Assembly (NCBI GenBank): GCA_037951105.1
Contig: JBAMJV010003231.1
Coordinates: 1 to 64,000 of the forward strand
Direction of reading: 5' to 3'
Length of the DNA: 64,000 nt
DNA from: Echinarachnius parma
Lineage: Eukaryota; Echinodermata; Echinoidea; Clypeasteroida; Echinarachniidae
This document shows positions 1 through 64,000 of this stretch, piece after piece (the first letter of the stretch is position 1; every line of letters begins with the position of its first letter). Under the pieces are notes generated by a model that was not told where the DNA came from, did not search any database, and worked only from the letters and a program-made list of their open reading frames with translations. The position numbers and the translations under genes are program-made.

Positions 1-167
1 CGATAGATCGAATCCTGGATTGATAGGTGAAAAGAGTACAGCTCTGACCAAATTGTCATCTTCTCATTATTATGCTTGTCGTTTGTTGTTGTTTAAATGT
101 ATTATACTTTAAATAAAGCAGTAAATAATGGCAGTTAAGAAGAAATATACATTAGTTTATTAGCTTT

Positions 168-545
168 GTTGACATGTGCAAAATGTGATGAATTGTTGAT
201 TAAATGTGATAGTGTTGTGATCTGATATATCAGAATAGGAATGTGTAAAAATGTTCATGTTAAATACATATTATATAGTCAAATAATGAGTGAAATGCAA
301 AGTGATATTTGCTATCCAATTATAATGACTTTTGTACACAGTTATGACCAGACAGTGGATTATAAAAATTTGAACAATTCAATCGCAAATATCTTGCTAA
401 CGTAATGGAAATTATGGGGAAATAAAAAAGAAATTACCTGTTCCATGATTTTTTTTTTTTGAAATGCAAATACAACACGAGAAAAGAGAACCACAATACT
501 TTAAATCAGTTTTGTGGATTTCGAAAATTTTTACAATAATTCCGT
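168..545 (+). repeat. Family B inverted-repeat element, degenerate copy
   Basis: Matches the better preserved copy at 15906-16281: it shares the internal TTTGTTGACATGTGCAAA near its start and the TTTGTACACAGTTATGAC and TACAACACGAG segments further on. The ends are eroded. Confidence 0.6.
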
Positions 546-794
546 TCACGTCACCATCACGCTCACAACAGGATATGGAAAGAGCGCGCAGCATGCATGC
601 TTAATGACACCATGCTTATCAATAGGTAGGGGCTTTGAATAAGGGCAGCGCAGATGATTAACTCGATTTCTGTTTGCTGAATTTAGTTGCACATACAGCT
701 TGTATTCAGAGCCTTTTCAAAGTATTATATAAATTATAAATTATGTCGTGGAATATGCCCATACGACACTAGTAACGTTATCATGGTTTCAACC

Positions 795-1044
795 AGTGGC
801 GTAGACAGGTTATTACACCTGGGGGGGGGGGGGGGGATTTTCTCGCGGCTGACCGAAATATTTCGAGACCAAGACAATTGGCTGAAAAGCCCTCTCAGGT
901 GGATGGGGGGGGGGGGGGGGGGGGGGGGTGTACGGTGTACGTCACCAACATTTTCCAAGATCACCTGCCAAAGTGATGGGGGGGGGGGGGGGGATACCCA
1001 TCCGAGTGGATTTATTTAAACACACACACACACCCCCCTCAACC

Positions 1045-1078
<34 letters not shown>

Positions 1079-1110
1079 TTGTCTTACGCCCCTCTGGCTT
1101 CAACTTCAAG
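795..1110. repeat. G/C-tract repeat (GTGGCGTAGACAGG type) with homopolymers
   Basis: Begins AGTGGCGTAGACAGGTTATT and holds a G run at 905-928 (24 nt), further G runs near 820 and 980, and a C run at 1046-1077 (32 nt). The non-G part (CGAAATATTTCGAGACCAAG) recurs at 36320-36345 after the same GGCGTAGACAGG start. Short ORFs here are poly-Gly or poly-Pro artefacts. Confidence 0.7.
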
Positions 1111-1929
1111 TTGGCTGTCAAGCTGTAGACGTGAATCACCTTGGAAGTAAAAAAAAAAAAGTGCATTAGCGCCCTCTCTTTCTTTCAAACCGACGATATC
1201 TGAATATGTATCATCTCAAATATATGACGATAACCAATATAATTGTTATTTATTAAAGTTCAGGATTTGTATAAAGGACAAGTTCCAAAGGTCTATTCAT
1301 TTTTCTTCTTCAAGTACTTGAGAAGACACCTTTATTAAGCACCCCGTGGTTGAAGTATGATTAATATATAATTTAAAAAAACACCAGGAGGAAAGTGTCA
1401 CTCAAAGAGTTTCTGCTCGAGTGAGATTCATTTCCGAAACAAGTTTTCTAGGAACTGTTTCAAAAGCTCTTATAAATATTACTTGTATTTCTTATCCCGG
1501 TAACCCATTGCATACGGGAACCTGGTTGGTCCTGTATTAGCTCTATGGATATTGGACAAATACTATTAGGGTGCAGGTTAAGTTTAATTAAATAGCGTCA
1601 TGATCCCATTTCGTTGAAATTGCATATATTCTAAACTACCATAATATTAACGTATTTGGAATTGCGGGCTTGGCCCCAGAGTATATTTTCTATCTTCCCC
1701 AAATTAAATTGAACAACAACGTCTTCAACCCCCACAAATTCGAGGCAGTTTATATGGGCATTTAACATTATCATAGGAATATTCTGTCATGGGGCAACGT
1801 AGATTTTGCCTTCAATAATTATGTATTTTTTTCAACATTAAAATAACCTTTTTAAAAATCACCTTGTATGAGGTTGAGCGGCGTAGTCTAATTGCCCCCC
1901 CCCCCCCAAGTAAAATACTCCTTTACGCC

Positions 1930-2185
1930 TCTTCAGATTTTACATTATAGCATGCAAAGTGATATTCAGTAACTCACTGTACTCACTTTGTACACGGAAG
2001 AAAAACTCGCCCGGAGTTTTTCTTATCTGAATACTTCAATCATACATATCTTTGTAACGAAAGGGAAATTTGAAAAACCGAAACCTGTCCCATGATTTTA
2101 TTGTTAATACGAATACAACAATATATAAGGGAACCGCTAGATTAAAATTTTATTTGAGGATTTGGACAATATTACCAAGTCCCTT
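1930..2185 (+). repeat. Family B element, 3' part
   Basis: Shares GAAAGGGAAATTTGAAAAAC and the closing TTGGACAATATTACCAAGTC-CCTTTAA with the copy at 15906-16281; the 5' part is missing. Confidence 0.6.
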
Positions 2186-3316
2186 TAAATTGACTAAAGT
2201 GAATATTTAATTTCTGACTTGATGATTATACATATATATACGACGTTAATGACGTGTTGATATAAGATGCACAAATTTGTTTGTATTCTGTGGAATACGC
2301 ATGCTATATAAATGTATGTTATTTTATTAGATTTATTTGGACGTGAGCAATTAATCCACTAATGAAACCTGGATGTCTGTGAAGGGTCATGATAATAGTT
2401 CGCTAACAATGCTACTAACAATGCTACTCATACACATTGTAATTATTGCATCCAAGTATGAGTAATATCAATCTCTTCAATATTATCAGCGTCCTAAGTA
2501 CATGTTTGTTATTGCTCACATTTTCTTATTTGCGAATACACTGTAAATATTACTTACAATGAGATGAAATAAAAATTTTCCCACGAAGGCAGATAACACA
2601 CTTGAAAAATATAATTGACCTCTATACAGCGTTCTAAAGCATGTAAAGGCAGGATTTATGGGCCTTTATACGGATATATGTCTGTGTAAAGTTCTTTAAT
2701 TGTTATCAATGTTATTATATCTTGAGAGTCGTTATAGGGTCCGAGCTTTAATAGTATAATCTTATAGCTTAGACCTAATTTTTGTTTGCAAAGACAAAAC
2801 AAATATGAACAAATTGGTTAAATTTGCACGGAGGCCATGTAGGCATGCTTATAGACCAATGGCAAATAATTATTCTGTCGCCAGTTTGGAAGTGCTAGAC
2901 CGCTGGCCTGCACTATTGTATTTTTTGTGCCGCTGCAGCTGAATGGCGCCATCTTCGGTGAAAATCGTAAAAATTTTAAGAATATAATTTTTGTTTAATT
3001 CTTGTGCATGAAACAAAGGCTAATCTTGAGTACCGGTTATTCCAAACAAAGTCTTGCCTGTTGATGTTTGATATTTACTTTGTATGTGTATCATGCTTAG
3101 ATATCAGATAGGCTATGTTTAACAATCATCGAACTTCAGACATTACAATATTGTTCATAATTTAGCACAGTCGCACAACATATCCAAATCGATTTACCTT
3201 TGTGATATGGCTTATTTATCACGCTATGTAATACTTGATCTGCTGCAGGGTACGGACAAATTCAAGTCCATAACCATTATGTCATGATCCATACTCATTA
3301 ATGACAAAACAACCGG

Positions 3317-5230
3317 AGGGGGGGGGGGGGTGTTCTTAGCCCACTACGCCACTCGATTATATCGATCATAAGTAAGCCATAACTCATTTTGGAGTTTACA
3401 TAAAAAGTCAGCTCAACAACTATATTTTAACCACGGCAAGTTTCGGTTATCGTCAGCCACGTGATCTGCAAACATCTCGAATGTCTTGAGGGACTTGAAA
3501 AAGCACCACACAAATTCACGAAATAATAAGTTGAAATAGGAACAAGTGGCACACCGAGTTCCGACTCAAGATATTATAAATGTATTTGAAATTTGTAAAT
3601 AAGGACCAGTTAAAAGCTACTGTTAACGTTAATAATGACATGTATGATGAAATACTCCTTTTTCTAACACTAACTACCCAATATACGTGAAAGGGGAATA
3701 CAACAGAAGAGTAATAATTATATATCTCTTCATTATTATCAGCGTCCTCAGTACATGTTTGTTATTACTTGCATTTTCTTATTTGCGAATACACTGTAAA
3801 TATTACCAATGAGATGATATGAGTCTGATAATTTTTCCCGCGAAGGCATATATATAACACACTTGAGAAATATAAATGACCTCTATACAGCGTTCTAAAG
3901 GCAGGCATTCTGAGCCTGTATCATTGCACGGATATAATGTATGTCTGTGTAAAGTTCGTTGTTACCAGTGTTATCTTGAGAGTCGATAGGAGCCTAGCTA
4001 TATTATAATCTTATCGCCTAGTCCTATTATGTTTGCAAAGACAAATCAAATATGATATACAATTTGATAAATCTGCACGTATGCCATGTAAAGGCATGCA
4101 GGTAAACCATAGTCGATAATTTTTCTGTCGCCGGTACGGAATTGCTGAATGGCGTCATCTTTGGTGAAATTGTAAATTTGAATTATATGTTTTTGCTTAA
4201 TTTTTGCGCATGAAACGTAGGCTAATCTTGAGTATCAGATATTCCAAACCAATCCGGACTGTTGATATTTACTACGTTTCTATTTTATGTGTGTTATGCT
4301 AGAATATTATAAATTTGAAATAATCATGAACTTCAAAATTAAAATATTGTTCATGATTTAGCACTGTCGCACAACATATACACATCGATTTAGATTTGTG
4401 AAATAGTTCATTTATTACGTTATGAAATACTTCATCTGCTGGTGTGGACCAATCCAAGTCCATAACCATGATGTCATGATCCATACTCATTAATGACAAA
4501 ATAACTATGACAATTGGGCATTGTCGCAATTTATTACATTTGCATCATGTATACAGCTTCGTTTTGGAAAGAGAAGGGCGCTAATTAAATTTTCGTACCT
4601 ATGTTAAACTATTAGATCAAATGCCACTTTAATCCCCTTTTAATTTTTGTATATTTCTAGAAATAGAGAAGGCTCGACCTACACAACGTTTGGCAGAACA
4701 CAATTTCGCCCTTCTTATATCACCCGACGATTCTCATTATGTCGTTAATGAAAATGTGTTACTATGTTTAATGCCGGTCACACTACCTTAATGAATATCT
4801 TGCATCCCGGTGCTGTAAGGGTTGATACTAATATTGGTGAAGAACTGAACTCTTAATTGCAGTATATAAGATAGCACCTCCAATGTAATCGTGCTTTAGT
4901 GGCGTAGGTAGAAATTTTCCACAGTAGGAGGGGGCAACCTGCGAGCGTGTAAGCGCGAGCCGCTTCAGTTGGGGTCAAGAGGCGAAGCTTTCGGAAGCTT
5001 TTGTAGTTAAAAAACCCCTCCAAATCAAACCTACCACAGCTAACAAGTAATGTAGCAGTCACACCGCCAAACCGATTCCCAACCGACAACAGACCGAACG
5101 ATTCGGGGAGGTTCGTGACGTTCAGGGTGCTGTCGAATTGGTGTCGGGGTGGTATAGGAATTGTCGGTCCTCTTTTGTTGTGACTGCTAACCCCAGTTCG
5201 GGCTACATCAGCGACATTCATCACGAACAA
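3317..5230. repeat. Diverged tandem duplication, unit 1
   Basis: Starts with a G run and CCCACTACGCCACTCGATTA. The unit repeats at 5232-7450 and, in part, at 8640-9080; its second half also resembles 2460-3300. Landmarks present in each: GTCTTGAGGGACTTG, AAGGACCAGTTAAA, GCGAATACACTGTAAA, and TTTCAGTTGGGGTCAAGAG near the end. No open frame is conserved between copies, so this is non-coding duplication. Confidence 0.75.
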
Positions 5231-5231
5231 C

Positions 5232-7450
5232 GGGGGGGGGGGGGGGGGGGGGTTCTTAGCCCACTACGCCACTCGATTATATCAATCATCATAAGTAAGC
5301 CATAACTCATTTTGGAGTTTACATAAAAAGGCAGCTCAACAACTATATTTTAACCAAGTTTCGGTTATCGTCAGCCACATAAGGGCAATGAAACCCAAGC
5401 AAAATGTTGCTTTCATAGTCTTGAAGAGATTAAGAAGAATAATCTCTGAAAGTTAGAGCATAATCGGGTAAGAAACAAGAAAACTACAGCTCTTTGAAGA
5501 TGTCCATTTACTCCTATGGGGAACTCAAATTGGCAACGCACTCTGATAAGTGTGTGGACAACTCCCCATATGTTTTGTACACAAATGTTCCCATTTTTAC
5601 AGTTTTCTTCATAGTCACATTTTTCCATTCTCCCAACTCATGATATGTTATGTATAAAAGCATTCTACAAAACATATGTTGAACTCGAACGAAGGGTAAA
5701 CATACATTTTGAGAAAATTGAACAAAACTGAAATTTTGTGTACAAAATGTATGGGGAGTTGTCCACAACTTTGCCAGAGTTCGTTGCCAATTTGAGTCAC
5801 TCGAAGAAATGCATGGCTCTTTTCAAAGAGCCATAGTTTTCTTATTTCTTGATCGATTGTGCTCAAATTTTCAGAGACTATTCATTATATTTAGTGTTTT
5901 TATAGTGCATACAACAATTTGTCTGGATTTCATTGTCCTGCGACCTGTAAATATCTCGAATGTCTTGAGGGACTTGTAAGAGCACCACACCAATACACAC
6001 AATAATATATAGTAAGTTGAAATAGGAAAAAGTGGCACACCCGATTTCCTACTCAAGATATTATAAATGTATTTGAAAATTCGTAAATAAGGACCAGTTA
6101 AAAGCTACTGTTAACGTTAATCATGACAGTCATGTATGATGAAATACTCCTTTTTCTAACACTAACTACCCAATATACGTGAAAGGGGAATACAGCAGAA
6201 GATTAAACAATTCCAACAGTATGAGTAATAATTATACATCTCCTCATTATTAACAGCGTCCTCAGTAAATGTTTGTTATTGCTTGCATTTTTAAATTTGC
6301 GAATACACTGTAAAGATTGCTTATAATGAGATGATATATATATCTGATAAATTGTTCCCGCGCAGGCATTATCACACCGTACACATATAAATGACCTTTA
6401 TACAGCGTTCAGAAGGCAGGCTTTATAAGCCTTTATCATTGCGCGGATATGTCTGTTTAAAGTTCGCTAATTGTTTTCTGTGTTATATATTGAGAGTCGT
6501 TAGGAGCATAGGTATAACAACATAATCTTATCGCAAAGTTATAAGTTTTATTTGCAAAGACAAATCAAATATGATATAAACTTGGCTCAAACTGCACGTA
6601 GATCATGAAGGCATGTTGGTAAACCTGTGTCCAATGATTATTCTATCGCGGGTTCGAAAGTACAAGACCGCTGATGACTGGCGCCATCTTTGGGGAAATT
6701 GTAAATATTAATTATATTTTTTGTTTTATTATTGCGCATGAAACGTAGGCTAATCTTGAGTATTGAATATTCCAAACTAATCCTGACTGTTGATATTAAT
6801 TTTAATACGTATTTATTTTATGTGTGTTATGCTTGAACATTCTCAATTTAAACGATCATAAATTTCAGAAATTAACATTATTGTTCTTGATTTAGCACTG
6901 TCGCTCAACAAATTGTATACACATCGATTAAGCCTTCGAAAATGGTTCATTTATTACGTTATGAAATACTTGATATGCTGGTGCGGACCAAATCCAAGTC
7001 CATAACCATGGTGTCATGATCCAATTTATGACATTTACAACGTGTATACAGTTTCGTTTGAGAAAGAGAATGGCGCTTTATAAAAGTTCGTACCAATTTA
7101 AAAATATTAGATTGAATACAAATTGAATTATCTTTTAATTTAGTGTATTATCTACAAACGAACAGAGTCCTTGGCGGACCCAATTAAACCCATATTAACC
7201 CGACAAATAATTATGTCGTTCATAAAAACGTATTACTTAATGCTTAAGGGTTGGTGATGTTATTGGCGAAGAACGGAACTTTTAATTGCAGACAGATAAT
7301 AGCAGGGTGAGTGTATTTCATTGGCACTAAGAGCGGCAAAGCTAGAAAATATCCACCGGGGGGGGGGGGGGGGGGGCGACCTGCGACCTTGTAAGCCCGA
7401 GCCGTTTCAGTTGGGGTCAAGAGATGGAGCCCCTTTCGGAGTTTAGCTAT
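5232..7450. repeat. Diverged tandem duplication, unit 2
   Basis: Second unit of the repeat at 3317-5230, opening with a 21-nt G run (5232-5252). It is lengthened by a foldback insertion (about 5388-5925), which is absent from unit 1 at the same place (after GTCAGCCAC). A further G run sits near 7360-7377, where unit 1 has a shorter purine-rich stretch. Confidence 0.75.
5388..5925. mobile_element. Foldback inverted-repeat element inside duplication unit 2
   Basis: Two arms of about 220 bp pair with each other: AATCTCTGAAAGTTAGAGCA near 5441 against the complement of TGCTCAAATTTTCAGAGACT near 5861, and GGGGAACTCAAATTGGCAAC against the complement near 5775. The element is missing from the sister unit at 3450, which marks it as a later insertion. 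No transposase is visible: a non-autonomous element. Confidence 0.7.
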
Positions 7451-7499
7451 TCCAAGCCTCTAAATCTAAACAACTAGACAGGCAGCTGGTGCTCTGAAT

Positions 7500-8575
7500 T
7501 CTTCCATTTCGTGACCACCAAAAAGGGTGGGCACCAAAACAGCATGACAATTATGAAATAAATATACAATTAATACTGTCACTTTTCACAAGCGTACTTC
7601 TTGTACGTTAGTTTTTAAATGAATTTAGAAGGGATAAAAGGGATGTTTCAATCGTATGTAACCTCGTACGCATAAAGCCAATCAGTAGCGCCGTACAAGC
7701 TTTACCGGACGATTTGTGATTGGTATTGACTAATCACTAACGACGATAGTAAACTTACACGTAGGAAAGTCGCGTACATGTACCGTTATGCATCACTACC
7801 CTCGCACAACAATGGCAGCCTCTACGGATGAGGAGTGCGGTCCGGTGGACAGTGGGAAAAAGTGTTTTATGCGTATTTTCCCTGCCAAGAAATCCACTGT
7901 GGTACCCTTTTCTGATAAGACATGGTCACGTTTTTCACAATTTGTGAACAAATGGAAGGATTTAGAAGGGGACCAGACAGAAATTGCAAGACGCTACATC
8001 GCTTGTACCGCTGACGATGTACCGAACCAGTACTTGATATATCGCAAATACCGCCTTTCATACCGCTGAACGAAGCGCACTATTGTTAGTGTGCACTCAG
8101 CCGTGTGCCGAGAGAATGGGCGTGATCGTTCAATTGTATTGCGGGCAAGGAGTGCGGTTAAACTAGCAGTGACTATATGTAAAAATTGACCAAATTTGGC
8201 GCCCGACATGGTCTCATACACTGCGACCTAAAACAAAAACTACACTACCAAAATTACTGTTCTTGGTGTGTGCAGTCCTCATCCGTAGAGGCTGCCATTG
8301 TTGTGCGAGGGTTGCGATGCATAATACGGTACATGTTCGCGACTTTCCTACGTGTAAGTTTACTATGGTCGTTAGTGATTGGTCAATACCAATCACAAAT
8401 CGTCCGTTAAAGCTTGTACGGCGCTACTGATTGGCTAATTCTGAAAAATTTAAATCATGATAACTCATTAATGTACAAGAGTTGAGCTTGTGAAATAAAA
8501 TATGTGGTTTAGAGGGTCATACTGCTTCATCGTATGAAAGGAAACAAAATCCCTAGATGGTGGTCACGAAATCAA
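7500..8575. mobile_element. Long inverted-repeat element carrying a 93-codon ORF
   Basis: Imperfect arms: TTCGTGACCACCA at 7506-7518 against TGGTGGTCACGAA near 8560, and a stronger inner pair at 7675-7840 against 8265-8440 (GCCAATCAGTAGCGCCGTAC and its complement). The core 8066-8265 recurs inside another element at 16570-16775 (CCGAGAGAATGGGC). This looks like a non-autonomous DNA transposon, possibly with captured coding sequence. Confidence 0.65.
7788..8069 (+). CDS. ORF inside inverted-repeat element, unknown
   Basis: 93 codons from ATG to TGA. The first 18 or so lie in the left arm of the inverted repeat; the rest (PFSDKTWSRFSQFVNKWKDL…) is unique to the core and resembles, from memory only, the N-terminal 'FTEKTW…' stretch of large uncharacterised invertebrate protein families. 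No start context, splice partner or domain supports expression. It may be a captured gene fragment or a transposon ORF remnant. Confidence 0.25.
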   Translation: MHHYPRTTMAASTDEECGPVDSGKKCFMRIFPAKKSTVVPFSDKTWSRFSQFVNKWKDLEGDQTEIARRYIACTADDVPNQYLIYRKYRLSYR

Positions 8576-8639
8576 ACAAATAGACACATATAACTCGTAT
8601 GGCCTGCTGTCTATACCGCACATTGAACACAAATAAAAC

Positions 8640-9080
8640 GATAGAAAGGGGGAGGAATGGGCGGGCTTACTACGCCAATGGATTATATCAATCACAAGCA
8701 CGCCGTACATTAACTCGGAATTTACATAAGGAGGCAGGTCAGTATCTTAACTGAACTCAGGTTAACTTAACTGTCTTGAGGGACTTGAATGAGCACCACA
8801 CCTATTCACGTAATAATATATAATAAGCTGAAACAGGACAAAGTGGTATACTGAGTTTCGACTCAAGACTTAAATTTATTTGGAAATTGGTAATAAGGAC
8901 CAGTTAAATGATACTGGTAATGTTTTTGCTTACATGTATGATGGAATATTCATTTCTAACTCGAACTACCCAATAACTATAATGTGACTAAACAGAACAG
9001 TAAACATTTCCAACAATTACTACATATAATTGAACGAATTTGAACCAATTTAAATACATTAGACGGTGGAATTGGCGCAA
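8640..9080. repeat. Diverged tandem duplication, partial unit 3
   Basis: Shares CTTGAGGGACTTGAATGAGC, CCACACCTATTCACG and AAGGACCAGTTAAATGATAC with units 1 and 2, in the same order and strand. It stops before the second half of the unit. Confidence 0.65.
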
Positions 9081-9750
9081 TAGAAGACTTCGATTATGTA
9101 CGATTTGTCTAGGAACATTAACAAGTTGAATAAGTTTCTACTTTCGTGTTTCTTTTCTGGAATAAAATAAGATGTAAATTATACTCTTATTTGTCTTTAT
9201 ATGAAGAACAAAAACCATGTACATGTAGGCTATAATGCTTCATTGAATTGATTTAAATAAAGTCTACTCTCACTTTCACAACAACAAAATGATGTCGTAA
9301 ACTGTAATTAATACCATACTCACTGATTTACATTATATTATTGCTAAGTGCACACAAACTACACAATTAATGAAAAGAATCGTATAGACTACGTGCACAC
9401 AAAATGAAAAAATGGAAAGAATCGTACAGACTAAGTACACATTATACAAATATATACATATTTAAAACAATCGTATAGACAAAGTTCAAACAAAATACAC
9501 ATATGGAAGTAATTGTCTACTGTATAGATTCTCAAAACTTCCTTTCATCTCATAATGAATCACTCACAAAATGTTCCGCAATTAAAGTTTCTCTCTTGTC
9601 CTATAAGATGCAAGTGTGAACATGTGTATCTCCTGGTGGAACGGTTGTTTCTGGCTTACATTTGATCTGTCTGGTTAATAAAGTGTATCTGTAAATGATG
9701 TGCTTGATGTAGAAGGATCATTTTCAAGAGAAGGGGCAAAATGTTCTCTA
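9080..9750. other. AT-rich stretch, no gene seen
   Basis: Contains three to four weak direct repeats of the type AATCGTATAGAC(T/A)A(C/A)GT near 9360-9490. No splice-supported exon, RNA gene or element end was found. Confidence 0.4.
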
Positions 9751-9754
9751 AAGT

Positions 9755-9975
9755 GGAGGGCATTGCGAGGGAGCGAAGCGACCAAGCGGGGGAGGAGGTG
9801 TCCCCCTTCCACTGTAGGGAGTTTTTGCATACTTTTGGCTTTAAATTGTGCGATTTGGTCCCATACCCGAGACAGAAATATTATATGATTCGTAGTTCAA
9901 GCTATGGAATCAAACATACATAATGTATGCATAAGAAAACATGGGAGGGAAATGTATGGGGGGGGGGGGGGGGCA
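9755..9975. repeat. GAGCGAAGCGAC-type repeat with G run
   Basis: GCGAGGGAGCGAAGCGACCAAGCGGGGGAGGAGGTGTCCC followed by TTTGGCTTTAAATTGTGCGATTTGGT; the same order recurs at 36520-36640, 36785-36960, 37085-37200 and 60846-61015. It is followed by a G run near 9959-9973. Function unknown; it is a dispersed repeat. Confidence 0.65.
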
Positions 9976-10544
9976 TGTCCCCCTTCCCCGTTCCCCGCCT
10001 GTTGTCGCCCATTTTCAAGTACCGCGTGACTAGACCCACGACACGGGGTCCCTTGGGTTAGGTTCAGTAGGCCATGCTCAACTGATGTAGATGTCAACTC
10101 TGGAGAAGATGACTGATGGTGCTCTTTGCCTAGACATTTTGGACTACGCAGTGCAGCTTTATGCGCCCATATAGCATGCATGAAGACGTCAAATTGTCAA
10201 AATTATCTATAAAAGCGGGAGGCAGCAGGATCCTGCAGAGGCCCGTGGTGGACGATTTACCATGCGCTACAGGCAGTTTGTTAGGCCTACGCGCTCTACT
10301 GAAATGCGGTATTTAACGGAGCGTCGATCCTCGCGCGCGGGACTGACAAGGCGCGCACTAGCTGAAGGGATGCCCGAGGCCTCCCACTTGGAAGGATTCT
10401 TCAAACTGATATAGGTGCGCTATTGCTACGAATGTTAGGTTGTTCTTTATTATCATTTATAACAACATTATCATCACACATTTAATAAGACATGATAATA
10501 ATGAATGATTTAGACACATTTGGATTAATTTTTTTTTGGCCAAA

Positions 10545-10605
10545 CGATTGGGGGGGGGGGGGGGCAGGTGCCCCCCGTGCCCCCCGTAGCTACGCCACTG
10601 TGTCA
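10545..10605. repeat. G-run repeat ending CCGTAGCTACGCCACTG
   Basis: A G run (about 10550-10564), then GCAGGTGCCCCCCGTGCCCC and CGTAGCTACGCCACTG. The terminal CAGTGGCGTAGCTACG is seen near several G/C tracts in this window (also about 795, 3345, 4900, 5270). Confidence 0.55.
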
Positions 10606-11091
10606 GGTGGTTCTGTGGTAAGAGCAGCGAACCAGTCAAGTTTGTATTATTAACATAACTGCGCACATTTAACAGGCTTAAACTAATTTGTCTGTTGAAA
10701 GTTCGCTGTTCACTCCTGTAAATAATATGATGATCATTACGCCGTATATGAATACACTTGACATGCTTATGTTATCAATTTATAGGCCTAATTGTATTTA
10801 CATAAAATGAGAACTTTGCATACAGCAGTTATCACACTGCAGCTGCCCCCTCAAGTTGTGTACGTCAACGAAACAAAAGAAGGAATTATTTCCTTCATTG
10901 TAAAACATTGGAATACAGTACTAAAGTTGCATTGATGTCTTGGAAGAGGATGATTATCTCATCATTTAAAATATGTTCGTATATCGAAATTGTACAGAAA
11001 ATACAAGATTAATCAAATTCGAAAACTTCATATATCTGCAAATGTATTTTTGGATAACTCTTAAAGTTATTTTAGAAATTACTTAGTTAAA

Positions 11092-11500
11092 GGGATATAC
11101 AGTTTTGGTTAAAACATAATTTAAGTATCTACAACTTGAAAATTATCATTACAAACTAACAGTTATAATTCAGTGATGCTTGAATGGTAGTAAAAACATA
11201 TAAACGGAATTACAGGCCTGGGCTGTTTTCATTTTTTAAGCCGTTAGCAGAAAAGGGCACCCACCAGACACCACAAGTTTCAATGATTCTATAATAACAA
11301 CAAAACAGAATGTGGTCCTCGGTTAAAATAACTTTTCAATGAAGGGACCATCAATCATACACAATTTTAAAGCAACTTTTGTAAATTTTGAATAATGTGT
11401 AGGTTTTATACATATTTTGATGAAATAATCAAATTACATCTATGACTATTTCAGCCGTTCTCTACCAATTTGAAGCAAACAAAGTGACACTGTCATTCAA
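11092..11500. repeat. Family A element, degenerate copy
   Basis: Starts TTAAAGGGATATACAGTTTTGG, with weak similarity to family A (ACAAACTAACAGTTATAATT, AAGCCGTTAGCAG, TATTTCAGCCGTT). The 3' end is eroded. Confidence 0.5.
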
Positions 11501-11999
11501 ACTGTGGGCTTAATACAATGTTACACTTTGTGTTACCTTACCTTTACCATTACCTTACCAACAATTACTTATTGAACCACCCTCGAAACCAAAACCATAC
11601 TTTCCATTTAATAATGATTCATGCCACGTTCTTGCGCACTTGTGCAACTTGATCCTTCTTATGGAAATATGGTGGTACTTTATCTTCGTGGTAACCCACT
11701 GAAGGTCATTCATATCATGTCCTTCACATTGAACCCTCAAGGTCATAGGAAAGTTAACTATCGCAATTATATTTTGCTGCTGGAGACACCTTGACAGACA
11801 CTATTCTGATACTTCATCTAGGCGGTAACTCATTGAAGTTCATTCCCACCATGACCTTGAGACCTTAATGTCATGCAAAATGATATGTTAAACACGAAGT
11901 ATAAACCGTAAAAGTCACGGATCAAGATACAGCGGTACATGTTTCTGCTGGACCTCTTTGTTCCCTCACATATAGTATGATTATTGATTTTTTTTAGAA

Positions 12000-12920
12000 A
12001 TAAGAATAGATAGACAGATACCAACAAGTGTAAACTCAACTTGTTTTGCTATTTGCTATAAAGACGTGAACTTACAAGTTCAATGGTCTAAACGTGGTCG
12101 AACTTGGAAATTCGGAATTTTTTTCCAAGTTAGAAGCTTGGAAAGTATCATAATTGATACACATGTTTACTTTTAGCAATTGAGCAGAATAAAAGGGTAT
12201 TTGAACTGTCGTTTAAAGGGCCCTAAGGAAGATATAATTATATCAACAGGCTCCCAGTGGGCCATGTAATAACTCTATGAACATCGCAACGTATATGGAA
12301 CAGGTCACTGTTTTCGACAGTCAGTATGTAAAACAAATTATTTCATTTGCGAAAACAGTTTTCGCAATTTTTAAATTATACTAACCAATTCCATGTAGGA
12401 ACCAGATGGGGCCTTGTATTAACTGTTTAGAGATGGCAAGACGTATAAGAAACAGGTTAACATTGTGGCATGAACAACAGAACAAATACTGCAATCAACT
12501 GACAACTTGCCGCGTTTGGGTTATCAGTTTTGGCAAACATGAGTTTCAAAATTTGTCATAATTTTCAGGCCTACCCTTTGAACCACGCCGTGTTTACTTT
12601 CCACCAATCTGTTTACACGCCTCCCCTCTCGGTGTATGTGTTTGATTTTCCTAGCTAGGGCTGATGGTATAATGTATCTCATTTAGCGCCATTTTGATGA
12701 ACAGGTGGTGTATGGAATATCTGATTCGTTTTACTTACGTGAGTATAATTTGCCATTTGTATTCTAAGGACAATTATATAAGACAAAAATGAATATGACT
12801 TTTGCGTAGCACAACTTAAAATTGTGAAGCTTATCGCTCAAATATCACAATGTCTTAGATGTATTATAACGTAACAAGAACACATTTCAGAACACATACT
12901 GACAAAACGTTTTCTAATTT
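12000..12920. promoter_or_regulatory. Gene A upstream region; possible 5'UTR exon
   Basis: No open frame. A good donor (TTAC|GTGAGTATAA, about 12739) lies 180 nt before the acceptor CCTCACAG at 12928, so a short 5' UTR exon could end there and splice to the ATG exon. No clear TATA box was assigned. Confidence 0.3.
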
Positions 12921-12933
12921 CCTCACAGAGAGA

Positions 12934-15900
12934 ATGGACATGGCAATGGTTGGGAATGACAAAGACGGTGTCCGGATGGTTGGTGTAATCATCGGGGCGA
13001 TGGGTAAGTTCTTTTGATAGTTAGGGTAACATAATTAAACAGAAATTAACATGCGTCTCCACACTGTGTTCACAAGCACACTGTCGTGAAAACAGATTTA
13101 AATCAACAAGCTATGAATACAACTATCATGAAACTGAACACATTGTGAACACACTGTGCTTCACACTATAGACCACGGTGTGTTAAATTGGAGCTTATCA
13201 ACAGTGTGAACTCTCATCACACTGTGAAAACACTGTGATCACACTGTGAGCGAACTGTCACCACATAACATTGGCTGCGTCCACAGTGTGTGAAATAGTT
13301 GCTCACACTGTGTATACCAGCAAGTTCACAGTGTGCTCACAGATTGAAGAGTGTTTGCAGTGTTTAAACTCTACAATTTAACATAGTATACACAGTGTGT
13401 TCACACTGTGGTCCACACTGTAAAACATAGTGTGTTCACACTGTGTTCTTTCTGGTAGGGAATCTTCTGAAAGCACCAATCGTATGTAAAGTTATTGGCA
13501 ACAAGTCGAAGATGAGATTTTTTCCATGTGTAGACAATAACTTATCCAGCTCATCAATCTTAATATGCTTGGTGTTTCCAAAATGCTCATCCAAGCTACT
13601 TGGAAGTTGGGTTTCTCATTCTCGTGATTGGTAGACCATATCACTTGATTGGCACCTTCTATTTCTCTTCTCTCTGTATCAAGAGTTGTTTGTGTTGCCT
13701 CATATTTGTTAATCGATCCAATCTTAAAGAACAGAGTGGATTCATACATCTGCGTACAGGTGCTTGTCAGTGTGTCAGTAATCACTGGAGGATCTATGAA
13801 GAATAATATGAACAAGTTAGAGGCTGATGACAGATCTCTGTGGTAATAACGCATCAACGATCAATGGAAATGGGACTTGAGCTACAACATGTGATTGTTC
13901 TGTCAGATAGGAAGCTCTATCAGCAATGCCGATTAGCCTGTTCAGATCAGGTCGCCGTGCCAAACCATGTTATGCGTTTCCTTGATGTCCAGTGTAACCA
14001 TCATATTGTATGACCTCTGTCCAAAGCGATGTACCATGGCTAAGCAAGTTGTGATGAGGATGTTACCTCCAATGTTGTGAGATGTGAATCCATTTGTCAA
14101 CCCGATATGAGATGTTGATGCAGTATGTAGATTTGCAGTTGCTTATGTGGTAATAATGATACAATAATGCTTGTGTTGCTGAGAACGAGGATGAAACAGT
14201 GCATTGACTTGAGAGTTTCTCGTATGTATTGGACTACCATGCGCAGTTTTCCGCTGGTTCGGAGAATCCCTTGCGAAAAGCAATGATCAAAGAAGTGGTT
14301 TAGCCACATCTTTTGGACCATATAGAAGGGATGTCATCTGTGCCGGTTGTCGGTTGTCGGGATCGAGTCGGATTTATCTACACTGGCTCTATCTACAGTT
14401 TCAAAAACAGTTAAATTATATCATAACAGAATGTTGATGCTTTTTAAAATTTATTGTAATGACACTTATGGCAAATTTAATCGAGTTCCTCCTTTATTGA
14501 AGCAGATATTGAGTTTAGTGGGAGATAAAAATACGATTTTTGTAAAACAAAATCAATGTCAAATAATGACTCTCCTTTGTGTTTGTCTTTTATTTTTTCC
14601 TCTACAGTTTTTCTATTAGGATGTGTCGGAGTTCATCCGGTTGAGTCGTTCCAAGCCCAAGGGGTCATTAACAGTTCAATCGCCTTACCGTGCGATATAC
14701 CAGAAGGCCTGAATGTTGATACAGTCAGATGGATGTTTAATTCATCGGTCTTCCTAACGTACTTTCCGAGAGATAACTTTCTTTCACCACCTAACCACGA
14801 TTCCCGGTATTCGATAACTGACCCTGAACGACTCCACATTTCGCGTCTTAAGAAATCGGACTCGGGAGAATACGCGTGTAGGATCACATTTGTTGAAGCA
14901 ATTGAAGATCTTATATCCATTGTATTTGTTAGCGTTCTAGGTAAATAATCGTATTTTATCAAAATTATTGATTTATTGAACTAATCAATTTGTTATAGTA
15001 ATTCGGAAGTCGTGCTTTCATTTTCTTAACCATAGGTTCTTTGAAAATATTTAATTTTCCAATAAAAGTGTGTATGTGACACCTTCAATATTATTTCAAT
15101 CGACTTTCTAATGTGACATTAAAACAGGTTCAATAACATGTTCCAATAAAGCCTCTCTACAAACAAGAAACGAACCTTGTATTTGTGGACTGCTAGTGAA
15201 CGCTACGTTAATGCACTGACATTCTTTGATATGATTGGTTTATTTCCTTCCCTTTTTCCTGAAAAAAAACTTGAATATATAATACCAAATCCTATTGGGT
15301 TCCTTGAATCATTTAAAATTCACTATAAAGTGTTTTGTGTATTACAATTAAGTAGCATTTAAGACAATTCATATTTTCCTTTATAATTTCACAATTATTT
15401 AATGGATGTATTAATTTGTAAAATGTCACATGTTTTAATTAATGTTTTTAAAAATACATTTACATACCCCCAAATCAGATAATTGACAATATAATAGAAC
15501 GAAATCAAAAAAGGTTTTGCACTTCATGTTTTAGATGGTTGCACTATGTGGGCGTACAACCCGCCGCTCGTGGGCACTACAAGTGGTTGTTCATCAGGCG
15601 ACGTGGTAGCATATGCTCAACAGTGTGACTTCACCTGCCAAGAGGGATTTCGTCTAGTGGGAAATGCATCTACAGCGTGCCAGGGAGATGGAGAACTAAC
15701 TAACCAGCCACCTCACTGTGCAGGTAACTACAACTCACTGTAGTTTACGTGATTGTACATTATGATCACAAATGTATCAGGGGTTTTTCTTAAAACCTTT
15801 CCATTTTCACACATTACTCAATGGACATATCAAATCACAGAACTAAACATTTTATCAAATCTTCGTCAGTTTTGTACAATTCAACAAAGTTACACGATTC

Positions 15901-18900
15901 TTTAAAGGGATATAGTAACTTTGTTGACATGTGCAAAAAGAGATGAATGGTTGATACAATGTATACTTTTGTTATCTTAAATCTCCACTGGGTGCTGTGT
16001 GAACATTTCAAATTAAATGGACATTGTATGGCCAAGTAATGAGCACAAATGCAAAGTGATATTCACTTACTCATTGCAGTCACTTTGTACACAGTTTTGA
16101 CGATCCAGTGGATAATTTAACAGCTGAACACTTCAATCGTAAATTTTCTTTTAACGAAAGGGAAATTTGAAAAACCGAAACCTGTCTAACGCTTCTACTG
16201 TTGGTACAAATACAACAAGGTATGAGGGATCCGCTATAATTCCAATTGGATTTTGAGGATTTGGACAATGTTAAAGTCCCTTTAACCCATTCTTAAAGAA
16301 TATGACATAACGCATCTGGTTCCCGTAGGCAAGGGGTACGTATATCAACATTTGCCGTTTAGGCGTCAAAAGCTATACAGGGTGGCCCCCAAAAAACGGA
16401 ACGGGGTACTTCCCCCAAAATAGTATCAACAAGATTATGTTCATCGGTTAGGGTATCTTTTCTAAATAAAAACGATACCAAGAACAGTCAATTTGGTCGT
16501 GTAGTTTTAGTTTTAAGGCGCTCTGAATGACACCATGTCAGGCTCCCATTTTTGTAAATCGAGCATTGAACAACGAGCAATACGCGCGCTATCTTTACTG
16601 TGCATTCAAATGTGTGCCGAGAGAATGGGCAATGGTTGTTCGATGGTATGCCGGGCAGTAAGTGCGATTTATCAGGCACTGACTTGGTAAAAATTGAAAA
16701 AAATGGGAACCTGACATGGTGTCACTCAGAGCGCCCTAAAAAAAAAACTACATGACCACAATTATTGTTCTTGTATCGTTTTTCATTGGAAAAAAATACC
16801 CTGTCCGATTTTGTTACTATATTTTGGGAAGTGCCCCGTTCCGTTTTTTGGGGCCACCCTGTATAGAAACAGAAGCCTCATACCATCCATATCCCGTCAC
16901 CCCCTCTGCTAGCTTGGCTATCGTGTGGCAAGATTGGTAGAGCGGGCGCTTTCCGACCATGAGATCCCGAGTTCGAACCCTGCCCACGGAGTTTGTCCTT
17001 CAGCAAGACAATTTATCCACTATTGCTGCTCTCTACCCAGGTGTATAAATGGGGACCGGTAGGAGGTGAAAGCCTTTATGTGAATGATCTTCTTGAGCCC
17101 ACTGAGCGCTTGGAAGGAATACTCCCCAGGGAGTGGAGATGGTGCACACAATGTGTGCTGGTTTGCATTGTATCCTATGACCGGGGTAATAATACAAATT
17201 GTAAAGCGCTTAGAGATGATTATCAATCGTGATAGGCGCTATATAGATAGTGAATATTATTATTATTATCATGTTATTTGTTTCGTAGGTAAATTTGGTG
17301 ATTCATTGATTGTTCAAATAATACAGTTGATAAATACAATTGAGCTTGAAACTGTCAAACACTGGCCTTATTTTATATCGTATCAAATATGACAGCTTGT
17401 TATTTAACACCATTATGTAAACGTACACTAAAACAGTCTTGTCAGTACCCCAAAATGTGATTTACAACAAAATAATTCGAGAAAACGAAAGCTTATACGT
17501 TGAATATGTAATAATAGCCTGAAGAGAGATATACAAAACTTACTAATATGCCTCTCCTAATTCCTAATTATTTTCAATACTTTTACGTTTATGGCCTACC
17601 CCGTCCCTCTCACTCGATTTCCCATTTCATCCCGGGTTTTTATCCTATTTCTTTATTCCCTTATTCTTTTGTTTTCATATATAATTTATGTCCCCATACT
17701 TCTCTTAAAAAATCAAATATATTGTTTCAATATATTTTCTTTCGACACTTTGTTTGCATTCATCTCTATATGTCTTTAATTATACTATATGCGCCCTATC
17801 TTTCCCCCATCTGCCACCCTCTCTTTCGACATGACAGGAGCTACCTGCACCATCGATAACCTTCCTCCACACCTCATCGATATGAACAAGCTTTGTTCGA
17901 ACGGATTGCTCGTAGACTATTGGACAATCTGCAATTTTGAATGTACCATTGGTTACAGAATGATTGGAAACGGTAAAATACGAGTCACGTGTCCCGATGG
18001 TTATGTTCCTGATTTTCCAGAATGCGAAGGTAATTGTTAAAACGTAACTTCTTTATGTTGATGAACATCTATAGTAAATGTATCTTGTACGAATAATACT
18101 ACTAATAAAGAAAAACCGATAGATAAAATAACATGCTATAGTTACCACTTTAATAAATGATGCTGTTAATATAACTTTGCTACTAATTTCGTCATGCTTT
18201 TAATAACACCGTTGTGCATATATCCGGCGTAGTTGTATTGACAAATTTCGAAGGCATTCGCGGTACCATGTTGACATCTCAGAATTACAAGGCTTCATTC
18301 TATAGTCATTCTCTAGGAAATAAACTATTCTTAGGATCACGTGTTTTAAAGGGATAGTTAAGTTTTGGTATAGAGGGCGCTACACAACATAATGTTTGTG
18401 TGAGATAATGAAAAACTGAGTATCAAATTCGATAGAGCATACAATTTTAATAACATAAACAAACTTTATTTTTTCAAAATTGGTTCAGAAATGGCTGAAA
18501 TATCCATAAGCATAACAATTTTAAAAAATTGTGGGGCCCAACGAGTATTCGACAATTTTGAACAAGCCGCTAACAAATTTTACAAAATGCTTTAGATAGT
18601 TGTTGATTATCTCTCTATCACTATTTCAACAAAAACATCGCACGCACAATATTTTATTTGAAATGGTTGAAACCGATGAATGTTTAGAGAGCACCCTTTT
18701 GAGTTTTAATCGCTCTTTTAAAAATGATAACAGGCTTTTTACTTGGTCATTTGTAATTTTGTATTCCATTCGAGGGTGGTGGAGTTATAACTATCAGTTT
18801 GTAATGTAATAATGCAGGTTTGGGTTACTCAAATTCAGTTTGACCAAAACTGTATTCTCTTTCCCGAAGCTATCTCTTTAACAGAAACAAATAGCAATTA

Positions 18901-21900
18901 CATTTTTTTTTACTATGATGATACATTGCCATTTATTGTTTGTTTTTTATTATCTATAATCGTGTCCTTTTTTTTGTTTCAATCCGATTGGGTATTTCAG
19001 ATAATGCCAAAGTTGCAATGAAAGTAATTAAAACTAATATAGGTAACCCGCATAATGTTAGTAATTAAACATTTCGTTTGTATGTAATGCATGTATAATA
19101 ATATGTGTGTATTCTCTTCCAATCATTTCAGATGATTCAGGGGGACGGAATGGTGGAACCATTGCACTCATCTCTCTTGGTGTATTTCTATTTACGGTGC
19201 TGATTATTGGTACAGTTATTCTTCTTTGGTGGCTCCGCAAAAACACTTATGGTAATTACTTTCTTTGATTTTTGAGATGTATAATATTTGTAAATGTATA
19301 GCATACCGACAAAGCAAGCCCTTACCACGCACTTATGCGAATTTGTATATTATACAAACCACAATTTGGTGTTTTAATTGTTACCTATTAAGAAAACTGT
19401 CTAGAACAGGCAACTTGTAAACTTAAATGTATTCCCCTGATAGAAAAAATAAACAAACACACACACCAACAAAACATAATGATATGGGAATAGTCTACAG
19501 AGGTCGCGTTGGTCAATATAAACAGATTTGAATGTAGGTTAATGTGATGTGAAATAAGTTTCATGTTTAATTTGCTATCATGTTTTTGAAAAGTTTCGAG
19601 GTTATGAATACTATATACAATCATTATAAAGTATCGTAAAATAGCATTATTAGTGTGATACAAGATGTCTGCTGGTAAAACGTAAAACAAATATTAATAT
19701 AGAAATAAAGATAAAAATATAAAAATACAATTGATGTGTTTGCAGGAAAAGGGAGACGTTCAGGGTACGACTCTAATCAACTAGAGGAACATACAACGGA
19801 TATTGGTAAGTTTTGTTTTATTTTTTTATTATTTATGCATATAAACTTTTACTTTCACAAATGATGTGATTCGTCAGCAATAGCTGTGTTACTAATCTAA
19901 TATAAATTTCACAATTAGTTTTATGACAACATAAATTACAACATACATGAAACACTAATGAATACATATTTTACTAAATTGAGTTAAAAAGGTAAATAGT
20001 TTTAAGAATGTAAATATTATATTTAGAACAGAAAGTGATGAAACATACTGGACGTTTGTTTTCGCCCATGGCCTGCTCAACGACGATTTGAGTTATGTTA
20101 ATGAACTTTATCACATATATATTGATTATATATCAAGGTCTACTTACCCAGGATGACGGAAAAGCCGACGAGAACAATATTTCCTGCATCAAGGTAATGC
20201 ATCTCTTTTCATGGTTTCAGGAAGTTCTGAAAATGTATTTATGCTCAGAAAACACCCACTATTACCATGTTATCTATTCCTTAGCTAGTCTTACTTTTTG
20301 AGTTGCAAATTTTAATATTCATATTAAGAATCATATTGTAATTAAATGTTGCTCTTTAGTTAAACAAACGGAAGTATTGATACTATTGATTCATTTTATA
20401 ATGGGGCAGTTTATACTGACTGTAATTGAACTAAAGTATTGTCATGTTGCTACTTGTATAAACGACATATTTGTATATCATACCGCTTTCAGGCAAATGA
20501 AGAGTTCATGGGATTATTGCAAGAACAAGTTGGAGAGAGCCTTGAATTTATGAAGAGAATACTACAAATAATGAAGCATGCCGAATTGTCGACTATCAAC
20601 AGGCTTCCAAAATTAAAGTTCAGAGCGAATGTAAGTGATTTGAAATAATTTGTCATATTAACTTGATTGAATGTCCAGTGATATTATCTAAACATTTTCT
20701 CAAGTTGTATGTACATTTGGAGATGAAACAGTGCACTCAATTGAATGAATACAACGTTTTACGAACAATTATGAGGTTCTAGTTTTCTCTTTGTTATGAT
20801 TACCAAAACAATTCTTAGTCAATGCCTTTCGGTATTGATTATGGTGCTGATTCTGACTACAAGGATTTAAATACAATCATTTTTTTTTTTATAAAAGGGG
20901 AATCTGTGAGCAAAAAAAAAGAAAAATATGTGGATGCGCCCCTCAACCAGTCGGTCCACGCTACGCCACAGTCTTAATAAATTAAATTAAGCATTACTGA
21001 CGTGTAAACGCTTGTTGTAATATTTCAGGAAGCCCTCTACGACATCACTGAACCTTCGGTACCCGACGCCTTTGTTGGGTATGTTGCTGAAATTGTTAAC
21101 TGTGTAGATCAGTCAGATCCATATATGGCGGACGAACTGATAGATGAAATATTTTCCGAAACCGGCAGGACTGGAGAATTCGAACCAGCATATCTGGAGA
21201 CGATACAAGCACATGGTCCCATTGAACCAGGAGACATCGCAGCGATTGAGGTGGGTCTAAACCGTTTATATCAAACAATGACTATAAACACCAACACGCA
21301 TGTACTCATAGTACAATTGTACTATTAGGGAATATAGGTACCTCAGATACTGTTTATGTGATGCATTACCAAAAAGCTCCCCCCAAAAAATCACAGTACC
21401 GGTTTATATTGATTAAATGGATAGTGCATGTTCACAGACCAAATATGTACTTGCATCATATTCATCCCAGAACTAGTCCCATTGACTTTGGAATGTAAAT
21501 GTGTTATCCGATTCCATTATAATAACCCTCCATGTACATATGTTATGCACAGTTTCATAACGTTGACTTATTTGACCAAAGTACTTGGAGTCTGTCACAT
21601 TTTCGTTTTCCCTTTTTGAGGGTTATACACTAACAGAAAAATAAATTGATTGACTACATTTTTGATATCATCTGGCAACACGTTTTGTTGTATAAAACTG
21701 TGTTACTTTCCCGTAATTAATGGACCATTTTCTTTTGTGTGTGGCAGAGTTATCAATCAGTGGTCCACCGTGCATTTATTAGACTGCTGGGTACTTTGCG
21801 GCGCAACATCGGGGATAAAGAAGTCAGAACACAAAGGACTGCCAAGATCTTTATTGCGTGTAGGCCTTCTGGTATAATAGCCAAGAGAAAGAAAGTGGGA

Positions 21901-23065
21901 TTTGTGGATATCAACACAAAATCTTCAAAGGTATTGCACTACGGTATAATATATTTTAACTCTGCATGTAATTATAATTGTCGTAGATCCTTACACAATA
22001 CTATTTTTCAAGGGGGAATATATGAACAGATCACCCCGAAACAGAATATTTCACTAAAAGATCTCGCCAGTGGCAAAGAGAACATTTTAAAAGTAAATAC
22101 CAATATTAAAATGTCCCAGGCCCCGCATTTCCATGAGTAGCACAACTTTTGTACGTTTACTGGTTGAAGCATTTTACACATGTTGCAAATACCCACATAT
22201 GTTTGAAACTCCTTTAATATATTTTATCATTGCAATTCCCTATAGCTATTGGCATCGAGAACAAGGAGCACATAACATATTAACTAGTTCAATAAGTCAC
22301 CAGTATTATTATGGCCTTCTGTTTTTGTTTTTTTCAATAAAGTCAATAATCACTGATCGTAAAAAATTGTATTTGAAAATGGCATTTATATTTAGACTCA
22401 ATTGCCTTCTCCAAATACCTTTATACTAGTCATCATTATAGTCCCCATTCTGTAGTGTCGGTCCATATAAGTAGGCACCAATATTAACGGTTGAATGCTA
22501 CAACAGTTGTGATGGCTCCCCGACAATCTCGTCTAGTAATTGTGAGTTCATCTTCTTTTGCTGCTTCGTTTTCTTTTATTCTCCACCCTCGTTGAACTTA
22601 AATATTTTCCAAACATGTGGTGATCCGTCGCATTATTTTGTTTTTATTAAGATAATTTCTAGCGCCTTTCTCTGTCAGATATGTTGTTTTTTATGGTTTG
22701 TATTATCATCATCATTGGAGAGGGTTCGCTTAGAATACAACCAACGGGGGTATCCATAGCTCATAGGTAAACAAAGGTGCATTTGTTTATTTGTTTTTAT
22801 TGAGACTCCTACAAAACAAATAACGGTTATTTGCCTTTTCCCTAATTACATTTTTCTTTAACAGAGTAATCCGTCGACTGCTCCTGGATCTACTGGTAGC
22901 ACGACATCGGGCTATGACCAATATGTTGGCGAACGGATTATGCGAAATATCGACAATTGTGATAACGTTGAGGATAGAGTACTAATGCGCTACAATCTGT
23001 TAAACATCATAATGGAGACATCTGATATATTGCCAGTGAGCAAAATACCTGAAGGTGCAGTATAG
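12934..23065 (+). CDS. Gene A: Ig V-like / 2x sushi (CCP) / transmembrane receptor, 11 exons
   Basis: Predicted type I cell-surface receptor of 587 residues; a recognition or adhesion role is inferred. Exons: 12934-13003, 14608-14940, 15535-15723, 17838-18029, 19132-19251, 19746-19805, 20138-20193, 20493-20630, 21029-21250, 21748-21930, 22865-23065. All junctions are GT-AG and the phases agree (1 through exon 6, then 0). The leader is split over exons 1-2 (hydrophobic VFLLGC at the start of exon 2). Residues about 40-133 are Ig V-like: LPC, VRW, DSGEYAC. Residues 135-197 and 198-261 are sushi modules, four Cys each. The transmembrane helix is about 272-295 and ends in WWLRK. The cytoplasmic region (about 297-587) matches no family I know. 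The start is the first ATG after an acceptor-like CTCACAG, so an upstream 5'UTR exon is likely. Introns are full of mobile elements. No AATAAA lies close to the stop; the nearest clear one is near 23575. Certainty is high for exons 2-5, good for the tail. Confidence 0.83.
13055..13455. repeat. CACAGTGTG / CACACTGTG motif cluster in gene A intron 1
   Basis: At least twelve exact or one-mismatch copies of CACACTGTG or its complement CACAGTGTG within 400 bp, irregularly spaced and in both orientations, immediately after exon 1. Neighbouring introns lack the motif. It may be subterminal repeats of a DNA transposon or binding sites; the sequence does not decide. Confidence 0.7.
13470..14340 (-). 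pseudogene. Antisense coding-like remnant in gene A intron 1
   Basis: A 121-codon frame at 13492-13857 and a 74-codon frame at 14097-14321, both on the minus strand, lie in a block with less AT bias than the surrounding intron. I cannot name the family; a decayed transposon gene is the likeliest source. No splice signals of the host gene fall inside. Confidence 0.25.
14608..14940 (+). CDS. Gene A exon 2: Ig V-like domain
   Basis: A 333-nt exon, phase 1 at both ends, holding the end of the leader and one complete Ig fold. Visible landmarks are the first cysteine in LPCDI, the core tryptophan in VRWMF, the D-x-G-x-Y-x-C motif as DSGEYAC, and two NSS glycosylation sequons. The acceptor is TCTACAG and the donor GTAAAT. 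A symmetric 1-1 exon carrying a whole domain is the classic shuffling unit of the Ig superfamily. Confidence 0.9.
15535..15723 (+). CDS. Gene A exon 3: sushi/CCP module 1
   Basis: A 189-nt phase 1-1 exon that encodes one complement-control-protein module. The four cysteines are spaced as GC-T…QQCDFTC…TAC…HC with the typical EGFRLVGN segment between Cys2 and Cys3. The acceptor is GTTTTAG, the donor GTAACT. The tryptophan usually seen before the last cysteine is absent, which is tolerated in diverged modules. Confidence 0.88.
15906..16281. mobile_element. Family B TTAA-flanked element, best copy (gene A intron 3)
   Basis: TTAA on both sides (15902-15905 and 16282-16285), ends AGGGATATAGTAAC and …TTAAAGTCCCT. 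376 bp, no ORF. Other copies: 168-545, 1930-2185, 25171-27252 (interrupted) and 40953-41276. Non-autonomous; the TTAA target suggests piggyBac-type mobilisation (inference). Confidence 0.75.
16378..16861. mobile_element. TA-flanked inverted-repeat element, Tc1/mariner-like MITE
   Basis: Terminal inverted repeats CAGGGTGGCCCCCAAAAAAC… and …GTTTTTTGGGGCCACCCTG are flanked by TA on each side (16376-16377, 16862-16863). 484 bp. Inside is a second palindrome (GACACCATGTCAGGCTCCCA and its complement near 16705-16730). The centre is shared with 8066-8265. No intact transposase. Lies in gene A intron 3. Confidence 0.85.
16915..17275 (+). mobile_element. tRNA-derived SINE (gene A intron 3)
   Basis: The head has RNA polymerase III boxes: A box TGGCAAGATTGG-TAGAGCGG (about 16925-16945) and B box GAGTTCGAACCC (about 16969-16980). 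The tail AATTGTAAAGCGCTTAGAGA…AGGCGCTATATAGATAGTGA ends in (ATT)n. The same CGCTATATAAAT-(ATT)n tail type is shared by many deuterostome SINEs and CR1/L2 LINEs, suggesting LINE-driven mobilisation. It is not a functional tRNA: the anticodon arm does not fold well. Confidence 0.82.
17838..18029 (+). CDS. Gene A exon 4: sushi/CCP module 2
   Basis: A 192-nt phase 1-1 exon with a second CCP module (ATCTID…LCSNG…CNFECTIGYRMIGNG…CPDG…ECEG). It follows the first module across a 2.1-kb intron that contains a TA-flanked inverted-repeat element and a SINE. The acceptor is ATGACAG, the donor GTAATT. As in module 1 the late tryptophan is missing. Confidence 0.88.
18350..18877. mobile_element. Family A TTAA-flanked element (gene A intron 4)
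   Basis: Begins TTAA-AGGGATAGTTAAGTTTTGGT and closes …GCTATCTC-TTTAA; contains the family landmarks GAGGGCGCTAC, AACAATTTTAAAAAATTGTG-GGGCCC and CTTGGTCATTTGTAATTTTG. No ORF of interest. Confidence 0.75.
19132..19251 (+). CDS. Gene A exon 5: juxtamembrane and transmembrane segment
   Basis: A 120-nt phase 1-1 exon. A short Gly-rich linker (DDSGGRNGG) is followed by about 23 hydrophobic residues, ending in WWLRK, the basic stop-transfer signal expected on the cytoplasmic side. It fixes the topology: Ig and CCP modules outside, exons 6-11 inside. The acceptor is ATTTCAG, the donor GTAATT. Confidence 0.88.
20138..23065 (+). CDS. Gene A exons 7-11: uncharacterised cytoplasmic region
   Basis: Five exons (20138-20193, 20493-20630, 21029-21250, 21748-21930, 22865-23065), phase 0 after exon 7, encode about 265 residues that look mostly helical and are rich in Glu, Asp, Ile and Leu. 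No kinase, TIR, death, CARD or ITAM signature is visible. Possible phosphotyrosine sites are EALYDI and SGYDQYV. Exon 10 ends in a basic patch (IIAKRKKVGF). The final exon ends in TAG at 23063-23065. An alternative reading through 22015-22095 meets an early in-frame stop and was not used. Confidence 0.7.
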
Positions 23066-23734
23066 TGGTATCGGGCAGGCTTTCACCTGTCCACGAACAA
23101 TCCTTTGACCTGTTTGATGTTATTAACTCACTTCAGTAAATAACACGTTGTTCCAACCTTGAAAATAGAACAATAACCAGGACACCTACATCGAAATTGT
23201 ATGTCTGAATTGTTGAAATCTTCTGCCTTTATATCGTCATCATGTCGATACAATTTCAAAACTAGAGAAATTCTGACAGTAAGATGATTTTCAATTCTTA
23301 ATATTACGAATGTGGGTAGTGCCATTATACCAATATTTTAATTTATCAAGCCTATTGTGTCCCTTCGCCGCTTCCACAATTTTCGTTCGATTTTCACAAA
23401 ATTAGGTGAATTTCTACTGAAATCGTATTGCAAATACTTTTATATACAATTTAAATGAATTGGCTACTACCCGTTGCCATAGTAACCATAAACTGAAGAG
23501 CATGCTTAAAAAAATAAATTGAATTTGTTTTGTTCTTTTTGTAAACAAGTGACGTTTGGGGTTTTTCTAGTCAAATAAAAAAAAACATTGGTACCATGTT
23601 TTCAAGAACTAAAATTTATTTCCTCAATATCTAATTTGTTTTCTTTGTTTTAAAAGATGAAATAGCGCAAACAATGACAAAATAAGAATTAGATGAAATA
23701 TAGTTTGTGTGTATTTGTATAATATATTTTTTAA

Positions 23735-24269
23735 CCCTTTTACCACGGCAATAGATATACTGCTTCAATAGCTATATACGAGATTATTTTACGGACCGGT
23801 CGAGTTACCCCACTGGGCGCGCACAAAAGAACCGATCGATATCGATCTGGTTGACCATGGCATTGTATTCGCTTCTATTCAACCTAGCGTGAGTTCGCTG
23901 GTAAAGTAGTTCACACAATAGAGGCGATCGATATGTATAGTATAGGGTCAGCGAAGTGAAATTCTATGCGAAAACTATGATTCTGGCTTGTATGGGTTTG
24001 TATACGAATATCCTGAAATTAGACTTGTGTATTACCATGATAAAATTGTAATAAAACAATAATCACGCAACTAGAGTCGGGGAAACTTGATATACATGTA
24101 GCCAAGGGTTTAATCTTTGTATTCAGCCAAATTATATTGTACTTACAAGATGCATACATGTATGTTTATGCAATTAATATAGCCCTTGCTCGGAACCGAG
24201 AAATCTCGGTTCCCGTATATGAGTAGGCGCAACGGGGACCGAGAATTCTCGGTCCCCGTAGTGATCGGG
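23735..24269. mobile_element. piggyBac-like MITE with twin palindromes
   Basis: Flanked by TTAA (23731-23734, 24270-24273); ends CCCTTTTACC… and …GTAGTGATCGGG, i.e. CCC termini next to TTAA as in piggyBac. Near the right end are two palindromes with the same core, ACCGAGAAATCTCGGT (22 bp, 24192-24213) and ACCGAGAATTCTCGGT (28 bp, perfect, 24232-24259). 535 bp, no transposase. Confidence 0.7.
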
Positions 24270-24546
24270 TTAATAAAATCTAATAATGGGGTTTCCCAAG
24301 ATGTCTACAAACATTTGAAATGAAAAATTTAACTTTGGTTCAAATTTATTGGGTAGAAATTGAAGAAATTTCATACATTTACTGTAATGTGTTTGCTAAC
24401 TCGTATGAAGGTCACCTCCACAATGACGTTGAGGACCTAATGGGTCTCTAAAAACCAATACATTATACATAAATGTCATGGTATATGTTCCAGAGGTTAT
24501 ACTCTAACATAATTATGTTACAAGGTACAAGATCATTACAAGTTAA

Positions 24547-25112
24547 AGGGATAGTTGAATTTTGGTAATGAGAGTACAGTTTTGGTCAAACGGAATTTTA
24601 GTAACCAAAACCTGCACAATTACATAATACAAACTAATAGTTATAAACTCCACCATGCTCAAAAGGAATACAAAACTACAAATGACTAAATAAAATGTCT
24701 GTTATCATTCAAAATGAGCCGTTATAACTCAAAAGGGCGCTCTCTGAACACTCATCGGTTTCGACCAATTTAAATAAAATATTGTGCATGTGATATTATG
24801 TTGAAATAGTGATTAGATAGAGAGATTATCAAAAACTATTTTAAAACCACTTCCGTAAATTTTTGAAAAGAGGAAGCATTTTAAATATTTGTTAACGGCT
24901 GGTTCAAAATTGTCGAATAATTGTGGGGCCCCACATTAATTACGAATGGAAATGATTATGGATATTTCAGCCATTTCTGAACCGATTTTGATCAAATAAA
25001 GTTTATTCTTCCATTGAAATTGTATGCTCTGTCGAATTTGACACACAGTTTTTCATTATCTCACCAAAAATATTTTGAGAAGCGCCCTCTATACCAAAAC
25101 TCAACTATCCCT
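24547..25112. mobile_element. Family A TTAA-flanked element
   Basis: Good copy: TTAA + AGGGATAGTTGAATTTTGGT … ACCAAAACTCAACTATCCCT + TTAA. 566 bp. Its centre contains TGTGGGGCCCCACA. Sits between gene A and gene B. Confidence 0.85.
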
Positions 25113-25250
25113 TTAAATGTTTGATATATGTTTGATATTATATTATTGTAAATAGCGCCCTCATATGGTGACCTTAAATGGATGTATTAATTTTGTTGAC
25201 ATGTGCAAGTGATGAATGATAGATACATTGTGCATTGTTGTTATCTTATA

Positions 25251-25941
25251 CAGAGTGTATACAAAAAATGTACTCGAAGTTCAAAGGTCAATACTTTTAA
25301 AATAATATATTTTCAATTTGTTTTGGATAATTGGGAGCATGTACCTTCAGATGATACATGAATATGGTCAATACATCAGTTGGAGGAACACATTGAGCGA
25401 TAGGACCTGCATGCAGGTCTTTTGACAGATCTGGTGGGTCCAAGACAGTGCATCTGTCCATCGTATTTTCGCTCTCAGAGATTACAGGAAGTATTTGGGG
25501 AACATGGGAAAAGTGTAATTATTGCGCCCAACATGAAGTGGGATGGCCACCAATGTCCCCTGTTTTAACAACTTGTGATTTATTTATGTTGGAACATTTA
25601 ACAAACAAGGTGTTTTCCTCTCCCCCTCATGACCTGGATGATGTGTGGGCCACATTTGACACAAGATGGATGTTTTGGACACACAAAACAAACATCGACT
25701 TGTGGCACCATTGATTTCAGGAATGTATTCATTAGTCAAAACTTGCAAAAAGTAGATTTCGCACCTGTCCTCTTTGACAACAAATAATTCAGCAATGCGT
25801 GGCACTGCTGATTCAGAAAAGGTATCAAATGAAAGCTAAATAGTTACTCTTTACATCTATATCATCTTCATGGTATGAAAATATATTATTTTGAAATAAT
25901 TGACCTTTGAACTTCGAGTACCTTTTTTTATACGCTCTGTC
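25251..25941 (+). mobile_element. Degenerate mariner/IS630-type transposon
   Basis: Ends CAGAGTGTATACAAAAAATG and …TTTTTTTATACGCTCTG(TC) are inverted repeats flanked by TA (25249-25250, 25942-25943), and family B sequence continues on either side. The inner ends (GAAGTTCAAAGGTCAATA and complement) also pair. About 690 bp, so roughly half the transposase gene is gone. Confidence 0.75.
25448..25714 (+). pseudogene. Mariner-like transposase remnant
   Basis: The frame contains WPPMSPVLTTCDLFMLEHL…VFSSPPHDLDD, which matches the family pattern WPPRSPDLTPxDFFLWGxLK…P…LxDL of the DDE-type mariner/IS630 C-terminal half, including the aspartate before L/F. About 90 codons remain of an expected 340 or so; the first two acidic catalytic positions are not visible. 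Confidence 0.7.
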
Positions 25942-25968
25942 TACATCCACTGGCTTTTGTGTGAAAAT

Positions 25969-26523
25969 GTTAAAGAGACTGTCCACCTTTTACAAATCGT
26001 CTGAACAGTTTCCAGTAGACGGATGAGGATGAATGTAACACACACACACACACACACACACATTCAGATCGAACAGCCCTGTAATGAAAAACGAATGCGC
26101 CCCTCCAACTTATATATCGGTCAACCAAGGAGTTTAACTGATTAACCATAATATTACAACAATATTGTACTCATTCTTGTAAAGGTATTGTGAAGCCGAC
26201 ATTTGTAAAGGTATGTCAGGGAAACGGTCTCGAAAATGAAGAATATACAATTACATGTAGTCCGTTTTAGCGAATTATGATTATTTTGTTTAGTATTCGC
26301 TTACGCCGTTGTTCGATCACAATCTGTGCGCGGGTCACGTAGTGGTCACGCACAGCAAAGTGGTACTCCGTGGAATGCGCCGTGAGCGAAATTTCGCACC
26401 GGTGAATACTCGTATAATGCACAATTAAACGCGTTGTGTAGTTTCACGAAAAAGAGATTTCAAGCCCTAATTTTTCAGGCATGCTGTTACTTTGTACATG
26501 GTTGCGCCTATCTAGTGGACAGT
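25969..26523. mobile_element. Family C element
   Basis: Starts TTAA-AGAGACTGTCCACCTTTTAC; contains a (CA)n microsatellite (26039-26062), TTGTGAAGCCGACATTTGTA and, near the end, AGATTTCAAGCCCTAATTTT. Related copies at about 50018-50460 and 59321-60780. Confidence 0.6.
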
Positions 26524-26524
26524 T

Positions 26525-27076
26525 TAGAGGGAAATTTCAGTTTTGGTATAGAGGGCGCTACACAAAATTATTTCGGTGTGAGTTTCAAATTTGAAAGAGC
26601 ATACCATTTTTTTGTATGACATAATACATTCAATTTTATCAAAATCAGTTCAGAAATGGCTGAAATATCCATAAACATAACCATTTGTAATAATACTGGG
26701 GCCCCACAACTATTCGAACATTTTAAATCAGCCGTTACAAATTTGTCTTCCTCTTTTCAAAAAATAAAAATGAAATCTTTTTGTTATAGTTGTTGATTTT
26801 CTCTCTATCTTTTCACTATTTGAACAACACATAACATGCACAATATTCTATTTAAAATAGTTGAAACCAAAGAGTTTTTAAAGCGCGCCCTTTGGAGTAT
26901 TAACGGCTCTTTTTTTATGATAACAGGCTTTTTTACTTCGTCATTTGTAATTTTGTATTCCTTTCGAGCATGGTGGAGTCATAACTGTTATTTTGTAATG
27001 TAATGGTGCAAGTGTTGGTAACTAAAATTCCGTTTGACCAAAACTGTACTCTCTTTACCAAAACTCAACTATACTT
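26525..27076. mobile_element. Family A element
   Basis: Left flank mutated (TTTA), then GAGGGAAATTTCAGTTTTGG; right end ACCAAAACTCAACTATACTT-TTAA. The family landmark GGGGCCCCAC is present near 26700. Confidence 0.7.
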
Positions 27077-27629
27077 TTAACATCTGAACAAGCCAATCGT
27101 AGATATCTTTTTAATGAAAGGGAATTTTGAAGAAAAAAAACAATCTTTCCCATGCTTTTATTGGTAATACGAATACAACAAGGTATGAGGAAACCACTAG
27201 AGTTCAAAGCGGATTTTGAGGATTTGGCCAATATTACTAGATACCTTTAATAAGTGAGCCAAGTCCAAAAAGAGCCTTATTTTAGGATTTGGCTACACCC
27301 CCGGACGGGCACGGAAAATTTGGTATCAGAGGAAAGGTCATGAACCCAGCTCCCGAGATATACTAACCCCCCAAAAAAATATTTGCTCGTAACCATGGCA
27401 ACGCCAATTATGTGACACATGCCCCCTTTTCACATGAAATACAACTGAAATTGAAAACATGCAGTTACTTACCAATTAGTTAATATTAAAAAAAATAAAT
27501 GTATGTTTCCAATGATTTAAACACTATTAATGAAATGACAAAATCATTCCGGACAGTCTGACAGCTTGACCTGCTTGACATGTGTGCCAAATAGGAAAGT
27601 GATTGATTTTATAATAAAGGAACTGGAGA

Positions 27630-27656
27630 GGGGGGGGGGGGGGGGGGGGGGGGGGG
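27630..27656. repeat. 27-nt G homopolymer
   Basis: Uninterrupted G run followed by TGGG. It lies about 255 nt upstream of the gene B leader exon 1a and would favour quadruplex formation. Length in an assembly is unreliable. Confidence 0.8.
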
Positions 27657-27911
27657 TGGGCAATATGTAACACCGAACGACAATTTTGCGACATTCGTTA
27701 GAAGAATGACGTGTCGATGCCAACAGATTGGTGCGTTAAGAAGTCGTATAATATACATAACAACGACAAAACAACGAAATATTTCCATCTGTTCCTGTCG
27801 TGAAAACATATCAAATTTAGATTTCCATGCCCACGACAATTATCATATCGTAACACATAACCATCGTGGCTTTCAACACTTGGTGCGTGCCTTAGTATTT
27901 CTCATGCGAAA

Positions 27912-30900
27912 ATGAACTCTCGATCTACAAGTATGCTTCGGTGGATTTTTTTGTATAATTTGTTTCTTTCTGCTATTGGTATGTACATTTAGGTAACACT
28001 GCATTGAATAGTTAATCTGTGGTTAATTTTTAATACATTTTTTGTGGCGAATATATTTAGTGTCCGAAAAAGATGGGTCAATATCGTAATTAAAACTTAA
28101 TGTAATGTTATGCATGTGTATAATAATGACGATTGATCTTCTTGATATCATAATTATAACTAGAGCCTTCTACTTAGAATTATAACGAAGGCTATATGCA
28201 TGAATGTATGAGGATATGTCACTATGTGTATGATGATCTGGTAATTAAGTAAAGAGAGGAACATCAATAAAAGAGGTATACTTATACAACTAAAAGTCCT
28301 TTTAAGAAGACACGCCAGTGTATATAAGGAAGACTTTTGAAACATTTGACATGAATATGTATCTGGTTTATAATGTATGTATACATCAAAGTAGCAATAT
28401 TTCCATTTATTCTGTACTTTTATTCGGACTTGACTGCGAGAACAGTTCCTAAAATAAAAGTATAATTGTGTTAAATTGGACATATACCGTGTTGCGTCAA
28501 TGTGTTCAAAGTATCAGTAATTATCAGTAGCTTATATTATGTATACATTTTGTGTGATTTTTAAATGATAAATAAATACAGACTGATGATGTCCTTTATA
28601 TACAAACATTAACAGAGTTTTAACAAATTTGTACTTGAATGCGTGTATATTGGTGTATGTAAAGTGACATGATCGAGTAGTAAACAAATGCCACCGTGTC
28701 CACCCTATGTTGATCCACATGCACACGGGCGTACGAGCATATATACCGAACACAAAAAGTAACTTCATCCCTAAGCAATTGCCCATAATTCCATAACCAA
28801 GAAGCGTTTCAAGATTTCTTCTTGCCAATATATCCATATGGTAGTTAGAAAAACAATGTGTAAAAATAAGAGGTAACCATTAATCCATGGTTGAGTAAGC
28901 ACATATTACAGACAAAATAGTCATATTTCAAAATTCGCAAAAGTATTATCATCATTACAAATTATTGAGAGTTGGAAAATTAATAAAATGCACTGTTTTA
29001 CAATTCCAATAAATGCATTTTACCACATGTGCCATCAAAAAATCAAAATGAATGGAATATCAAACAGCATTGTTTCATAAACCATGATCAATGCATTCCG
29101 CCACATGTGCGGATTCACAACAATGTACAGGCACGCGCAATACCTTGTGACTTTTGAATTGGGCCATTTTGTCTTTAATCTGTGCTCATTCAGCTATAAA
29201 GTAATGAATATCTCTGATTTTCGCACATATCGAACATAACAAATGTACCAATATTGTGGTAAGATGACATCTTGAAACAATAATTGGTTATGAAATTATG
29301 GGCAATTGCTTAGGGGTGAAGTTACTTTTGTGTTCGGTTTATTTCACAGCGGGCTGAGGCACTTTGCACATGACATGCAAACAATTGCCAGAAAATTATG
29401 TTTTTGATGATAGAGTCCGAAATGTACATACTTTTCCCGTATAGCCGATTCCCCCCAATTGTCCCAAATATGACTTGGTTTCCCGAATATGGCATGATTT
29501 TGCCAAATTTTGACACATTTTGCTCACATTTAAGTTGCCTTTTGCCCAAATATGGCCGTTTTCAAAACTCTAGGGAAGGGAGGGGGGGAGGGTGGGGGGG
29601 GGGGGGGGGGGGGATCCAGCCTTCAGCCCCCATCACCTACGCCTGTGATTGTGCATCCACATATTATTGATCTTCATATTGTTTGTCCTACATGTACTCA
29701 ATTATAACATAGGTTCGAATTTGCGGCCTAAATGCTTTACAATTACTATTGGGTACAATTCTGAAGAATTGCAGTTTATATGGCGCTGCAATGGTTCAAC
29801 AGTTTATCTTATCATTACATTAAAATATATGTAGTGTACGTTTAAAAGATAATCAGAAATATGTAAACAAAATCATTTGTTTCCACCGGTATGAATGCAT
29901 TCCGTTTCTTGCTAGGCCACGCCCTTTCAAAATAATTTGCTCTTATCTGGGCTTGGCCAAATAACATAATTGCAGGAGAAAGTTTCGTTCATCTGTACAG
30001 ACAAATCCGAACTTCTGCATCCTATGACGTCACGCACCGTTTGTGTAATACGAACAGCGTTCGATAGCGAGTTGCGATTAAATACATTTTTTTTTTTCAA
30101 AGTTAAAATTGTATCCGTATTGGGATTCTCCGTAAGTCTAACGGGACAGTTTTGCTCCCTAAGGGTGCACATTTAAACGTACAGTTCTACTTATAAAACG
30201 TAAACATGTTAATCACTTTAATGTTGCAGACCCTATATACTCCTTAAATGGGGGGGGGGGGGGGGGGGGGGGCGCATTGTGTTTTATGCAATGAAAATCC
30301 TCGCGGGAGATTTTCAGAGATATTTCAGTTTTGAACGCCCTGCACACGTACAAAAAAAAGCCTTGTTTCAAATGGCCATCCGCGGTGTAGCATCCACACG
30401 CTCTTTTAAGGGTTAACCCTCCCTGACAATGTCTGAAATTATGTTTTTAATCATTATAATTCAAAATCTATATAGTTATTTGTATGTTGGCCAAATCTGT
30501 GACATGATCTCACTTTGTCAGGAACCATCTTTGTTGAACAATGTAACGTACTACTTAATTAACTGCATTCACTACACCATAGAAATTTACCCCCTTTGGT
30601 AACATTAAACGAATGTGATTGAAAATGTATGGTAACAATTTTTTTCATTTTTCTGGGGGGGGGGGACTATTACCAATTTACCATGTAAACTGTCGCTCCC
30701 GGGGGGCCACTTAACTATATTGCTGTACACTCGCGCGACCACAGGTTTTTCAAACCAACCCTTAACAAGTTTTATCCATTGGTCAAATTTATACCCTATT
30801 CAAGTATTTTCGCGTGCTTTTTCGACAATTTTGCCTCCTAAACAAGTATAACCCCTGAACAAGGTCTACGTCAATTGTTCTCAATTAAACCTCTAAAAAT

Positions 30901-33900
30901 AATGGAAACGAGTATGGAGAAAAAGATACCCTAAACGCGTATTTTTTTAACTCCACAAACATACCCTTTTCCTGATCTTTGCCTTTTTGACACCCTAAAC
31001 GCGTCACGCCCGTGACGCGCCATGATCGGCAAAAAGTACCCTTTTTACGCGTTTTTTTTTGGTCGCGCGTGTGTGCAGCAATATAGTTGAGTGGCCCCCC
31101 GGGCTGTCGCTCCTCCATTTATATATCCCTCTCCATCGGACGACAGTGGCTTTGCTACTGTGCACAAGGACTTTTGAAACAGAATACCAATCATACTTAT
31201 CATTTCAAATGACAGTATCATAAAATACAAAGTTTCTATCCAGCACATCAATCAAGTTAACCAATCTATCTGTATACATACGTCAACAAGTGGTAAAACT
31301 TTCCACTCATCGTATAAAACCAATTACACTTGTTCTTCTTGTGACATTCGATGTGTAGTGCTTAATTGCCTATCCAGCCAACCAGAATTGTAATTTGCGT
31401 GTCACATAATGGAACAGCAGGAAATTCGACTTCGTCAGTCTGGTAGATGTTTCTGCAAGGGCAAATATTAATGAAATGCAACCATGGTGTTCGGTGTGCC
31501 TTGTGCAGTATTCATGATACTATTTGGCCCACGCTTCTTTGGTAAGTCTTAGTTGCTTTCTGTAATGATCCTCTTTTGAACAGACTATACATTTTATATA
31601 CAATATAATCGTTAAATTACAACGATGTAAGTTATTTACCAGATGTATGTAGATAAGAATATATATATTTAATTTACGTTTTTTTCTCTTTTTTTCAGAT
31701 AAAATACAAAGGTAAAAACGCACATTGTACACATTTACAGGTATTTTCTTTGAAGCAAACTGCTTGTTAACGGCAAACCCAAGTTGACAAAATCAAAATC
31801 AAGACAAAATGAAATATCTATATACTCTTCCTTAAGTATAGTAAACATAATTCTCAGTGTTCTAGTCAAGACCAGGCCATCTCAGACCAAGACCAAGACC
31901 AAGACAACACTCCCCGAGACCAAGACCAAAACCGAGAGGTCCAATACCAGCAATTTTCGAGACCAAGACCAAGACCAGCGTTTACTTAAAGGCATATATG
32001 CGTGGGTTATAATGGGTAGTCAGCAAATTCCAACTCGACTCCACAGTAATCTCTCGAGGTAAACCCACGATATGTGTTGGATTGATCGAAGAGAGGTGCT
32101 TCCAAATATATGAACAAAGGCCTTCTTATGAAATTGCATGCAGCAACCAAATTTATCACGCTATCACCCAAGGCATCAAACAGCGGCACTTTGAAGTCGG
32201 TTGCGGTTAAGCGTGTTACGTGATATTTTCGCTCGTAAACATCTCTGATGGATCTCCATTCGACTAGTACAAACATTCCGAACGCGACTATTTTTGATGC
32301 ATTTTTGACTCGGGTATTCGGAAGTGGGACAGTTTGCGATCGCTACTTATAACTGAGCCAATGGGGATTACGTACCGTGCGTAAAAGTGCGCAAGATGGA
32401 TCCACGCGTCTAATATACCGGTCTGAATTCCCTTTAATTGACACTAATTTGTAGTAAATAATGCAATGATTTGAAGATAACGCTACTTTGTTATTCAGTG
32501 TAGAGTATAGACTGCCTAGTGCTTACACATTGTGATCAGTCTGTAATAGAATAAAATGAACAATTAATGAAGAATGTAATAAATCATGTTTTTTAATTGT
32601 GCTTCTTTATTCACTTATCATGCATGCTCAAAGTTAACGCAAAATACGAGTCAATATAGTAGCTACAAGCTGCACAAAGGACTGAGAAGAATGTATAAAT
32701 GGAAAAAATACTTCTTTATTTCTCCATGAAATACAAATCAGACAAGGAATAAAAAGTGTTGTTAACTAAGAATACAGCTTCATACACTGGCGCGTTCAGC
32801 GCATCTCTAGCTATAAGTACTTTAGAGATCAGTGTGGGGGTGCATGTTAATAGCAGCAATGCAGCATGTCTTTCGCGGCCGGCTGTTCGTAACTTCGTAC
32901 ATGCGCGACCATACGATTAAGATTTTATGTAAAATCGTTATTTTTAGTTGCTGGTCTCGTGCTGGTCTCGGCCGAAAAATCCGAGACCAGAAGGTTCGAG
33001 ACCAAGATCAAGACCAAGACCAGAGGGTTCGAGACCAACACCGAGACCAAGACCAAGCAAACTGGTCTCGAGACTGGTCTTGGTCTCAAGACCAGTCTCG
33101 AGACCTAGAACACTGATTATTCTAACGTAGGTTTATTACACTGCACGAAGAAATTAACGTTAAACAAACAAGAACAAGTGCAAGAAAAAGAAAACCAACA
33201 ATAAAAACACCCCAACATCAATAATTATTCGGTGTAAGCAGTTGACGTTTAAGCATGTGTTTAAAAGTTATACAATTAACATTCTGCAAATATATAATAA
33301 GTTTGTTCTATTCTACAACCCGCTGGTATTTGATTGAGGGTTGTAAAAATGACGTTTTAATATTGGTAAATACAATTTGTCCTTTCCCCTCGTTTCAAGT
33401 CCAGGACTATCTGACTGGTTTTTTTTAACAGATCATTAAAAGTTTCAGGTAATTGTTGGTGTCCAAATTTATACATATAAATAACCACATTAAAAATAAT
33501 ACATCGTCTAAAATATTCCTTCCTGCATTGTTTTAAAATGAGGTATATCATGAGCTCTATAATTCGTATTAGAACAAATTAGATAGCTTTGTTTTGAAAA
33601 AAACTAAAAGTCTTCAATGTGTGAATTACTTGCACCTCCCCAGACCAAATTGCTTTAATTAAAATGTGGTAAAATAACAGACTAATACATCATTAATTGT
33701 AAAGTTTTAAACTACAAGAAATATCGTAACTTTGAAGGGGTAGTACACCTTTGGTAAGGCTGAACTTTAGTAACCAAAACCTGCACAGTAACATTACAAA
33801 CTAATATTTATAACCCCACCATGCTCGAAAGGTATACAAAAATACAAACGACTAAATTAAAAGCCTGTTATCATTCAAAAGGCGCCATTAAAACACAAGA

Positions 33901-36900
33901 GGGCGCTCTCTAATAAGGCATCGGTTTCGACCATTTATCATACAAAATTATGCATATGATGTTTTGTTGAAATAATGATTAAATAGAGAGATCATCAACA
34001 ACTATTTAAAAATCGCTTTTGAAAGTTTTTGAAAAAGTGTATATAAGCTTTTCTTTGTTTTTTCTTCAAAAAACCATCGTATATATTTGGGGCCCAAATA
34101 AATACGATCGGATACATTTATTAATATTTTATCAATTTCTGAACCGATTTTGACCAAATAAAGTTTATTCTGCCATTAAAATTGCATGTTCTTTCGAATT
34201 CGACACTCAGTTTTTCATTACCTCACGAAAAAATTGTGTTGTGCAGCGCCCTCTCTACCAAAACTGAACTACCCTTTAACAGATACTAGATACTACAACA
34301 GATACTACAGATACTAGCTTTTCATGATACATAATCAATGTGTTTTTACAAGTTAATTGATTGCCTACACCAAGGCCCAAGAAATTAATATTGTTAATTT
34401 TCTCAACTACAGTAGTCTATGATTGAATTTGAATTTGTGGAGTCTGTAACATCCTATTCACCCCATGATAATTAAGAGCATATATTTGTTTGACGTATTC
34501 ATTTATCATAACTAATTTCATTATTCTTAACTTATTTCATGTTTAACTTATAGAGTGCTGATGCACACAGTTTATTGCGACGGTGATATGCCAACATTCA
34601 TATTTTCTTAAAGTGTAAAATAGAAAACAAACAAATAGGTCTGATGGAAATATGAAACTATTTAAGACATGTTGTTAGCGTCTTTAGTATTAAACATATT
34701 GGGTTCGCCTTTCTCAAGATGTTGTGCTTCATCCTTTTCCAAAGTACGTTTCTGCAGTAAATACAAAAAAATAAAATCATAAAATAACGTTTAATGTTGT
34801 AGCAATTATCAAACTTAGGCAGTAGTATTTACAGATTAGTGCAGCCAAACAAGAAAGGCATGTCCAAGCAAGATCTGTACTCAATTTGACTTGACTTTTA
34901 ACGTTTGTTCAATCTAAGACTACATGATGAGAGCCGTCGGTGTCTGCAAAGCGATGTTTTATTTATTCTAAAGAACAAGATTCAGAATGATAATTATTTT
35001 CCGTAACCATCCTATAGGAAACTGTAATATAAACCAAATACAGTATTAATATATTTACCTATCTATATATGTATCTATCTATCTGACTATTTAGGTTATC
35101 CGGTTAGCGGTATTGAGTTTTCTAACGTATCCAAGATAGAAGTCATTGAAGGCGAGGATGCACATTTCTACTGTAGTTATCCAGAAGGCGATTTATCATC
35201 ACTTGCAGTATCCTTGACGTATATGGATGATGAAATCATACGATGTGGCATCGGTTGTTCCAATAAAACTGTTGGTCGTTTTGCTATAGTGGTTAGCCGA
35301 GTTAGCCGTACAAATACACTGATTTTGACCGATGTAAGCATTGAAGATGCAGGGAATTACAGCTGTCTGGCATCGGCAGACAAGGACTCCGAAAGGGTCT
35401 TCCTTGTACTCCAAGTTACGGGTGAGTAGCGGCCATTGACTGTAGTCACTGTACACATGCACATATAGTTATAAAAGACACCTTTCAACTTCTACAATTA
35501 TTATTATTGTAGTATTTTCGATACTTTTATGAAATGTATTTTTTCATGGAATTATTACAAAATTAGTTTAGTTTATAAATTATATCTTTCAATGCCATTC
35601 AATTCAATTCATTAAAGGTTTATTTTAAAATAACATTCTCGCAGCCGGAGATGAATTAAAAGATTAAAAGCACAGTCATTTACAAAATAAACAATGGTGA
35701 TGGTTAAACTATTTTAACCAAAACAGTCATGTACATGTGAACATCCGAATTGAAATCATACGCCAATACATAAAACACTTAGTGAATACATCAATACATT
35801 ATACAACATGTAGAACATCATACAAAAAATATACACCATGATTCTAATTCATTTTTATGAATAATAATCATTTAAGATATGAACAAATTAAGTTCAAGTT
35901 CAAGTTCAAGTTCAAGTTAAAGTTCAGCTTATTTCACGTCACATTAAAAATACATCAAAATATATATACATAGGAAACAATATAGAAAACAATATTCAAG
36001 AGTATCTAAAACATCTACACACAGCAATACAAGGACATGAAAAAAATAGTAATAATAAGCCGTAGTGGATGTGAGGGAAAGGCAAAGGCCATTGGCCTGT
36101 CAAGGCCTTTCCCTTTTTTAGCTACAACTTATAGAAATGAATATAGAAATGAATTACAGAACACACATAACACATACAAACACATAAAAGGCAGGCGTTT
36201 AAATTAATAGATCTATTGTAATGATGTATTACTCGGCGTAGACAGGTTCTTACACCTGGGGGATGATTTGCCATTCACCGGACCAAGACCAGTTTTTTCG
36301 CGGCCGAGACCACCTGCCGAAATATTTCGAGACCAAGACAATTGCTTGAAAGTCCTTGAGAGTCAGTGGCTCAGTGGGTGGGGGGGGGGGGGGGCGGGGG
36401 GGCGGGGGGTTAGATGTTATCCTATGGGGGATCACGATGTTATGTGTGTAGGGGCTCATGCCCAACCACACTCACAGTGCTGTCAACTTTGAGCCAGATG
36501 TGAGAGTGAGACATTGCAAGGAGCGAAGTGACTGAGCGGGGGGAGGGTGTGGGAGGGGGGTTTACCCCCTCCCACGTTATGGAGATTTTGCATTTTTGGA
36601 CTTGAAACTGTGTATGTTTGGTGCTTACCTAGATAGGAAATTCGGGCTTAAAATTGACTGTATCTGCGAAAGCGTGTTATGATTTGATCATGGAGGTCCA
36701 TGATTTGATCGACCAGAAATTTTGAATATATTTTCACGAAGAAAACAACTAATTGACACACTAATAAATATGCACCCCAACACAGGGAGCGAAATTACTG
36801 AGCGGGGGGAGGGTGTGGGAGGGGGTGTCCCCCCTCACACGGTAGGGAGATTTTGCATTTTTGGACTTGAAATTGTGCAATTTGGTGCTTACCTAGATAG

Positions 36901-39900
36901 GAAATTCGGGCTTAACATTGACTGTAACTGGGAAAGCGTGTTATGATTTGACACACTAATGAATATGCACCCCAACACAAATACAAATATTATATTTATA
37001 TTTAGCGTCATACACAGTTCCAACATCACCATAATTATGCCACATTATGTATGATCTAACAACTTAGCCTATTGCCAATAATGAGTCCCGCGGGGCGAAG
37101 CTACCGAGGGCTTGGGCAGAGCCAAATAGGGAGGGTTTGGGAGGGGGTATCCCCTTCCCACGGAGAAGATTTTGCATTGATATAATATACATGAAATGGT
37201 GCAAATTGGTGCACGTCACACAAGCAGCCAGAGCAATGCCAGCCTACACTGGAACTACGTGGCCCGGTATACAGAAAAAAAATACTCACCCCAGACCATA
37301 CGCAAGTTACACAACAAACTGAGATAATCTGTTCGCGCGCGAAGCGCGCAGCGAAAATTGAAAAAGGATGAAATTACTTTGTTAACGTTAGAATTAACAA
37401 GTCTTAGCTCATACACCATTGTTTTCTTTCCCACTTGTATACAGATACACAGACAAAAAAAAAAAACCTTCCCTAAAACCTGGAGGGGATGATTGTACAT
37501 GTCATCCCCCCACCTTGTAAGGTGGGGGGATGCATCCCCCTCATCCCCCCCGTTGTTTACGCCCCTGGTATTACTCATATATCCTTTTAACTTCCTTTTA
37601 AATTTACCTAGAGTTGGACACTGTTTCAATTCATCAGGCAAATCATTCCACAATATCGCACCTTGATAACTAATAATCGATCTAGAAAATGTATATTTAC
37701 AGAACGGAGTTTATATTTTATGTGAATTCCTTGTTTTATACACATTGACATCCCTATTACATTTTTGTTTAAATCAATTAAAAAGAGGAGGTAATAACTT
37801 TAAAATAGGAATTGAACTGCTCTTAAATCGATTGATTTTATTTCTGGACATTTCGTAAATCAAAATTGACATTTCTTTGTTTATACAGTTCCGCCAGGTG
37901 ACATTTTCATACAAGATGATTCCGGAAATGTGTATACTGACAAAGAAAGTGCAACAATGATCATTGGTTCTACACACAGATTTGTCTGCACTGCTAATCG
38001 TGCTGTCCAGTTACCGTTTTATCTGTCGTGGAAGAGAACTGGTGATGACAGTAATATCTACTTTTCGAATGCGGATATTCAAAACGCATCTCTGGGCAGC
38101 ATTTTCCTCGATGTCAATATTTCTAGACAACTGTCAAGTTTGACATGTGCACTGGCTGTCCATGGGAAAGTCACCAACGATTACTTTTGCTTAAACAGGA
38201 CCATTTACATTGATGCACATGGTAAGATATCAAACAAATAATACTGGTTAGTGATGTTTATTAAAGGGGCCCTGCAACCCAAATGCATGTTGACTTCTGT
38301 TCATCTGCATTAGTGTACACATTCAATATTTGTAAACGGTTTGACCCAAATATGTTTTGTATATTTTTAAACATTTATTTGTCTTCATGTTGCTAAGCCC
38401 CACCTCCTAAAAAACCCTCCAGAGCAAATTTTATTGTTGACCTGCAGTGACATCATTTGTCAATCACTGGTCAGCTACCATGAGATTAACAAAATATGAA
38501 AGTACAAAAAGAACATCCACACATCATGCCCTGCATACTTCCATGCAATAGCTTAGACAGTGCTTTTCTTCTGACATAGCAACAGCTATTGTAATTGAAG
38601 TTGTGTGAGTTGGTATTCTATTCAACCGTGTGATGCTATTGTGATTAGCCTAATATTTTTGTACTTTCATCTTTTGTTAATCTCATGGTAGCTGACCAGT
38701 GATTGACAAATGATGTCACTGCAGGTCAACAATAGAATTTGCTCTGGAGCATTTTTTAGGAGCTGGGGCTTAGCAACATGAAGACAAATAAATGATAAAA
38801 TGTTTAAAAATATACAAAACATATTTGGGTCAAATCGTTTACAAATATTGAATGTGTACACTAATACAGATGAACAGAGGTCAACATGTATTTGGGTTGC
38901 GGGGCCCCTTTAACTGTGATACTTGATAATTTGTCTGATTGTATGTTTGTTTTTTCAAAGATCATAGCATAGTAGTTTGTACTTTTCAACCAAGCTGATA
39001 ATAACCAATCATCAGGTTATCTGATGCGCAATATGCCATTAAAATGAAATTACAATTTAATTTGATCAATGGCACTGTACACAACAAGTAACTTTGTAAT
39101 ATAACCTTAGTATAGACTTTATCATTTCGTTCGTGTAATTTGTCAGTTTCATAATTTAATAGAGACAAGATTTAGTGTATTGTAGATTCTCTGACGTTTC
39201 ATGTTAACTGTCCACATTTTCACATTTCCAATGCTTCATCATAGGACCCCCAGCCATAACATCGAATTTCCAAACTGATTACTTAGAAGAAGGAATGGAA
39301 AACCTAACAATGACTTGCTCCCTGCCCAATAATGCAACAAAGCTCTCACTCCGATGGTCAAAATACAACGTCCCAAATGCAACGTTGGACCAGTCGACAT
39401 TGAAGAAGACGGGTGCTCAAATCCTTCATATCAGCCAGCTTGAAGCGAAACATGCGGGCAGATATATTTGTTCTTCAAATACGTCATCGGGTCCAGTCCA
39501 CGCTGAGTTTGGAATAATAGTTAATTGTAAGAACCTTGCCATGTACATTTATGATTGGACAACGATTGTTTGCATACAGTAGCTGTTTGCGTATTAAAAT
39601 AGTTGAATAATTCAATGTACCGTCATGTATGGCTTATACACAACCGTGAACAAATACAAATATGTACCAATACAAAAGACGGTAACAACATCCCACCATT
39701 GCCTATAATATGCGCATACTTTGTTTTCCCTGAGGATGAGCTACCTCAACATTAGTTAACAGTTACTTAGCATGAGTGGCAAACATTTTAGTTTTTCTAG
39801 TATTCTAATTAAAATTGCTCTGTGAAATAAGTACAGAAACCAATATTCAAACAAAAATGAATTATTAATTTGTTCTAATGACCTTGGTTTGTGGCAACAT

Positions 39901-42900
39901 GATCATAACAATTGAAACACATACTGTTGCATGCTTGTCAAAATAATGTTCTAAAGTTTTTTTTTTTATGTATAGATTCACCGAAAATTCGAGGCTTTGG
40001 TGTCGGAATGGAGGGATCAAATAACCAACAAAGCCTTATTGTGTTCTGCTTGAGCGAATCCCACCCTGAAGCGAACATCACGTGGACTGATATGTCAGGC
40101 AATCCAGTTGAGGGCAACGAGTTTCACGAATCAACAAATGTTACAACTTCCAGTAGTGGTTATAGAACCACTGTAATTTCTTCGCTATCTATTACGAAGG
40201 CATCAGCGATACAATTTGGGAATATTTCTTGTGTTGCAAGAAATCATGTTGGTGAATTCAGGAAATTGTTCGACTTGTTAGCAGTGGTAAATAATGGTAA
40301 ACATATGCAAGGATATTATTATCATTAACAAAGCAAAGTTATGGCGAATTAAGTACACATTAATGCGGTAAAACGTTTATTGATAACTGTATGGTAGCTT
40401 CATTAGCACGAAAACAGATCTTTGGATCGTCTTACTGATTCCAGGGAGAATTTAAACGAAAAGAAAAAGTAGAAGAGGAACATAAGAAGAAGACGAAATC
40501 AACGTCAGGAAGAGCAAAAAGAAGGGCAAAGGAGGAAGGAAAAGAAGACAAATAATAATCCTGATGAAATATATTTAAGTAGGTCAATAGTTGTGTACCT
40601 CTATGTTACATATTGCATTGATTTAGTATGTAATGTTCTGTGTGTGTGTGTAATTGTTAAAGTGAGCTATAAAGATACACGGGTACTCCTCAGCTTATAT
40701 AAGTTCATTGTTGTATTTCCTCTAAATCACATTGCATGTGCACATTGGTCATTAATGAACATATAATTTACGCTCACATGTACAGATATTACTACAATTC
40801 AGGCAGAAGTCACAGATAAAGCGATATCGTTTATACTGGAAATTTCCGCAGCCGTCATGGGGATAGGCATCGGATTTGTAATTTTCCTGGTTGCTGTCAT
40901 TCGTCTTACCTTGTACATTAAACGTAAGTTGCGTTAAATATTCTAAGCTCATTAAAAGGATCTAGTAACATTGTCCGAATCATCAAAACTCACTTGGAAT
41001 TATAGGTTCTGTAATTCCTTGTTGTATTCATATTAACAATATAATAAGTATGGGACAGGTTTCGGTTGTTCAGATATCAAACTAACCACTGGATAGTCGT
41101 AACCGTGTACAAAGTCTGTACAATAAGTAATTTAATATCTTTTTTGCATTTTGCTCATTACTCGGCCATGTAACATCCTTTTACAAGGTTTTCTTACACT
41201 ACTCAGTGGATAAATCAGATCACACCAATGCTCATCACTGTTACACATGTAAACAAAGTAACTAGATCCTTTTAAAAGGGTAGTTTAGTTTTGGTAAGGC
41301 TGAACTTTAGTAGCCAAAACCTGCACAGTAACATTATAAACTAATAGTTATAACTCCACCATGCTTGAAAGGTATACAAAATTACAAACGACCAAGTAAA
41401 ACGCCTGTTATCACTCAAAAAGAGCCATTAAAACACAAGAGGGCGCTTTTTTAAAAGGCATTGGTTTCAACCATTTTCAACCAAAATTATGCATGTGGTG
41501 TTTTGTTGATATAATGATTAAATAGCGAGATCATCAACACCCATTTAAAAAACGCTTTTAAATTTGTTTGAAAAAGTGCAAGCATTTTTTTATTTTTTTC
41601 AAAAAATCATCTAATTATTTGGGCCCCAAATAATTATAAGATCAGATATATTTATTGATATTTCAGCCGTTTCTGGGTCGATTTTGACCAAATAAAGTTT
41701 ATTCTGCCATTAAAATTGCATGTTCTCTCAAATTCGACACTCAGTTTTTCATTACCTCACAAAAAAATTGCGATGTGCAGCGCCCTCTCTACCAAAACTA
41801 AAATACCCCTTTAAGTTTAACATCCATTTATATGCGTTAAGGGGATGTAATGGGCATGTTGCATTGTGATGCGTATCAAGTTTGGGCATACTTTCCTTAT
41901 TTATATATTTTATTCAGTAAAGATATAAGATATTAAGTATTTATACCGTATGGTATTTCGTCTACTTGTCTGTCTTTTCTGATGAATAGTTTCGACAGTG
42001 TTAATTATTTCAGTGTAAATGGCCTGAATTTAGTGATCTCTTTATGAGGGGTTGCGTCTTGAAGTGTTTGACGATTCCGGGGTAAATGTACAATGTGTTA
42101 CTTGAAAGATATGATTTAGTATTTTATTCAAATCCAAACCTAAATTTCGTACACGATGTGCTTGGTTTAAAGGTTGCACATCATCTTATAGTCCTAGACG
42201 TCGACGTCGGTCCGGGAGTATTTCGTGTGATCTCGGTCAGCGGAATCTGCCAGCTATTCCTGCCAATCCAGTACCCTCCAGTGAGGTGTGCTTGCCTGGT
42301 ATGTCTAGTGGTCTGGAAACGACTGATGCATTGGGCATGTCTGCTTTGGCTGGTTGGAATGCACCCTTCCTGAACGTTCCGATTGCGCTGACATCAATTA
42401 TGTCACACATTCAGGAATCGATTCAGAATATGGACACTCAAACTATCCAGAATTGCCGACGTACATATCCCCATCATCAAGAAAGGCAACATCAGGTAAA
42501 ATATGTCTTTGTGTATGATTATGTTATACATTCAATTCTAGTAAGGCCTGTACGAAGTAAGCAAGAACATTATTGATGCTTTACATCCGATTCCTGACAT
42601 CGTGCAGTATGGTGTATAACAAATCATGAAAAGTCAGATATAAACCTCCTTTACATTGCTCATTGATGAAAGAATATGTAACTTGAAGGTAAACACGGGG
42701 ATCGTATACCATATCCTATACTGCCAGATTTACTGGACATAATAAACAATGTCATGCTTGAAGTAAATATGGAATTACGTTAGTATATTTTTGGTACAGC
42801 GGAGTTGTTTTCTAGGTTTATCATGGATAATTATTCGCTATTTTTAGTGTTGTCGTCCTTCTTATCAAAACTAATGTATCTTCTACAGGCTTCTTCAGAA

Positions 42901-43728
42901 TTGGACGTGAATTACGAGGAAATAAAAGACACTTTAGATGAAGCTATCCCCAAGTCAGAAGTAGGTAGTATCGCCGTGCTCATTGGAAAAAAATATTTAA
43001 ATTCTAATCTAATCGCTAAAATATAAAGACTATTATTACAATTATTTAACAGCTAGTCAGTAGCTGCGTAACACTAACATTATTTGTATAATTAGTGATG
43101 TTTGGGGGTGAAAACAATGCCCGTTATGAATGAGTGTTCTACCAATCTTAAAATCGAAAATTATTGCAAAGTGAAAGGAAATTTCAAACGAAATGACAAA
43201 TAAGGCGCATTGCATTAACAGTTACGATTAAACGCAAGCCAGACAACTCGTGAAATGTAGCCAATAAGATTTATGTATACGCCACATTACCTGCATGCTC
43301 GTGTTTTATTGCGATCTTAACTCTATTCCATTTGACCATGATATACATAAAGGTAACTGCACATTATTTCATCGTACATGCACATTTAACTAATCTTTTA
43401 TCACGTTTTTCTTTTGCATCTCTCGAAACAGAGAGAGAGGATTGCCGGACAACAGGAACCATCGTATGAAGTTACACCACGGGGAAGTATCTCGTCGATG
43501 GAAGATATTGATACTTCATTTGAGGATCATGATGATATGCATATACCGATGCACATACCCGACCATCGGGCTGTCTGGTCTAGATCATTTCCACACGATA
43601 AACAAACACTGAGTAAATATCACGTGGAGCATTATAATCCAATTAATGAAGGAACGTCTGAGTTTGAAGGCGAAGAATCTGAGGATGGATATTTAGTTCC
43701 ATCCGTTGTAAGCGATGTTATTATTTGA
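27912..43728 (+). CDS. Gene B: four-Ig transmembrane receptor with tyrosine-motif tail, 9 exons
   Basis: Predicted type I receptor of 719 residues. Exons: 27912-27978 (leader), 35095-35421, 37889-38221, 39245-39526, 39976-40296 (one Ig domain each), 40786-40923 (transmembrane), 42173-42495, 42889-42960, 43432-43728 (cytoplasmic). Phases are 1 up to exon 7 and then 0, without a break. Ig landmarks: FYC…GNYSC; RFVC…LTC; MTC…LRW…GRYIC; VFC…ITW…ISC. There are more than ten N-glycosylation sequons. The helix is near residues 462-483. The tail has an Arg-rich start (SPRRRRRSGS), VNYEEI (Tyr about 606), PSYEV (about 633) and DGYLVP (about 708). An adhesion or recognition role is inferred from architecture. 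An alternative leader exon lies at 31484-31541. An AATAAA at 43947-43952 is about 220 nt past the stop. Confidence 0.82.
28740..29345. mobile_element. Inverted-repeat element in gene B intron 1
   Basis: Outer arms pair: CCGAACACAAAAAGTAACTT…CTAAGCAATTGCCC (28747-28791) against GGGCAATTGCTTAGGGGTGA…TTTTGTGTTCGG (29300-29338). Arms extend inward to about 100 bp. Within the loop GCATT(TT/CC)-ACCACATGTG-C recurs. Target duplication not defined. Confidence 0.65.
29580..30275. other. G runs and unannotated intron sequence
   Basis: G homopolymers at 29594-29613 (20 nt) and 30250-30272 (23 nt). Between them I see no exon; the short frame at 29970-30176 lacks splice or domain support. Confidence 0.45.
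30698..31103. mobile_element. DNA transposon relic with 8-bp target duplication
   Basis: About 50-bp terminal inverted repeats CCCGGGGGGCCACTTAACTA… / …TAGTTGAGTGGCCCCCCGGG flanked by CTGTCGCT on both sides (30690-30697, 31104-31111). An 8-bp duplication fits hAT or P-type elements. 406 bp, no transposase; interior has ACCCTAAACGCG repeated. Confidence 0.82.
31484..31541 (+). CDS. Gene B alternative first exon (leader 1b)
   Basis: A second possible start for gene B: ATG in the context ACCATGG, 19 codons of mostly hydrophobic sequence (VPCAVFMILFG), then G|GTAAGT. It ends in phase 1, exactly as the leader exon at 27912 does, so either can splice to 35095. Using it gives a protein of 716 residues. 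It is 3.6 kb closer to the Ig exons and has the better initiation context, whereas the 27912 exon has the more typical leader (RWIFLYNLFLSA). Only RNA evidence can decide whether one or both are used. Confidence 0.5.
31855..33115. mobile_element. hAT-like non-autonomous element with GAGACCAAGACC arrays
   Basis: Ends CAGTGTTCTAG and CTAGAACACTG flanked by ATAATTCT (31847-31854) and ATTATTCT (33116-33123), a 7/8 match. Both subterminal regions consist of degenerate GAGACCAAGACC arrays (31870-31980; 32950-33110); the right array also folds on itself (CTGGTCTCGAGACTGGTCTT). 1,261 bp. The 90-codon frames inside are repeat translations (RDQDQ). Located in gene B intron between leader 1b and Ig domain 1. 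Confidence 0.75.
33736..34275. mobile_element. Family A element
   Basis: AGGGGTAGTACACCTTTGGT … ACCAAAACTGAACTACCCT-TTAA. Member of the AGGGGTAGTT subgroup. Located upstream of the Ig-1 exon of gene B. Confidence 0.75.
34280..35090. other. Gene B intron sequence, nothing identified
   Basis: AT-rich; short (TATC)n run at 35072-35082 in front of the acceptor of the Ig-1 exon. No element ends or frames. Confidence 0.4.
35095..35421 (+). CDS. Gene B exon 2: Ig domain 1
   Basis: A 327-nt phase 1-1 exon. The canonical cysteines are in HFYCSY and GNYSCLA, the latter after the usual D-x-G (EDAG). A further close pair, RCGIGC, in the middle of the domain could form an extra disulfide. Sequons: NVS, NKT, NYS. 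The acceptor is ATTTAG, the donor GTGAGT. Confidence 0.88.
35590..36060 (-). mobile_element. 3' tails of two antisense LINE fragments (probable)
   Basis: CAATTCAATTCATTAAAGGT-TTATTTT at 35600 and (AGTTCA)n-CTTATTTCACGTC at 35890 have the form of reversed LINE 3' ends (…AATAAA…TTGAATTG). No coding part remains. Confidence 0.4.
36235..36415. repeat. GGCGTAGACAGG-type repeat with interrupted G run
   Basis: Same opening and GAAATATTTCGAGACCAAGAC core as 795-900, then a G-rich stretch of about 35 nt (36380-36414) broken by two C. Confidence 0.65.
36510..37200. repeat. Tandem GAGCGAAG-type repeats, three copies
   Basis: Copies begin near 36518, 36785 and 37092. The first two share GAGGGTGTGGGAGGGG, TTGGTGCTTACCTAGATAGG and AATTCGGGCTTAA; CACTAATAAATATGCACCCC recurs between and after them. 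Tandem duplication of a dispersed repeat within gene B intron 2. Confidence 0.7.
37566..37880 (-). mobile_element. LINE C-terminal fragment, antisense
   Basis: Minus-strand translation contains AILWNDLPDELK…CPTLGKFKRKLKGYM, the typical extreme C-terminus of CR1/Jockey-type LINE reverse transcriptase ORFs (W-N-x-L-P … F-K-x-K-L-K). Upstream in the same strand the frame is broken. The fragment stops a few bases before the acceptor of gene B exon 3. Confidence 0.7.
37889..38221 (+). CDS. Gene B exon 3: Ig domain 2
   Basis: A 333-nt phase 1-1 exon encoding a diverged Ig domain (HRFVCTA … LSWKR … SLTCAL, with one more cysteine in YFCLN). A D-x-G-x-Y-x-C motif is not preserved. The acceptor (TTATACAG) lies only a few bases from an antisense LINE remnant that fills 37566-37880. 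Confidence 0.82.
38265..38909. mobile_element. TTAA-flanked 645-bp palindrome (gene B intron 3)
   Basis: Arms of about 245 bp match at high identity by eye: AGGGGCCCTGCAACCCAAAT… and …ATTTGGGTTGCGGGGCCCCT; TTAA at 38261-38264 and 38910-38913. The loop is about 150 bp. As in families A-C, the element ends in AGGG next to TTAA. Confidence 0.85.
39245..39526 (+). CDS. Gene B exon 4: Ig domain 3
   Basis: A 282-nt phase 1-1 exon, the clearest C2/I-like domain of the gene: LTMTCSL, LRWSK, KHAGRYICSS. Sequons NLT, NAT (twice) and NTS. It ends in VN just before the donor GTAAGA. Confidence 0.9.
39976..40296 (+). CDS. Gene B exon 5: Ig domain 4
   Basis: A 321-nt phase 1-1 exon with IVFCLS, ITWTD and FGNISCVARN, and a G-rich start (RGFGVGMEG). 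It is the membrane-proximal Ig domain. The acceptor follows a long T tract (TTTTTATGTATAG); the donor is GTAAAC. Confidence 0.87.
40786..40923 (+). CDS. Gene B exon 6: transmembrane exon
   Basis: A 138-nt phase 1-1 exon: a short stalk, then about 22 hydrophobic residues (VMGIGIGFVIFLVAVI) followed by RLTLYIK, the positive stop-transfer side. The next exon begins at 42173 rather than at the AG at 42191, because only the former keeps the frame open (codon CGT across the junction). Confidence 0.85.
40953..41276 (-). mobile_element. Family B element, antisense, abutting a family A element
   Basis: Reads as the reverse of the 15906-16281 copy (…TGTACAAAGT…, …ACATGTAAACAAAGTAAC-TAGATCCTTTTAA). Its right border shares the TTAA region with the next element at 41277, so the two elements meet at one target site. 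Gene B intron 6. Confidence 0.7.
41277..41810. mobile_element. Family A element (gene B intron 6)
   Basis: AGGGTAGTTTAGTTTTGGTA … TACCAAAACTAAAATACCCC-TTTAA. Very close to the copies at 33736 and 61036 (shared AGGCTGAACTTTAGTA), so these belong to one younger subgroup. Confidence 0.8.
42173..43728 (+). CDS. Gene B exons 7-9: cytoplasmic tail
   Basis: Three exons (42173-42495, 42889-42960, 43432-43728) give about 230 residues. The region starts with Cys/Ser and a run of five arginines next to the membrane, includes a stretch predicted helical (SIMSHIQESIQNM) and ends acidic (EGEESEDGYLVPSVV). VNYEEI fits the ITIM consensus (S/I/V/L-x-Y-x-x-I/V/L), and its YEEI core is the preferred Src-family SH2 ligand. 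PSYEV and DGYLVP are further tyrosine candidates. No enzymatic domain is visible. The stop is TGA at 43726-43728. Confidence 0.8.
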
Positions 43729-44449
43729 TTTATCTTGTAAAACACTATCATAAGTATAGCATCTTGTCGTAGTGAGCAGGGTACGTTGCAACTTTTGATG
43801 GTTCAACTCTAAAGGTTAGAGACATGGAAAGCCTGACGTTGATGGCGCTTATCTTAGCAACAGTTCGTTGGTAGTTTGACAACAATGAAAAGCCACGAAC
43901 CACATAGTTCATTGAATGTAATTCATTTGGTTGATTAAGATGTTCAAATAAATTAAATCTGAAGTCTTGTACAGACGATTAAATCGCATGCATATTTTGG
44001 GGATGAGCATTTGTTTTTTATATAGGATATTACGGATATTACGTATTGTATACAAGGTTTCTTAACAGTATAATAGGATTTATAGGTGATCAGCAAAACA
44101 AATCCAATTCCAAATTTTTACTCTAAATACACCTGATATACAATTTGTAGTACAATGCTAATACTAAGAAATATTAATATAATTATCATCGCAGATGTAT
44201 ATAATGTAGCTTATATTCATGCGAAATATTTGAGGAGGCAAACTCTATTTATCGTAATTTTGTAAAGGATTTGTCCTATGTTTGTTTACTATATATATTA
44301 AATAATGAATGTATGGCATGTGAATTACATATATATTCCACCGTTAATGTGGACAAGTTATCATTAACTTTAATATACACTAATTCTTATCATAATATTT
44401 GCTTGAAATAATCAACCGAAATTAATGGAAAGAAAGTCTCTCTGTAAAG

Positions 44450-46175
44450 GCGAAGAATCTGAGGATGGATACAAACAGTAGTTCCATCCGTAATAAGCAA
44501 TGTTATCATTATTTTGATTTAGCGTGTAAAACTATATCATAATTATAGCATCTTGTTGTAATGAGCAGGGTACGTTGCAACTTTTGATGGTTAGACTATA
44601 AAAGGTTAGAGACATTGAAAGTCTGACGTTGATGGCGCCTAACTTAGCAACAGTTCATTGGTAGCTTAAAGGGATAGTTGAGTTTTGGTAGAGAGGGCGC
44701 TAGACTACTTATTTTTTTGGTGAGGTAATGAAAAACTGAGTGTAAAATATGAAAGAGCATAATATTTAAATAATAAAATCATCTTTGTTTGATCTAAATC
44801 GGTTCAGAGACGGCTGAAATATCCATAAATATAACAATTTGTAATAAAGCTGGGGCCCCAGGTTTATTAAAGAATTTTGAACCAGTCGTTAAAAATTCAA
44901 AAAAATGCTTCCTCTTTTCAAAAAGTTACAAAATGGGTATTTAAATAGTTGTTGGTTATTTCTCTATATAATCACTATTTCAACAAAATATCACATGCAC
45001 AATATTTTATTCAAAATGGTTCAAACCGATGAGTGTTTAGAGAGCGCCCTCTTACGTTTTAACGGCTCTTTTTGAATGATAACATGATCTTTACGTCATT
45101 TGTAATTTTGTGTTTTTTTTTCTAGTTATAACTATTAGTTTGTAATGTAATGATGCAGGTTTTGGTTACTAAAATTCAGTTTCACCAAAACTGTACTCTC
45201 CTTACCAGAACTCAACTATCCCTTTAACAAAAATGAAAAAAATACAAACCACACAGTTCATATGGTTCATTGAATGTAATGTTTTTTTTACGATCACGCT
45301 AATCTGATCTGCTAATCTGCTAAATAACTTATTACATTAATTATTTTCACTCATTGTTTATGCCTTTGTATTATGGTACTGACAAGTTTGATTTATTAAT
45401 CGATTGATTTATTTATTAAAACAAAACACTAAAATATAAGCACATGTACAGCAAAATATTACTTGTGATATGATACTTTTATTTCCATTTTGAATCCGTT
45501 GATACTGTTAAAGAGCATACGTGTGTCGAAAGCCAAAGTACACACAAAGGCTAGTCTAATGAGGTGTTTAATCTTAAAATGGAGGCGGCACAAACAGTAA
45601 TACACACTTGTGTTCCATTGAATACAAACTGTCAATAACCTTGCAAAATAACACGTTAGCACCATGCACATTTCATATGTTTATAATATCTAATTGTCTA
45701 AACCCGTGACATTTTGATGTATCAATAACTCAAATCTGTAGTCTAAAAGCGACGGTAAAATCGGATGCATATTTTGGGGACGAACATGTACTGTTTAAAT
45801 ACGATATGTATTGTATAATAGGTTTATTTACAGTGTAATAACAATCCAATTCAAAATGTTAACTTTCGACACCCGATACGTATACAATTTGTAATATAAT
45901 TCTAATAAAAAGTAATGATTATCATAGCAAATATAAATAATGTAGCTTATATTCATGCAAATTATATGTTGGAAACGCTGTATTTTTTCTTAATTTTGTT
46001 AAGGATTTGTCCTCCTATGTTTGCTTACTGTTTATGCTTTATACATAACGTTTACATGGTTTATATGAGAAGTGTATGCAAAATATAGCACTCGTAAATG
46101 TGGACAAGTTGATCATTGACTTTGATATAAACTTGTCTCATCATACTATTTGCTTTGAAATAATCTACCGAAATA
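44450..46175 (+). pseudogene. Duplicated, broken 3' end of gene B
   Basis: 44453-44668 repeats 43668-43880 (end of the last coding exon and 3' UTR) at high identity by eye. After the shared GEESEDGY codons a short insertion brings an in-frame TAG, so the copy is dead. The duplicated DNA resumes at about 45240-45290 and 45720-46175, matching about 43880-43925 and 43965-44420. It is interrupted by a TTAA-flanked inverted-repeat element at 44670-45223 and by unrelated sequence at 45290-45710. Confidence 0.7.
44670..45223. mobile_element. Family A element inside the duplicated gene B 3' end
   Basis: TTAA (44666-44669) + AGGGATAGTTGAGTTTTGGT … ACTCAACTATCCC-TTTAA. It splits the second copy of the gene B 3' UTR and is absent from the first copy near 43881, so it came after the duplication. 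Confidence 0.8.
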
Positions 46176-46778
46176 CACTTTGTTCTAGTAAGAGTGTGCA
46201 TATGCATGAAATATTGTTCATCTATCAGGATAATTGCCCCACCACATTTACCATCAGCCTGTTGGCAACTGGGCTTGCGTCTAAGCTGAATGCATAGAAA
46301 CAAATCTTTACGAAAACGACTTTTATGATGAGAGACACCCACAAGCAATGTTTTCATCCCAATGACACGTCCCCAAGTAATCAACCCCGGATGATGTACA
46401 CCCCTAACAATATGCATCAGACACCCCGACCTCACTTTTTAATATTGGCCCAGGTATCAACACAATAATGCAGTGTATGGTCGCACAGGAGAATGAAAAC
46501 ATGAACAAAACTAATGGGATGCGTGGGTGTGGACAGCATGACCGAACGGCAGTACCATACGAAGTGCATGTTTGTACTAATTAATAATTTGAATTATGTA
46601 TCACTATTCAAATGTCCCAACTGATTGTATCCATTGTTGATAGAATATTTTTACTGACTTTGATGATGTAACGAATCATTGTTTGAAGTACAATGAGTGA
46701 GATGATCGGAAATCTATAGGCAACATTAGCCTCACTTTTATACACAATAGTTAGGCAACAACTGATGACGTGTTCACA

Positions 46779-47421
46779 ATGCCACGAGAGATGGCGACAG
46801 TCAACAGTGGTCCAGTAATCACAGCCGACGACATGATGATTTACTTCGGACTATCCGCAAGCCTATCCGCATGCAACATTTTACAGGTTTATTTCATATC
46901 TATGATTTATTTCGAAACAAACTTTATGCGATAAGTGTATTGACCTCTATACAGACATGGATCCTTGCAATCGTTATCGCATTTGCGACCATAACACTTA
47001 CTGTGTGGGCATTTCAGAGACTCATAGAGATAGAAGGTAATTTGCGCGCTGTCAGACGGTGTGTCATGTACAGTATGTACATCGGGCGTAAAGTTATCAG
47101 ATGTATATAATCTTCCATATGCAATTACTGGACGACTGCAAGCAAATATTGATTTAGTCAATGTATTTTTTTTAACAACATTAAGATTTTATATGGATAA
47201 AGATATCATGTGATATAAGCAGCAGTGTTAATATTTTGTTCAGACATTTAAAGACTTTATGCACATCCATTTAAAATATTATTATCATATCGTGTTATTT
47301 CATTGCGTATACATGTTGGATTGTATAACATCTTACACAAAGTAGGTGTATCTGATCAACGACTTTGACCTTCCTGACATAATTTTTGGTATTTATTTTA
47401 GGTTATCACATCACATATTAA
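46779..47421 (+). CDS. Possible small transmembrane protein, 3 exons (weak)
   Basis: Tentative model: 46779-46886, 46955-47036 and 47402-47421 give a 70-residue protein with one strong hydrophobic helix (WILAIVIAFATITLTVWAF). Introns are GT-AG but the first is only 68 nt and has a poor donor (GTTTAT). The last exon is seven codons with TAA. The phase pattern (0, then 1) differs from genes A and B. It could instead be an isolated transmembrane exon left from another receptor gene, or chance. No family is recognised. Confidence 0.25.
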
Positions 47422-48170
47422 TTGCAAGCATTCGACTGAATGTACTATTCCAGTAGGTGCGTATTTGATTTGTTTTCCCTACATTCATGGATATATTCTC
47501 CACTTCCATCCAATTCCTCGTTATTAGCACCGTAATGGAAAGGGGGATGGGACTAAGATACAACTAATAATACGAATAAGAATATTATTTAAAAAAAACT
47601 TATACTAATAACAAAACACAGATAATAACACTACAAGCAATCTAAAATGATATTTAATACTATAACGGGATATATGTGGATACAAAACTGGATACAATTG
47701 GATATAATCATTAGGTGGCTCGTATACATATTCGACAACATAACTAAACAATGCATTTGGCGTGTGTATACAATGCAACACTCATTTCGTGGTAAATTTA
47801 CTGTCCACTCTAGTATGTCAAGAAACTTATAAATATTACACCCTTGTTGGACAAAGTTAATGATTACCTAGCAAATATGTACTAGCATATGTTTGCTTGG
47901 AATAATCTAGATATTAATTGAACCTTGATCCGGCACGTGCATAATGTTAGATATATTGATCGTCTATCGTGTTACACACAATAACATTTGCATCTAGCCT
48001 TTTTACAAGGCTAGCATAGCATGGACAACTGGCGAATGCGATTAATGGCGACTGTCACGACCGTGGCATTTTCTCATCTGTTCGGCCTTAATTTGAATAT
48101 GTCATGACACATGACAATCCACATACTTTGTTAGAAAATTGTAATAATTAATCAATTAAATAATTAAATT
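47422..48170. other. Intergenic, possible third decayed copy of the gene B 3' flank
   Basis: 47850-47985 (GTTGGACAAAGTTAATGATT, TTGCTTGGAATAATCTAGAT) weakly resembles 46095-46240 and 44345-44420. No gene is seen. Confidence 0.3.
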
Positions 48171-48174
48171 AATA

Positions 48175-48900
48175 TATAGATATTCTCTTCATTGAAATTA
48201 TTAGGAGTGACCATAGATGATGGATTGTCATGGCATGAACGCATTGGTGTCTTCTGAAACACAGTACCTTAAGCATTGGTGTTATAAACAAGCTAACAAC
48301 TTTCTCCCAGAGTATTTGAAAATTATTGTACATGTATAATGCTATTATTCTTCCACACTTATATTATTGCAACATAACTTAGGCTAATTATAATGATTAT
48401 TATGCATCTAGATTGTTTTATTTACAAAAGAAGGCTGTCAGAATCATTTCCCACTCTTCATATTTTGCCCACACAAAACCAATCTTTGAACATTTGAAAA
48501 ACCTCAATATTGTTTGTTTGAATAATTATAATATTGCAATTTGTATGTATTTGTGTTCTAGAAACAAAATTCCAGATAGATTATGCTCTTACTTTTCTTT
48601 TAATTTGGATTATCATGATTATAATACAAGATCTGCATCGAACTATCATTTACCTACAGTTAGAACGATGGTTCCTAAACATTGTACATTTTATAAAGGT
48701 CATATAATTTGGAATGTCCTTACTTTAGAAATACGCAAAAGTCCAACTCTCAATACTTTTAAACGAAAACTCAAAATAACTTTGATAGATAATATTAATA
48801 TAGATATGAAATTGTTAGGACATGTATGTGTGTTTACGTGGGTATGTAGCCTACGTAAGTGTGTGAATTTGTAAAAATGGGATGTTTAGTTGTATTTGAA
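48175..48900 (+). mobile_element. CR1/Jockey-like LINE, reverse transcriptase C-terminal part
   Basis: Starts with remnants of KLLGVTIDDGLSWHEHI (about 48195-48245), then a 153-codon frame at 48413-48874 with LQKKAVRIIS…HDYNTRSASNYHLP…WNVL…TLNTFKRKLK, the signature C-terminal region after the RT. 5' truncated, as most LINE copies are. A matching 3' tail (GAATGAAAATAAACTGAAAT) occurs at 49830-49850, beyond an antisense LINE. Confidence 0.8.
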
Positions 48901-49035
48901 GGATACACTGACGAGAATATATGTTTTATTGTATGTATTGATTTAATTTAAAAACACTTCCTCTTGTACTACAATATTTACTTTCTTAATCGGGGTCAAC
49001 ACCAAATAAGGCTTCTGCACGTATAAGTTTTCCCC

Positions 49036-49760
49036 ACATTCTCAGTTCAGTTCAGTTTATTTTGCCAAAGCAATAAAATACATACATGGTAAAAAGCAGT
49101 ATACAAAGTATCACACAACTACAATTACTTAACATAGGAAAGCACAAAAAACACAAAATAAATTTACAGAACATGAATACAAAATGGTTAAAAACACAAG
49201 GAAATTGCATAGGCTGGTAGCAGCCAGAAAGGAGGTGGTCCTTATATGCGGCTGACCAAAATAGTCAAATATAAAAAGCCTTATGATTTAATTTAAGCTA
49301 GAATAACAAGTAAAACAAAACACAAATACATGTACAATATAATAATGAATTTAACAACCATTGAAATCTTTAGTTAGCATCAATATTGGTCCATCAAACA
49401 TTTTTTGTATTTATATTTAAAAGTGTTGACAAACTTCAATTCACGTATTTCACGAGGTATAGTACACCGTAAGCAAGGTCCATTTATAACTGTAAGTTTA
49501 TATGAAGTTTTATGTACAAGAGGCAAGTGAGAATTATCTGCATTTCTAGTACTATAATGGTGTATATTACAATTTAGAATAAACAACTTTAAAGGTGATT
49601 TGGGAAGGATTTGTAAATAGCACTGGAACATAAAAATTGCACATTGATAATTATACATATCGATAAAATTCAATATTTTCATTTCTTTAAAAAGTGGGTG
49701 TGTATGAGCAAGATAAGAAGTTTGGAAAATAATATTGATTTAATTTGCTATATAATTCTG
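49036..49760 (-). mobile_element. Antisense LINE 3' fragment of the same general type
   Basis: On the minus strand a 100-codon frame (49380-49682) has HHYSTRNADNSHLPLVHKTS…IPREIRELKFVNTFKYKYK, then a 3' tail ending as …AATAAACTGAACTGA at 49036. It appears to be inserted into the plus-strand LINE whose end is at 49850. Confidence 0.7.
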
Positions 49761-50017
49761 TTTGACATTAAATTTTTATAACTTATTATAATCGTTTATG
49801 TATTGTATATTTTGATGTTTTTATGAAGAATGAAAATAAACTGAAATTAAATGAAAAAATGAAATTATTATCTGTGTTATTCTTCGAATGTCATTAAGCA
49901 ATAGCTAGCGACCAGAAGGAAGCGCGTTTACCACATAACACTTATGTTTGACTGTGTGCTGAGTAAGTCAAGCGCTACCGGGCATGGCGGCGGATACGCC
50001 CATTGCTCATACTATTA

Positions 50018-50460
50018 AAGGGACATTCCCTCTTTTGCAAGCCAAATTTCAAAAGTTGTGAGGTTATTGTCTTATATGAAAGAAAATGTCATTTAATAGC
50101 ATGCCTGAGAAAATTAGGGCTTGAAATCTCTTTTTCGTGGAGTTATAGACCTAAAACTAATTTAAACCGTCGTCCAAACGTTAATTGTGCATTAAACGTA
50201 TATTCAACCAGTGAGGAAGTTCGTACACGGATTCCACGAAGAACCACAACCCTATGCGTGACCCCTACGTGACCCGCGCTAGCTACGTGACCCGCGCACA
50301 AATAAGAATAGCATGACCGCACACTAGGCAAAATAACCAAACCTCGCTTAAACTGACTACATGTAATTACATATTCTTCATTTTTGAGATTGTTTCCGTG
50401 ACATACCTTTACAAATGTCGGCTTCACAATACATTTACAAGAATAAGTACAATATAGTTG
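50018..50460. mobile_element. Family C element
   Basis: TTAA-AGGGACATTCCCTCTTTTGC…; internal AAATTAGGGCTTGAAATCTC and ATGTCGGCTTCACAATACAT match the copies at 25969 and 59321. The frames inside are not conserved. Confidence 0.6.
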
Positions 50461-50526
50461 TAATATGCTGCTGCTGATAAACCACCGACGAGGAAAGCAC
50501 CACTACTAACAACAACAAAAAACGAT

Positions 50527-51253
50527 AGGAATCGGATCATGGAACGTGCGGACACTGCTTCAACCAGGAAGTATGGATATATTGTTGCATCAGTTAAAAG
50601 GATTTAACTGGGAAATCATGGGTATTGCAGAAACTCACTGGACAGACATGGGTGACTTCATTCATGATGGCCACAGAATTCTCTGCTCAGGCAAAGATGA
50701 TATTCATAGGGAAGGAGTAGCTCTGATCCTAAACAAAACAGCCCAACACGCGCTCCTTGGCTACAACCCGATCTCACCAAGAATGATCTCAGCAAGGTTT
50801 GAAGTACAGACGGGATCATCACTGACTGTAATAGAGGTCTATGCTCCAAACACATCCAATAGCGAAGAGGAAATAGAGGATTTCTACAACCAGCTACAAA
50901 GAACAATTGAGACAACCCCAAGAAAAGATATTCTCATAGTAACGGGCGACCTAAATGCCAAGGTAGGATCTGACTTTGAGCAATGGAATCAGGTTATAGG
51001 TCGATACGGACTTGGGGAAGCAAATGCTAGAGGAGAAAAGCTTCTCAATTTCTGTGCAGCAAATGACCTGATCATCACCAATACACTATACAAACAAAGC
51101 AAAGGAAGCCGACAGTGGACATGGGAGTCTCCAGATCAAAAGACACATAATAAAATTGATTTTATTATGATCAACAAGAAATGGAAAAAAACTCTATTAG
51201 CAATTCGAGAAGCTTTCCCAGTGCTGATGTTGGATCGGACCACCAGCCGGTAA
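50527..51253 (+). pseudogene. LINE endonuclease domain (exonuclease-endonuclease-phosphatase fold)
   Basis: Nicks target DNA to prime reverse transcription. Motifs in order: GSWNVRTLL (about 50533), MGIAETHW with the catalytic Glu, VYAPNTS, VTGDLNAKVG, and KIDFIMI. The final GSDHQPV motif (catalytic His) lies in another frame at about 51228-51250, so a frameshift near 51230 separates it. The domain starts upstream of the first Met-like codon, because WNVRTL is part of the fold. Confidence 0.85.
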
Positions 51254-51569
51254 TAACCAACCTACGACTCAAACTCAAAGCAAAACCAAGACCACAGTAT
51301 CTGAAGAGATATGATGTTTTCAGACTCAAGGATCCTAAAACTAGATCAGATTATGAAATCAACATAGGGGGAAGGTTTGGCCCTCTATTAGATCAAGAAG
51401 ACACAGACGTTGAGAGTCTATATGGGAAGGAGTCAAAACAGCCTTCAATGAAGCATCGCAGGAAGTATTTGGATATAAAAAGGTAAAACAGCAAGAACCC
51501 TGGATTACCGAGGAGGTCCTCCAGCTGAGCGATGAGCGAAAGAAAGCCAAACAAGAAAAACAAAGAGAC

Positions 51570-52748
51570 ATGAACAAGAGAGCACGGTACAACTTCCTGA
51601 ATAGGGAAATACGAAGGAAAACGAAAGGCTGCCGGGACAAATGGTTACAAGATTTGTGTAAAAGAGTGGAAACCTCCTATCAGGCCACCAAGTCCAGGGA
51701 AGTTTACTCTACAATCAAACAAATTACCAAGAAATCTACCATCAGAATGCAGGCAGTAAAAAACAAAGATGGAGAAATTCTCACTGAGACAACCGACGTC
51801 AAAGACAGATGGAAAGAAAGTTTTGAAGAACTATACACCAAGGAGAACCCAAAAAATGAAGAAGCCACACACATACCGCAGATGGCCAGCTTGGATCCAG
51901 TTCCAGACATTCTGCGAGAAGAGGTAGAATGGGCAGTACGAAAACTTACAGATGGAAAAGCACCCTGCTTCGACTGCATCACAGGAGACGAACTGAAAGC
52001 TGCTGGGGCACCAGGCATTGACATGCTTCACACTTTATGTAATAAGATATGGCAAGAAGAAACATTTCCAGCTGACTGGGGAAAGGCCGTAATAACCCCA
52101 ATATTCAAGAAAAAAGACAAACTTAACTGCGGAAATTACCGAGGTATCAGCTTACTCAGCCATGCAGGGAAAGTGTTTAGCATAATTCTCCAACAACGGC
52201 TCAAGAAGAAAACCGAAGAAGTGCTGCCTGAAGCACAAGCTGGATTTCGTCCAGGACGATCTACAATGGACCAATTATTCACCCTGAGACAAATGATAGA
52301 AAAGCGTCTCGAAAGAAACCAGAGTCTTTTCTGCTGCTACATCGATTTTGAAAAGGCCTTCGACTCAGTCTGGCAGGAAGGTCTGTGGAAAGCGATGAAG
52401 TTCTTTGGATTTTCCTCAAAATACATACACCTACTTCAAGCACTCTACAAAAAGTCTAACAGCGCAGTTAGAGTAAATGGAGAACTGACATATTGGTTTA
52501 AAACCACAGTTGGCGTACGTCAAGGTTGCGTCCTGTCCCCCCAACTATTTAACATTATACTGGAAGTTGTAATGTTGTATGCTATACACGACACTATGAT
52601 TGGCATACACGTACAGGGACAACTGATCAACAACTTACGCTTCGCTGACGACATTGTCCTAATAGCAGACAGTGAAAGGGACCTTCAACCATTAGTCAAC
52701 CAAGTGCACGAGCGCTGTAAGTGTGAAAAGGAGGGGCCCAATAACTGA
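51570..52748 (+). pseudogene. LINE reverse transcriptase domain
   Basis: 392 codons. RT motifs in order: VITPIFKKKDKLNCGNYRGI, EAQAGFRPGRSTMDQLF, CYIDFEKAFDSV, VGVRQGCVLSPQLFNIIL, and NLRFADDIVLIA holding the catalytic aspartates. The thumb and the C-terminal region typical of the clade are missing; the frame ends in TGA at 52746-52748, within foreign sequence. Expression is unlikely. Confidence 0.88.
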
Positions 52749-53015
52749 GCCCTGTGGCACCCCACAGTCATCATACACAGCTTGAGAAACGTGATTGTCT
52801 ATATTTACTACATGCGATCGGGAAGAAATATATGATGACACCCACTTCAGAACAGAACCTCCAAATCCATACCGCTTTGCAAGTCTATCAAGTAGGATAG
52901 TATGGTCTATGGTGTCGAAAGCTGAACTGTAGTCAAGCAACACCAAGAGGGCTTCCTGTCGGTTGTCCATGGAGAGAAGGATGTCGTTATGAACGCGAAC
53001 GAGTGCAGTCTCCAC
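52695..53015 (-). mobile_element. CR1/Jockey-like LINE RT fragment, antisense
   Basis: Minus-strand frame with LLVLLDYSSAFDTIDHTILL, WVSSYISSRSHVV and DDCGVPQGSVIGPLLF; these are RT motifs of a clade different from the RTE-like copy it abuts. It breaks off before the F-x-D-D motif. The junction with the plus-strand LINE is near 52735. Confidence 0.82.
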
Positions 53016-53279
53016 ACTGTGTTAAATATGTTAAATTTGTTGTAGGGAAAATCACAAAATGTTCCCTAGGGAGTTCAAATGCTAAATTTCGTGAAGGCAG
53101 TAAGTCACTTGACTACGTCTCGGGACTTATAACCCTCCCTCATTAGCATTCCGTGATATTCCCTCCACCACAAGTTAACATATGTATAATAAACCGCTAA
53201 GTTACGAATTCTTTTAATTTAGAAAATAACAAACAGTTGACACGTCGTAAGAGCCCCGGTTTTAATGATTTTAAAACAT

Positions 53280-53615
53280 AAATATGATGCGGACTTGAAA
53301 AAATAATTATTTAATGAAGAGATCTTAAAAAAGTATATAGTTTTAAAACCATTTTGCTAAATGTTCAACCAATCTTATGATTTATAGATATTACAAGAAT
53401 AATTGAATAATCGCTGGGATCAACATTTATTCCACTGATATACGTTTGGATATTTCGGCCGTTTTGAACCGATTTTGATCAAACATTTTTCTACCCTTTC
53501 TTTAGATTTGTGTGTTTTTCAAACATGTTCACTTAGTTCACTTGTTCATTTTACTTTTACCTTACAAAACAATTTTGTGAAGCGCCCTCTAACTAAAAGT
53601 GTCCTATTCCTTCAT
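53280..53615. repeat. Family A element, degenerate
   Basis: Weak match: AAAACCATTTTGCTAAATGT, TTTCGGCCGTTTTGAACCGA-TTTTGATCAAA, GAAGCGCCCTCTAACTAAAA. Ends not preserved. Confidence 0.45.
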
Positions 53616-53619
53616 GGAT

Positions 53620-54700
53620 GTTTTGCTACCGCATTAAACGATTAACCCCCGAACAAGCTACACACAAACAACTCCAGCGTATCCCTTAGTGTATTTACCC
53701 TAGATAGATGTTTGAATTCGGGACATTCAACCTTTAAACCGCGCCCTCTCAAACTGGTTGTTGGAGTAATATTGATGTCATATAGAATTCGATAATCCCG
53801 CATTCAGTTTTCAAACGACTTGATATCGTATACATCTCTATGCCAAACAGTAGTGGACAATACAAATGCGGCGGTGATTTGTTCTACATGCGAATAGACT
53901 GCGAAAAGACTGAACGTTACATAGACGAGACACGAGAGGCTAATGGCTGATTAAGGTAAGTTAGTCTAGTTTAAGGGAAACGTGTGATTTAAATATTGTC
54001 AGAGAAATGTAAACATAATCATGACAAAACATAATCAAAGATATATAGATGGATACTTCTTTCAATGCAATTGTAAATGCATTTTGATAAGGGTATATAT
54101 TGCATGTTGGCGTTATTGTAAAGCTCTTACAATTGCCATTGGAATTTGATATTGGTTGTAGTTTATCAACGTATACTCTAGACAATCCAACACGTATTAC
54201 ACAGGCATTTCCATAGACATAGTTCTAGAGGGAATATAATCTTTAGGATCAATACGGTTTACTGATCTCAAACTTCAGAAATCTGAATTTGTCATAGTTT
54301 ATTGTTTGTGGGCGTATAACGTGTATAAATGTCTGTCTCCTGTGTACGTGTGTGACTATTGTCACGAGTAGAGTTGTATCTTATCCTGACGCAGATGGCG
54401 CCAGATGCATTTACATTATTTTGTGGTATTATTCCTGATGTTTTATTGGTTAATTACGATCACGTGGATACACTCGTTAATTTATGATTGGTTTATAGAA
54501 TCACGTGTCTCATTAAATATGCTATGTCGTCATGCTTAACATGAATATTCATTATTACGTGATTATCCTATGAATACTGTTGCTTACTGATTACGTAATG
54601 TGTCTTTCATATTCAATTTGAACTTCATGAATTAACCATGTTTAACAACGCCCGGTACTGTTAGGGTAATATCTCAATAGCTGTATCATTAATGTATTTT
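53620..54700. other. Intergenic, no gene seen
   Basis: AT-rich with short ATTACGTGAT / ATCACGTG repeats at 54445-54600. It may include the flank or LTR of the Ty3 element that starts at 54702, but no matching LTR pair was found. Confidence 0.35.
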
Positions 54701-54701
54701 C

Positions 54702-55480
54702 AGGTGAAATCGCCATATTTCTCAGGGAAAGTAAATGCGCTTTGCTTTGAAATCCGCCGTATGATCTTATCATAGGAAATGTTTCTGGCGTGCAAGATGC
54801 AGGCTCGCCCTTACAGATTAGCGTAGATCAGATTCCAATCGCTGATGAAGATACATTGATTGACACAATTCAAGTAGATGCTCACTTGCCAGGTGAACAA
54901 AACTCGCATGAGCAGCAAATAGGCTTTGAGGAAGCCATAGCGGTAGAAACTAGGCAGCAGCGTGTGAAATGTGATAAACTACACCCTCCATTAAAGATGA
55001 ATATAAATGATGTGTTGGATAGCATAGTTAGTGGTACTGCTCTTCGTCAGGCACAGCAAAGCGATAGCTCACTCGAATCTGCGCGTAAGCTTGCATTAAC
55101 CGCCGATGTGAAGACAGGAATGAAGGGAGCACAGTCCCATTACTTCACAGAAAATGGGTTTTGTATAGGCAATATTCTTCACCGCAGCTTGAACATGGCA
55201 AGATTTACAAACAGGTCGTAGTGCCGAAGGATTTTAGGGATAAGGTCCTTTCTGTTGCACATGGTTCACCACTTGCAGGACACTTGCGCACAAAGAAAAC
55301 ATTGAATAGAGTGCTTAGTCATTTCTTCTGGCCAGGGGTGCAAGACGACGTGACAATATATTGTGCATTATGCGACGCATGCCAACAAACCCTGCATGAA
55401 AATTTGCTCAAGAAGGGTTCTCATGAACATCACGGTACAGAAGCTAGAGCTCATCTTAGCTCAGTTGCAGTCGTATCTGA
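54702..55480 (+). pseudogene. Ty3 protease end, linker and integrase zinc-binding domain
   Basis: Opens with codons for VKSPYFSGKVNALCFE and a shifted PYDLIIGN-like protease end, then a 143-codon linker frame (54790-55221). It continues in another frame (55161-55601) with the H-H-C-C integrase finger: AHGSPLAGHLRTKKT…FFWPGV…YCALCDACQQT. The integrase catalytic core does not follow; the sequence passes straight into the RT thumb. Confidence 0.78.
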
Positions 55481-55489
55481 ACAAGATGC

Positions 55490-56110
55490 TTCATGCAATC
55501 AGTTGAAGGCAGACATTGCCTTTGTGATGAAAGCAGCAATCCCCACAACAAAAAAAGAAGTCCGATCATATTTGGGAATGGCAGGAATCTATCAGAAATA
55601 AATACCAAACTACGCTGCCATTGCTGCCCCATTGATAGATTTGACAAAAAAGAGGGCTCCAGCAAAGGTAAAATGGGGAGAAAACGAGGATCGGGCATTT
55701 AGAACGCTTAAGCAACGCCTCTCCTGTGCTCCGATCTTATTTGACTCAAATAAGCCATACATCGTGCGGACAGACGCATCAGACATCGGTATCGGAGCGG
55801 TACTGATGCAAGAGCAAGACGGGGTCCTGTTTCCCGTCAGCTATGCTAGTCGAAAGCTCAAGCGGCACGAACGCGCATACTCCGTGATAGAGCGCGAGTG
55901 CCTTGCCCTCACATGGGCAATAGCAAAGTTCGATGTCCTGCTATGTGGCACTGAATTTGTTGTTGAGACAGCTTATAATTCGTTAGCATACATTGCGCAC
56001 GCAAAATATACAAACAATCGCATCCTGCGCTGAGCCCTTGCCCTTCAGCCATACCACTTTAGAGTTCGGGTCATCAAGGAACAGGATAAGAGAAGGGCAG
56101 ACTTTTGAGT
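55490..56110 (+). pseudogene. Ty3 RT thumb and RNase H
   Basis: IPTTKKEVRSYLGMAG (55530-55595), a stop, then 55632-56033 with KVKWGENEDRAFRTLKQRL, RTDASDIGIGAVLMQEQDG, PVSYASRKL and YSVIERECLALTWAI. The catalytic Asp and Glu of RNase H are kept, but the usual ETDH… position reads ETAYN (Asp lost). A TGA follows ILR where RWALALQPY is normally read. Confidence 0.85.
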
Positions 56111-56144
56111 CGGTGTTTGAAATAAATGTTAAATTCCACTAGCA

Positions 56145-56170
56145 TGTTAATTGGGGGCTTGTCCGTTATT
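56145..56170 (+). other. Possible primer-binding site
   Basis: TGGGGGCTTGTCCGTTAT resembles the tRNA-Pro-type primer site (TGGGGGCTCGTCCGGGAT), 15 of 18 positions, and lies about 170 nt before the gag ATG at 56328. No LTR end (…CA) precedes it directly. Confidence 0.4.
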
Positions 56171-56327
56171 TAGTTAACGAGTAATATGTTTCATATTAAT
56201 GATTATTAATAACCCCTGTCACTTATTATCGTGAACCTATAGTGGTATGGCATGCAGTTACTTTCTTTCGGTGGTTTTATTGTTTGTTGTGTTCTGTTAG
56301 CTACAGGGTACTTTACTCTCTTTCCAA

Positions 56328-57500
56328 ATGGCAGGTCTCGAACCGTACCTTCAATTAGCTGAACGCCTGAATTACAAGGGGCAAGAGCAGTTAGATTGTG
56401 CATATAAGCAAAGGGCGGTTGATTTAGAGATAGTAGAGAAGGAAAGAGAAGAGAGATACCGGGCTAGAGATCATGAGAAAGACATAAAAGATAGGGAGAA
56501 AGAAATTAGAGAAACAGATGAAAACATACGGTCAATGGAATTGAAGATTCTCGAACTTAAGGAGGAAGGAATTACTGCTCCTCCTCAACACAGTTCTAAT
56601 GTCGCGCCAACTTTGCCGAAACTACCGCCGTTCACAGAAGATGACGATTGCGATGCGTATCTCAGACGTTTCGAACGTTATGCGTCCAGCGTAGGCTAGT
56701 ATAAAAGTGATTGGGGCATAGCCCTAAGTGCGTTATTGACTGGTCGCGCGCTTGAGGTTTATAATCGCTTATCTGAAACTCAAACTAAGGATTACTTTGA
56801 AGTAAAGAAAGAAATATTGCGCATATATGATTTGTCTGAAGAAGGATATAGAATCCGTTTCCGTTCTTCAAAGCCGCAAATGGGTGAATCACATGCACAG
56901 TTTGTTGAGCGCATTGAAGGTTACCTCGACAGATGGGTCGAGATGAGTGGTCGCACACCGAAGTTGGCTGCATTGAAAGAGCTATTAGTCATGGAGCATA
57001 TCTATGAAGTGAGTGACCATGATTTAGGACTCTTCCTTAGAGAAAGGAAACCGAGCAGTCTAGTAGCGTTAACGACACTCGCTGATCAATAAGCAGAGAC
57101 TCACAGCATACAGGTACATGCACAGGATTTCGCCCAGCCGCGCGACGGCAAACACATTGATAAGAAGGCTTCACAGAAAGGCAAGTGTTTTGAATGTGGA
57201 AAATTTGGGCATTACTCAAATAACTGTCCACTTAAGCAACAGTCTAAAGTGCGCAACACAGGCAAGAGTTATATTGCTGATGCGTGCGTTGCAGGCATTT
57301 GTTTCACTACCACATCTGTAACTGATGATGAAGGTAGCCCATCTGATGGAGAAGGTAGTACAGTCCAGTTACCATGTGGACATGAATTGACTATTATATC
57401 TGCTTGTTGCATTTCGAAACCAAGCCATATGCCGGTTTGCGAAGGAGAGCTCAATGATGAGACGATTTCCGTTTTAAGGGACACTGCAGCAGTGTTATAG
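56328..57500 (+). pseudogene. Ty3 gag with CCHC zinc knuckle
   Basis: Three frame-compatible blocks broken by single stops: 56328-56699 (MAGLEPYL…, a charged coiled coil, then LPPFTEDDDCDAYLRRFERY), 56703-57092 (ALLTGRALEVYNRLS…DYFEVKKEILRIY…FVERIEGYLDRW, the SCAN/capsid-like region) and 57093-57240 (CFECGKFGHYSNNCP knuckle). In-frame TAG at 56697-56699 and TAA at 57090-57092 disable it. The protease N-part follows to 57627 (ALVDGSLRRAPVARIQVKSP). Confidence 0.85.
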
Positions 57501-57627
57501 TTCGGAAATCGCTAGTCCGTGATTATGAATATGTCGGTCATACACAGACCTGCGCTCTAGTCGACGGATCGCTTCGCAGAGCGCCAGTCGCCCGAATTCA
57601 GGTGAAATCGCCATATTTCTCAGGGCC

Positions 57628-59318
57628 AGGCCGTAACAAAGGCCATTCAGCTCTTCCTGACGAAGGCGTCGTCGACGAGGTAGACCGTCCGATGTCGGAT
57701 CGCTGCCCTCTCGATCGCCATCTGCAACCGCGTTGGTCCCGGAGGTGCTTCACCCGTTTACTTCGCCGATGCACTGTGGGACGCGCACAAGCAATACTAC
57801 GGAACGTACATCGACAACGATGACGACTTATTCTTCTGGCGACGATCACGATAACGTGGACTCGAGATCTCAGATTTTATTGATTTATTTCTCGCGGGTA
57901 TTATTTCACTGTCTGGCCAGATGGTTAGGATTCACATTTTGTTATTTGTCGTTTTTCTCTTTGCGAAATTCCACTTTCTTTTATTAATCGATTATAATTG
58001 TTTACCGATCTGATTGATGGTTGTCATTTGTTAATCGAATTCGGTTAACGATTATATTTATGGTGCCAATTGTGAGCCCTTAAATAATTATCTGATTTGT
58101 ATTTGTTTAATTATAATTATAGCACCAGCTCACCTTATATATACTCTGCCTTACCTATAGTCATTTTGCGTACTGGTCTGAAGTAGTCTTAGCTTGTGTG
58201 TTTGTTTACCATTTGATCGTTTTGTTTGATTGTTTTGATGATGTATGCGTCTGTGTGTGACGTGTACTATTCACGAGTCGGATTGACCACCCGGGCTCCT
58301 CGGGCCCTTGACATGTGTAATTTTGTGTGTCCTATGCGGGTTTTTAATATGTTATTAACCTGCTGAATAAAAGCATTAACTTATTGTGTTTTTTAATATT
58401 ATTATTCAGGCTTGAAGTTACCACATGAGTTCAAATCTTTCGATCTAAAGAAGAAAAAAAGTACAAAATCCACTTTTTAACACTAAAAAAGGCCGGGCTA
58501 TTTTGGGTCTCTCTACGGCAGGGGGAGTGGTTGGGCATTATGGCCTCCTAAAGATTTCGGCCCTAAAACGCCAGATCGCCGCAAAAATGTTTGTGCATGT
58601 CAAGTAAAGTCTTTAAAATGCTTTGGTAATTCCGATTTGTTGACAAATTCACTAATTTGCATTCATATGGCTATTCATGCAAATAAGGTCATACAACTCA
58701 CATTGTACCCATAAATCATCTTTTGTAGATAAGTAAAAAATTGTAACTATCATTATTTAGACCAATTATTGGAATAACCTACAACAAAAACATTTGGAAG
58801 AGCCAGTTTTTCCTTATTGTTTCTATTGTTATGATAATTTCCTTGTTATTTTATTGTTTTATTTTATTTGAAACTACAATTCAACTATTAGATCCCCCTT
58901 AAAAACACCCTAAATGAAAACTAGGGCAAACAAACAATATTTTATCTCTTTTTCGGAAAAATTATATTTTCATATACATGTATTTTGTACACACATCACG
59001 AACATTTTCGGGCTAACATGCAAAAACAACAGGCACACGTGACTTATTTACACTTAGATCCGATTTTCCGTTTGAAGATTCGCAAGACTCGAAATAAAAA
59101 GAATGTCACAAGAGGCGGGGCGTCATCATTACGCGTTCCCGAGCAATCGGACAATTTGTAGAAGGGTCATAAAGGCCCACTGACCTTATGCATTTTGCGT
59201 AAAGAAACAATGCCACGTGACTTCGTGATGGAAAATCCGGTTTTCGCAATGTTGGTTTTCACATACGTGAACTCGGTGTGCCATGTATTAACAGTATTCT
59301 ATGGCAATTAAGTGATTT
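57628..59318. other. Region downstream of the Ty3 copy; 3' LTR not resolved
   Basis: 57628-57870 is GC-richer than the flanks with 70-80 codon frames of unknown nature. 58010-58410 has an LTR-like composition with a polyadenylation signal (AATAAAAGC, about 58365). From 58410 to 59318 I see nothing. Confidence 0.35.
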
Positions 59319-59320
59319 AA

Positions 59321-60780
59321 AGGGAGTGTCCGCATTTTACAAATCGTCTGAAAAGTTTCCAGTATACGGATGAGGATGAATGCAACATACACACAACATT
59401 TCAGATCGAACAACCCTGTAATTTGGATTCTAGGAATGAAACAAAGAATGTGTAGAAATCATCGCTTCATCGAACCTTATTTTGGCCAAAAAATGCGTTT
59501 TACTGGTTTAGCATAATATTACAACAATATTGTACTTATTCTTGTAAAGGTATTGTGAAGCCGACATTGTTAAAGTTATGCCACGGAAAAAGTCTCGAAA
59601 TTGAAGAACATACAATTACAGCTTGTCCCAGAAAAAATTACAACGGCACTTTCCGCAACGATAACTTTAAAGATATTAGATCAATCAGAATGATAGTTCA
59701 GGATATAAAACTATAACTTATTACCTACATCTTGCAGAAACCCCTATTCGATTTGCTTCAGTGGTCATGGAGAATGAGGATCTTTTGTCAATCACGTCAG
59801 ATGTCCCTTCCCTCCAGATTTTGTAAGGAGACGTGTTGTCCATTGACAACGGGACTTTCTGCAACGATACCTTTAAAATAGTAAATAAATCAGAATAATA
59901 TTTCAGGGTATGGAACTATATCTTATTACGTACATCTTGCAGCAAACCCTATTCGATTTGCTTCAGTGGTCATGGAGAATGAGGATCTTTTGTCAATCAT
60001 GTCATGTGTCCATTTTCGTTCATAACGCGTAAACAAGTTCATTTTCGTTCATAACGCGTGAACATAACGAAAATGGACACATGACATGATTGACAAAAGA
60101 TCCTCATTCTCCATGACCACTGAAGCAAATCGAATAGGATTTTCTGCCAAATGTAGGTAATAAGTTATAGTTTCATACCCTGAAATATTATTCAGATTGA
60201 TTTACTATCGTTAAAGTTATCGTTACAGAAATTCCCGTTGTCAATGGACAGCACGTCTCCTTACAAAATCTGGAGGGAAGGGACATCTGACATGATTGAC
60301 AAAAGATCCTCATTCTCCATGACCACTGAAGCAAATCGAATAGGGTTTTCTGCAAGACGTAGGTAATAAGTTATAGTTTCATACACTGAAATATCATTAT
60401 GATTGATCTACTATCTTTAAAGTTATCGTTGCGGAAAGTGCCGTTGTAATTTTTTCTGGGACAAGCTGTACATGTAGTCAGTTTTAGCGAGTCTTAGCTT
60501 TTTTGTTTAGTATTCGCTTGCGCCGTTGTTCGATTGCAATATGTGCGCGGGTCGCGTAGGGGTCACAGACACCGGCATCTATAGTGAGCGAAATTTTGCA
60601 CGGGTGAAAACTCGTAATGCATAATCAAACGCGTTGTGTCGCATAATTTATGTTGAGGTCTAAATTCCACGAAAAGTTCTTATTTGTTTCAATGAAGCTG
60701 TTAAATGACATTTTCTTTTATAAGACAATAACCTCGTAACTCTTGAGATTTGGCTTGCAAAAGGCGGACACGGGCACGAG
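59321..60780. mobile_element. Family C element split by a palindrome
   Basis: TTTAAAGGGAGTGTCCGCATTTTAC… to …TTGCAAAAGGCGGACACG; the two halves join in order when 59619-60468 is removed, as in the uninterrupted copies at 25969 and 50018. Confidence 0.7.
59619..60468. mobile_element. 850-bp near-perfect palindrome, TA-flanked
   Basis: Ends CAGCTTGTCCCAGAAAAAAT and its complement, flanked by TA (59617-59618, 60469-60470), with the family C target (ATTACATGTAG) restored on removal. Each arm is itself a repeated unit: TGGTCATGGAGAATGAGGAT occurs four times (two per orientation). The centre is GTTCATTTTCGTTCATAACG-type repeats near 60015-60080. Tc1/mariner-type target choice; no transposase. Confidence 0.88.
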
Positions 60781-60845
60781 ACTAAAGAGGGAAAATATAT
60801 ACACCACATCGGTCTCTTTTGAGAAGTGAGGAGGAGGTGGACAGT

Positions 60846-61015
60846 GATGCGAGGGATCGGAGCGACCAAGCCTGAGGGCGCAAAGCGGCCGAGGGTGAGA
60901 GGGGGGGGGGGGGGGGGGGGGAGGGGGGTGGTGGATCCTCCTCCCACGGTCACGTTAGGGAACTTGCAATTTTTCGCTCAAAATATTGCAATTTTATGCA
61001 TATCTTTGACGGAAA
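60846..61015. repeat. GAGCGAAG-type repeat with G run
   Basis: GGATCGGAGCGACCAAGC, a G run near 60901-60921, CTCCTCCCACGGTCACGTTA and AATATTGCAATTTTATGCAT; related to 9755 and 36510. Confidence 0.6.
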
Positions 61016-61035
61016 TTTGATGTACTAAGATTTAA

Positions 61036-61528
61036 AGGGGTAGTTTAGTTTTGGTAGAGAGGGCGCTGCACATCACAACATGCAATTTTAATGGCAGAAT
61101 AAACTTTATTTGGTCAAAATCGACCCAGAAACGGCTGAAATATCAATAAATATATCTGATCTTATAATTATTTGGGGCCCAAATAATTAGATGATTTTGA
61201 GAAGAAAAAAAAAAAAAATGCTTGCACTTTTTTAAAAATTTTCAAAAGCGTTATTTAAATAGTTGTTGATGATCTCGCTAGTTAATCATTATATCAATAA
61301 AACATCACATGCATAATTTTGTATGCCAAATGGTTGAAACCAATGCCTTTTTAAAAAGCGCCCTCTTGTGTTTGAATTGCTCTTTTTGAATGATAACAGG
61401 CTTTTTACTTAGTCGTTTGTAATTTTGTATACATTTCGAGCATGGTGGAGTTATAACTATTAGTTTATAATGTTACTGTGCAGGTTTTGGCTACTAAAGT
61501 TCAGCCTTACCAAAACTAAACTACCCCT
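61036..61528. mobile_element. Family A element
   Basis: TTAA + AGGGGTAGTTTAGTTTTGGT … ACCAAAACTAAACTACCCC-TTTAA; same subgroup as 41277 in the opposite orientation. Confidence 0.85.
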
Positions 61529-61589
61529 TTAAGCATGACTGACATCATCACCCTCATTATTACACCGATATACAAACACAAACAAACCT

Positions 61590-61867
61590 ACACACACACA
61601 CACACACACACACACCCACACACACACACACACGCACAAACACGCACGCAGCGTACATGCATGTCTATACTGATATTGGAGGAGGGTATGAGAAGGGATT
61701 AACCGCTTCCTACGTGGATACATTTTAGATTGTTTTAGTATGTTTATTGCTATTATTATCCTTATTATAATTAATATTAGTCTTATCGTTATTATGCATT
61801 TCATAAAGATTTAACTTTGACAAAAGTGGAGGGATTTGTGTACAGGCCACCCCCACCCATTGTGTGT

Positions 61868-61899
<32 letters not shown>

Positions 61900-61900
61900 T
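61590..61900. repeat. CA/TG microsatellites and G run
   Basis: (CA)n at 61590-61635 with small interruptions, (TG)n at 61860-61881 followed directly by a run of about 17 G. The minus-strand frame here is a microsatellite translation (VCVCV). Confidence 0.8.
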
Positions 61901-62396
61901 ATGCCCATGGTTCACCATGCAGTCTAAACTGGACTTTATTGTCCCTTTTGTAGACAAAGAAGTAATTGACAACCAGATTTTAAAAATTTAAATAGGTTAC
62001 TTTGTTATTAGACAAAAACATTCCGTCTCTTCATTGGGTTTACTCTTACATCGGATTTTTTCACTCTATCCCATTCTGAGACGGAAATCTCAAGTGTTCG
62101 CACTGTGTTGGTGGAATTCTGCCATTTACCATGTAGTGAAGGGGCTTTTTATTTTTGCTTAAAAGCAAGTCGTAATGAATTTTCCTTGTAACATGATATT
62201 ATGTGTCACACTAAATACATACAATTTATCAAATATATGTAAAATAGAGAAAAAGTCTGATATTGCGAACTAACTGACTCGATGTTATAAATAATTAGCA
62301 AGCCGATTCGACGCCATTTTAGTTAGCGAGCGTGCGTCACTGAACCCCATACTATAGTATCGATTCGCGCGCGTACGATTTACCACCAACACTGTT

Positions 62397-62768
62397 ATGC
62401 CCAAAAATTGTCAATTGAACCCTACTTTTGGTGATGTTCACTTTTTAAGATTGTCAATAGGTGCAACTAACCCGTTTTGGAAAAATGTTTTTTTGGCTTA
62501 TAGTATTTTACAGTCTAAAAGTTTTCGCGATATATCTTGTCAGCCTCTATGGTTTAATAGTCATATTCAGGTGAATAACGTGTGTGTATTTTATAGGTCT
62601 TGGTACGAAAAGGGTATAATATGTATTAACGATTTGTTAGATGAAGATGGAACTTTTTTGTCACTCAATGAATTTAAATTGAAATATCAAATTACAGTTA
62701 ATTTTTTGCAATACTTTGGCCTATGTGAAGCTATTAAATCTGGTTTCAATAACCGTTGTGGCATTTAA
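62397..62768 (+). pseudogene. Tx1/L1-like LINE C-terminal fragment
   Basis: 123 codons: NPFWKNVFLAYS, QPLWFNSHIQVNN, WYEKGIICINDLLDEDGTFL, LNEFKLKYQI. This order matches, from memory, the region after the RT in Tx1/L1-type LINEs (N-P-F-W … W-x-x-G-I-x-x-I-x-D-L). The rest of the element is absent; at about 62770 an antisense LINE begins. Confidence 0.65.
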
Positions 62769-62769
62769 A

Positions 62770-64000
62770 AGCAATTAATTCATATATTGGTAAAATATTC
62801 AACTTTCTAAAGAGAGGTGTGCTAGGGCAACGCCAAGAAGATTTTGATATAGTTCTTACTGCTTTCTTTTGTATAATGTATAATTTAGTAAGATGGCTTT
62901 TGTATGTATTCCCCCATATGTAATTAATAATTGAAATGTGGCACAACAATACTATTATATAACATATATAAAACATTACAAGGCAAAGTGAATTTAAGTT
63001 TTGTGAGTATGCCAACACTTCTCGCAAGAGATTTATAAATTGAGGAAATATGATCACTCCAGTCTAAATATTCATTGATTAAAACACCAAGGAACTTAAC
63101 ATTTTGTAATCGAGATATGATAACATTATCAATATTTAATGCAGGCAAATTTGTGGGTAATCTCCTGTTCCTTGTCCGAAAAATAATGTAATTGGTTTTT
63201 GTTAGATTCAGGGCCAATTTATTAACCTTGAACCATACTGAGACGTTTTTAATTTCCTTGTCTACTGATGACAAGAGTGTATGTATATTATTGTTGCTCA
63301 TAAGAGCTGCTGTGTCATCAGCAAACAAGGAAAATTTGAGAATATTTGAAGATTTAACAATATCGTTAATATAGACAAGGAACAGGAGAGGACCCAGTAC
63401 AGATCCTTGAGGAACACCACAAGTATTATATTGCATTGACGATTTGACACCATTGACCATCACAATTTGTTTTCGTTCACATAACTAATCACGAAACCAC
63501 TGTAAGGCTATACCTCTTATACCGTAATGATGTAATTTACTTAAAGAATGTGATGATCAATGGTGTCAAATGCTTTTGATAAATCCATGAATAATCCTAT
63601 ACAATATTTGCCATTTTCAATTTCATTTTGTATTTGATGGAATAAATTCAAGACGGCTAGGGCAGTTGAGTGATTTTTTCGGAAGCCGAATTGTTCATCT
63701 ATTAGTACATTATTTAATTGTAAACAATTATAGAGTCGTTTGTGAATTATCAAAATCTTATCAAAAATAGGGAGAATGGCAATTGGTCTATAATTAGTAA
63801 AATCATTTGCATCATCCTTTTTATAGAGTGGGACTATTTTTGCAATTTTAAACTGTTTAGGAACAATACCTGTTTGTAGGGATTTATTAAAAATACAGCA
63901 TAAAGGTTCAACATAGTAATATATAGTATTTTTGATAACGTTTGTACAAATATTGTCAGGGCCAACTGATTTGGATGATTTTAAATTTCTAATAATATCA
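62770..64000 (-). mobile_element. CR1/Jockey-like LINE reverse transcriptase, antisense, runs off the right edge
   Basis: Reading leftward from the edge: SVGPDNI, FKIAKIVPLYKKDDANDF-NYRPIAILP (63790-63980), EQFGFRKNHSTALAVL, LFMDLSKAFDTIDHHIL, a frameshift near 63545 and a TAG at about 63485, then GVPQGSVLGPLLFLVYINDI, LFADDTAAL, and KFLGVLINEYLDW. The C-terminal RNase-like tail is broken into two frames (62924-63463, 62746-63057). A 5' part with endonuclease should lie beyond 64000. Confidence 0.88.

Follow-up and report, generated by a model that had tools for sequence, protein, structure and literature searches.

Between positions 12934 and 23065 of the forward strand of the window, namely, the whole 64,000-nucleotide stretch of Echinarachnius parma DNA that was analysed, a credible animal gene is predicted that encodes a receptor of the cell surface, in which one immunoglobulin (Ig) domain is combined with two CCP (sushi) modules. 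Judged by its relatives elsewhere in the genome, the long cytoplasmic tail of this receptor is a module common to a multigene family, known here from its tail exons alone, and not an orphan or one-off sequence. The receptor itself is probably a member of an expanded recognition family, again one known from tail exons, and we prefer a recognition family over a single-copy adhesion receptor because the tail copies are many. On balance, we give an even chance to the protein being a type I receptor at the cell surface, from an expanded germline family, which would serve self/non-self or microbial recognition and whose tail would recruit a partner.

The gene model is a phase-consistent chain of 12 exons, in which all 11 introns have GT..AG boundaries and every exon phase joins, leading to a predicted protein of 601 residues. 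Skipping of a 42-nt exon at 19001-19042 gives 11 exons and 587 residues, so the eleven exons counted by an earlier, sequence-only reading of this DNA are correct for the shorter form, and twelve for the longer one. From N- to C-terminus, the predicted protein consists of a hydrophobic N-terminus, the Ig domain, CCP1, CCP2, a skippable stalk, a transmembrane helix and a cytoplasmic region of 291 residues, very near the 290 or so that had been estimated. The features of the model are as follows:

12934..13003, + strand: exon 1, start codon and first half of the hydrophobic N-terminus (signal peptide or alternative first exon); ATG, GT donor, phase 1, hydrophobic at residues 10-38 jointly with exon 2
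14556..14607, + strand: candidate alternative 5' end; the ATG at 14556 is in frame with the Ig exon, which it reaches without a stop (open frame 14529-14945)
14608..14940, + strand: exon 2, remainder of the hydrophobic N-terminus and V-like Ig domain, Cys52/Cys114 (Pfam Ig_3 and V-set below cut-off; SLAMF6 5e-7)
15535..15723, + strand: exon 3, CCP/sushi module 1, six cysteines at 137, 153, 165, 169, 183 and 196 (Pfam Sushi)
17838..18029, + strand: exon 4, CCP/sushi module 2, six cysteines at 201, 217, 229, 233, 249 and 260 (Pfam Sushi)
19001..19042, + strand: exon 5, optional 14-residue stalk, phase 1-1, 42 nt (open frame kept with or without it)
19132..19251, + strand: exon 6, transmembrane helix (hydropathy peak 2.75)
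19746..19805, + strand: exon 7, juxtamembrane segment (splice sites, phase)
20138..20193, + strand: exon 8, linker (splice sites, phase)
20493..20630, + strand: exon 9, tail module exon a (relatives on other contigs)
21029..21250, + strand: exon 10, tail module exon b, whose core is the piece recurring most widely (relatives on other contigs)
21748..21930, + strand: exon 11, tail module exon c (relatives on other contigs)
22865..23065, + strand: exon 12, tail module exon d and stop codon (relatives on other contigs)

The phases of these exons fall into two classes. Each of exons 2 to 7 is of phase 1-1, and the tail exons 9 to 12 are of phase 0, with the switch of phase class from 1 to 0 at exon 8; in the extracellular part, phase 1-1 exons are what one expects where modules have been shuffled. 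A crude scan of 14601-23065 returned 45 candidate combinations of acceptor, donor and frame on the plus strand versus 14 on the minus strand. Exons 1, 5, 7 and 8 were placed solely by their splice signals, their phase and an open frame, whereas the chain at exons 9 to 12 is more than chance, because the relatives of these exons on other contigs have edges near the predicted splice sites. Exon 1, which lies 1.6 kb upstream of exon 2, is the least certain exon, since the ATG at 14556 could supply another hydrophobic N-terminus, and translation may start there instead. Within the window there is no second copy of the gene, and apart from the gene itself only the stretch at 39301-39471 gives a match, a weak one of Ig type (E 0.34).

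To follow the tail through the same genome (1.2 Gb, 14,790 contigs), exons 9 to 12 (247 aa) were used as the query of a six-frame search with E values up to 0.1. This search returned at least 105 matching pieces on at least 47 contigs, the four pieces and the contig of the window included. On at least 14 of the 47 contigs, that is, at least 13 in addition to our own, the four tail exons follow in order on one strand, with identities per exon of 45-96% on the 13 further contigs. Thus, the long tail singled out by the sequence-only reading is real, but it is not unique to this gene. Among the matches listed, the nearest copies are on contigs C10385 and C2234, with 94-96% identity in exon 9 and 80-83% in exon 10. 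Exon 10 was the only exon matched on 20 of 48 contig strands, mostly through a core around query residues 52-92, and it may belong to a wider and more distant family, whose weakest pieces lie near the E limit.

The copies are not uniform. Several matched tail pieces contain a stop codon, and either some family members may be dead or the stops may belong to neighbouring introns. On C1241 there is no separate match to exon 9, the exon 10 match has three stops, and a stray piece lies far off, and on C7807 exon 9 is matched on either strand. On C8307 the four exons extend over about 20 kb, and on C9118 over 11 kb. Some contigs, or pairs of them, may represent the second haplotype.

The ectodomain came out as the sequence-only reading had it, namely, as one V-like Ig domain and two sushi modules on a single-pass protein. 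First, two stretches of the protein match Pfam Sushi over its curated cut-off (E 8.9e-9 for the whole protein). These two modules have six cysteines each, the first four of which are alike in spacing (16, 12, 4), and they share 37-38% identity over 42-43 residues. Second, the Ig domain is matched in Pfam by Ig_3 (1.8e-5) and V-set (2.8e-4), each below its own cut-off, and the best single-domain match of the Ig exon in the PDB is one domain of SLAMF6 (E 5e-7). SLAM/CD2-type Ig receptors, which resemble our protein in this domain, are not known to have CCP modules and possess a tyrosine-switch tail. Third, there is one transmembrane segment, at about residues 283-310, which is the strongest hydrophobic segment of the protein (Kyte-Doolittle peak 2.75) and precedes the cytoplasmic region. 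Two weaker segments exceed the threshold of 1.4: residues 10-38 at the N-terminus (peak 2.3), read as a signal peptide on hydropathy only, and residues 113-140, where the Ig domain ends (peak 1.95), read as Ig strands.

The relatives of the Ig exon bear on a different reading of the gene, that of a cell-adhesion or neural/synaptic receptor, in which Ig and CCP would mediate contact with other cells or with the matrix and not immunity. Chains of Robo, DCC, contactin and Dscam also match this exon in the PDB, and the best E-value, 2.4e-7, belongs to Robo2, if only by summing several weak domains; moreover, synaptic CCP proteins are the subject of a review (PMC9083331, partial text). However, the best single-domain relative is SLAMF6, and many tail copies of varying identity are more in keeping with an immune family than with a conserved neural receptor, all of which leaves an adhesion or neural role doubtful, if worth keeping in mind.

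The CCP pair, in turn, has CR1, CR2 and factor H as its best PDB relatives, a likeness in the CCP fold that is in line with the complement link suggested from the sequence. Such matches, however, would be expected for any CCP pair, and what they support is the generic fold only, in a genome where CCP modules are common: Sushi was matched in 150 of the 150 candidates scored, out of 1658 first-look candidates. By eye, the contigs of these scored Sushi places and those with tail pieces do not overlap, a comparison that carries no weight, since the CCPs of the window itself also fall outside the 150. We consider it improbable that the protein is a complement receptor or regulator, of which the CCP pair would bind C3 fragments and the tail would drive uptake, as it has two modules only, and these with six cysteines each. 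The usual CCP module has four cysteines, and CR1, CR2 and factor H have long CCP arrays, no known Ig domain, and a short tail or none. A pattern-recognition role, proposed together with the complement link, is possible for an Ig-CCP-CCP receptor.

A further alternative concerns the gene model itself. The receptor could end after the juxtamembrane exons, with the tail exons belonging to a separate downstream gene, and this would accord with the wide recurrence of the tail module, with a paralogue search that started at exon 9, and with the change of phase class at exon 8. Against it, the GT donor of exon 8 is plausible and the reading frame continues into exon 9 across an intron of 299 bases, and so we attach only a small probability to two genes. 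The long tail hinges on the junction between exons 8 and 9, which is predicted from sequence only.

As for what the tail is, the only named profile that it matches is M11L, of a viral Bcl-2-like family, with an E value of 0.0096 when the 266-aa tail is scanned against Pfam. The score of 16.7 bits falls short of the cut-off of 26.9 at which the profile would assign a Bcl-2/M11L fold. The match weakens to E 0.082 with the entire protein of 601 aa as the query and to 0.1 with a tail cut of 169 aa, and a cut of 101 aa has no Pfam match to M11L. Pfam has no other Bcl-2 or death-fold profile that matches the tail, and a death-effector-like reading of exons 10 and 11, made by eye, was dropped for want of a supporting profile there. 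Likewise, the tail has no match in NCBIfam up to E 1, in PHROGs up to E 0.1 or in phages up to E 0.01, nor in the viral contigs of IMG/VR, in a scan that detects close relatives only. The PDB sequence matches of the tail, SdeA (E 0.57) and hirsutellin A (0.83), were judged to be chance. Compared with itself up to E 10, the tail gives nothing but the self-match, and so shows no internal repeats.

The tail is probably helical, on the weak basis of an AlphaFold2 model built from a single sequence, in which nine helices and no strand are assigned. Profiles and structure prediction had both been put forward as checks on the sequence-only reading, and of these the former gave Sushi and the latter a tail model with a mean pLDDT of 36, which is unusable. 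No ITIM, ITAM or hemITAM pattern was found in the tail. It does contain two Y-x-x-I/L/V motifs, at 476 and 578, but a pattern this short may be there by coincidence. It is highly improbable that the receptor has, as its tail, a diverged module of the Bcl-2 or death fold that would couple it directly to the control of cell death: M11L is the only named profile and helices are assigned in the poor model, but the match is under its cut-off and weaker or absent with the whole protein or with tail cuts, no other profile of these folds agrees, and the PDB matches are at chance level and of other kinds.

We return, thus, to a surface receptor of an expanded recognition family, for which the following mode of action can be envisaged. 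The Ig domain, at the tip, would bind a ligand carried by a particle or a second cell, and the CCP pair, together with the optional stalk exon, would form a rod that sets the height of this domain. Binding of the ligand would cluster the receptor, and the probably helical tail would then recruit a cytoplasmic partner through protein-protein contact, not through ITIM or ITAM motifs. The likeliest setting would be immune cells, in self/non-self or microbial recognition. In this the receptor would work like the fester and FcoR receptors of Botryllus, which does not imply kinship with them.

The fester and FcoR proteins are allorecognition receptors of Botryllus (excerpt of PMC12065747), and they show that the pairing of Ig and CCP, which the sequence-only reading called unusual, is less so than was claimed, since it makes up the ectodomain of the fester family and part of that of FcoR. 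According to the same excerpt, the fester family (FF), with fester and uncle fester, is a multigene family in which Ig and sushi domains follow a signal sequence and precede three transmembrane segments and a short tail; for fester, the excerpted text of PMC3549757 names a sushi domain only. Our protein has the same ectodomain after a signal sequence, the latter by hydropathy only, but it differs in having one transmembrane segment, two CCPs and a 291-residue tail. FcoR of Botryllus schlosseri comprises a V-type Ig, a sushi domain, two C2-type Ig domains, one transmembrane segment and a long intracellular tail, in proteins of 520-610 aa with 53 loci reported (PMC12065747, in part). The V-type Ig, the sushi domain, the single transmembrane segment, the long tail and the size, 587 or 601 aa, are all found here. 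In place of the two C2-type Ig domains, however, our protein has a second CCP, with no Ig found between the CCPs and the membrane. FcoR tails carry ITIM, hemITAM or core tyrosine motifs (same excerpt), in contrast with a tail that has neither ITIM nor hemITAM and two Y-x-x-I/L/V motifs. Alternative splicing in Botryllus mostly affects exons between the Ig/sushi part and the transmembrane segment, as stated in that part of PMC12065747. The skippable stalk exon of our gene occupies the corresponding place.

On the features compared, our protein therefore fits neither group, because fester has three transmembrane segments and FcoR two extra Ig domains. The Botryllus receptors are nonetheless the best working model, and the gene described here may work alike. 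In the open-access titles and abstract openings searched, no receptor of Ig-CCP-CCP type with a tail family like this one is announced. It is rather unlikely, in our view, that we face an independent germline Ig-CCP multigene system in the manner of fester and FcoR, in which an undescribed helical signalling tail, possibly Bcl-2-like, would link recognition to cell survival. If the paralogues keep the tail and vary their Ig and CCP exons, they would constitute a germline repertoire for recognition that signals through a new cytoplasmic module, in parallel to the Botryllus allorecognition receptors, and an Ig-CCP gene set with which to test self/non-self discrimination in animals that have no antibodies. 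If only the tail is shared, it would still be a cytoplasmic domain family unnamed in the libraries searched, namely, Pfam, NCBIfam and PHROGs.

Downstream of the receptor gene, a neighbour gene at 35028-43728 (+) has at least three exons of Ig similarity, of which 35028-35426 and 39208-39579 are over the curated cut-off of Pfam and 39909-40325 is just below it. By eye, this gene has a transmembrane-like exon near 40786-40924 and tail exons to about 43728; two frames of its tail have no Pfam family over the cut-off. A second Ig receptor adjoining the first recalls the FF/FcoR pairs, by analogy.

The introns and flanks are rich in repeats. Intron 1 holds, at 13060-13437, a cluster of short palindrome-like repeats with 10 of the 11 copies of CACAGTGTG or CACACTGTG in the window, in which Tandem Repeats Finder sees one weak array (13208-13265). 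In intron 3, an inverted repeat pair at 16373-16866, of about 82% identity, is MITE-like, and after it comes, at about 16960-17240, what by eye looks like a tRNA-derived SINE; ARAGORN finds no tRNA genes in the window. A dispersed repeat in intron 4 (18345-18868) has copies at 24561-25117, 26579-27056, 33744-34279, 41287-41814 and 44666-45210, and a further one in two pieces at 61079-61517, and it also occurs within an intron of the neighbour Ig gene. An inverted repeat at 59611-60476 matches itself at 91.6% over 868 bases; a match to MIR827 inside it, at 35.4 against a gathering score of 65 bits, probably reflects just the hairpin. A SCAN match at 56700-57089 (5.5e-5) is below cut-off; gag-derived proteins may match SCAN. 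Finally, two reverse transcriptase frames (RVT_1), at 51414-52745 (+; E 1.2e-34) and 62927-63484 (-; E 1.9e-13), mark retroelements.
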